Shown: piece after piece, positions 1-64,000 of the stretch | Layout: the number at the start of each line of letters is the position of its first letter | How positions within the stretch are numbered: the first letter of the stretch is position 1 | DNA from: Centroberyx gerrardi | Taxonomy: Eukaryota; Chordata; Actinopteri; Beryciformes; Berycidae | Assembly: GCF_048128805.1 (NCBI RefSeq) | Contig: NC_136016.1 | Coordinates: 16,636,676 to 16,700,675, forward strand | Direction of reading: 5' to 3' | DNA: 64,000 bases | The notes under the pieces: generated by a model | Databases searched by the model: none | Seen by the model: the letters and a program-made list of their open reading frames with translations, nothing else | Told to the model about the DNA's origin: nothing | Program-made: the position numbers and the translations under genes

Positions 1-620
1 GTACTCAGAGATGATGGAGCCTCCGCAGACGTGGCCACTGCTCGCTGTCTGGAAAGAGAGGGGAGAAAGAGAGTGAATCACTTCGGCATCACAGGCAAAT
101 TCCTCACTCAGCAGGTCAGCTTGATGACCAAGACCTAGACCACACACACACACACACACACATACTAATAACTACTCAAAGGTAATACCAGGCATTATTA
201 GATGCCATGGGTGAAGGTGAAGAAAGATTTCACTGTGCATTCCTGGCAAATTACCTGAATATCCACTTGCCATGGCCAGGCCCCGTCTGAAGCATCCATC
301 CCTCCCACAATCCTGTTCTCCACAAGTGGCGGGCGGCCACATTCTTGGGCATGACAAGCCAAAAAACCTGAATGTACACAAAATTAAAAGTCACATTGAT
401 CCAGAATGATGCTGTCCACTGTAATGAAATTAATTTCCAGCCTCGAAAATTCAATTTTATTACAGTTAATGGAATATACAGACATGTTTAACAGGCCGAT
501 AAAGAAAATACACAACATTTATAACATGGCGAGCTCGAGCGGTGAGATGGTGGGCAACGCCTGGTAACACTCACCTGTTATACTCCAGAAAATGGCGTGA
601 AAGTTTGATTTCGGCGACAT
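1..620 (-). CDS. Trypsin-like serine protease (S1A), 5' part only
   Basis: This is the first part of a secreted chymotrypsin-fold protease; the rest lies beyond the left edge. Three minus-strand exons join in phase: 575-620 (ATG at 620), 255-367 and 1-48 (incomplete). Residues 1-22 form a short hydrophobic leader (FHAIFWSITGFLACHA). The propeptide Cys motif ECGRPP follows at about residues 24-29, then the activation site ENR|IVGG at residues 32-38 and WPWQV. Exon 3 gives SGHVCGGSII, the strand leading to the catalytic His, which is not in the window. A Cys in the propeptide indicates that light and heavy chains stay disulfide-linked, as in prostasin/tryptase-like proteases. All boundaries are GT-AG and phases agree (1, then 0). 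The subfamily cannot be fixed from this fragment; a prss27/prss8/tryptase-like gene is a guess. Asp102, Ser195 and the S1 pocket are not visible. Confidence 0.85.
140..163. repeat. (CA)n microsatellite
   Basis: About a dozen CA units lie inside intron 2 of the serine protease gene. This is a simple sequence repeat. Confidence 0.9.
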
Positions 621-2035
621 TTTGCGAGGTTTCACGACACAACAATCACTTCACTGCCTATTTTAGACACAAGATTCAGCTCACTTTGTCTCTGAAACGG
701 TTCTAGTCTCGAAAAACTGTGTGAATGTCTCTGAACATCGTCACCAAGGTAACTTTAGTGAAGGACAGCCGCTACAACAATAACTACTTTGTCTGATGTC
801 CGGACAATCTGACTGACCGAGGTCTTCAAGCGGTTTATAGAAAGAAAGAAATAGAAAAAAGGTAAATAGGCTACGTTTTTATCACCGGTCCGTGCGTTTT
901 TTTTCTCGTCGACAAAAATCGCTTTGGGAGTCCAAGTTTTGTTAGGTATCGGTGAAATGCCAGAAGAGGTTTCGGACCTCTATCATATAGGCTACCTGTG
1001 TACCTGCTCGTCTGCAGCCAATCAAAACTCAGGTCCCGCCCACCTGAGCCAACGAAATTATTGACTCCTCTGCCGGCTGGCTCGCAGGTAAACTGACGTT
1101 TTTCAGATAACAACACTATTTTCATGGTATTATTTCCCTGTCCCGTCCACTCATAAAGTTTCTACCGAGTTTTTAGGTTTGCAGCTCCTATGCATTTTCT
1201 CATCGTGGCTCCACGACATCCCAAACATTAAGCACTGATAGTGCTATTAAATCAAAAGGTGGGTAAAGTATGACCTCCAGTTGCTGAACAACCACCGACA
1301 AACCAAACTAATTAGAATATTTTCACAAAAGCATGATTTTCTGTTTTTATTTTTGTTTTGTTTTTCCCCTTAAAATATATCATCCTCATAACTTACATCA
1401 GTTTGATAGTAACTACTATAATGTAGGCCTAGGCTATACTATGAATTCAAGGATGTAAAGCCTAAAAATGTGGGTAAACTGATTTTACTCTCCATTACTT
1501 CCCCGAGGATAAGGATATTCCCATGTTCCTTGCCCCTTTTTAAGTGGATGAACTGGTTTAACAAGGAACAAGGGAATAAACAATGGAGTGTTCCTATGGA
1601 CAAGATAAACACTCAATCTGACACAGTTAGTGAAGAAATCCAAGTTTAGCCCATATGAGATGCTTTGCCAAATATATGACTTATTATCAGTCTTATAACG
1701 ATGTTGACTCAGCCCAAGTCAAAGATCAAACACTGACCTAAACCGTGTATGTGTGTTTATGTCTGTGCGTGTGTGTGTTCCTGTACTGTATGTGTGTGTG
1801 ACAAATCATTTCACCGGATTATGTAAGCCTGCTGTTTCCAGTGGCAAATATTTTGAACGTTCACATGTTTTTGGCTCGATTGTGGAACACGCACCTGTCT
1901 CAGTGAATTGGTCCAAATTCCCTTTCACAAATTGTGCAAAGACTCCCTGTGTGTCCCACATCTAGACCGTGGATATCTTGCCATTTTTTGTTCTTATGAC
2001 AACAAATGTTTATTTCCTTCTGTCTGTCTATAAAA

Positions 2036-2040
<5 letters not shown>

Positions 2041-2081
<41 letters not shown>

Positions 2082-2310
2082 CCTCCCTCCCTCCCTCCCT
2101 CCTCCCTCCATGCCCCAGGCGGTGTGTCTAGTTTCACAGAGCAATTGAAGGTGACAGGGACAGAGAGAGAGGGAGAGGGAGGGAGGGACAGAGGGAGGAC
2201 ACATCACAGTATCGCCCGGGGCTACACAACAGCAGAGGAAGAGCGAGAGATGGAGGGACAAAAAGAAAAAGGAGAGAGAGAGAGAGAGAGGGGAGAGAGA
2301 CTCAGGAAAG
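2041..2310. repeat. (TC)n/(CTCC)n tract followed by GA-rich tract
   Basis: A pure pyrimidine run at 2041-2103 (TC units, then CTCC units) is followed after about 60 bp by purine-rich GAGAGGGA repeats at 2160-2310. The two arms are partly complementary, so this is an imperfect inverted arrangement of simple repeats. Confidence 0.85.
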
Positions 2311-2672
2311 GACTAATAGGGAATTCCACGAACAGGTAAAAAAAAATAATAAAGTTACACAGAAAGAGCTGAAATCGGTGTATGTGTGATTGTGGCACAT
2401 GCTCTCGCCTATAGGTCAACTGATATTCACTTTAACACTAACATTGTCTTTTTGTGTGCGGTTCCCCTCCACTTTGGCCCTCTCAGTCATAATATATGAA
2501 TGCATTATAGGGATCTAGTCCGTAAGAGCAAGTAAGAGCAATTATAATGCACTCCCGTTTGTTTTTATTTTAAGGACTTGATGAATATTTGTCGTGGCAT
2601 TGTTACCATGGCGACTGCCCCCCCCCCCCTTTCCCTTTTCCCTTCCCCCCTTCAGCACTAAAAAAGCAAGGG

Positions 2673-2694
2673 ATGGCGAGAGAGAGAGAGAGAC

Positions 2695-2740
<46 letters not shown>

Positions 2741-2916
2741 AGAGAGAGAGAGAGAGGTGACAGGAATGAACTAACAAGATCCAAAAAAAAAGCATGTCCT
2801 GGAGCTACATGAATCTTTGCAGTGAAGCACGCGCCGTCACACACACACACACACACACACACGCTCTTTCACACACATACACACACATGCTCACACACAC
2901 ACACACACACACACAC
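2673..2916. repeat. (GA)n tract plus two (CA)n tracts
   Basis: A (GA)n stretch at about 2673-2757 is followed by CA-repeat blocks at about 2838-2862 and 2870-2916. All are simple microsatellites upstream of pax10. Confidence 0.85.
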
Positions 2917-3221
2917 GCACATTATTGCACTCAGCACATAGGGATCACATAGGTTAAGCCACATTCCAACAACTGGAACACAACAAGATGCAACTATGAC
3001 TTCTAAAAAAAGGAAAAGACAAAGGGTAACCAACTAGAAAATGGAGGGGGTGGGGGGGACTAATACCATCTTTCTGGATTGAATTTGAAATAAACCAAAC
3101 AATCTGTTCTGTTTCTCAACTTTCCTTCACTTTTCTTTCCCGTTCTTTTCCTGCTCTTACTCCTTTTACCTTTGAACTTGTCAAGTCCTTTCCTTTCTCC
3201 TAGGCACGTCTTGGAGGAAAG

Positions 3222-3516
3222 TAAGAGAGAGAGAGCGAGAGAGAGAGAGAGAGCGAGCAATGGGGGCAGCGGGGAAAGAATAGGAGAGTATGAAAGAGAG
3301 AGGGAGCGACAGAGAGAAAGGGAGCGCAAAGTCTTGTCAACCGGAAATAAAACAAGCTGGCACCCTCCCCATCCCCAAGCCCCTACACCCACCCCAAAGT
3401 CACATACTTCCTCTTCATTCCCTCTCTCTGTCTCTCCCTCTCTCTCTCTCTCTTCTCCCTCCCTTCCTCCATCTTTCTCTCTCTCTCTCTCTTTCTGTCT
3501 TGCTCTCTCTCTCCCT
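3222..3516. repeat. Purine tract then pyrimidine tract
   Basis: GA-rich sequence at about 3222-3335 is followed by TC-rich sequence at about 3419-3516. This is again a pair of complementary simple-repeat arms separated by about 80 bp. I found no gene here. Confidence 0.8.
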
Positions 3517-4740
3517 TCCGCTGCAAAGAGATATATTTATACCCCCGGTTCCACTCTGCTCTCGCTCTTTGACTCCACCATACATACCGTCATACCTGCG
3601 TCATTACTTACGCCTCACATCAGACCCTGTATCCATTGCCAAGGGTTTCTGTATGATGCTGCTTTAAGGCGCTTTAGGGCCAGACAATGCCTCGGTTGTT
3701 GTCCCACAGCTTTAAGCGCAGTGTGTTATAGTAGAGAACAATACCTTTGCAGTCGGAGAACAATACCTTTGTGCTCGGTGGAAAAAGCTCCTCAACCTCT
3801 CTGCATTTTGTTTTTACCCCTTGTGTTAAAAGCCCAAATCAAATTGTGGTTTGCATTGAATTCCTTCGATTGGCAGTGGGTTTGAATGAACTTTACCTCC
3901 TCACCCACAGCATCATTACAGCTTTGTAGACTTATTTCACCCATTGTTGCGATTTAATTTAAGGGAGATTAAGTAATATAACCCCCCAGCAGTTAAATAA
4001 GCCCATGTGGCCATGATATCAATTACCTGATCGAGAATAAAACAAGTAGCAGAGGTTAAAGCCAATCAGTTGGAGAGGCTGCTGTAAAATAGTGTCTGAA
4101 ACCGATACAGTGCAAAGCATTATTTATTTTGCTATTAGTATGTTTTTTTCCACCCATTTAATATCCCTATTATATCAGTGCGTCAGTTAGATATACAAAA
4201 TAGTATGATTTTTTCTCCCATTTAGAGACAAATCAATAGAATAATGTGTTATTAACCCCAATATTATTACTCATCTTACCTAATAAATGCCTGTTTATGT
4301 GTTCATTTACTGACATGCAACATTTTAAAACAGCACATTTATTTCTTCCCCAAATTTGCTTATCCACAATGAAATTTCTAAGCTTTATCAAAGTTGTAAA
4401 GAACAACTTTATGCAGTGACACTTTAGGTATCGGAATGAGGATCAACGAAAATTAGCCTGTGCAAGTGTGAACGTTCAATTAAATACGGCGTGGAGTGTC
4501 AGTCGCCTGCTTGCACGTGCCAAAAAGGAATACACTCCACTGCCTATTGCGCTCAATATTGATGTGCAATTTATGGCTAAAATTGAATTCCATCATCTAT
4601 TTATCATCCACTATCTCTCCATTATCTGTGCTTTATGCCCTACTCTCTCGGCCTCCCCTCCTCCTCTCGCTGGCATTAAGTTCAAACTTGACACTGATGT
4701 TGACTCACTTTGTCACCCCTCGCTGGCTCCCTCTCTCTCA

Positions 4741-4747
4741 TCGCCCC

Positions 4748-4803
<56 letters not shown>

Positions 4804-4812
4804 TCTCTCTCT
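4741..4812. repeat. (CT)n microsatellite
   Basis: A run of about 35 CT units with minor interruption, located 1.2 kb upstream of the pax10 start codon. Confidence 0.95.
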
Positions 4813-4939
4813 ATCCATCGCTTGGAGGACAAGAGTGCCCGCAGACGCATTTCTCTCCAGAGCACCCCCCCCTCCTCCCTCTTTCACTCTCTCTCACCCT
4901 GTCTAACTCTCTCCATCTCTCTCCTACTCTCTCCTTTAC

Positions 4940-5053
4940 ACACACAGTATTGTCAACAAAGCCGGAGAACAAGGGACGCGGGGGAACAGGGGAATAAAGG
5001 TGTACAAAGAAGAGTGATACGTCGGACTACGCTCCTTTTTACTTTGACACTTG
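4940..5053 (+). other. Possible non-coding first exon of pax10
   Basis: A good donor (TTG|GTAAGTTT) occurs at 5053/5054, and a good acceptor with a long pyrimidine tract (CTTCCCCAG|C) occurs at 5915/5916, just ahead of the pax10 start-codon exon. Together they suggest a leader exon ending at 5053 joined to 5916. The 5' limit given is arbitrary. No transcript evidence is available. Confidence 0.3.
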
Positions 5054-5549
5054 GTAAGTTTGCAAATTTCAGCCTTTGTAACATCTTCAGTGCATTTATG
5101 TACATCTTTCTATGCTTAGATCACTTTTTTTAACGTGGACTTCATGAGAGGCTTTGGGATCGACGATAAGTTCCTGTGCTAACAGTTAGACACATAACAC
5201 TCACAAAATAATTTCTGCAGTGTAATTGAGAATTAGATATGCTTGAGATTGGGCGACTTCATCCAAATGAAAAGCAAGTCTGACCTTTGACATTGTGCTG
5301 CTGCAGTAAAATTGTCTCAATATTGACCCATACCTTTGCATGCCTTCCTGATTCCCCAAAGTTAATTTTTAGGACATTGTAGGATAAGATAAGAGGAGAA
5401 TAGCTCTCATTCATCTTGCATATGAACTTAAGCTTCACATGTTTATTCAGGCAAATAATGGTGTTTATGGAAATACTTTCAACCCCTAATATACTGTTAG
5501 AGGTGGGCTTCGTCATGGTGTTTGATGAAAATCCTGGTTCATGAAATCG

Positions 5550-5550
<1 letters not shown>

Positions 5551-5589
<39 letters not shown>
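5551..5589. repeat. (GT)n microsatellite
   Basis: Roughly 20 GT units, lying in the presumed first intron of pax10. Confidence 0.95.
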
Positions 5590-5591
<2 letters not shown>

Positions 5592-6031
5592 AGGCCTGTT
5601 TGTGGGTACATGTAAGCGTGCTTGTGTGTCTTTTTGTGCATATGTGTGCTTGCATGCATGCTTGGGGTTACCAGCAAAGATAGAGCTAAAAGCAAGTAGC
5701 ATAATAAATGTCATGGCTTTCAGAGTGGGTTCTAATGTACCTTGGCTCCCTGTGGTATACTAGCATACCAATGTATAACACACACGCGTTACGACAGCAG
5801 GCATGTAACTAACTCCATTTCTGTCTGTCATCATGAGGCTAATTCACCACAATGCCGACCATGTGTGAACTCATGCGATCTCAACCCCTCCTTCTTCTCT
5901 CCGCTCCTTCCCCAGCTCTCCCAGGAGGAAGGATAGAAGGATAGAACAGGGGGGGGGAGAGAGAGGAGCCGAAGGTGACAAAAAAAAGAAGAAGAAGGGT
6001 GGACACGCACGGGTCTCTTGTATTTCTCTTC

Positions 6032-6054
6032 ATGGTGGTTTGGACACTCGTATT

Positions 6055-6070
<16 letters not shown>
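6032..6070 (+). promoter_or_regulatory. Upstream ORF overlapping the pax10 start
   Basis: An ATG 23 bases before the pax10 start codon opens a 13-codon frame including its stop. It is out of frame with pax10 and ends at 6070, inside the first codons of the main frame. If the leader includes 6032, scanning ribosomes would meet this ATG first, so it could lower pax10 translation. It is seen only as sequence; conservation is unknown. Confidence 0.4.
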
Positions 6071-11245
<5,175 letters not shown>

Positions 11246-12325
11246 AAAACAGACAATCACCGCCAACCAGCATAAAAGAAAGGAAGACAAAAAAGGGCAT
11301 GTAAAAAAAAAAAAAAAAAAAGAAAGAAAAAGTGGCAAGGAAACGATATGGGGACACACGGGTTCGAGGAAGCACAGGACTGAGCTATAGAGGGGCCTCC
11401 ATGAGTTGCAGACCCCGATATGCATTAAATGTTTACAAATTCAGCCAAGAGCAGCTTTGGTTGCACTTAACAGTACTCTGTTCACACTGGTATTTACTTA
11501 GTATTTTATTGTGTCAAATGTGTTTGGGCCTAAAGCCAACAGTCTATGATCCAAAAATAAAAAGCCACAGAAAGCATGGAAAAAATTTTACTTCTGTCAG
11601 CTTACTATACAGAGCTTTGGATGCAAGGACTGGCAGACCAGATGCCTCTATGGTCTAAAGCTCTTTTAAACATAAATTTTTTCACTATAGAAGGTTGCTA
11701 TATACTCTCATTTCTCGGCCATAGCAGTGGCAGAAAACTGCTTTGAGTTTTGGATTACAAAGTTGCCCTGAGCTGATCATGAGCTCTCTACACGTCCAAC
11801 TGTTGAAGTTAATCAAAAAAACAGATTTATGGATTATGAATTGTGGCCTTAAAATTCAGTCAAAAGTGGTAATAATGAAGACTTGCTGCTCATACCATTA
11901 TTTATCATTCCACCATGTAAGGAAATGCCTCATTGTGATTAAGTGGTACTAAGTAAATACCAGCAGATGTCTGTATTGTAAAGTGTAACCACAGTTTCTT
12001 GTTACTTGAGCAGCTCAATGATATTGTGGTAGCTAGCTTGTGTTCCCTAGGCATAAGCTGTGTAAGGCTGTATACTACTGTGAAGATTTTAGACTTGCTT
12101 ATGGCAATCACTTTTACTAAAACTAAAAAATGACTAAAAAAGTTTAAATCCTGCCTATCCTGCCAGCAACATTACACTCAGACTGATTGCATATTTTTGT
12201 ACAGAAATCTGTGTATGATGAAGATAATTGTAGAATAATGTCAAATGTTATGAGAGGGAAGAATGTAGCAAGGACTAAAATCACCCTCAGAACCCAAATT
12301 TCATTTGTTAAAATAATGAAATTAG

Positions 12326-12719
12326 TAGGGATGCACCATACCAATATTGATATCAGACATTATCTGATACTAGGCTAAAACAGGGTGTTGGTATTACAGA
12401 ATATTTCCAAAAGCAACATGCCAGAAATCAAAGTAATGCGACTTGATTTTCTGCTTTTTCTGAGAAGGATGTTAGCGCTTTCTATTGGATAAAAATTATA
12501 TCTCTGAATCATATCTCAATCATTTTTGTCCATTAAGCCCAAACTAACAATCTAAGTCTGTATTCACTTGGAATGGATGAGATCCATACTCATTATCAAA
12601 CAATCCATAAAGTTCAGGACTGTACTTATCACTCTGTCCAAGTTAAAGACTGTAATCTAGAATCAGAATTAGCAGGTGCATCGGGATTGGCAGTGCTAAG
12701 CGTTATATGTGCATCACTA
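12326..12719. mobile_element. hAT-like miniature inverted-repeat element
   Basis: The left end reads TAGGGATGCACC and the right end TGTGCATCACTA, which are inverted copies with two mismatches. TAGGGATGCACC ends are typical of non-autonomous hAT-type elements in fish. The interior of about 390 bp has no coding potential. No clean target duplication was identified. Confidence 0.6.
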
Positions 12720-14889
12720 TGAATTCATCAGCCAATGACAATCAAGCATCATTAGTAACCAAAAGAAAAGTGGTTGTGTTCAAATAATCAAATGCAAACA
12801 CTTAAGAGACTGACAATCAAAGCAGGAGGTGGAGGAGCCAATGATCAACCTGGATAAACTGTGAAACTATTGCAACACTGTCCATACAATAGCAATGGTA
12901 TATCAACTCTGCATGACCAAAAATATACACCGCTAGACAATCAGTTATTTACAGAAATGAATCAAGTATTGTACAATACTATTACCGTACTTTGCAGGGT
13001 CTTAACCCATGCTCACTTTCCTCTGACTATTGTTTTTGTTGATGCATCTCAGTTTAATCTCATATGAAATGTCTTTCAACTCTTATTTATTTGTCTTTTC
13101 ACTTGTTCACGTAAGTCCTCTGTGTGGTTTCTGTTGTTGTGTGACTTTGTTGTGTTAGTACTGTATAGCTACCAAGAGTCAACCCTTTTGTGAAGGCCTT
13201 GGATCCCTTTAATGAAAGTAAAACTGTGTGTAATGAAATCCAAATTGAAGTCTTCATTTATAATGTTTTATTACATCGCAATCACTATCCTTATCGTATT
13301 TCTCAAGATAAAAAGTAGGCTGATAATTCCATGTGGAAGTATGAGTAGCCCACACATAAGTGATGCTTGGAAAAATCATAACCTTTACTTAACCATTACA
13401 CAACATTTAGCATTGGATTTTTAAGTAAGTCAAATATGATATGTGAAATATTATGTTTCATTATGTGTCCTGGCTGGACAGAATTGAATTTCCTTTAAAA
13501 GCTCATCATCATCATCATCATCATTGCATCATAGTCATTGTAATAGTAGTAATTGCATTTAGCAATACACAGGATGTGATGAATATATTGCCATTTAAGA
13601 CCACTATCCATGAGCAATTAAAAAGATAATGCATATACAAAATGCATATACAATTTAAAAAGTGAAGCAAACCAAGCAAATACTTAATAACAAGCAGCAC
13701 TAATAACTTAAGATTTATTAGATTGAAGATAAAAATGAAGAGTAAAGATTACAAAAAACAACATATGTCTGGCACTTTCTGGCACTCTTTATGAAGGCCT
13801 CACTCTGTGTGTGTCACAGTATTGAACACAAGCTGCAACTCCCAAACAAACATCCATACGGCTACAAATGGACAACAGCGTGAAAGGGACTTCAGTCATA
13901 ATCGTCACTCTTGAGTATTTAGCAGCTAAAAGACAATATATTTGTCAGGAGTGGAGTGGACACGGGTGGAAACTGGAGTCCTGTCTTCCCCTTTGCCAAC
14001 CATTAGCAGTGCGGCATTTTGTGCTAATGGCATTACTCACTTGGGCCCTGGAGGATGGAGAGAAATTAAAGATGGGAGAGGAGGAAGAGGAGGAGGGACG
14101 GAAAGGGAAAGATAATACCAGTGATGCTTTACAGTGCAAGTAAACAAGCAGAAGCAAGGCCATAATGGGACTGTAAGTTGCCATGTGAAATGCCTGTGCA
14201 CTCCATCTTAATGAAACGTCATCAGTTTCAGTTTCAGACCTCAAATGTATCATAAATGTTCTCTGTTGGCTTCATGTAATGACAAAATCACACCGGTAGC
14301 TTGTTAAAAATGAGAGCTACCTTTCAAGTTTCATTTTAAATCAATTTCCACTTTCGCCACAGCAGATTTCACTCATTGAGCATGCAGCAATAGTAGACTT
14401 TTTTTAAACTTCAGTTGGTTCCCTTGGTGCAGTTCAAGAGGTTTAACACTACAAAAACATGACAGAAATGTACATTATATTCAAGAGCAGTTAGTGACAT
14501 CCCTACACACAAAATCCAACTACATAAAAAAACAACACAGATGACTATGAAGACCAAAGGGAATATTATTTACTGTGTCATCTGGAATTCATTCTAACAT
14601 GGGAACACAAAATAAAATGCAGATCAACAATTAAACACAGTTCATCAAACATTTCCTGTGACAATGTCACTCAAAACAGTAAGTTGATACTATAGAAGCG
14701 TTATTTAATTATTAATCTACAACAGTGTTAGAAGTGCTAAGTGAAACAATAAAATAAAGTCACTAAGATGAACAATAACATCTTAGATAGAGGCTTAATG
14801 AACCAAGAGCTGAACTCTGCCTGCCCTTGGGCCAAAGGTTGATGATTGACTTTGCAGTTGATTCATCAGGCCTGAAGCCACTTGTTATG

Positions 14890-16080
14890 TATGTAGGGTG
14901 AAGGGAAAGGAAAACAAGCTCCCGGAGGAGTTTGAGGATGCAGAGTCAGAACGGACACTGTTCACTGTCGTGGAAGTAGCTGCTTGGGGCTGTGGCCAAA
15001 AGGTGGTTGGTGCCTGTAATGGTGGCAACCGAAGAAACCACTGGTGGAGCTGTCAAGCTGAAGCGGCCTGGATGATTCTGGAGGGTTTGAGTCCGTTTCT
15101 TTGGCAGAAGTCACAGAGGTGGCAAAAAAGCTCCCCAGTGGCAAAAAAGCTCCCCAGTGGCAAGGCGCCAGAGGTGGACAAGATTTGTCCTGAAACGCTG
15201 AAGGCTCTGGATATTGTAGGGGTGTCGTGATCGACACTTCTCTTCAATAACATGTAGAACACTGGCTTTGGATTGGCAGACAGGGGTGGTGGTCACCATC
15301 TTTAAAAAAGGAGACTGGAGGGTGTGCACAACCCCCTTTGAAAGGATATTTCATTAAATACAATTTTGCTTTGACTATATAGAAAAGCATATAGAACTTA
15401 CATTGCCAAACAACCAGAGCAACCCATAATAATACCAAATCACACTTTCAGTTTTGACAGAGCAAGGTTTCCCACCAAACCAATTTCAAAACTTGAAAAG
15501 CTTTTATTTTTAAATGCTGCACATTTTTAAACGTCCTTTGTAAGGTTGTTGCTTTGGGACAAACATCTGAGATGGGAAACTTTCAGCAATATTCCTTCAT
15601 TTCCTATATTGACAGAAGAGCTGTACTGACAGCAAAGGTTATACTGACAGTAGAGGTCTGCAGCCTGACGCCTCTCTCACATTAAGGAGGGATAATGCAC
15701 CAGTTGTTTGTCCTCTCACTGATAATTTAGGGGTCATCAGAGTTTGATAATCCTGTCTACATGTGTTTTGTGGATTGGAAAAGGTGTACAACTATGTTCA
15801 CTGAGGTAACCTGTGGGAGGTGCTGGGGCCGTTGCTGCGATCCATCCAGTCCCTATACACTCAGAGTGAGAGCTGTGTGCACATTCTTGGCGTTAAGTCA
15901 AGCATGTTAAGGTGGGTGTTGGACTCTGACAGGGATACACCATGTCCCTTCTCCTGTTTGTGATACTCACTGAAAGGATATCAAGGCACAGCTGAAGTCT
16001 TGAGAGTGCCCAGTTTGGTGACATCTCTGCTGTTTGCAGATGATGTTATCCTCTTGGCCTCAATGGACTGTGATCTCTGA
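14890..16080 (+). pseudogene. Decayed non-LTR retrotransposon (LINE) reverse transcriptase
   Basis: Translated pieces in different frames resemble a reverse transcriptase: SGKAPEVDKICPETLKAL at about 15154-15210, VGVGL-QGYTMSLLLFVIL at about 15908-15967, and a SLLFADDVILL-like string (the YADD-type catalytic box) at about 16026-16060. Stops and frameshifts separate the pieces, and a 21-bp unit is duplicated near 15118-15165. The element is inactive. Subfamily is not assignable by eye. Confidence 0.65.
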
Positions 16081-16304
16081 TGTGCAGCTGACTGAAACTA
16101 TAGCTCTCTCCCAGACAAAGGTAGCCTGTTCCATTCAGAAGCTGAAGAATTGCATCAGAAAAAGGCCAATTGTGAATTGCATAAAACCTGTACGTGGAGC
16201 TACAGTAATGTTAACTAATATCAAAGAGTCAAATTTATCCATGGGAATAGCTTAGTTAACATTAGTCAAAAAGCCATCCATCCAGCTACGGTATTATTGG
16301 TTCA

Positions 16305-16645
16305 CATTTTTTTTTTTTTTTTTTTCACCTTTATTTATTCAGGGGAGTTTCACTGAGAGCAATGCTCTCTTTTTCAGGAACGCCCTGATCACATTCACAC
16401 ACACATTCACACCTGGAAGCTGACCAGTACAACCACAGTCTGATCTGCTGGCCACTGAGCAGCTCCACTGGAGCGGTTGGGGTTAAGGGCCTTGCTCAAG
16501 GGCACCTCAGTGGTGGTAATGAGGGAGGGGCAAGCGCTGCTTTTCACTTTCCCCACCCAGATTTATCCTGCCGGTCCAGGGGATTGAACCGACGACCTTC
16601 CGGTCACAAGCTCGCTTCTCTAACCTTTAGGCCACCACTGCCTCC
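16305..16645. mobile_element. SINE-like interspersed repeat
   Basis: The sequence begins with a T-rich run, contains GTTAAGGGCCTTGCTCAAGG, and ends with GGATTGAACC...CTTCCGGTCACAAGC...CTAACC, the reverse complement of tRNA-like promoter boxes. This arrangement is typical of dispersed fish SINE-like elements. It appears to be inserted in reverse orientation. Confidence 0.55.
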
Positions 16646-16649
16646 ATTT

Positions 16650-17165
16650 GCTTGGTTGAGCGGCACCGTGGCTAGCGCTGACGCCTCACAGCAAGGAGGT
16701 CCTGAGTTTGCATGTTGCATGTGACAAGTAGGCAAACCCAGATGCAGACACACTGAGGCAGGTAAACTGTGTGTAAAGAAATCAATACAAGCAAACAAAC
16801 CAGGCAGGGATCAGGCAAGGCAGAGTTAACTGGCAGATACAGACAGGAACATGGAATAACGTGAGAAAGCTAGGCACAAACACACTGGACAATCTGGTAA
16901 ATGTACTTCTCTGACTAATTAGTGAATGAAGGACAGCTGGTGCAGGGAGGAGCTGGGCTGGGTTGATTGAAGATCTGATACAGGTAACAGCAGGACCTAG
17001 AAACACAACACATAGACAAGACACACAGACAACAAAGAGAACAGAGAGGCTTTAGGAGAGAGGAGTAGGGGATGAGGGTGGAGAGGAAGTAGGAGGCAGT
17101 GACACAGCGGATCCCGTGCGACCCATGGGTTTCCTCCCACAGTCAAAAAACATGTGAGTCAGGTG
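16650..17165. mobile_element. tRNA-type SINE-like repeat interrupted by another repeat
   Basis: The left half (GCACCGTGGCTAGCGCTGACGC... to about 16715) and the right half (GGTTTCCTCCCACAGTC...GTGAATTGGG-like, from about 17108) look like parts of one common fish repeat. Between them lies about 380 bp beginning GTGACAAGTAGGCAAACCC (16721) and ending near GTGACA (17099-17104), itself resembling another dispersed repeat. I read this as a nested insertion. Confidence 0.45.
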
Positions 17166-17737
17166 AATTGGGAAGATCATATGTACTAATGACTTTTTTT
17201 TCACGTCACTCCGCCATGGCACATATGTGGGACATAAGTTGCCACAGTGGTGTCTGTGTGTGTGTCTGTGTGTGTAGACAAGTCAACAGCTCCAGAACAA
17301 TACATGACAGAAACTTCATACTTACACCACAGGTTGCCCCTATAGAGTGGATGATCTGAAGGGGTTTTGGAGCACCTTGCTGCATACATTTGCATATTAA
17401 TGAGGAAAAATTGATTTTCTTCATATCAAAACCTTGTGTCTAGAAAGTCTAGGGCGCTACCAAGGAAAGATGGTGTGAATTTTATTTTATTTTTTTTATT
17501 GACCCCCAAGACATAAAAGCTAATTAGAGAGCCACTGAAGTAATCCTATAGTAAATTTAGCTTTAAGCTATGAATATTATAAGAATATTGCAGTGATGCC
17601 ATAGGGGAAATCAGTATGATAAACTATAGAGAAACTATAGAGTTCCTCAGACACACTATAAGTCCATATAGGTATACTATATGAATACTAAAGTGTTTGT
17701 TTGGTTGTTGTTTTTTGCTGTAATATACAATGGCAAT

Positions 17738-17740
17738 AAT

Positions 17741-17782
<42 letters not shown>

Positions 17783-17849
17783 GTGTGTGTGTGAGCATGT
17801 GTGTGTGAGCATGTGTGTGTGTGTGTGTGTGTATGTGAGAGAGAGAGAG

Positions 17850-17889
<40 letters not shown>

Positions 17890-17904
17890 GGTGGGTGGGG
17901 GGGG
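17738..17904. repeat. Compound (TG)n/(GA)n microsatellite
   Basis: Long TG runs are interrupted by GAGCATG and a short (GA)n, and end in GGGT units and a G run. Confidence 0.95.
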
Positions 17905-18201
17905 GGCTACCTATGAAATAAACAGTTCCTTTTCGATCAAATTATTAGGAAATTCGCCATTTCGTCAACTCACAAAAACTTCCCTATGTGGTGAGAGATG
18001 TGGCGAGATTCAGCAACTTTGTTAACCGCTGTCACGCATAGCCCATGGGAAAATAAACATCATCACTGAATGAAGACCATAGCGATTCCTTCTGTCGATT
18101 GCTATAACTTTTCTATGGTGAAGGTTGATTATCTTGTGTAACATCTGATTTGCAATATATAGAATCTCTATATCATGCCAATAAATCACCCATTGAATTG
18201 A

Positions 18202-18203
<2 letters not shown>

Positions 18204-18270
<67 letters not shown>
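18204..18270. repeat. (CA)n-(GA)n microsatellite
   Basis: CA units pass directly into GA units about 230 bp upstream of the first coding exon of mmp25. A possible leader exon with donor AAAG|GTAAGC ends at 18349. Confidence 0.9.
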
Positions 18271-18505
18271 CGCTCTGATCGATCTGCCCAGCCTAGTCCC
18301 AAGAGGGCAGGAGGAAGCTTCACATGAGAAGAAGAAGAAGAAGACAAAGGTAAGCTGTGTTTCAACTATCTTGGCATCTTGGCTTTGGGAGAGTTTGAAT
18401 TATCTTGACTTTGGGAGGGTCGAGAGAGAAAGCGAGACATGTGATGATGTTTTGCAAAATAACAATAACGTTGAAAATGGTGCGCTTTGTTTGGCAGTGA
18501 TTGGA

Positions 18506-21500
18506 ATGGAGTTGGAGCTTCTGTCATGGATGGTTTTGACCGCAGTTACCTTACCGGGAAGTCCATCACCGATGCCTGACCAATACACTAGAGGGGTGGT
18601 AAGTAAAGTGGCAAATTCACGCTTTCCCCACTTCTGTAGGTCTATTTGTCCATTAACGGAAAACCACTGTAATATTGCCACAGGGACTTAAAATGTGTGT
18701 GGTTGGCCTGCTCAATAGTGAATTTATAGTGACCGTTTGTGTGATATTTTTACTGTGGAGTTTCACTTTGATATTTGTATGTTATCCCTCTACAAGTTAT
18801 TATAGGATTACTATAGGCTAGTTTTTTTTTTTCTACGAGAATCACAGTGTATGTTTTATAAGGGTGCTTAGCTTCCATAAAACCTGATTCTAGCTTGGTT
18901 TGGCTCCCTAAATTGTGAGGATAGTCGAGGATTATCCAGTCGTTGGTCATCACAATTCAAATAACCGCCATTAAACCTCTCTGGTTTTATGGTTGAAGCC
19001 TGATAAATGAGGAGTTTTTGTCATTTTTTTATAGTGGAGTTTAGGAATCAGATTTTTCCTCCTTTTTTCTTTAATATATGATGTTATTGTTCTTATTGTT
19101 GATTATCTTGTGTAACTTGCGAACCTGTCCTAAATTATTATTATTATTATTTTTAATATTCATATTATTATTAGCCTATAGTATGGCATGAAGGCTCCTA
19201 GAAATTTATGCCATAAAGATCTGTGCCAGCCTAAACAATTGGGTAAGTTTCATTACCCAAATGCGCAAAGGTGCAAAAAATGTGCGGTTTACCCTTTATT
19301 AAATCTCAGATTAAATCCCAACGCAGACAGATTTATCACCTTTCTTTCACAATAGGGCACCAAGCCGTATTTAATCACAGATGTAAAAAGAAGTGTGCAT
19401 CTGAAGCACCTCCATAAGTGGGTTTTGAAAATCACTTTTCAAACCTGTAAGCAGTTGGTCGAGGCATCTTCTGAGTGCATTCTGATTATTGATATATATA
19501 TATATTTTTTTAATTGATTATTTATTATTATTGATTATTTTACTAAAACAAGTGAAAAAATCTGCCACCTGAGTGAAATAACTTCACTTGTTCCTGATGC
19601 AACTTGTCTCCGAGAGTTTTACTGAATCACGTGGAGTGACATGCCTGATTTCAATATATTGTCATTTGTTACAAAAATATAATAATATATGATATATAAA
19701 AAAGTGACATGTTCGCAGCCATTGAGAGATTTCCTCCACTCTCTCTCTCTCGGTTGTTTTTGGAAAAGTAAGACTTGCTGTAAAGACTGCATAGCATCTT
19801 AAATGACCTGTTATGGTGAACATCTTTTGCAATGTAAAAGCCACAAAAAAACGGTTGGTACACACCTTCCTTTCCACTGCAACCAGAAGGGTGGAGGTGG
19901 TGGAGGAAGTCTTTCAAAATTAGTCTGAAGAAACAGATGCATTTGACACCATCCAAACTCTGTTCAGTGCTCTTGCAATTTTCCCAGAGCAGGTTACTTG
20001 CAATATGCAAATTGTCATACAGCCTTTCCCCCACTAAGCATCTCACTCAACTAGGACAGATCATAAAATATTGATTAGAAAAAAACGCTGACACAATGCA
20101 TAGTGCGTAAAGTGCTGGGTCTGACTGGAGAAAGAATAGAAGATGATCTGTGAAAGTGAGCAGGGTTGCTGTCGTTTGTCCCTAATCCTTAAGCAGGCGT
20201 GAATGCATGTAACAGATGAATTACAGCAGTATTGTCAGTGTCCAGACTTCATCAGGAGAGCAAACATCAGAAAATCGAATCTGACAAAAACAAAAACTGC
20301 TTATGTATCAATTCGGGAAATCACAGATGACAGAATTTCCTCTCATCTCCTTCTTTTCCATTCAGGATTGGTTGAGCAGATACGGTTACCTCCCTCCTCC
20401 TGACCCGCGCGTAAGCAAACTGCAGACCAAGGCGGGAATTGAGAGGGCCATCCGCGTCATGCAGAGATTCGGCGGGATCCAGGAAACCGGGACGCTTGGT
20501 AACGACCTCTAAACTTGACTCTGTGACTCCATTATATATTAAGTGAACAGGGTTAATCAGCTGCAAAAGCTTTCCCTTTGTAAAACGAGGACAGAAATAC
20601 ACCTGAATGACGAGACACTCTTTCTCTCTCTACTCTCTCTTTTTTTGCTCTTTCATTTCTTCATACTGTATTTTTTTTTTTTTACCTCTTCCAGACAGTG
20701 AAACTTTGAAACTCATGTCTACACCCCGATGCTCTCTCCCTGACATTGTTGGGAGTGAGGACATGCTGAAGAGGAGGAGGAGGAGGAAAAGATACGCCCT
20801 GTCAGGCCTTAAGTGGCAGAAGACAGACCTCACATGGAGGTGTGTTTCCTGTCTCATTACCCCTTTCCTCTATGAGTCATGACATTTATTGAATTTATCT
20901 TATTGATTCTTTAGAATGATGACATGATAGCTGTTGGTTGTCTGTAGTATGCTAGCTGACATTTGGTTTGCAGGTAGTGTGGTTCCTCTGGCTGTTTGTT
21001 AGTAGCATGGTTGCTGGTATATTTATTCTTTATAGTGTTCATATATTGGCTTGCTGATATAGTTTGGTTTCTGAACTGCTGAGTGGGTTGCCTGTTGTTG
21101 TTGTCAAAATCACACGTGAGTTTAGAAATGATTGAGTAATGTTGGGAACTAGAGATAAGTGTAGGTCCATGGGTGTAGGTTAGCTGTATTTGGTGTTGAG
21201 GTGTTGGTTCTGGGACGACAGAAATCACTGTTGAGCCTTCTGGAGGTGTCATGGGCCCAATTCAACCAAACATCTGTGATGGGAAGTGCCCACATGATAA
21301 CACCAGTGACACACACACACTCACACACTCAACCTGTAACATTTAGATTAGAAAGTGATACTTACATTTACATTTAAAACAAACCATATATAGGATAAGA
21401 AGTCACTTAAGTTGCAGAAATAATAACACTTTTACAGACTGGATCCCCAATCTTTTAGAAATATTGGATGAACTTCAGATTATTCATTCATTCATAAAAC

Positions 21501-24500
21501 AAATATATGCTCTGGCACTCATATAATGTAGGCCTAGCGAGGCTGATCATTAACAGACTCCTGTGTGCAGTCTCCACAGCTACCCGTCGCCCTCCCTCTC
21601 ATCCGCGCTTCCTTCCAACGTGGTGGACGGCGTCCTGACTCACGCCTTCAGAGCCTGGAGTGACGCGGCCCCCCTGCGTTTCCGTCGGCTTCAGAGTGAC
21701 AGGGGGGAGGCGGTGGCCGGAGGGGACATCAGAGTGTCTTTTACCCGCTCGCTGCACGACGACGGGTACCCTTTTGACGGGCGGGGTGGCACCCTGGCCC
21801 ACGCCTTCTTTCCCGGCAGGGATGAAGTGGCGGGTGACACGCACTTTGATGATGATGAGATCTGGAGCTACGGAGGTATTCGCTGATTGAAATCATGATG
21901 GATGGATGGGTGGATGATTGGATGGATGTGTGGGTGATGGCTGGAGAAACTGTTTTCGAGGTGTATCTGACAATCTGCCTGGCTTATATATAATCAGATA
22001 ACTAGCTACAGTATTCAAACAGATGCATAGAGAGCACTTGGCAAATTGAATTGAACTAATGTCTTCCCATTGATTGGTTTGGATAAAAGTTTGGACACAC
22101 CACATTTTTCTTTATTTTTACTATTTTTCACATTTTAGAATAATAGTAAAGACATCAAAACTATGAAATAACACAAATGGAATTATGCAGTGACCAAAAA
22201 AGTGTTAAACAAATCAAAACTATCTTATATTTTAGATTCTTTAAAGTAGCCGCCCTTTGCCTTGATGGAAAGGCAAAGGCTTTGGAAAGAAATTCACACA
22301 AAGGCATCAACTTCACTATTTATATTTGTCTAAGAAACACATTTCAAGCATTTAAGCATAAGCCTTTAGATAAAAATGGCTTTAAGATAATGAAAAACAT
22401 AGTGCATTCAATCAGGTGTGACCAAATTTTTGACTGGAAGTGTATATTCAATAACATCAATGGCAGCCAATCCAGTGACAGTCTTGCGCCACACTTTCCC
22501 AGGTGAGGGCAGCAGCACAGACTTGTTCACAGTTGCAGTGCACGAGTTTGGCCACGCTCTGGGCCTGTCCCACTCCTCCTCTGACCCGTCCATCATGAGG
22601 CCGTACTACCAGGGGCCCGTAGGAGACATTCCCAACTACCGTCTGCCTCTGGACGACAGGCAGGCCATTCAGGAGCTCTACGGTTAGTGACCCGCTGGAC
22701 CCACTGCGCTCTGGCTCAGGGGGCAAGGCTCCAACCCAAACTGATGTTCAAATCAGAGTCATGGTCGGATATACTGATATATTGTGTTTGTCATGTCTGT
22801 TTCTGTGTGTGTATGTTCCCCCCGCTGTTTGTCCACCAAAATATCTCGACATCAGTTTAAGCTAGAACCCGAAACAAAACAGTGAGGCAGTGGAATAAAA
22901 GTGAATTCATTAGTGGGACGTATAGATGCTTGCGTTTTGGTTGCTATACAGGATGTTGCACTCCTTCTACACTGCCTTTTCTTCTTGTTGTATACTGCTA
23001 AATCACACTACAAAAATAGAACCACCCACAAGAGACACAAACATTGATACAAAGACATGCAGGGCACATCAGGACATCACGTCAGAAATTCATCTGAGCA
23101 AAAATACCCTTGCAAGTTCATATAATGCCCATGAGAGAAAAGAAATGCCCCCAGTAATTAGGAGTACACTTTTTGCAGTTCACCCTGTCACATTTTTCAC
23201 ATTTTTTCGCCGAGTTGTACAATATTCACATGTGAATGCGACTACCGTCCCCTATGATTTGTGGCCAGACAATTTTTTCTAGTGTGTTCTGAGCAAGAAA
23301 AATGTAGCTGAATTTGATCAGAAAACAACCAAGTGAACAGCCTGTTTATGTGATGGTAGCCTATAATATCATTTAAAATAAAACAAATCTTAGTAGTACA
23401 AATTGAGTGTTTATTTCCCAGTATACAATGCAAATGTATTATTTCATTGTTCAATAAAATTGGCCCCCGACAAGGACCAAAATGCCCCCCAAAAAAATAA
23501 TTTCTTACCCTAATACACATGCATGTGAATGTGCACGTACACACATAAATGCGCACATGCTATCACAGACTCTGTGTACACTCTGTGAACACTTTGTTTC
23601 GGGAGGGTTTTCATCATACTGCTTCCTTCCGTTTCTTAAAAAAAGACAGTGGTTTGTATCCTGTCTCTCATATCCTCTTGGCTGCCAAGAAGCTGGACAA
23701 GTTGCACAAATTTCTCATGTATTGCCACCACCACCTCTCATCGCCTCATCAGCGCTGTCCTCTCTCACCCTTCCCTTCTCGTAGGTGTGAAGGGTGGCGG
23801 GCCAGTGCCACCGGGTGGCGATCCTGACCTCCCACGCCTGCCCAGTCCACCACCGCCGAGACCAACACAACAGTGAGTTGAGCTGGAGGACACACAGTGG
23901 TTAACGTTACATTCAAAAGATCAGCATTTATCATTTGCATTGGGAAAGATCCAGATAGTGTTCCACAAACGATTCAAATCGATGATCCCTTTTATTCAGC
24001 AGCACTCAATCACACTCACTGGCAAATGAATGGTGATACGTAAAGCCAGTGGGCAGCTACAGATATAAAACCTTCTCTCTGACAGGGTTTGTTCTTGTTG
24101 CACCCTCTGGTGAATTTCTACAGAACTACATCACATGAAAATCTTATTCCACCAAAGCTTTACTAACTAAACTTCTGCTGTCTCAGTTCTGACCCCTCAT
24201 TCCACGATCGCTGTCAGGGAGGCTTTGACGCAGTGGCCAATATCAGAGGAGAGGTCTTCTTTTTTAAAGGTAAGGAAAATAAGTGGGTGTATATGTTAAT
24301 TCCACTAGGGATGCACCGATACCTGGCTAAAATAAGGTAACAGTATTCCCACAAAACTAAAAATGTCCACACATAAATCCTTGTCCAGTGATCTCAAAGT
24401 AATGGCCCAAATTGGTACTCAAAACTGTAATACTTGGAATTGGTTTTGGCAGTGAAAAAGTGGTATTTGAGTATTATTGATACTGTTTCTGAATATACAA

Positions 24501-27500
24501 TTAAAGCTATAGAGTGACACATTGTGATCATATTGGTGTCAGTTGAATGCTCACTTACCTTTTCCTTTTAAAGGTGTGCACTTTTGGAGGACCAAGCGAG
24601 ACGGGTCTTTGATCTCACTCAGTCCGGCTCTGATTAAAAACTTCTGGATGGGTCTTCCTCCAGGAACTGATAAGGTCGATGCCGTGTATGAGAGGAAGAG
24701 CGACAGCTCCATCATCTTCTTTATTGGTGAGAGAGACTGCTGCACTGATGCACGGCCATGTCGTGAGTTTCAGTTTGGTGATGATGAAGTAGAGATTGTT
24801 CACACATCTTAGTATATAGGCCCTTTGTGTTGAAGGCAGTACTTTGGTGTAAATGTAAGCTTATTATTATACTAATGATTACAATATCAGGGATCTTACA
24901 CCCAGAAGGATTTCTTATACATTTAGATGCATGGTTTTAGCATTTAATTCTTTTAGACAGAGGGAGATAAGTGCGAGAGACAAATTAGAGAAAGTAAAGA
25001 GGGATACGAGTGGCATTTAAAAGGCCTATAAGGAAGACATATTGTGTGAATTTCCTCAATTTTACATCATCACAGCAGTTGAGTAACTTTATTCTTATGG
25101 ATTTCAGCCCAATAAATCAAAAATACAAACTTCCTCTTTTCTGCCTCTTTCAGAAATTGAAACTGAAATTTAATCTCTCTCTGCCTTCAAGGACTCTCAG
25201 ACTCACAGACATTTACAGGCACACATGCAACGGTTTCTCAGCAAAATGACTAGACTAACTCTGTATGCTGCTGTATGTTTTTGCGCATGTTTTAATTGCT
25301 TATATTGGTGTCATTGTTGTTGATGGTGAAGCTGAACGGACTCATATAATGTGGGCCCATCCAGCTTCTGCCTGTCTGTTTCAACATCACTGCTTTTATG
25401 ATGTTTTGTTTTGCCTTCTGTGAACTGCTTGCCTTCTTGTCTTGCCTCCCTGTTTTGTTTTGTTAGATTTATTTTTCGTCTCCTTTCCCCCAGTTCAACA
25501 TCTTGCCAGCATTGTAAAGAATCTGTTCTTAATTGGCTCTCCTGGTTAAATAAAGTTTAAATAAATAAAATAAAGATTAAAAAACACATTAAAAAAAAAG
25601 TCAACAATAAACCAGCATTTAATCACCTTAAACTATTAACCAATTAACCATTCATACCAACAGTGTTGAATCAGTTACTTTCCAGAATTTGTAAACGCTA
25701 TAAACCTGCACCAAGTCTTAGCATTGGGTTTTGTGTCTTCAGGATCTCAGTACTGGGTGTTCAGGGACACGGTGGCCATGCAGGGCTACCCGCGGCCGCT
25801 GGTCGACTGGGGCATGAGGACGAAGAGCGGCAGGCCGGTGGAGCGGCTGGACGCGGCCTTCGTCTGGGCCCACAACGGCAAGACCTACCTGTTCAGCGGA
25901 GAGGAGTACTGGAGGTTTGACGAGAGCCGCAAGGGCGAACAGGTGAGCAGGCAGCAGGAGCCGGGATACCCGCGAGAAACCAGCCGCTGGAAAGGACTTC
26001 CCACCCACCTGGATGACATCATCACCTGGGGGGAAGGTAATGTTGTGCTCAAAAGTCAAAACAACTGGGAGCTTTTTGACACCCACACTAGAGGCATAGA
26101 GGATGGGACAGTGTTGTCATGGCAGCCTAATGTGGCTTGTGACGACACACTCCTCCCCTCAGGTTACACACTTCACAGTCACCGGTTGACTTTGATGCGT
26201 TATCAAAGAAATAGAAAACCACTGGTGACAGTCAAGATCAAAAGGTCTTCTTGGGCATCATACTAATATACACAGTAAGAAAATCAGAAAACAAACAGTT
26301 GCAACCTGATTTGTTTGCTCTAGTTAGATCACAAGCCACACATATGCTAATTAGTGACAGCTGACAAATGGCCTTCTACTCAGATATGACTAAAATTCTA
26401 TCTATCTAAAATTAATGTGATTTATTGTTGTGATGAGGAATGGCTCCTCCTTTATGGATTTTTTTTTAATGATATATACAACTGGCTACAAGTTCTACAT
26501 GGCACAAACCTCCCAGCCTAGTAACATGACACCTTGTCATCCTGCCAAATGTCTCGGGTGACTACACACAGTGTAGATGACATTAGTTAGATGACACAGT
26601 GCAGTGGTTCTCAACAAGAACCAAAATACTCTTTCCAAACACTCACTAACTGGAATGATCTTAAATCACATTACACAATCACTTCTTGTAATTAAACCCA
26701 GAAAATACACTTTTATTCACTTAACTGAAGCTAGACACAAAACAAATCAAATAAAAACAAACAGAATCTTTGACAGTCCTGTCAATCAAGGGGAACTTGG
26801 AATCTTACTAACTTCATACATTGTGGTGTCACAACGAGGGCAGTGAATGCAGTGTGAGGTTATAATTCCAAGTGCACACAGCACAGAGGCATTTCACTTT
26901 TTGGCGCGATGGAGGTGACACACAAGACAAAAAGAGAGAGAAAGAGAGACAAGAGAAATAAATACATGGAGATCCAGCACAACACGGAGCCGGAGGATGC
27001 CCAGGTAAGCCCCGCCCACAGCACTGCGCGGCAGACCTACCTGGAATTCCCTGTGGAGAGGAAGACTGGGCTCCTGGACCCAGTCTCCAGCAGCGAGGAA
27101 CATCTGCTGCTGATAGAGGCAGAAAAACAGTTGAAGCTGGTTCTGGGCCTGGACTCTTCTGTCCAGAACAAGGAACAGACCCAGACCCAGACGAAATTGA
27201 GCAGGCAGGACTATAAGACGATGAGGGACGCAGATGAATATGTCAGGAAGATTCTGGACCTTGACTCTTCTGACCACACCCAGGTCCAGTTCATGTTCCT
27301 GGGCCTGGCCGAACAGGTCCAGGTCCAGGAACAGGTCCATAGGAAATGGAGCAGCCAGGAGCATCTGATGATGATAGAGGCAGAAGCATATTTTAAGCTG
27401 GCTCTGGGCCTGGACTCTTCTGCCGAGAAGCAGCAACAGACCCAGAGGAAATGGACCAGCCAGGAATACCAGTCTATGAGGGAGGCAGATGAACATCTTA

Positions 27501-30317
27501 AGGGGATTCTGGACCTGGACTCGTCTGCCCAGACCCAGCTCCAGTTCATGTTCCTGGGCTTGGCCGAACAGGCCCAAGTACAGGCTCAGGCCCAGGAAAA
27601 GGCCCAGGTCCATGCCCAGGAAAAGGCCCAGGAACAGGCCCAGGAACAGGCCAAGGAACAGGTCCAGGCCCAGGAACTGGCTCAGGCACAGGCCCAGGTC
27701 CATGCCCAGGAAAAGGCCCAGGAACAGGCCCAGGAACAGGCCCAGGAAAACGCCCAGGTCCAGGTCCATTCCCAGGAACAGGCCCAAATCCAGGCCCAGG
27801 AACAGGTCCGGGAAAAGGCCCAGGAAAAGGCCCAAGAACAGGTCCAGGAAAAGGCCCAGGTCCAGGTCCAGGCCCAGGAACTGGCTCAGGCACAGGCCCA
27901 GGCTGAAACCAGAATCACGGCTGCTCTGAAGCACACTGAGCAGAAGCTAGAGAGCTGCCTCCTCCAGCAGCAGGAGGAGAGGGCCGGTCTCCTCAGGGCC
28001 AAAACTGACAACGAGCAGGCCCTGGAGGAGAAAGAGCGAGAGTGGGCAAAGAGAAAAGCCTTCATGGCGGATAAGCTTGCTGTTCTGGAGATGGACCTCA
28101 ATGAACTTTTGGAGAAGAAGAAGAAAAAGAAGCGTAGCTTGCTGCGTAGAATCGCTGATGCCCTTACTCCAAAGCGTAAGGAGAAAAACAAGAAGAACAA
28201 GGAGGACAAGATGGAGTCAACTTCCAACTCAGACTCTAACAAATCCTCCAATTCTTCAATGTGAGCACATTAACACCTGTGCTCACACACCCAACCCCCC
28301 TCCATCCATTTCCAACCCCCCCCCCCTTACATCCCCCAAATTCCCACAAACCCTTTGTCTTGCATTCCTTCCAGTAAACGATATCAACAACGATATCTAA
28401 AATAATGTGCTGCCTGTATAGTTTTATTTCTGTAGAGATTTGTAAGTTCCACTACAGTCAATAGTGTACGTGTAACTAGACTATTGTTGTTTGTTTGTGT
28501 GGTTTTGCTATTTAAATGCTGTTAAAAACAGAGCCATCTCTTCTCTCTCTCCTAAATGATCAAACTCAGAAATGGAAGTGGAGCCTCCATGTTACTCTAC
28601 ATTTATCTCAACCTGGAGTCACATTGTGACCTTGGAATTGTAACGTTCCAGTTGACATTTTAGTCCAAAATAATTTACTCGTATAATGCAGCTCTAAAAG
28701 AAGTCTTAATATATTGCTGAAGTTTGATATAGATGGGTATATTAACTTTGCAGTAGGGGGGTTGAAGTTTGAAAATGTGACTCTGACACAGCCTTTAATC
28801 ACAACCAGTAGAAAATAATAAGAAAACAGGGAGGAAACTTAAATTCTTAAATTCCCAACATTATAAGCAACTAAATATTGAGGTTAAGGGTCAGAACCAC
28901 AATAAATATTACAAAATATCCCTGCGATCCCAGAATGATCATGTATTATTAAATGGCCCGTTGTAATCATGAAGAAGAAGAAGAAGAAGAAGAAGAAGAA
29001 GAAGAAGAAGAAGAAGAAAAAGAAGAAGAAAGATGGTGGTGATGATGATGAATACTCTTGCTTTATAGAAATGTCAGCTTAATTTGCATTAGCCTTCATT
29101 CCAAGTTTTTTCTTCCTCTCTGACAGTAGCTAAAGCAATGCAACTTTTCACTTCCGCAATTCACCAACTTCTCGTTCCACCAGTTCCGTGACAGAGCCAC
29201 TGTCTCTTCTGTGATTGGCTGTTCTCCTGCTACTGTATTCAGGAAGTTCATTGTCATACAAAGCCTTTTTCTATCAGTTCAGTCCATTTATCATTATTCA
29301 AATCCAACAGAAAAATAGACTACAAAGGCTGAACTTGAAATACACTTTCATCAACTATCAGCCGTCTGATTTCATTACCAAAAAATGAAATTGAAAATTC
29401 ACTGCAGGCGAAGATTGAATAGCCTGTCATAAATTAAGTACTGTACTTCAGTAGTTTTTCCATTTTATGAGACATTTCAGAGGGAAATATTGTACTTTTT
29501 CCACTACATTTATCTGACAGCTGTAGTTACTACTTACTCTGCAGAATACGGTTTTACATGCAAAACATATAATAAGCTCATAAAATATGTTGCATTGTTA
29601 GAGTTTAAACCTAGAACATTAAAATACTTCTTACAGGTTAACGCATCAATTTAACACTCTGAAAGAATGAGTACTTTTACTTTTCATACTTCAGTATATT
29701 TTACTGCTAATACTTCTATACTTTTACTGAAGTCAACTTTTGAATGCAGAACTTTTACTTTTACTGGAGTATTTTTCCATTATGGTTTTGATACTTTTAC
29801 TTGAGTAAAGGATTTGAGTACTTTTTCCACCACTGCACACTACTAATACAGCACCAATGGCATAAAGAGGGTTTGTGCACAGAACATGACATGATCAAGT
29901 AAATTTTACATGACTATGTTATTAGAAAATGTCAACATTGTAATGACAGGATTCTTAACATTTGATTACTTTCTGTGTTTTATCTTCATCCCTGGCTTAC
30001 AATGGGCTAATCTGTTGAAGAGACAAACTAAAGGATGAAAATAACACTGCTGTTGCTCTCTAGGAGAGGCGTACTTCTTCAAGGACAACTTCTATTGGGT
30101 GCTGAAGAGTGGCGGGATGGACCAAGATGACGTCACTCCTAAGTCCATCGCTGTGGATTGGCTCAAATGTCCGGCTCCTGCTTCGACCTGCGCTCCGGCC
30201 AATCCTCAACCAAAAGACTGCAGCTGTGGCTTGAATGGATCCTCTGCATTGCCCCGAAGCAGTTGGCTGCTCCTGTTGTCTGTTACATTGGTAATTAATG
30301 AGCTCATCAGAAAATAG
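18506..30317 (+). CDS. mmp25: Matrix metalloproteinase 25 (MT6-MMP), GPI-anchored
   Basis: This is a secreted zinc endopeptidase held on the cell surface by GPI, acting on extracellular matrix and pericellular proteins. Ten coding exons: 18506-18598, 20366-20498, 20695-20839, 21571-21875, 22503-22682, 23785-23872, 24187-24269, 24574-24726, 25743-26036, 30064-30317; 575 aa (human MMP25 is about 560). Signal peptide residues 1-19; propeptide with [12 protein letters not shown]; cysteine switch PRCSLPD (Cys88); furin site RRRRRKR ending at 108; mature start YALSG. The zinc site [11 protein letters not shown] is at 239-249, with Met-turn SIMRP. A Pro-rich hinge leads to the hemopexin domain, closed by Cys324 and Cys527. 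The tail has CSCGLNGSS and a hydrophobic end ([11 protein letters not shown]) fitting GPI transfer. PRCSLPD, YALSG and a GPI tail favour MMP25 over MMP17. The start at 18506 is chosen because it opens the signal peptide; an acceptor at 18497/18498 precedes it. Confidence 0.93.
22084..22443. mobile_element. Internally deleted Tc1-like transposon remnant in mmp25 intron 4
   Basis: The left end contains AAAGTTTGGACACACC followed by the AATAGTAAAGACATCAAAAC block seen in Tc1-like terminal inverted repeats of fish. The right end reads GGTGTGACCAAATTTTTGAC. The transposase interior is absent. The copy ends about 60 bp before mmp25 exon 5. Confidence 0.7.
24305..24490. mobile_element. hAT-like MITE fragment in mmp25 intron 7
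   Basis: The left end CTAGGGATGCACCGATACC matches the terminus of the element at 12326. The right end is not clear, so this is a partial copy. Confidence 0.5.
25430..25570 (+). mobile_element. LINE 3' end fragment in mmp25 intron 8
   Basis: The string AATCTGTTCTTAATTGGCTC...CCTGGTTAAATAAAGTTTAAATAAATAAA is like the 3' terminus of fish L2/Maui-type LINEs, including the short terminal repeat. Only the tail is present. Confidence 0.6.
26909..28264 (+). CDS. Uncharacterised repeat-rich coiled-coil ORF nested in the last mmp25 intron
   Basis: A single open frame of 451 codons lies in the intron between mmp25 exons 9 and 10, on the same strand. I do not recognise the family. Residues 1-20 are basic ([13 protein letters not shown]). 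Residues 62-218 hold four related units of about 40 aa, alternating A-B-A-B, each with (E/D)A(E/D)...L and ending LGLDSS or LDLDSS; each B unit is followed by [10 protein letters not shown]. Residues 219-330 are almost only Gln, Ala, Glu, Val and Lys, from GCCCAG-type hexamers. Residues 331-400 look like a coiled coil. The end is strongly basic ([22 protein letters not shown]) and Ser/Asn-rich. GATGCCCAG|GTAAGC at 27003/27004 is a usable donor, so the 5' part may be spliced. It may be a young or orphan gene. The central repeat is open on both strands, which weakens the case; expression is unknown. Confidence 0.5.
28974..29033. repeat. (GAA)n trinucleotide repeat
   Basis: About 20 GAA/AAG units lie within the last intron of mmp25. 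Confidence 0.95.
29425..29840. repeat. Dispersed repeat in last mmp25 intron
   Basis: AAGTACTGTACTTCAGTAG at one end and GGATTTGAGTACTTTTTCCACCACTG at the other are the familiar ends of a common dispersed fish repeat rich in TACTTTTACT. It is non-coding. Confidence 0.6.
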
Positions 30318-33300
30318 AAACATTGTACCATTGCATTGGGGCAGGTACTATTTTGGGATTTGGGTTGAACTGTGAAGGCATACAGGCTCATTTTGTAAAA
30401 CTGCCATTACTCCACTGGAGGGTAGTATAGGTTCTTTACATCATGTACACATTATACAACCCGGTAGCTGGTTTCAAATTGCCTATAAATGCCAGTTAAC
30501 AGCCCATCTTAAGTACTGTATTGTCTTATCAAAACATATGAGCAACCTATGGAAATATTGGAAACCGCATCCTCCCTCCATTCTGCTATAGAATTTCACT
30601 CCTCCTTTGCTAGAATAAGCATTTAATTACATGGAGCGTGTATAGGATGATGTATTGAAATTCAACACTGAAACATGGCACTCTGGCGACTCCCTCATAA
30701 TGAGGTCCTACACAACAGCCTCATGTTTGGGCACTAAATGTCCATGTGAGACGCAGGCCAGACAAACATACCCGTCAAAGGATCTTTCTAATTGAAAATT
30801 TCAGAGAAAAAGGCCAATTGTTTTATCAAAGCTCATTTTTATCAGTTTTTAGAATTCAATTCAGTATAGATAGTATTTATTTGTGCGCATAGATTTATTG
30901 CACACATATACAGACACACACACACACACACACCCACACACATATAGTATTTGTACAGTATTCGCTTTGCTGAATCAAAACTGTAAGCAGACACAGTATT
31001 ATGAAAGATTGTGAACGTCTTATATTTTGTTGCCCCGTTTTTGCCATTTTTGACTTTGATGTTGGATTGTACGTGTCAGCGGACACTGTCCTCCATGTGA
31101 ATAATTTACACTGAAAGCAAAGACCCATTCAACATGTTCTAAATGTCACAAATACATGGACATGTGACTGATCAATGAAGAAAATTAACCTTTTGTTTTA
31201 AAGCCTAATTCAAGAAAAGTTAGCACTTTAGAAATGCCATTTTTTTTTCTCTATTTTATGCAAATTGCTTGATAAAAAAAAATCTGGGCCAAACTCGTCA
31301 CACTGACACGTCCTGCGTGGGAAGAAAATGTATAGTAGTAAATTGCTAACAAATGCCATTGTCATGCTTATGCAATCTAGCCTAGTTTTTGTCAGGCAAA
31401 GGATTCCTTGTGTAGCAGGCGTTCCCTCCGCGCAACTCAACACTGTTACTTTAAAGATAGCATTGTTGCCTTATGTCATTGTTAAGCCAATCAATTCGTT
31501 CATCAGGCTAGTTGACTTCAGAGAACCAAATTGGGATTTTGACCACAACAAAGTGTTTACTGAAGTTAGGCCAATTACAAGTATGCTACTTAATCATTTA
31601 ACAGCTAACAAACTGGCTTCTACTTCTGTGATGAGGAATGAATGCTCTTTTTATGGAAATGAATGTATTACAACTAGTTATAATAATGAATCAATGAGTT
31701 CTAAATAGCGCAAATCACCTAGCCTACTAAAATGACATCCTGTCACTTTGAAAACTATGCTAAAATGTCTGGAATGACTGTTGCACAATGCAGCATTAAT
31801 GGTGTAATGGGGTCAGGTTTGTGTAGCAGTCACTATGTTATTAGAAAATGTCATTAAAATGGAAGGATCCTTAATATTTGTTTACATTTTGTGTTGTATC
31901 TTTCTCCCTGACTTAGTTAATTTGTAGAAAAAAATATAGAAAATGATTGTTCAACCTCTGAAGTGTCATACTTATGCTATGCACTTATCTCATGACGAAT
32001 CTCTTCTGGTTCCTCCTCATGACTCCCACATGACAAACCCTTTACAGCACATATTGCTCATTCTCCAGTGATCAATATCAGTCCCTTATGCTCCCAACCT
32101 GCCCTGTTGATCAATATCGGCCTCCATTAGGAACATCTCTCCAGCTGGGCCGTGCCATTAGCTTATCTCAGCATGACATCAGATCTTCTGGGGTTTCGCC
32201 TCGTCATTCTGGCACCTGTCAAAAATACAGTAGATGCAGAGTACACAGTGATAAGAAGCCTGGCTGTCATCGTCTCTTGTTTGACGATGTCTCTGCTCAC
32301 TAGCTTGTGTCACATTATTGCTCAGGATCCTCTAACATGCCGATTTAAGATAAGGGAATTGGCCTGACGACATCAAATTTACGGTCTATCAGCACAGCAA
32401 TGAACTGGTGGTGAGGAGGAACGCTTGCTCAATTTGAAGCCATTTTGCTGAAATGATTTATGGAGTCTGCATGAACAGCCACCTAAGCTGAGAGATGCAA
32501 CAATGCTAGGAAATTAGCCAAACCTCGAAGGAATATCTCTTACAAAATAGACTGAGGCACAGGCGGTTGCCCTATTGTAAACCTCAGATATTAGGTCACA
32601 TTGATTCATTCATTTGGATGGTCCAGTGTTGATACCCGACTTCCTATCAAGTGACTATAATGTGTCACTAAGTCTACTGAAGTGATACTTGTGTGAATTA
32701 GTCTATAGATATTAGGTTGGGGTTAGACAAAGTTCAGGCTTAGGGTTACATAGTCTGTAGAGATGCAACAAATAGGCACATGACACTTTGAACATCTACT
32801 TTTTGTCTCCTGATAACACTCCTGATCAACACTGGACTATCCAAATAAAATGTTAACTAATATTCCTCTATTTTTTTTGTTTTTAAATCTTAGGTTTCAT
32901 GTTTCACGGGCAAGCTTTGTTCAAACCCACATAACTTTATTTTAAATTCTAGTCAAGATCCCAAGGTTTCCAAAGATACCAAATATGTCATGCTGGGTTA
33001 CAAGGAAATGTGTAGAAAATGATGAACAAAAGTCTGCATGTTTTTTCCATTTGATATAATGGTGCAGCCATAAAAAATGGCGCCTTGGGTTTGAATATTT
33101 CAATATAAGCGTGTGTTATAGTGCCAAAAAGCGTTGGAACGAGCAGATACAGAATGTGACATTGTATGGAAAAATCTTTTTTCTAACTTTGAAGCTACTT
33201 AAGAGGAAGTTAAGAGGAAACTCAGGGTGCAAGAGATTAACAGCTGACTTCAAAGGCCCTTTCAAGTGACTTTTTTTTTTACTTGGGAACATTACATTTA

Positions 33301-34764
33301 TATTTCCCAAGTTACCTCATAGCATACAAGGATATTACCCTATGAATCATTTAATCTTATCAAAGCACATCAGTGTTCCTTGTTAGTCAAGGAACTTGAA
33401 GTTTGCACAGGAATGTTTATTCAGTTTTAAGTGTGTAATTTTGGCAAGCTTTACCTGACACCCACGTGCCATTTGTTAAGGTCAAATGCTTTTCTTTGGA
33501 AAAAATACAATGAGAGGACAAAGTGCATCCAGATATGAATCACATACGAGGAAGTAAAACCACAGTGGATCTATTGGGTGGGGATTATGTTTTGCGTCTT
33601 TGAAATGGAATCCACCTGTATTAGTATAACAGGCTGTAATTGCAGTCTTTACCCGGCCTGAAGTTTTGAGAACAGTCGTCTCAAGTGTCTGGTTCAACTC
33701 CAGACAAAAAGTGCAACAATGGGGATTAAATTTGATGCTGCTGTGCTGTGGGATCCAAAAAACGAGTCTATTCAACTCGCTGTATTCAAACGTCCAGAAC
33801 TTCCCTTGTTGCCTTACAAAGATTTTTAAACAAGTTGCTGTTTGTGTAAAGAAGAAGAAGAAACCAGTGCTGAGAGTAGTAGAAAAAAAATGATTGACAC
33901 CAAGTAATTTATTTACTTCAAAACGTTTCATAAGATCAAATGGTCACAGTTCTGTTACATGTGCAAGTAATGCAAGACAGCGTTGGAGGTATAAATCATA
34001 GAATATTGTGATAAATAATGGTGCTCATTTGATTGAGTGATTGACACATCAGTCCTTCATTACACCAACTGAAACCAGCAGCACAGAGATTTACGATGGG
34101 ATTCTTCAGCATTGCAATTTGGCTTCGTTCCATTTGAGAACTGCGTATCTGCACAGATCCAAATTTAGTGCACGGGGACAAAAAAAGGGTGATATTCAGG
34201 TTCCAGCACGATAACTGTTAAGTTCCTGAAGCCTGTGGCGATCTCACAGGGAGAGTTTCTTAAAGCTCTTGCTTTAAAGTGGCAACTGAGAATGTAAAGG
34301 CAAAATATAACCAAATAAACACTGTCACAGTGATGGGATAAGAAGGCCATTATCAATGAAAAATTTAAAAAGGTGAAAGGTTTAATTACGTTGCTGGATT
34401 CCAACCCAATGTCAAATGGGAATAATTTGTGCTCCCAGTAAACTGCAGCGGCCCTGCGACGTGCCTCTCTTGCCAGGCAGCTAAGGCGGGAGTTGGCCCC
34501 TTTGGATTCGGAAAGTAGCTTTGGTGGCTCAAAGCGAAGATAAAGTCGGCAGGTTCATATGGAAGAAGGGAGGAATGATGGTGGAAAAGGAAAAAATAAT
34601 TTAGGTGCACGGACACAAGCGGTCTACCAATAGGTTCTGCTGCTGGCATGCTCCCACGGCTCCCATAGAAGTTCACCAGCAATGCCACAAGTTGAGCGAC
34701 TTGTAAAACAGAGATGAGACACTGGCAGTGAACTTAAGCATTGTATTTTTAGCTAGTGCTAGCT
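30318..34764. other. Intergenic region between mmp25 and the carbonic anhydrase 4-like gene
   Basis: The two flanking genes converge here, so both 3' UTRs should lie inside. There is a short (CA)n at about 30917-30933. I see no recognisable exon, RNA gene or intact mobile element. The open frames are short with no family resemblance. Confidence 0.5.
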
Positions 34765-37231
34765 CTAATGTTTCCCAAGTATGAGGCTGAGGGCCATGAG
34801 GCCGAGGGAGTAGCAGCCTTTGGAGGATCCGCTGGTCTGCGTTGTGACCGGCAGGGCTGGCTGAGTGCTTCTGAAGACGTTGACCATCAAAGGCGACGTG
34901 CTGTTGCCGACGCGAACGGTCTTGCTGAAGAGGTCAATCTGGAGACAAGACAGTCAACCAATTAGATGCAATAAAGTACTGTGTGAGCATTTGTCATCAT
35001 ACTGCTGCTTTCCATTAGAACACTGATGTACTTAAAGTCCCCATTAAATGAACTCCCATTACATTTACTTCCTGGAAAACACAGTATCATTCATGGTGAC
35101 CTCATGCTGCATTAGTAAGCAGAAATCAGATTTTTGAACAATCCCGCCCCTCCGCACCCCTCCCATCAAATAAAATTGCCTTTCTCTCCATGACTCATAT
35201 TCTATTGGTTTAGTCTTTTAAATGATCCCTCACTGCGTCATGTCCCGCCCCAACCACAAATGCATCAAATCAAGGAAGTAAAGATGCCATTTCATGTGGT
35301 CTTTAAGACCGTAATCTAAATTTACAATGAAATCCAAACTCACCAGTTCTCTGTTGACTTTGATTGATTGCTTGAACACAGTCCAAACAACAACTTCATT
35401 GCAAGTGGGTGTGGTCAAGGAGCCAAGGTAGCGATAGTACTGGGTACGATCCACTCCAACCAGGAGATCATCCAATGAAATGCCAGGATCTAGATTTAAC
35501 TGTTGACCTGCAGACAGAAACACGATCTCTGAAGGAAACTGCAGTTGAAGCGCTATTGGATTCCTAAACATCAAATCAAAATTTCCACAAGGAAAAGGCC
35601 AAAACATCCGCTTACCCTCTTCTGTGATGTTGGCCAGGTAGGAGGTCAATTTGTGCCAGGCTGCAAATGAAGAGGTTGTATTGCTTGACGTCTCCTGAAA
35701 AAAAAGCACACAATATTCAGTTCAGCTTTACTGCCATTCCACATTCCACAGTTCACAGTGGAGGGAAAAGAAAAAAAGCTTCTGTGGGGTTATGGCACAA
35801 ATAAGAGTGAAACAAAATAGGAAACAAAAGCAAAGACAATACAAGAATAAACAGTACAACCTAACAGTGCAATACAATAGTAACAATAAAGCGACTGGAA
35901 TTGCAGTTTTAACATACTGCAGTTAGTAAGTGGTACATGGTAAAGTTTAAAATGGGCGATATGAAAGCACTTCCTCACCTCTATGAGGAAACCAAGAGCA
36001 GCAAGTCCTGTGGAGTCCGCAAGGGCGAGAGTCGTGTTCCCATTAACGGATGACTTGAAATTTACTATGTGGAGCTGAGGAAGTGAATTAAAGCAAGAAA
36101 GACATTTTTTTTTAATATAGTTTTAATTTAATTATGAAGCCTTAATTTGAAATTCTGCAAGGTTCGACTTGGCCTCTCACCTCCATGGGATACTGTTTGC
36201 CGTCCACAGTGTGTTCGGAGCCGGGGACAGAGCTGCCGTTCCCCCAGTGCAGGTGGAACTGGATGCTGTCGTAGGCCTCGGACAGGCCGCCTCCTGAGAC
36301 CTGGACGCCGCTCGCAAGGGTCACTTTGACTGGAAGGGGGGAGAAAAACAGGAGGTATTGAAAACGTCCCAGATAAGAGAAATCAAACTGGCCCAGAGGA
36401 GAAAGGCCATTGACTGAAGACATCATGGGGCTGTTCCAGACTAAATTAAGAGCTACCGAAAACACCCCAACATGCAAAAAAGGAAGAAAAAAAAAGTTCA
36501 TAGTTATTATGGGAAGGGGCATATCTTTACCATCTACCCCAAGGCTTGAACATCTAGGTAACTGAAATAAGTCAAGCCAAATTCTGACAAACCTGAAAGC
36601 CAACATTATGAACCCGGTCTCCTTTATGCAACCAAATACCTGCATAAGCATTTAGGGTGACAGGACAGGTTTTCCTTCCCCCGCTGCTCACCTGTCTCGC
36701 CGGTGTTGGAGATCTTTTTCAATGTGGAGTTGCTGTTGTAGTTGGTAAAGCTGAAGGCAGTCAGGCTGGAGTCGCCCGTGGCAGATGCTGAGACGATGTT
36801 AATAGGAGACTGCCTGGAGCCATTGCAAAATTTAGGAGCAATGGTGGCCCACTGAGTTTCATCTAGAAATAGAAACAGGTGTAAAACTTTCAATGCACTA
36901 AGGGGAACAGCAGTAAAACAGCAGTAAAGTAAGTAAAGAATTAGAAAACTGTGAATCATGCTGTATAGAAGAAAGGAGGTATAGTAGCTACTTACTGCAA
37001 CTTGGAAGATGGTAACACCACTCTGTGGAGGAGGAAAACAGCGTTTTACTCATTTACTAACTTACTGATTTAATGACAAATAGTCTGCCCTAAGGTACAT
37101 TGTATTCCACAAGAATGAATGAGAACAGATTAACAAATAAATGAAGAAAATCACCTACCGACTGTGCCTGTGGCACAGTGGACGCTGGCTGTGAGGGCGC
37201 ACGCAACAAACGCAGCAAGAAGCCAATTCAT
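34765..37231 (-). CDS. ca4: Carbonic anhydrase 4-like, single domain, GPI-anchored
   Basis: This is an extracellular alpha-carbonic anhydrase (CO2 + H2O to HCO3- + H+). Eight exons read right to left: 37159-37231, 36996-37022, 36692-36862, 36181-36329, 35979-36074, 35616-35694, 35344-35507, 34765-34938; 310 aa (human CA4 is 312). Signal peptide MNWLLAAFVACALTASVHC. CA4-type Cys pairs are present: WCYHLPSC, and FCNGSRQSPINI with LTTPTC. Zinc ligands are His116 and His118 (FHLHW) and His142 (LHIV); the gatekeeper Thr is T230 in GSLTTPTC. Residue 89 (TGETG) is Glu where His64, the proton shuttle, is expected. The end, SSKGCYSLGLMALSLILGKH, fits a GPI signal. An acceptor (TTTTAG) directly precedes the ATG, so a leader exon is spliced on. 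CA15 is the main alternative family. Confidence 0.92.
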
Positions 37232-37702
37232 CTAAAACGATACAGACAACAACTTAAACGTCGTGAAATCCAACTTACATTTAACAAAAAAATTATGATC
37301 AAACAAATTAAATCATCGACAGAAAATGCACCTGTCGCACAAAAAAACCCAAATGCATTAACTTCCAATTGTTTTTAGTTTAGGATCAAAATATTTTGGT
37401 GCAGGCATTCTTTGCCATCCTGCAAAACTGGATGCCTGTAAAATGATTCATCTAACAATTAGCCAATTATATTGCAATGCTACTATTCCACAAACCTTAC
37501 ATATAGTCTATATACCCTTTAACAGAGTGTGATCCCCGTTTCAAAAAGTTCAAAAATTGATGAAGGCACTGCGACAGGTGACTAGTCTAAATACCTAATA
37601 AACCTAATGCGCTAATATAAACACACAGCCAGTTTCAGGCAATTAGAAGCGGAGCTCGGCTGCAGATGAAGCGCGTGCCACCTGACCAGGTGAGTGTCTT
37701 AC

Positions 37703-37765
37703 CTTCGCACCTGTCCTTGTCTCTCTGCTAATACCTGCTGAGCCTCATCCTCCCTTTTTATCTGC
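37703..37765 (-). promoter_or_regulatory. Promoter and leader exon of the carbonic anhydrase 4-like gene
   Basis: On the minus strand GATAAAAAGG (about 37754-37763) is a TATA-like box. About 50 bp further on, GCGAAG|GTAAGA is a good donor ending a leader exon at 37703. That donor could join to the acceptor just before the ATG at 37231. The start site is inferred at about 37730. Confidence 0.5.
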
Positions 37766-40700
37766 TCGGCCACTCCAGCAAACTATTTGAAACCGCCTCT
37801 GTTTTACATTTCACTCATACCTTCCCCGGGGATTTCCGGAGCTGACAAGAAGATTTTTTTAATTTTTTTATCATTAATCTTTTTTTAATTTGTTTTGGGG
37901 TTGTTGTTGTTTTTTTTTTTTTTTGGGGGGGGGGGCGTTCCCCCATTTTTGTGTTTATTTTCATGGAAGTTTCGTATAATATTTCTATAGGTGTCAGCAT
38001 ACTGAAGTGGACTTAAATTAGTCTTATTGTTCGACACCTATTATTATTTCAAATTAATGTATAGAAATGCATAGATAGACAAACAGACTCATTGTGGCTG
38101 AGAGCAAGACCCTTTTTTATATCAATAACATGAGATTAAACCTTCAAAACCAGTTTCTCTTGCTGCGTGATTTAATTCCCCCAGCTCTTCCCTTGTTTTC
38201 CATACACAGTCGATACAAAAATAAACGTCAATTGGCTCCACCCGGATAATATGACTGATGATGGCTGCTTTTCTCATACGTCATCTCATCATGATCTTGC
38301 TGGATTTTTTTATTTTTTGTGTGAACAGGAAATAAAATGTTAAAGCCTGTTACTAGGTGTGTTAGTATTAAAGGAGACAATGTTAAGCTTAAAATGTAGG
38401 ATACAGTAAGTAAACCCATTGATAGTTTGAAATAACATAGGACCTACTTAGCACCTACTTAAATGTCTAAAATGTGTTTACATTAATTCATTTAGAAGCT
38501 TTCCTCTTCACTGCAACAATTTTAACACAAGAGGAATCAAATTTGAGAACTTTGCTTTCAAGAATCCCATTTATTCGTACGTTATTTCTTAGCAAACAAA
38601 ATAAGAAAAAAGTTAAGGAAATAAATCAGAGCTATTTTGATGAATATCAGCTTTTCTTGACTTTTTTCCTATGACTAAAGTTATCCTACAAAAAAATGAA
38701 ATAAAAATATATATATATTAAAAAAACAAAAAACAATAGCACTTAAGACATTTTTTTTTTCCTAAGAAAGTTTATGTGAATCCAGCTCCTGGGATGTAGT
38801 GAGTGGGGAAACCAGTCTTCAGATGGAGGGCCCAGAGCAAGACCCTGGATTCCCTGTCGCTCCAGGAGAAAAAAAAAAGACAAATTTCTCCTTCAGGGGA
38901 TTAATGGAGTATCACAATATGTCAAAGTTTGGTTATAACTGGACAATATCAGTGTAATATCTAGGATTTCTGTTACCAGAAGGTATTAGTAGTATTTACA
39001 AATGTAGTTTTCTTTCAGTATTTCCAAACATATCAAATAAGCCTGTGGTTTGTTAACTGAAAATAGAGATGACGTAATACTGTGGCATCAGGGCTGGAAA
39101 ATGCAACATTTGCAGTTTCTCTTTAGTTGTGTCGTGACTGTGCCCTCCACAGCTGTTGGCAACACGGATAAATAATTATGAGCTTAAAAAAAGCTAAAAC
39201 AAATAGTATTGAGCTGCATTCTCTGCTCTGAGAATTTGTTAAATTATTTCTGAGATATAATTGTTCTGAAAAATAGTTTATTTCCATGTGGGATAATCAT
39301 CACTTGCTCACTAAAGTTGTGCATGACTTGCAGTGTAAATTTCACTTCACTGTATATGGCAGCACTGTGATCAGGTCCAACCTGTAGTGCGCAGGCCTGG
39401 ATCTCATTTATATAACACTGATATAACATCATGCCCTTCAGTCTCATTCACTCAGAATGAATGGCCAGCATGTAGTGGCCTAGGCTAGCTGTATTGTTAT
39501 CATTATCATATCCATCAAACCTCAGAATGAGTCACTAGTACCCAAAGAGCTGAGTGTGACCTGTTCCTGACCTTTTTTTTCTGTATTACCCGTTTCATAC
39601 AATAAAACAACCTCAAATGAATCAGGTAGTTGATGTCCTTAAGGCCAGATTTAGGAGACCAGATCGAGGGGGGAAACACCTCCATAATAGCCTTAAAGTG
39701 TCTTTGAATTTGTTCTGAATACATTCCAAGTGCTTTTGGAAAATATTCTATTATCATATATCACTAACCCATCAGTGAGCGACTCTTTCTGATGTATCCA
39801 TTGTAGAAACAATCCAGACCGAGACGAGAGAGCGGGATCAAGAGGGGGGAAGAGAGTGAAGACTGGGAATGTCTCAACGGATATGAATTTATGAACATGA
39901 CTGCTCGACTTGTGAACTGCCTACATGCAGTCCTTCCATTCTGATGGAGCTGGACTGCTGCCAGTGTCACCCTTATCAAGTACACTGTACTGTAGACTCT
40001 CACATTCCAACAGAGTGATTTTCTGGTTTGTCCACTTCGACAGACCACAAGTGTATTGAAACTATTGTTTATCTGTTAATAGCCAAAGGACAAATGTGTA
40101 TTTTTCTCACAAATGCCTAAAAGTCTCAGTGAAATCTATTTTAGTTCAAAGTCAAATTCACTGACACTGGCAAGTAAATGTCATATTAAGGCCACATATT
40201 ACACTGCCTCAATACTATTTAAGTAGCAATTTAGTAACAAACTAATCCTTTTATCTGCAGAGAGCCAGTTTAATCAAACTTGTTTGAACGGGATGAGACT
40301 CCAGTCTAGATCACTCAGCAGCTTATCTTGTGTATACAACAGGCTGGCAGGATTACTGTGCGTCTATAGACGCTAATCCCCCAAAAAAGTAACATTAACA
40401 GACCTTCAGGCCAAGTATATTGCCTGTCTATATAAGTATATTGGCAGCCAGGTGAGTTATCATTAGACTCAAAGAATCGTAGTTTTTCCAGGTAACAAAA
40501 GCACAAAAAAACAAAGTTAAGCCAGTGCGTCCTGGTGGCTCAGAGGGCAAAGTAAATAGAAAGGTCATGGGTTTAATTAATCGCACAAATCTGGGTTACA
40601 GATCACCACTTTTCTTGCTTACATCTTTCTTGGCACTCTGCAATGTCAACTATCCACTTAAACAAGGGAGTTGACAGTAAACTAAATGTTAGAGTAGTGG

Positions 40701-41697
40701 GTTTGTGACCAGAAGGTTGCCAGTCCAGCCTGATAAACTAGGTGGGGATGAGAAACACCATCTCTGTCGAGGCTCAGCCATATACTGGCATCCAGAGACA
40801 ATCAGTATCAAGTGACACAATACCAGGAAGAATTTCACATTCAAAAACAGCACCTATACAATAATTTATTTTAAATTAGTGGTTGCAACAATATATTCGC
40901 CACTGTTGAAGAAAAGCGAAAGAACATTGACCCCCCCCCACACACTTACAAATTACATTCTCTCCTTTTCTTTTTACAATCTTTCCATGTACATTCCTTG
41001 CTGCCTCTTCCATGTGGTCAATACAGGCGCCAATATGAGGGATGATCAGCAAGACTAAACAAGAGGAGGAAATCTTGGTGTTTGGAAGTAGTAGATTAGC
41101 TTGGTCATGTACAGTAGGCTACAGACTTTAATTACTTCAGGTGCAGTTCAATACTGTATGTTCGAAATTGCAAAACAATGGGACAAAGGTGGCAGATCAT
41201 TGGGTTGATATTATACACAGTACCTGTCCCACAGTGCAAGGCTTCTGAACACAAATATCCTCTCCAGTTCAAACCATTTTTAAAATGTAAATCTTTTGAC
41301 TAGTAGCAATAGTTGAAGCCAGAATGCAGGAGTAGTCAAAGCACCGTTATAAAAACAGTGCTAAGCACACTCACCAGCCCAAGCTACTAAGCACACTGCA
41401 CAGTGGGATAGGCTAAGAGGGCCGAAACAGACCAGATTGATGGACCAGGTTCAAATAAATTAAAGGGAAAATTTCCCTCGTCAGCCTGTAGTCACCAATG
41501 TCTTGATTATCTAATGACTCCAAAAAAGTCAAATCGATGCAAAGTTTTGAAACCATCAACCAAACACCACTTTCCAATTCTTTTGCTATCAAATGAAATG
41601 CTGTAGTGCTAAAAAGCTGAAAATGTGGACAGTGACAGAATTAGTGCAAGATATTCTTTCTGCCTCTGTGAGCCAACCTTGTCACAGGTACAGCACA
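37766..41697. other. Intergenic region between carbonic anhydrase genes
   Basis: AT-rich sequence with homopolymer runs (T and G near 37905-37935) and a SINE-like patch at 40530-40800. I see no carbonic anhydrase exon remnants and no other gene. Confidence 0.5.
40530..40800. mobile_element. tRNA-derived SINE-like fragments
   Basis: Two adjacent stretches resemble tRNA-type promoters: TCCTGGTGGCTCAGAGGGCAAAG with GGTCATGGGTTTAAT, and AGTAGTGGGTTTGTGACCAG with GGTTGCCAGTCCAG. They are decayed dispersed repeats rather than functional tRNA genes, since no cloverleaf closes. Confidence 0.45.
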
Positions 41698-44600
41698 CTA
41701 GACTGAAAGAGCACAGAAACAGGCCAGCAGCAGAAACATCATCATGGGTCCTGGGGCGCTGGAGGCTGCTGTGGTGTAGACCTTCCTGCTGTGAAGGGGC
41801 TGCTGGGGCCGATACACATCGTGATAGCCTGCATGACGCGGGAACATCTTCATCTGGTGGGGGAAAAGAAACATTAAGTGGCATTTTGGATAGACACACA
41901 GGTGCTAGTTCCATTCTTTTGACTTGCTGTGCATCTGCTTTCATGCCACTTTTGCAAGTTATTTTCCAGCTCTGTTTCACCTGGTCAAGTGACATGACCT
42001 GTCATGTTAATACTACACAATACACACTTCATGGTGGCTATCAAGTTTACACACCCTTTCAAAGTGTGCTGTCCAACAGACAAATGGCAAGCACCAGGCA
42101 GAGCAGGAGGATTATGTGCATAAAGGTGGCATAATCCACTCCTGATCTGTTCCTGTTATTTGATCCTTCTTGCCCATCCCACCGAACTTCAACTGAAAAT
42201 GACAAGTGTTGACAAAGTGCTCCACACAATGGGATGGGGAAATAAAACCTGCAGACTCTTCCTTATGCACTTGGCTTTTAACAGCCTGTCCTAAACAGTT
42301 AAACAAAAATTACAAAACTGTCACCAATTTAGCTTCTGATGCATCTCTGACTAACATTTCATTATGCTGAAAATCTAGCATACTGTACTACTACTGTTAT
42401 AGATTAAAGACTTGTACTATTACACAATGACAAAAGCCCTCTAAAGCAGAGATGTTAATCACAATCTAAATATCACCTCTCTGGTTGAATAAGTGAGTGA
42501 CTTTTAACATAGGGACTTGAGTAAAAAACAACAAAAAAAAAAAAATTGTAAAACCTGTGCTACTGCAATGAATGATTTAGACTTTGCAGATAATTTAACC
42601 AAGCACCGGGTAGCATGTTTGGAACGGGTGATTCAGTGAGATAAGTCACATTATCATTCAACTGAACTGTCAGAAACATCACTATGCTCCATCTTGGTCA
42701 TTGTCTCTGATGAAATCGTTGATCCTTTCAGTTACTTGTCACCACCCTTTTAGTTGGACATGAACTTCTAAGCTGGTCCTCATTTCAGTATCAAATAACA
42801 CACGTCATATGATTCAGTGAGTCTCATCTACGTGCCAAGAAGCTAGAGCAGGGATGGGCGAGCACGTGCCATGGGGCGCTGAGAGCATGTGCATGGAGTG
42901 GGTATGGCAGTGGCCACACCTTAGCTTCATCGAGTAATTCAGAAAAATTCTCTAGTAATTAAACAAATGCTCTTAATAGGCAAACGGCTCTTAATATTTT
43001 CACTGAAATAGTCCCTCTAATCAAAAAATAGATCAGCCCAAAATAAGTTACTTCCCCTCCCTTCACCACAATTAATGTGCAATTTTTCAGGTTTTGGCCA
43101 TCATGTAGTTAGGGTGTACTGTAGGGTATTGAAACAATAGACGCAAGTTTGTAAATTTCACTCAATCAATAGATGTTTTAAAATCCAACAAATTAAACAT
43201 GTCTAACCATCTCAGAACAATGAGACAGACTGGCTCATGCTAATGGCTGTGGAGCCTCAGCTGCTAAAGGCAAAAAATGCCAAAAAAAGGCACACAATGG
43301 ACTTTACGATTATTGCACTCAGTCTCAACAGAAACTGTCAATTATAAATTAATTGCAATGGATTGACAAGGCAGTTTTGCAATTGCACCTATGTATTGAA
43401 ACAGATTAAGGAGGCACAGAGGCAGTTTTGTAAAATGTATTCAGTGTATACTTGATTTTAAAATGTAATAAATGTGCTCAAATGCTACATAAGCCTTTTG
43501 TTTTGTTTTCTAGAGTTCGGTAATTAGTCCTTCGCTGTCCAAGGTTCTGAATTACGCACTAATAGGGCATATGTGCCTGATAGGTGGTACTAATAGCATA
43601 TGGTGTGCTCAAAATAAAGTTTGTTTCTCAGATACCCTCTGGGTAGCTAAGGATTTTGACACTGCCATACCGTGGCTTGTGCTGAAAGCTTGTGCTCATT
43701 CCAAACACTAATTTCACTGATTGGTTCCAGTCAAATCAGCGGGTGGTGTATATGGTTGGAATGGAAACCTGCGGACTCTCTGCCATCCGAGGCACATGGC
43801 TGCCCTTCCCTGAGCTCGGGCATGAGGAAATTAATTTGAATGGTTTTCCCAGGGTGCAGTTAATTACATACAGGTTCCGTAAGGTTTTTACTTGCAGTCA
43901 TTGTCAGCTGAAAGATGAGACCTTGTGGGTGTTTTCACTTAAAACACCCTAGTAATGTCTCAGTAGACACCAACACCACCTCTACAGCTAGACTGCTCTT
44001 AGTGTACTACATATGCAATCTATTCCATGTTGATGTAAGAACAAACTGAACCCACATGCAACACTGGATTAGCAGCATTCATTCAATGATGCTTGAAAAT
44101 GCGCACAGGTGCCGGTAAAGTTGACTGGGATTCACCAGATGCACTCAGCATAACCTTCCATCTGTGTACAGCAGGGAAAGGCCATCATGTGCCATGGAGG
44201 GCTGAGTGCATGCAGGTTTTCATTCCAACGGATCAGTTCCACCCGTCTGATTGAAGTTGTGCTAATCAGTGAAATCAGCTTGTGCTGTGATTGGTTGGAA
44301 TGAAAACCTGCAGACACGGCCCTCCATGTTACGTGGTTGCCTGTCCCTGGTAAACAATGTCTGTAATAAAGCGATGCTAATCATCGACTGTTGCCAGAAA
44401 AATCTGGCAGTCTTTCATTTCTGTCATCTAGCCCTACATTCATCACAGTCACACCCAGATGCTGCTATGCATCATCATACTCATGGCATTTGATTTAGTT
44501 CATTCCAGTATAGCACAGTATGACAAATCATCACCACACGTCTCTTATAGTGCCTGTCACTGAATGTAATAACCTGTTTTCCCATCAACATCACCGTATG

Positions 44601-47600
44601 AAAGTGTTTTTGCTATGACTTGCGATCAAATCGTATGCTACTCATTGCTTGGCATAATACATTTCAACACAGTCACCTTAATTGAACCAGGTGTGTAAAA
44701 AGGTGTGCTGAAAGATGCAGGACATGGAGTGTAAGTAACTGGATCAGACACTTTCTAATCTCCAGTGAACAACAAGATTTGAACTACAGGAGTTAATACA
44801 TAAAGATTTCTCTCTGCATAGGCCTGCTGCACGCAATATAATGCCAGTTTACAGCATTACTTTCCCTTCTATCCTGCCTGACTCTAAATGCAGATTATCA
44901 AAATATACCAAAAAAAATGCAACTGGACCACCAGTTTGACACACTGAACCTGAAAGTAACCCGAGTCAACATTCAAAGTTGCCACAACTTATGATCACAT
45001 CTAGTCAGCACCAAGATGGCCAATGACACGTACCAGGTCCATGTCCATCTTGATAGGATTTTTAAAGACGGTCCAAACCACTGCTTCATTACATGTAGGG
45101 GTGGTGAGGGAGCCATTGTAGCGGTAGTATTCTGTGCGGTCCACATCACCAAGCAAGTCATCAATGGAAATCTCTTCAGTGACCTCAACTTTGCTGCCTA
45201 AATTAAACAAAAGAGGAAAATATGTAGTGGTGCATCTTTTTGGTGTCCAAACTCAGGTTTTTAAAGGCTATGCTACAGTAGAGTGTCCACTCACTGATGT
45301 TTTGAATGGCCGACAGGTAGGAGGTAAACTTTTTCCAATGATCCGAGTTTGACGTGGAACCTCCCTGCAGAAACAAAGGGTGAGCGATAAAAAAGGAACA
45401 CCAAGTTCTCAAGGGCTTACCATCACTATCCAACTGTTTGATAGCCCAGTGGATTGTGCTGCCGCTTAGTCAAAAACTAAAATGATAAAATAGATCCCGG
45501 TTTAGGGAAGCTTCACCATTTACCTCTTGACTTTCTGAACCTCCGCCATGTCCCTTGTGATCATCAGCAGCCTAGAAAATGGAGAAAATAGACCCCATGT
45601 ATCGTCAGAAGAATGCCATCTGGAATATTCTGGAAGCTTCACCTTTGTTCTACCAAGAAGTTTTCACTGAGCGTCCAACATCGGTGCATTTGCAGTAAAG
45701 GGAAAAGGAAAAAAAAAAAAAAAAAAAAAGTTCTCATTTTCCCCCAGCAAGCAGTAATATGCACTGTAAATATCCTCAATAAGCAAATTGGGTCTCATGC
45801 CTGAACATCTGGAGTTTGCTTTACATCAGCTCATGTTTGACCAGTGTCAAATGTTCATAGACGTACTGTGTTAATGCGGCATGTTTACATATCATGCCCA
45901 CATACTTGACAAAGTTTGAAAATACTGTAGTTCAGAATTTACAATAAAGCTTTGCCTCCCAAACTGAAACACTGATTTACTCTTTAGCCAATTTATCATT
46001 AGGCATCTCATTACCAGGCACAGTATTTATAAGATGCATACAATGGATGCAAAACGCAAAACAAAACTGAAGTGTAAGAAAGTCTTGATGCTTTGGGCAG
46101 GGTTTCTACTGAAGCTAAAGAGAACGATGGGCATTCGTCTTTACAACTGTTGACATTGACAATAAACCATTTACGTCAAACAACCTCTCTCTCATTTAGT
46201 AAACATAGCTGAGCTTTTTTCTACACAATACTGTATTTCCAGATGAACCCAATCTCTCTGTTCCCGTCATTGTAACCATAAGACACTGACTCATAACATA
46301 ACATTAGTCTTAACGCACTGAACTTTACCTCAATAAAGAATCCTAGCACCGCCAGTCCGGTTGGAGTCACTTTTGCCTCCGCCAGCGTTAAATCTTTCCT
46401 CATGTTCACAATGTGCATCTGAATAAAAACACAAACCAATGACATTGAAAACACAATCCGCAAAATATACTAGAAAATGACAGAACACCTTCAATGCAAC
46501 AACTCCATCCTCTACTTGGTATGTAGTGTTTTACCTCCATTGGGTACTTCTTTGAGTCCACAGCGTGCTCCGAGCCCTCAGAGCCGTCCGATGTGCTGCC
46601 CCAGTGGAAGTGGAACTGGAGGGTGGAGTAGACGTAACCCAGACCGCCGCCGGAGACCTCCACCATACCGTCCTTCAGCACAGCCTTCACTGGGAGGGAG
46701 TGAGAGCAGTGGGAGAAGTGTGAGTAGTGGGATATGAATGGCATGAGCGTAAATGGCAAAACATGGGAATTTCAAAGTGGATTCCGTCCTCTAGTTCTTT
46801 GCCTGTAATTTGGTCAAAATATGTATAGCCTGGACAGCAAAATCTTTTAAATTGACCCTATGCCACCTTTTGACTTAAGTATTGCCTTGTACCATGGTTG
46901 GGGTGGTTTTCTCAAACTATAAGTTAAAAGTAAAAAGTGTAAGTTAAGTAAAAGTATAAGTTAAGTCGTAAATTAAAGTCTTTGTTCAGTTAATCATGGC
47001 TTAAAATGGCTTTAGGAAATGGCTTTAATAAAAATGTTATGAAATTTGGTTAGCATTTCATAAAAATGCAGATGATTCCATTCATAAAAACACATTTTGT
47101 ATAGTGAAATTTTATTAATAACCCTTAATGTGCTTCATATTCATGCCAGCAATCATTTTCTAAGAGTAGGTGTCATTTTTGGAAAATCTCATTTTGGAGT
47201 TTACATTGTAGTGCCAAGACCATTAAACCAAAGTGAAACCTGCCCCATCAAAGGCTTAATTTAAGCCCTCTTTTAGGACCTGGGTAGTGCCAATCTTCCT
47301 TTAAGAAAATTAAAAAAAAAAAAAAGTGCTAAATCTAGGGCTGTTTGAAGATGTATATGCAAACAATGATTCAATTGAGCCAAAAGATATTAGTCCATCT
47401 AAGTCCTTGCTTAATTCATGTCCAGAAAGCAGTCCTTAATGTATGTAATAACAGTTGCAAACCTGAATGGCCTGTGTTGGTGATGTACTTCATGGCATGC
47501 TTGTCGTCAAACTTTGTGTAGGTGAAGTCATCGAGTCGTTGGTCCTCCACAACGTACTTCTTCTCTATGTTGATGGGTGACTGGCGCTCGCCACCACAAT

Positions 47601-47769
47601 GGGACTCAGGCAGAAGGTGCCAATGAGCAGGACTGTACGCTGAGGGCCGAAGGACAAGCGTACCGTGAATATCACTGACGTACTGAAAAATAAAATCCAA
47701 ATCCTGCTCTAACAGCATTATTAGTTTGCAGTTACATACCGCAGCGGTCATCATAGCACCATGCATGGC
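41698..47769 (-). CDS. Downstream carbonic anhydrase unit (domain 2) as a separate-gene alternative
   Basis: Exons 47740-47769, 47463-47639, 46535-46689, 46329-46418, 45524-45571, 45295-45364, 45034-45197 and 41698-41853 form one CA4-like domain with a GPI tail. As a stand-alone gene it would need a signal-peptide exon ending in phase 1 upstream of 47769. I found none between 47770 and 47960, and an exon farther right would lie within the other unit. The last intron is 3.2 kb (41854-45033), while the others are short. This unit carries an extra 48-nt exon (45524-45571; [12 protein letters not shown]) that the two sister units lack. Confidence 0.45.
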
Positions 47770-50700
47770 CTAAAGAATGGAAAAACAGTTGTATTTAACA
47801 TTTCAGTTCACAGTCATAATTTTTGTTGCCGATACTAGTGTCATGAACCCACTTGAAGATGGTGGAATTGCAGGGGAAGCATATACATGGCGTCCATTCA
47901 GAGCTTGCGGAGGCCGATAGACGTTGCTGAGCATGGTCTTCATTGGAAACCGTTTAGTCTGAGGAAAACAAACAAGAATTCTCCCAACTGGCCTACAATT
48001 GTGTTATAAGCAGGACCATTATATTGTCAGTTCTGAAGTTGTAAATGACAGCAAGTATTGGACAGCATTTTCCAGCAGCATATAAATTCAATTTGGGCCA
48101 ATATTTAATGAGTTGCCTGTTTAAACTCTACTGTATATTGGAAGTGCTTTAAAAACCGCATAAACTGGAAAACAATTAAAAGTGGTTAAAAATAAAAGAT
48201 TGAAAGTGGGCCAAAAACAAACAGCATAAAAGTCAGAACATTTCAAGAACTGAATAGTACTGAATTAACTAGCCTCAGGCAGGGTGTTCCCAAACCTAGA
48301 AGTCCTGATGGCAAACCAACAATCACCTTTAGTAATGATCTAGACAGCAAAACAGTCAGAAGGGCCGTGCCAGAGGATGTCAGGCTGGAAAGTCTAATGG
48401 CTAAGATGATTTGTCACTCAGCCAGAAATATAAGACCTCACACAAAAATGTAGACAAGTCGGGTTTTTAAGTGTAATAAATTGTACTCTAAAGACATTCA
48501 TAAAAAAAAAGTGAGAAAGCCAAAAGGACCATCTTTCATTGTTCTGAAGACTGGCTTGCTTGAGGCAAACTGTTGTGCAACCGTTGAGCCACCTGACTGG
48601 GGCAGGAGGGAACAGACCACATGCACACCTGACACCTGCGTCTACAGTATTTCACCTCCCGATCTGTCAAATGCAGGTGGCTGTCAGTCACTTAGATAAG
48701 ATGGAGAGGCAGATTACATACGCATGCCATTCAGTGACGTACAGATTGAAAAACAGATACTGTTGCTAAAGTCTTATACTCACAACAAGCTAGACAGAAG
48801 GACCTACTGAAACTGCAATATAAAAATTTAAATAACCACAAAAAAGGATTATTATTTCTTTTATTTCTATTTTTATTTCCATTACCACTATTATTAGGCT
48901 CCATGTAATTCTCATGTAATTTTAATTCCAGGGAGGATTTTCAGCCAGTTGTGCCCGTTTAATTGCCTTGAAGATCAAAACAAAAGGAGGTCCGCAGTCT
49001 GTATGTGAATCCTTCATAGTGTGGTCCTTCAAGCTACTAGTGTGCAAACCACATATTTGTGACGGCATCATTTGAATCAGTACATGCAGCCACCACATGT
49101 TTGTGGTATACTGTATATGCTGTATGTAAACCAGAGTGAGTTGGCAAACTCAGCATCAAGGGTGTGTCAAGGTTTACAGGGAAGGCAGGAGAGATAAAGT
49201 CATGACCAGACAGTAAGGCGACAGGAACTACCGATACTGTTGGAGGCCGTGGCCTTTTTCCATCTGTATTCTCGTGTTACCTTTGTGGATGTTTCCGTAT
49301 TACAAAAAAAAAAAAAAAAATTAAGTAATAAAAAACAATATAAATAAAATACTGTTCTCTGTTCAGTCAAAGATAAAGATAGTAGCCTTTGTGTTTGCCT
49401 CCTGCGTCTCCAGATCAGGTTTCACTGCTGTGTTGGCAAGCATTCAAATTCTGGCTTGTGCTATTGTCACTACTGCAACTGATACAACTATGATCAGGAA
49501 AAAAAAGACAATGCCTAAAAAGGGAAAGAGGGATTCCAGCCAAGGTTAGAGTCAATTGAAATGTAATTTCTGTAGCAATTTCTCTAGTTTTTCACCATGG
49601 TCGAAAACATCTGTGGCCAAATCAAAGGCTCAATGGCATAATGTTTATTAGATTGCGCATGAATCACATTAAATTGAGCTATCGACTGTCAGGTTTCATC
49701 ACCTGAGTGTGTTGTGGTGTTTACTGTACATTTATATTGTAAATCCTGTCTGTAAACCAAATTTCCCTTAAGGACAGTAATGTTTGAATGTCTCACACAG
49801 TCAGATAAGTTCATATTGTTAAGATCATTCAACTGTGACCCGTTTCACAGCTTTTCCTCTCTGCAGAGGGGCGTGTTTACTAAACACAGCCTTTCCCTTC
49901 TCCTGGAAAAGAAAGGTTTCTCTGTTCCTTTTAAAGTGTGACATCTTACCAGGTCTTTGCTGACTTTGATTGGCTCTTGAAAGACTGTCCAAACCACTGC
50001 TTCGTTGCAGGTGGGGGTGGTCAAGGAACCCATGTACCGATAGAATTTTGTGAGGTCTACATCTCCAATCAGGTCGTCAATAGAAATGCTGTGGCTTATA
50101 TTAACCATAGAGTCTACGAAAAGATAGAGGAAACACAAATAAGACAATATTTAAATTATCAGTGAAGTTAAATGGATTTAAATACATTAAAATAACCATA
50201 AGGTCCCAGGTTTGATCCCAGAAACATTATCATAAAGGAGCAGCATGGGCTAAGCCCTAGCCTGTACCACAAACCGTCGGCAGAAACTCCATTTCTGCAG
50301 TGAGTCAATGAATGTGTCCCTGGGCAACTATAGATGTGCCAACAGACAACAATGCAAGTTCAAAAACAAATGCCTTTAACCACCCACAGACTGGCAAGAC
50401 CTACAACATCCAAGGGAATGATTTCTGTAACACAAGTGCGCATGTGGATTGGCAGGTTTCACTGTAAACAACCTGAGCACAGGAGTGCCATTAGAAATCA
50501 CGACAAGTCCCTGTGGCAGTGAACTTCATACAGGCACAACACAATGCGTCCTCACTCAAATATCTAGGTATTGAACAATTTAAGTGGGGGGTGACATCAA
50601 TATCCTACTATTGAGACTTTGGGATTTATGCAGTGGACACATTGGCATTTAAGGGATTTAATGAGGACTGACATTTGACTTTAGTTATAATATTTTTAGG

Positions 50701-53212
50701 CTTTAGTTTTCATTCAACCTTATTTAGTTCTCAAAAAACACATTGAGGTCTGGAACACAAGAAAAAAAGGAAAGTGGAGAAGTAAATGAATAGGGAATAC
50801 ATAAGGAATCCGATTAGAGTGAAGATCAAGGCCTAAAATGATCCAGATTTAACAAGGATACCAATTAATATCAGATAATCCTTCCTATTGAAAAGTGACT
50901 TAAATGTCAATGGCTGTCAATTACTTTTATTTCAATTTCATTTATTGTACAGTTTGTGTTAGCACCCAGCATGATACCTGTGGATATTTAGTGACACCAG
51001 TTTTTTTATTTTCTCATCTGATGAAGAGTGCTAAGCTTGAAAAATCAATAAATGTATACACCTTGGGAGCAGCTCATCGTAATGTACGCAACAACATGCA
51101 TGAAGTCTTAAGCGATGTCCCCCTTTAATGACATTACTGAGAAAGTGAAACAAAAAGGACCAACCTTTAGCTGAGAGGTTCATCAGATAAGATGTGAAGT
51201 TATCCCACGTTTCTGATGTAGCTCCGTCTTCTGTTGCCTTCAGGGAAGAGACAATGACTATTAGTAAAAAGTTTCATCATGGGCAAAATACTGTCCTACA
51301 TGTTCCTGAACTCACGTTATTCCTGATGTCTGGGGCAGTTCAATATTTGAGAGGGTTGTCAAGGTGTAAAATCTAGACTCGTATTACTAGGCTGTCCAAG
51401 TCAATTAAATGTCTGCAAAATTACAGCTTTACCATCACTGGATAGACAGATGAAATTTGGCTTTGGTATCTTCTTATATTTTTAGTGACCTTTCCCCTAA
51501 ATCATTTTCTTTTCAAAGCTTATACCATTGATAAGACCTTTCTTTGGAAACGATTTAGAAGTGTGCGACATACATTTATGAAAAACCCCAGAACAGCAAT
51601 TCCCTCTGGATCCGCCTTGGCCTGCTCCACGGTAAGACCCTTCTTCAGACTGACTATGTGCATCTACAGGAAATGGAATAATTTGGAAAAACAGATGGAA
51701 AAACATGGCACAAAACTTAACAAAAAACACAGGTTTAGCATAATGTTGACACTACCTCCATGGGATATCTGTGTCCATCAATCATGTGCTCCGAGCCCGG
51801 GTGGTGGTCTGTATCCCCCCAGTGGAAGTGAAACTGAAGTGAAGAATACGTTCCATTGAGTCCGCCTCCTTTCACTTCAACCTCATTTTCCTCCAATATG
51901 CATTTCACTGGCACCGAGGGAAAAATAGAGAAGAGCGTTTAATAACTACCTAGTTACAGTTGAAGATTACTTAAACATGTCTTTATCATGTGAATTGCTT
52001 TGGGATTGCTTGAGTCATGCTACTGTACATATTAGCATTACAGTTCGTCCTGTCTTTGGCGCACTGACAGTATGTATAGCATATGTAAATACAGCCTGTC
52101 ACTTCACAGGCACCTCAGGCTAAGAAAAAACAATAAGGGCAACTGGAGTCTCAGCTGGCGTACCTGTATGTCCGTTGTTTGTGAGAGACTTGAGGGCATG
52201 CTGAGAGGAGAAGTTGACGAGGGTAAAGTTATGGAGTTTGTCGTCAGTCACAGCGTGGCTGGTGATGATATTGATAGGAGACTGCTTCTTCCCCCCGCAG
52301 AAAGCACCGGAGATGCTGCTCCAGTGGGTCGGGGTGTGCTCTATCAAGAGTTAGGGGTGCTCTTAATACCATAGGCCAATGCAAACTGTTGAAATTTTGG
52401 CCCAAATCGTCCAAAAAGTCAGTGGTTCTCAATCCTGGTCCTCGGGACACAGAGTACAGCTGCTTTTCTATCCTACTTAGTGGTTAAACGAAGCCTAGTG
52501 CAAGTTCAGTCAGGAAGACCACTTAGTTCACAAATCTGTCCCCTCTAGCCTTCTACTACTTCTTCCCACCTCAGAGGTTAAGGCTGCGTCTCTTTAGATC
52601 TACTTCATCCACAAATTATCACTCTGCCCTTTCATTTGCTAAATATGATCTTCTCCCCATAATTGGGAAATAGCTTCAGATGGATCAATGTTTTGATTCA
52701 TAAACCTACTCTCTCCTGATTTAATCGTTTTCACCTGCCGTCCGAGGTGTAAATCAGTCTGTGATTAGATATCTAGAGTGAAAACTCAACAAGGCTCTGG
52801 GTCCTGAGCACTTGGATTGAGAACCTCTGCATTAAGTCAAGAAATCTGCCCTTACTTACCACAGCCAGTATAGCACCAATCACTGCCGTCTGAAAGAAAT
52901 ACAGCGACATACTGTGAATACTGCAGGAGCCGAGTTGAACAAAAAGCATCGCGGACATCTATTACTGTCACTTGAAAAAAATATATATATGTAGTATTCC
53001 ACATTATGCAGTGGGAAACACAGCATCCCTCAGGATCCTGTAATCCATACACTGGAGAAGTTACATTTGTGATTAGTACAGAACAAGGCAAAAACTTCTG
53101 GAGCTGACCAACACCCCAATTTAATTTTAGTAGAAACTGATGTACTGTACTCACCAGATGCTCCAACTAAAGCTCCCCAACACAGGCACAGCAGAAGAGT
53201 GGAGAGATGCAT
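41698..53212 (-). CDS. Tandem two-domain carbonic anhydrase 4-like protein, GPI-anchored
   Basis: Two complete alpha-carbonic anhydrase units join into one 579-aa frame. Exons, right to left: 53155-53212, 52860-52889, 52164-52340, 51756-51907, 51574-51663, 51165-51237, 49950-50113, 47853-47958 (linker), 47740-47769, 47463-47639, 46535-46689, 46329-46418, 45524-45571, 45295-45364, 45034-45197, 41698-41853. Signal peptide: residues 1-19. Domain 1: zinc ligands His115, His117, His141; Thr225; shuttle His87. Domain 2: His379, His381, His406; Thr505; shuttle His351. Both keep CA4 cysteines (WCYTGC, FCGG, PTC; WCYDDRC, HCGG, PTC). The linker (about 249-283) resembles the last exon of unit 2 but stops where the GPI signal would begin. 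The C-terminus ([21 protein letters not shown]) is a GPI signal. Phases agree at every junction. The joining intron (47770-47852) is only 83 bp. No separate signal exon was seen for unit 2. The alternative is two genes. Confidence 0.65.
42847..43826. mobile_element. Two halves of a split MITE
   Basis: AGCAGGGATGGGCGAGCACGTGCCATGG at 42847 resembles the left end of the element at 44172. TTGGAATGGAAACCTGCGGACTC...GCACATGGCTGCCCTTCCCTG ending near 43822 resembles its right end. The 0.8 kb between them is unrelated sequence. They may be one disrupted copy or two solo ends. Confidence 0.4.
44172..44349. mobile_element. Compact inverted-repeat MITE
   Basis: Arms of about 60 bp are inverted copies: CAGGGAAAGGCCATCATGTG...GCAGGTTTTCATTCCAAC on the left, and GTTGGAATGAAAACCTGCAG...GGTTGCCTGTCCCTG on the right. 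It is about 178 bp, non-coding, and lies in the last intron of the carbonic anhydrase gene. Such snap-back elements are abundant in fish. Confidence 0.7.
45710..45730. repeat. Poly(A) run
   Basis: An A homopolymer in a carbonic anhydrase intron, of no evident function. Confidence 0.8.
47803..53212 (-). CDS. Alternative single-domain form: upstream carbonic anhydrase unit read through to its own stop
   Basis: If the 83-bp intron at 47770-47852 is retained, the linker exon continues in frame to TGA at 47803-47805. The product would be one catalytic domain ending [18 protein letters not shown]. That tail is short and carries Lys and Thr, so it is a poor GPI signal compared with unit 2. The product would then be secreted and soluble. 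It uses the same first eight exons as the two-domain model and keeps all catalytic residues. This is also the model to adopt if the locus proves to be two separate genes. Confidence 0.5.
52420..52829. mobile_element. hAT-type MITE in intron 2 of the two-domain carbonic anhydrase
   Basis: The left end CAGTGGTTCTCAATCCTGG and the right end CTTGGATTGAGAACCTCTG are near-perfect inverted repeats. CAGNGGTTCTCAA ends are typical of hAT-derived non-autonomous elements. The interior is non-coding. Confidence 0.7.
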
Positions 53213-54519
53213 CTTCAGAAGAAAAAAAAAAGGAAACCACTTATCAATTAAGAGTCCCTGAATTGGAAATTATTCAACGCAATTAATAAATTTTGCAAAA
53301 CCAATTTCACAGCTTCTGTTTCACATCTGACTGAAGTAATAAAGCACTGGGACAGAAGAAATGGCTGTACACTCAAGATAAATATGAGGCAAAGTACAGA
53401 TTGTTGATTCTATTAGTGTACCAGCCCCAATGGAGTCTGGTTGGAATAGCATTTGGAGAATGCTAATATGACCCTGTATACCCTTAGGAATAGTGGTGGG
53501 AAGGCAATAATTTTTGGCTTTTGCACTTGGACATCACGTCATCCACATATTTCACAAATGGCAAAATGCGTTACAGAGTCCATCCTAGAACTGAGACCCC
53601 ATTTAACTGCACTGAGACACGAAAGGCCGTATTCAGGTCTAGAGTATCAGAAAGGGAGCCATCAAGAGACTAGATGTTGACAGGTCGCAACTTTCATAAT
53701 TATTGCATGTAATGTGCAAGCCGTTGACCGCAGGTTACTTGATTTGGTCAAATTATACTGAGCTAAAGGACAGTGAACATTTTAACATGTCATTAAAAAA
53801 GTCAATCATAGTGGAAGGTGTCCTTTTGCCTCATCTTTTGATAAAAAAATGCAAAAAATTAGGGAAAAACAGTACACTTGCCACTGACTGAATGCATCAA
53901 CAGTCTGTTAAAATGTCCACAAGCAGAAATGCTTATGTATAAAAAAAAAAAAAAAGGCATCTTACCTTACTATCCAGGCTTCACCTTCCTATGGCTTAAA
54001 AAGAAAGGTTGGTACGTTAGTATGGAGGTGTCACATTAAAGCTAGTGTCCAATTCTAAGTAAAGTCCCACAGTGAAGAGAAGCTTAAGGTGGCAAAGACG
54101 TGTCTCAATATGGTTAAAGTCAGGGATATAGGGAGGAACAAGCAATGGGAGGGGGCCCACTGTGTATACAACATTCAACCAGTATAGGGTAGACAGCTAC
54201 ACTACACCTAGCATGACTACAGGCCACACTTTTGGTACCTGTAATCAAAATACAGGTGGTTCCAATGATCTGATGAAGTCCAAGATGTACAGCACTGGCT
54301 CAATATATCTAGGATGATTTGTTGAAGCAAAATGAGCTTCGAGCTGCAGATTTTTTTCACATTGGGGATTACGCAGGGCTTAAAGCTTACATGGCAATTG
54401 TAGGAATGTGACTATCAACTGTGGTAATAGCAGATATCCAGGCACAGTGCCAACTCAGGAAATATCATTAAAAATCCTCAAAGTTGATGAATCCTGGGTG
54501 TCATGTTTAGGGCCATTAT

Positions 54520-54850
54520 AATATATTTATATAGCCCTTCATCACAAGCATATCTCAATATGACTTTACAGCGAATGAGCCAACCTAAATTTAACTAATC
54601 AACAGTCAATCACAAAAGACGAACATTTAATACACAGCGTATCTGATAGTTATTTTGTTTGGTTTACATCCTATTTTTCAGTTTCTTCAATAAACGTAAA
54701 TAAACTGGCATTAACAGTTCAGTTTACAATTTAGAGCAGCTGGCTTGTCATTAACATATGAGAAAGATGAGGGGCCCCAGGATTGATCCCTGTGGTAGCT
54801 CACATCTTATTCCACTGCTCTCCGATGATACATTAAAATTAGAGATAGTT
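54520..54850. repeat. Dispersed fish repeat
   Basis: ATTTATATAGCCCTTCATCAC at one end and GAGGGGCCCCAGGATTGATCCC near the other match phrases of a common dispersed fish repeat. It is decayed and non-coding. Confidence 0.4.
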
Positions 54851-56899
54851 TAGACATGCGACTGAAGGACGGGGATTATAGACTGGAGCTCCATGTTTTT
54901 GGCAAAGGAGGGAGGGGTGGAAATGTCTTATTGCCTCTGTTTATTGTCATTGTTGACGTGTTTACACATACATCAGTCGTAACACCTACACAACAGGTTC
55001 TCTGCCCTTCACCGCGTCTACCCCCCAAACCCACAACACCACACCTCATTACTCTAATCCAGTTCTGTCTGTGTTTATCCTCAGAAACCACACAGCCCTC
55101 ACCAGTAACAAACAGGAAGACACACACGTGACTTGGCATAATGACACCATATGATTACATAATTCATTAAGTTCATTACACAAAGACTAGTCTCCTTGGA
55201 ATTTTGAAAGAAACTGATTTCCACTTAAACTACGTGGAATATTAGGCTACTCTGGAAAATTTAGGCAAGATCTCAATTTTATGTTTCCAGTTGTTAGAGC
55301 CAAGATAAAAGGATACTGCAAAACATATATTTTATTATTCTATAGGTTTAATATAGATGAATGATTGTCTATTCTTGCAACCATAGGACTGTAGGAGAGT
55401 CATCCCCATTCAAAACTGATAGAGATACTCTTACATGATAGTTGTTCACCAAATTCGGTGTAACACCGGGATGGTGGGATTCGGAGAGGCGGCCATTTTT
55501 CTGTGTACCATGGCCTAGCTTCAGTATAAACCATAGGTATAAACAGATTGCTGAGGCGAGAGAGACTGGCGCGGTATTTTCAATAGCCTACTAATAACAT
55601 TCCCTTGAATTGTTAACATTTCTGTTGTGATCAACACAAAGACAACGTCGATCAACTTTGTAACCCCTGGGCAGGATGACTTTTTAGTGGAGAAGAACTG
55701 CTTTGGCAACATTTCAAGCATTGCAGCTGAATGAAGTTGTCACTCATGCCGCCACTAGGTGTAACATTAGGCCTTAAGTCTTTTACAACTTGCTGCTTAA
55801 TATGTCAAAAGATTTGAAATCAGTAGGCTACACAGTGAGCATAGCTAAGTGGTTATAGTTGGGTTCAGTTTCAGCCGATGTCCGTTAAAGTTATCGATGG
55901 GCAACTTTTCTACTCCACTAAAATTAGGCTAAACTACATTAGTTTATAGCATTTAAGGGATTATACTAAGTTAAAAAGGTAGCCTACCCGTTTGATGATG
56001 CTTAACAGCTAGGTTTGCTAATATGCAGATGTTGACTAGGAGAGCTAGCGAGACAAGTATGTTACTTTAACCTAGTCCAAAACGTCAACTGTCAGTTGAG
56101 TTTTGACAGTTGGCTAAACACTGCTGACAGAGTCAATGTTCAGAGGTCTTTTATTCTCATAGGTTACCAGGGTTTGGGTCATGAATGAATTTAAATTCAA
56201 CTGAGGAACTGGAAAAAACCTACAGGAAACAGAATTGGAATTGAAATTTCAGGACGTTGAATTTAATTCATTTTTCCTACCACATATGTTATCAATTGAG
56301 CCTACGGAATGAACAAATGAAAGAGTTGAGAATTGATCCTGGATAACATGTAGGCCTAATCATAATACACACATGATTGAATGTGGATCATTTCTGTGGA
56401 TGGTTTTCTTTGATCTTGCGAGCTCATAACTGAAAAAAAAAAAAAAAGCTGTTGGGAATTTAAGCCCCCCCACCCCCCATTTAAGACTAATAACAATCTT
56501 AGCATGAAATGTATTATATGTATTTATTATTTAGGCTATTTAGATGGATTATGTTTTTCCTTTCCTCTTAGGTTTTTGAAATAAGTGAAGTGTGACTTGA
56601 TGAATTAGCTTCTGCATTTAAAAAAAAAAAAAAAAGTCAAATGGTATCACAAGACAGCAAGTGGCTGACTTAGCCAATAATAGAAAACTGTAAACTTAGA
56701 CATGTTGCATTGAAATCCAATAGTAGGCTGCATTACCATTGTTATTATGATATTAAATACAATCACGATATCAAGCACGATGCCCTGACTGACTGTCTGT
56801 GTTGATCATACACAGACAGCTCGGTACAGGAGGTTTTTTGCAGAGTCACTGACAGCAACAGGACTTCTGTTTTTCTTCGACACAGAAAAGGGAGCTCAC

Positions 56900-57050
56900 C
56901 TGAAAACACGTCTTGCTGCCTCACTCAGCAAGCAGGACCGGTCTGGAGAGCTCAAACACTGACAATTATCAGCGTCCCTCCAACCTGACTGTCCAGCTGA
57001 ACCTCATTGTTCATTAGTTCCTGATTGGCTGGGCAATTAACTTCATTTTC
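56900..57050 (-). promoter_or_regulatory. Candidate leader exon and promoter for the two-domain carbonic anhydrase
   Basis: On the minus strand TTTTCAG|GTGAGC is a consensus donor ending at 56900. A CCAATCAGG box occurs upstream on the same strand, near 57020-57030. The nearest downstream minus-strand gene is the carbonic anhydrase at 53212. The right limit is approximate. Confidence 0.3.
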
Positions 57051-58260
57051 ATCACTGACTGTCTCAAACCTCAGCGACGCGCTACAGCAATGCCAGCAAG
57101 GTCTAAATTCAGTTTGTTCAGTGTCTGTAGAAAGTAAGATATCACCAAATATCCCCTATTAAACCAATAATTAATTTAAGAAGGATACTGTACAAATATC
57201 ACATATTACAGGGCTACCGGGAGATTAAAAAATAAAAGTAAGTTATCTATGTATCACAAACACACTTAAGTGCATATTAGAATATTATTAGAATAGCTGT
57301 ATATGAAAAACACATGATGTACATATAGTAAGGAATAAGGAATTATGAAACTCCAGCATAATTAGCCTAAAGTCAACATGATTTAAATAAAAATGGTAGG
57401 TCTCCAATTTTTAAGGATGCAGCTATCGTGTGGTTTGCCATTCCAGAAGTTGACTTGTCTAAAATAAAAATGTATGTTTAATTGGGGGACTGGCAGTGTG
57501 TCAGTGTACAAACATCAACGTTTTAAACATAAGGAGAAATTTATTATCAGATGAAAATCAGTACTGTATAACACAAGCTGTTTCTGTATTAACATTGGGT
57601 GGAATTGTAACATACAGTACAATAACCATATCTTTATTTGTTGCAATACTGTGGTGTAAAGGCTGCACCCCCTAAAAGGAAGTTACATTTACTGGTAAAT
57701 TCCATGTTGTTTACATGACTGGCAATAGATTCAGGTGATTAAAGACTTAAGTTAATTTATAGTGCATTAATGCCACATAGACTTCTGTCACTCCACTCTG
57801 ATGTTGAGCAGATGTGTTAATTACACTTTTGCTCCACTGACTGAAACGGCTGAAAACAAACAGTTGTTTCACAGTAATGGTCCTGAATGAAGAAATCTGA
57901 ACAAATTAGAAAATAAGTAATGTATTATTCAGTCAAATTGTTCAGCATTCCGAAATTAACCAGCGTTGCAGTTAAGAAATGTACTTTAGTTCATTATGGC
58001 TACAATGTGTTTCATTTTAACAAAAATAAATTGGACTCTACGACTTATTTCAGCTCTCAGCGCTAGTTGAAAAATCTACTATAACATAACCTAAACCATA
58101 AATAAATGCTTTTTTTTCTGAATAGCTGTCATATTCATTGACAAGCATTCGTGTGTTGCTGAGTCCACTTGTTGGTGACGTCAGAGCAGCCGGACAGCTC
58201 CAGTCCTGAGGCCCTGATGCAACCACATGGTGGCGCCCAAGGGCCCAGCTCCCAGGGTGC

Positions 58261-61200
58261 TCAAAGTAGGGAGGAAATGGTCCTGCAAAGGAGAGAGAGG
58301 TCAGAGCACTGAACTACACACAAACAATTAATATACTGAGGTTTGCCTATTAAGCCTTTTTTGTGTTGCTGTACAAGACAAAAAATCTGTCTATACTAGG
58401 CTCACATAAAGTATATATTTTCTGTACTGGCCTCTCCATGATCATCACTGAACTTCTAACAATACTGTCAGTGTTATTTATTTTTATATGCTGGCCTTAT
58501 GCTAAATAAGTTGCAGACCTCATTTTCTGAGTTTCTGTCTAGTCTGAAGGTGTTGTATGTTGTCCACAGTTAAGAGTGTTGCACCCTGTTTTCTGGGCAG
58601 ATCTTGCAAACTGTACTTGCCTTGGGGCAATAAATAATATTGAATTATGTTCATGTATTGTGAAGAGTCTTACTGAAAGAGGGACCCAGTTAGTTCGTCG
58701 ACAAGGCCACCTGAAAGGAGCGATCAAAACAACAGTTTAGACAAGTCAGAGTTGACAAAAATGTAATTAAACATCGGTGTCATGGAATAAAACTAAAAAT
58801 AATGGTATTTACCGGGTGTGCAAATTGTGTCACACAGCACTGGACAAAGGTAGCAGTGTGAGCATTCCTGGAAGACAGAAGCAGGTCAAAGTGAGGAGGC
58901 TGTTGTTGCCTTCATCATGTATTAACATGGAGCTGGGTGCTGCAGATGCTTACCTGGCAGTGCTGACAGTGGTCTGACTCGTCTCCCTCTTCACAGGGGC
59001 ATTTGTCACAGTTACTAGTACAGTGCTGAAGGAGGGAAGGGACACACATGGTGCACTTAGGCTTGATCATCATGTAAAGTAATATCAATGTGATTATGTT
59101 CCTTTGAATCTGACAATTTTTACTTTAATGATGGGCTATGCCACCGTCGTTGAGGTGTTCATTACTAGTAATAGTTACACCATTAAAGAGGCTATTCCTC
59201 TCATCACATCATTTTACCTCACAGATGGAGCAAACACTACACAGAGAGCCTGAGTGGAAGTGTGCAGTTTCAGTGGCGGCCTCCTCTTCACTCATATCAT
59301 CCTCGCTTTCTGCTTCGTCGCCACCTTCAGGCTCATCTATAAAAAGTCAACAGACTTATCAACATTACTGCGCTGTGTATAAAACTATGTCTCCCCTTCA
59401 TGTAAACATTCTTTAGACCAACATGAGATCATATTATCTGTGTCAGGTCGTGGACAGCCGGTGTCCGGTTATGGTAAATGAGAAGATGCTTACACAATGA
59501 TATCACATGTGCTGTAGCTGTGCAAGCTAAGCACTGAACACCAAGTACTAAGTCTACATGGCCTTTACTGAGAAGGCCAATTGCATAGATAAGTATATAC
59601 AACAAAAATCAGATGTAAAGTCCAGTGAGCAAACTATCCCATAACCAAACTTTGCAGTACTATTCTTCCAATGAATTGCAACTATTTAGACTGCATCATT
59701 AGTTGAAAGTGAATGGTTGAAAAACTCTGCAACACTGGAACGCCATTTTGCTGCAGATGTACCAAGTAGTATAACATATAGGGTAAAGTGAATCCCAAAG
59801 CCACTTGAGACAAATTACTTCTAATACAAGCTGGTGCTCAACTAACTGTTTCTCAAACATGCACCTGTCAGCCTGACCTTGGTGTGCAAGTCATAATCAG
59901 GTATACAATATCTTTGTTAATGCCTGGGAATCAAGAGGCATGACTTAATCGGCTGCCAAGAAATGGTGCATTTTAACTTTGGTTACAGCTCTACTGTGCT
60001 GAGTGGATTATGTGTGTTATACTGCTTCAACTCTATACCAAATGTACACAGCTCAACAGTACCTGTGTTTTTGGATCGACAAAAGGTTTGAACAGTTTAG
60101 ATACTGCCGGCTACTGCAGAGATATGGCGATCTATTTTAAGGCTCTACAAGTGTGACAGCATTCCTGCGGTAGTTGCAGCTAGCCTCACAATATCAGAAA
60201 AGTCCATTACATTGACAGAGAGAGGATACACTTCAAGCAAAAGAATCAGTACCTTATTATACTTCATAATGAATCACTACATTAAATGTAACACTTTGGC
60301 ATTTTGAAGCAAAACCCTGTAGATATCCAACAAAACAGCAATTTCTTTGAATTTTGCATAGCGTCCTGCTGCCAACCATGATGTAATGTAAGTGGGTTCA
60401 CTACCTTCATCCTCCTCATCTTCCTCTGCTTCAGCCGCATCCTCTTCCTCAGCATCGTCCTCATCGTCGTCCTCCTCCTCAGCAGTGTCGGCCTCTTCCT
60501 CTGCTTCCTCTTCTTCTTCAGCAGCGTCAGCCTCCTCCTCTTCCTCAGCTGCTTCATCATCCTCTTCAGCTGCTTCATCATCCTCTTCAGCTGCCTCCTC
60601 TTCCTCTTCAGCTGCCTCCGCTTCCTCTTCAGCTGCCTCGTCTTCCTCTTCAGATGCCTCCTCTTCCTCCTCCTCTGCTGCCTCCTCATCATCATCATCA
60701 GCTGTGGCCTCCTCTTCCGACTCCTCTTCCTCATCAGAATCCCCCTCTTCCTCATCAGCATCCTCCTCTTCCTCATCAGCAGCCTCATCTTCCTCATCAG
60801 CATCCTCCTCTTCCTCATCAGCAGCCTCATCTTCCTCATCAGCAGCCTCCTCTTCCTCATCAGCATCCTCCTCCTCCTCATCAGCATCCTCCTCTTCCTC
60901 ATCAGCAGCCTCCTCTCCCACATCAGCAGCCTCCTCTTCCTCATCAGCACCCTCCTCTTCCTCATCAGCATCCTCCTCCTCCTCCTCCTCTTCCTCCTCA
61001 TCACTCTCCTCCTCAGCGGCAGCCGCCTCCTCACCCTCCTCTTCGTCAGCCTCGGCCTCAGCTGCCTCTTCCTCCTCCTCCTCCTCCTCCTCATCTTCTT
61101 CCTCAGCTTCCTCCGTCGCTACCTCTTCCTCTTCCTCCTCTCCAGCTTCATCATCACCATCACCATCACCATCGGCAGTTTCCCCGCCGTCGTCGGCCAC

Positions 61201-61359
61201 CACCTCCTCTAGATGACCCTCTTCTTCTGCGTTTTCGCCGCGGACTTCTCCCTCTGCCTCAGCCACATCCTGGGCGCTCACCACACCAGACAGCGGGGCC
61301 TGGAATGGGCACAGGAGCACAAGCAGGAGCCCCACCATCCAGCCTTTCACAGCCGCCAT
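58261..61359 (-). CDS. hrc: Acidic, Cys-tailed luminal protein, HRC-like (histidine-rich calcium-binding protein)
   Basis: This is probably a calcium-buffering protein of the sarcoplasmic reticulum lumen. Six exons, right to left: 60405-61359, 59218-59336, 58954-59025, 58813-58867, 58674-58710, 58261-58282; 419 aa. Residues 1-28 are a signal peptide (WMVGLLLVLLC). Residues about 30-318, all in exon 1, are almost only Glu, Asp and Ala in short repeats such as DEEEEAA and DADEEEE. After residue 345 come 14 cysteines in CxxC-type spacing: SLCSVCSICE, HCTSNCDKCPC, HCQHCQ, ECSHCYLCPVLCDTIC. The end is LVDELTGSLFQTISSLL. Signal peptide, acidic repeats in a large first exon, and a Cys-rich tail match the HRC plan. 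The His-rich motif that names the mammalian protein is nearly absent. If the 58674 donor is not used, translation stops at TAA just after Gln. The alternative is an unrelated acidic ER protein. Confidence 0.7.
60420..61180. repeat. Coding trinucleotide-rich region (GAG/GAT/GCT) in hrc exon 1
   Basis: On the plus strand this reads as CTCCTCTTCCTCATCAG units of about 21-24 bp, repeated many times with variation. They encode the DEEEEA blocks. Length polymorphism and assembly collapse are likely here. Confidence 0.9.
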
Positions 61360-61775
61360 CTTGGAAGACTTCGGACAGCTGAGGATTTCTTCTAAGGTAC
61401 TAATCCACGCGGGATGATCGGCCCTGCTCTGCTTGTTCCCCCGGAAACAAAGACAATCTTTGTCAACACTTAAAAACAAAGTTAATCCGTGGAAAAGGCC
61501 TCTGTTTTGACAGGAGGTTGAAGACGATTCGGGGATATTGTTCAGGTTATGGCTCCAGGCCGCAGAGAGAGGGGGAGAGGAGGGCCGAGGACAGAAGACT
61601 GACAGAGCAGAGAGCCAGCCTTGTGCTGGGAACACAGAGGACACAGTGGCAACAGGATTGGGTGTGTGAGTGTGTGAGTGTGTGTGTATATGACTGACAG
61701 AGGCACATGTCTGGGAAGAATGCTCCTGATGCCCTTAACCCAGTGTATTAGAGTGGGGGCGTGTGCATATGAGGG

Positions 61776-61810
<35 letters not shown>

Positions 61811-63787
61811 GGGGGGAGGGGGGGCGTTAAGACTACAGGAGGGTGGGCAAAAGAGAGGTCAAGAACATATGGATTTAACTGAAGAGGGGCAAGTATGTTT
61901 CATTACATTAAATAATTCAACCTGAATAGGACTCACCAGGAAAGAAGACATGAATGAGATATTTGAATGAATTTACATTAGGTGATAGATAGGACAGCTG
62001 ATTTTTCCCAACGTGTCAAGGGGCTACTGTAAAGCAGAGGGGAACATGTCAAAATGATGTATGGGGAAGATGCAAATAGAAAGAAATGGAGATGATGGCG
62101 GTCTGGACATGTGCAACGTGTGTTAGGTGTGTGCGTTGGCAGCTGACATTCCAAAGTAACACAGATTGCAGTTGAGGTGCGGTGTATTATTACTCCAGGA
62201 TTTGGGATTATGTAGCCCGATGGGGGGAGAGAAGGGAGAGCAAGAGGGGTTCCTGCAGATCCAGATCCAGTAGCATGTGGTTAATTGAGGAGCATTTTAA
62301 TCAAGCTGGACTGAGTGGAGGAGGGTGAATGAGAGATAAGGGGGTTGGAGCTGGGAGATTATGTCCCTGCCATGCTGAGAGAGACACGCATGCAGGCGTG
62401 CTGGGAGCGGGCAGGAAGGCAGAAGGTGTTGACACCTCCCAGTACAAGTCACTGGGTAGGATTGACAGGTGGGCTGGCCGGCTAGCTATTAAAAGGCTCT
62501 CTCAATAGCCCCGGCTCCACTATGTGACCTTCAATAGAGCTTTGACACACTGAAACTCGGCACCATGCTACACCTTTCACTCTATCCATAACCGTTCTCT
62601 CTATACCCCTCTGCCTCTCTCTCTCCATGTTTTAATCACATTCTTCCTCACTGATTTTCTTCAAATTCTCTCACTCAAATTCACACAATCTAATGCCCTG
62701 ATCTTGCCCATACTTGTTTTCTCTTTATCACTCACCTTTCCACTCCTCTGGTTGGTCTCATTTCCAAAATGTCATGACTAAGAGTCATCACATGCAGCTT
62801 TACCCTTTGGCGTCATTGGATTTTTTTTTTTTTTTTCATTCAGGGAGTGTATCGCTCTGAACATCATGACTTGAAGTGTCATCTCACTCTTACCTCTAAT
62901 GTTTGCTCAACACAAAGCTGTTGTCAATATTCCCAAAGCCCAGGACAAAACCTGATGGTACTTAGAGAATACTGTCTGTGAACCATAGATTAAGCTTTTG
63001 TAGCGAACCCCATTTAGAACTAATGCCCTTAAGTGGTTTGTCTTTGATATACTGTATGTGCAGCGTTAGCAGTTTCACAATATGCTGCACATGTATATTT
63101 AAGTCGGTGAGAGAGAGAGAGAGAGAGAGAGAGATATGGATGGATGTAACTTGATGCCAGTGGCTGTATGTTACATATGTGTCTGGCTGGGGCATGCTGC
63201 CCCCCATGACCCCATTTAGCTCAACAGTCAGAATTCATTCATTATATGTACCATTTAATAGCCAGAATACAGTAATATACAGTAACATACAGTAACATTA
63301 CCATTCATTCTTAACATGGTTTAACGTTTAGCTTTTTGTAACATTATGATAAATCAATCATTTGGCAACAGCTTTTCAAACTGAACAAAAAAAAGTATTT
63401 AAAATATGGATATAGTGTCACCCCCATGTAAACAGTGTAATAATTGAGTTTAAGTATCCATATCAATAGTAAAAAGCTAAAACCAAGTTCCACCAAGTTC
63501 CAGCTACCCGTTCAAAAGTGCAGCAAAAACGCTTTCCAAGACATATTATAGAATTGGCTAGTAAAATACATACAACATCATGCCACATTATAAATACAGA
63601 TACTTCCCTTTGTATTTGAGTACATTGCACATGTAAAGAAATATCAGTCTTTGTGTTTACGCAATACTGTAAAAAAAAAAAGTAGTGCCGGTTCCCTTTC
63701 AACAAATGATAAACATTACGGTTGGCCAACAGTAAGACAGCTGCTAGGGCGCGGTGTCATGGGAGCAGCCGAAGAGAGCGCTTCATT
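61360..63787. other. Upstream region of the hrc-like gene
   Basis: This should hold the hrc leader and promoter (minus strand) next to 61360. It includes a (TG)n at about 61782-61810, a T run at 62821-62836 and a (GA)n at 63109-63134. No other gene is recognised. Confidence 0.5.
63109..63134. repeat. (GA)n microsatellite
   Basis: Thirteen GA units; simple repeat. Confidence 0.9.
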
Positions 63788-63868
63788 CTAGCCTTTTACT
63801 GAGCCTGAGTAACTGAAGGCGAACGTCAAGGTTGCATCAGGCAGAAGTGGAGGAAGAGGGGAATCCGT
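63788..63868 (-). CDS. Possible terminal coding exon of a gene extending off the right edge
   Basis: On the minus strand a strong acceptor (CTGTTTCTCCCCAG|AC) at 63869/63868 opens a 26-codon frame (TDSPLPPLLPDATLTFAFS...) ending in TAG at 63788. At the window edge CAG|GTTTGT could be the matching donor at 63998. In another phase the exon stops at 63837. The product is not recognisable. Support comes from the splice signals alone. Confidence 0.25.
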   Translation of the reverse strand, partial: TDSPLPPLLPDATLTFAFSYSGSVKG

Positions 63869-64000
63869 CTGGGGAGAAACAGAGTATGAGTAAGGGAGGG
63901 GAGCATTTGTTACTTGATCACAGGTATGAAGGGCTGGAGGCAAACACTGAGGCTAGATATTACGCAAGACAGTCAAACAAGCATCGTAAATACAAACCTG

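Follow-up and report, generated by a model that had tools for sequence, protein, structure and literature searches.

A CA4-type carbonic anhydrase gene with two domains in Centroberyx gerrardi, a likely genomic copy of the fish CA4C formed by tandem fusion

CA4C, a CA4 with two consecutive carbonic anhydrase (CA) domains, was described in Eupercaria fishes from transcriptomes, the CA sequences being predicted from the assembled transcriptomes of 14 species (PMC7918649). It is placed there among the membrane-bound CAs that every member of Eupercaria has and that are associated with high activity in the gill. It is reported as gill-specific in an icefish, and in one icefish its level stays below 5% of that of the two major gill CAs; its domain duplication is termed recent (PMC7918649). 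The name does not necessarily correspond to zebrafish ca4c. The gene described here was first noticed in an original prediction, made from the DNA sequence alone, which took vertebrate CA4 to be single-domain. That premise is contradicted by CA4C, and since the latter has already been published, a two-domain vertebrate CA4 is not new (PMC7918649).

The giant clam enzymes DDCA (Tridacna squamosa) and tgCA (T. gigas) likewise have two alpha-CA domains in a membrane-associated gill protein (PMC5879104). They are mollusc enzymes, however, and their domains are proposed to sit on opposite sides of the membrane; an independent origin from the fish gene is likely. The CA of Dunaliella salina is an internally duplicated alpha-CA as well, but it is algal and has no transmembrane part (PMC5879104). 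Besides the two giant clams, the same text lists four two-domain CAs, from a deep-sea bivalve, a green alga, a bacterium and a red alga, and no fish is named in that list (PMC5879104). The passages that describe CA15 copies in fishes make no mention of a two-domain protein (PMC12530279, PMC9032886, PMC10210623).

The window, i.e., the whole stretch of DNA that was analyzed, comprises 64,000 nucleotides at 16.64-16.70 Mb of contig C20. It contains three CA units, all on the minus strand. The first two, whose domains are called D1 and D2, are joined in one gene, and the third, found by tblastn of D1 and D2 across the window, lies farther along the same strand and is called gene C. No other CA unit was found in the window with either half as query. 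The features are as follows.

53155..53212, minus strand: exon 1, carrying the start codon and the signal peptide (by hydropathy, a 19-residue hydrophobic run), ending in phase 1
49950..52889, minus strand: exons 2-7, first domain, rebuilt exon chain
52889-52860, 52340-52164 and 51907-51756, minus strand: exons 2-4
51663-51574, 51237-51165 and 50113-49950, minus strand: exons 5-7
47853..47958, minus strand: exon 8, the last of the first domain, ending in phase 1 at the fusion donor CAA/GTGGGT
47770..47852, minus strand: intron 8, the fusion intron, 83 bases
47740..47769, minus strand: exon 9, the first of the second domain, 30 bases (WCYDDRC), beginning in phase 1
45034..47639, minus strand: exons 10-15, second domain, rebuilt exon chain
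47639-47463, 46689-46535 and 46418-46329, minus strand: exons 10-12
45571-45524, 45364-45295 and 45197-45034, minus strand: exons 13-15
41698..41853, minus strand: exon 16, which closes the second domain and holds the GPI-like hydrophobic tail and the stop
34765..37231, minus strand: gene C, a single-domain CA4-type gene with 8 exons and 310 amino acids, a signal-like start and a hydrophobic tail

The two-domain gene runs from 53212 to 41698. When rebuilt from the raw sequence it has 16 exons and 15 introns, all of the latter GT-AG and compatible in phase, and the joined exons give 1740 nt, or 580 codons, with a single terminal stop. The predicted chain of 16 exons without a phase conflict, including the junction of 47853 to 47769, was thus reproduced exactly, and the gene model is confirmed as real. 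Compared with D1, D2 has an additional 48-base exon (16 residues, a multiple of three) and an additional 159-base intron, both within 45295-45571 on the minus strand. The exon may be optional, or an intron may have been gained.

PF00194 is the sole Pfam family that matches the protein at E-values up to 0.001, and it does so in two stretches. The match of the whole protein has an E-value of 8.9e-146 and 484.6 bits, against a curated cut-off of 27, and the best stretch is 32-276. Both halves carry QFHFHWG, MEMHIV, NGH or TGH, GSEH and GSLTTPTC, in which we take the residues to be His94 and His96, His119, His64, Glu106 and Thr199, respectively. These motifs align with human CA4 in D1 and in D2, and human CA4 (1znc, 5ipz) is the best solved match of both. 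It has the same catalytic residues and four comparable cysteines, but one domain only. Each half has four CA4-type cysteines, the second of which is shifted relative to human CA4 in the alignments. The three zinc-binding histidines, the gatekeeper Thr, His64 and the CA4 cysteines that had been read in both domains are therefore present, and the two halves appear from their sequence to be full alpha-carbonic anhydrase domains of the CA4 type. By hydropathy only, a signal-like hydrophobic exon opens the first half and a GPI-like hydrophobic tail closes the second, giving one signal-like start and one GPI-like tail for the whole protein. Potential N-glycosylation motifs are unevenly distributed in the gene (41698-53212, minus strand), with seven in the first domain and two in the second. 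Gene C has Glu at the position where D1 and D2 carry His64 in the alignment, and its proton shuttle may therefore differ.

CA4C resembles this gene in being CA4-type, in having two consecutive CA domains and in occurring beside single-domain CA4 genes (PMC7918649). It is termed membrane-bound, with no mention of a GPI anchor in the passages that describe it, and it was predicted from transcriptomes, whereas here the exon structure and the junction come from the genome. A protein of this build is thus of an already known kind, and what the window adds is the anatomy of the gene: the junction, the probable relic of an old gene end, and exon phases that would allow exon 1 to be spliced to the second domain. 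We consider it likely, with a probability of about 0.8, that the gene represents, in a spiny-rayed fish, the genomic form of the known two-domain CA4C, produced by tandem fusion and having one signal peptide and one GPI anchor. The assignment to CA4C draws on architecture and likely clade, this gene and CA4C being compared by description.

The first and second units are separated by the 83 bases between exon 8 and exon 9. We scanned for signal exons as an ATG with a hydrophobic stretch and a phase-1 donor within 12-59 codons, a definition that exons split otherwise would escape. From 53300 to 47771 there were 12 candidates: exon 1, one more with the ATG of exon 1, and ten at 53004 to 50106. 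None of the 12 is below 49949. The sequence thus does not suggest that the second unit starts at a signal-peptide exon of its own, as this simple scan gave no candidate for it between 49949 and 47770. Gene C served as the control for the signal scan, the tails and the donors; its start exon was recovered among four candidates, and the start exon of the first unit was likewise recovered. The scan is loose, with a background of 3.9-5.5 candidates per 10 kb, and about one chance candidate would be expected in the empty 2.2 kb.

The end of the first unit differs from those of the other two. Read past its donor, exon 8 yields an 18-residue tail with a maximal 9-residue hydropathy of 1.32, versus 2.96 in the second unit and 2.47 in gene C. 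The mean hydropathy over the last 15 residues is 0.96 for this tail and 2.57 for the second unit; the contrast is slight with gene C, at 1.09. The first unit, judging from this tail, seems to be without its anchor. The 5′ part of intron 8 continues in frame to a stop at 47805-47803. This read-through and exon 16 each reach a stop after 153 nt, compared with 171 in gene C, and because the distance of the stop from the exon start equals that of the second unit, the start of intron 8 is probably the relic of a former anchor-coding gene end.

On a matrix built on what we take to be textbook frequencies, the fusion donor (47853) has a score of 6.6 bits. It ranks 10th lowest among the 22 donors of the two-domain gene and gene C, and 2.8% of the 3781 GTs on the strand score as high or higher. 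Among the GTs of the terminal exons, the top score is 1.4 in the second unit (nine GTs) and 1.3 in gene C (six GTs); the best in phase 1 scores −3.7 in the former, and the latter has none. The fusion donor, which lies in what was once a terminal exon, therefore scores like genuine donors, and the matching control exons hold none as good. A phase-right donor of this quality is expected by chance in roughly 6-7 of 100 such exons (7 GTs in exon 8 up to its stop × 0.028 × 1/3). Taken alone the donor is thus modest evidence. Stronger is the joint pattern of the donor, the tail, the signal scan, the 83-base gap and the lack of AATAAA or ATTAAA between 48109 and 47116, which fits one fused gene.

D1 and D2 share 54.6% identity over 260 codons (pS 0.74, dN 0.41), versus 42.9% (280 codons) and 43.4% (274 codons) for gene C against D1 and D2, respectively. 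Across the three comparisons pS is 0.725-0.749 and dN 0.41-0.58. Synonymous sites are near saturation while the proteins are conserved, which indicates long-standing purifying selection on both domains. We also built a small tree that places D1, D2 and gene C with human CA4 and four further CA loci of the genome; its rows are partial, and the outgroup is a CA6-like locus at C2:15.40 Mb. D1, D2 and gene C are grouped (SH-aLRT 91, UFBoot 85). Within the group, D1 and D2 are joined weakly (69.7/74, from partial sequences); this branch bears on whether the twin domains would be each other's closest relatives, as a match to CA4C would require. Over the tree columns identity is 56.4% for D1 and D2 (220 columns), 48.2% for D1 and gene C (218) and 47.1% for D2 and gene C (221). 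D2 is slightly closer to the CA6-like outgroup than to gene C, at 49.7% over 167 mostly conserved columns, which argues against placing weight on the tree. The outgroup locus was dropped as a CA4 relative, as its pieces look CA6-like. Near-saturated synonymous sites fit uneasily with a duplication termed recent (PMC7918649); the two would agree if the duplication is old and the fusion came later.

The origin put forward in the original prediction, in which a gene was duplicated in tandem and the copies came to be spliced together across the gap, draws support from the exon chain, the tail, the signal scan, the donor and the identity of D1 and D2. A CA4-type gene would have been duplicated in tandem, after which the first unit would have lost its anchor-coding end and the second its promoter and signal exon. 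A donor inside the old terminal exon would then have linked the units across the 83-base intron. The predicted product would carry a single signal peptide and a single GPI anchor, with a short linker of about 12 residues connecting its two catalytic domains. It would interconvert CO2 and bicarbonate on the outer cell surface, most likely in the gill. The locus thus offers a model of how two tandem genes may fuse once one has lost its anchor end and the other its signal exon; a probable relic is kept in the 83-base intron. A two-domain CA4 also raises the question of whether two active sites on one anchor alter CO2 excretion at the gill. The doubling of CO2 hydration per anchor suggested in the original prediction is a hypothesis, to be set beside the low level of CA4C in the gill of one icefish (PMC7918649).

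Alternatively, one promoter and signal exon may serve two single-domain enzymes, the fused form being minor or absent, which we regard as rather unlikely. Splicing of exon 1 to exon 2 would lead to a secreted product ending at the stop in intron 8, and splicing of exon 1 to exon 9 to a GPI-anchored product of the second domain. The phases allow this: phase 1 is found at the end of exon 1 and at the start of both exon 2 and exon 9, so exon 1 could be spliced directly to exon 9, and that join reads in frame (29 residues). The read-through of exon 8 also yields a short tail that ends at the old stop position. Against this, no AATAAA or ATTAAA is found on the minus strand between 48109 and 47116, so a first-domain transcript would have neither before 47116, which is inside the second unit. 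An AATACA is visible in intron 8, which we take to be a weak variant of the polyadenylation signal. Two-domain CA4 proteins, moreover, were predicted from the transcriptomes of Eupercaria (PMC7918649). As exons 1, 2, 8 and 9 all meet in phase 1, the locus might also act as a splicing switch with three products: the double-headed enzyme on its anchor, an anchored form with one domain made by splicing exon 1 to exon 9, and a secreted form of the first domain that ends at the stop in intron 8. We regard this idea as equally unlikely; if true, the switch would tune surface-bound versus free extracellular CA activity.

That two separate adjacent genes were chained by accident is less probable still. 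CA genes do occur in arrays, e.g., CA15b clusters of four to five genes in salmonids (PMC12530279) and three CA15 copies on one chromosome in Leuciscus waleckii (PMC10210623). The window itself has a third CA unit in the same array, and the chance rate of about 6-7 in 100 exons for a comparable phase-right donor also leaves room for accident. The second unit, however, lacks a candidate signal exon, the anchor seems absent from the first, and exons 8 and 9 are 83 bases apart; without a second signal exon, an anchor or room between them, two independent genes are unlikely. Least probable of all is an assembly error that removed sequence between two genes, since the window is embedded in a contig that is at least 16.7 million bases long, the units are strongly diverged, and good splice sites flank the remaining intron; nor is the pair an assembly duplicate, as D1 and D2 have diverged with both frames kept open.

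The neighbors of the two-domain gene agree with its placement at a Ca4 locus. They are the following.

20285-30317, plus strand: pieces of a matrix metalloproteinase (MMP) gene, matching matrixin and hemopexin and ending in a hydrophobic stretch
near 6.6 kb: Pax6-like homeobox start, with Pax6 as best PDB match (E-value 0.00016) and no Pfam match

The nearest solved structure of the MMP hemopexin piece is MMP-14, and the gene fits Mmp25 by synteny and by its hydrophobic end. In acanthopterygian fishes, Pax6.2b is described as flanked by Prss22 and Mmp25, and Ca4 and Trpm4 are also named in the legend of the synteny figure (PMC3554528). The MMP and Pax6-like neighbors fit this Pax6.2-Mmp25 region, which supports a Ca4 locus of a spiny-rayed fish. 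Between the MMP exons, at 26858-28264 on the plus strand, is a 468-codon open frame with Gln/Glu/Ala repeats, the tandem units being 36 and about 255 bases long. Another long open frame at 60277-61734 on the minus strand would encode a very acidic, Glu/Asp/Ala-rich repeat protein; a signal-like stretch comes after an internal Met. No Rfam family was found in the window at the gathering threshold; ARAGORN made one tRNA-Glu call (40073-40165, plus strand), which is without Rfam backing.

Across the genome (778.9 Mb assembly) there are at least 77 PF00194 exon matches in 21 clusters, where matches less than 60 kb apart were joined; some clusters are without an exon type. Among the matches listed, the cluster of the window, with three exon sets, is the only one of the 21 with more than one set. 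The cluster at C4:27.13 Mb has two matches in the range of the HxH exon. A scan of viral contigs gave no relative (one stretch matched a pattern, none was confirmed), and a scan of genome contigs gave one bacterial relative with 27% identity (one of six stretches). C11:22265484-22267271 and C61:78065-79852 carry nearly identical CA exon sets; the C61 contig is short, and the pair may reflect a recent duplication or a haplotype that was not merged.
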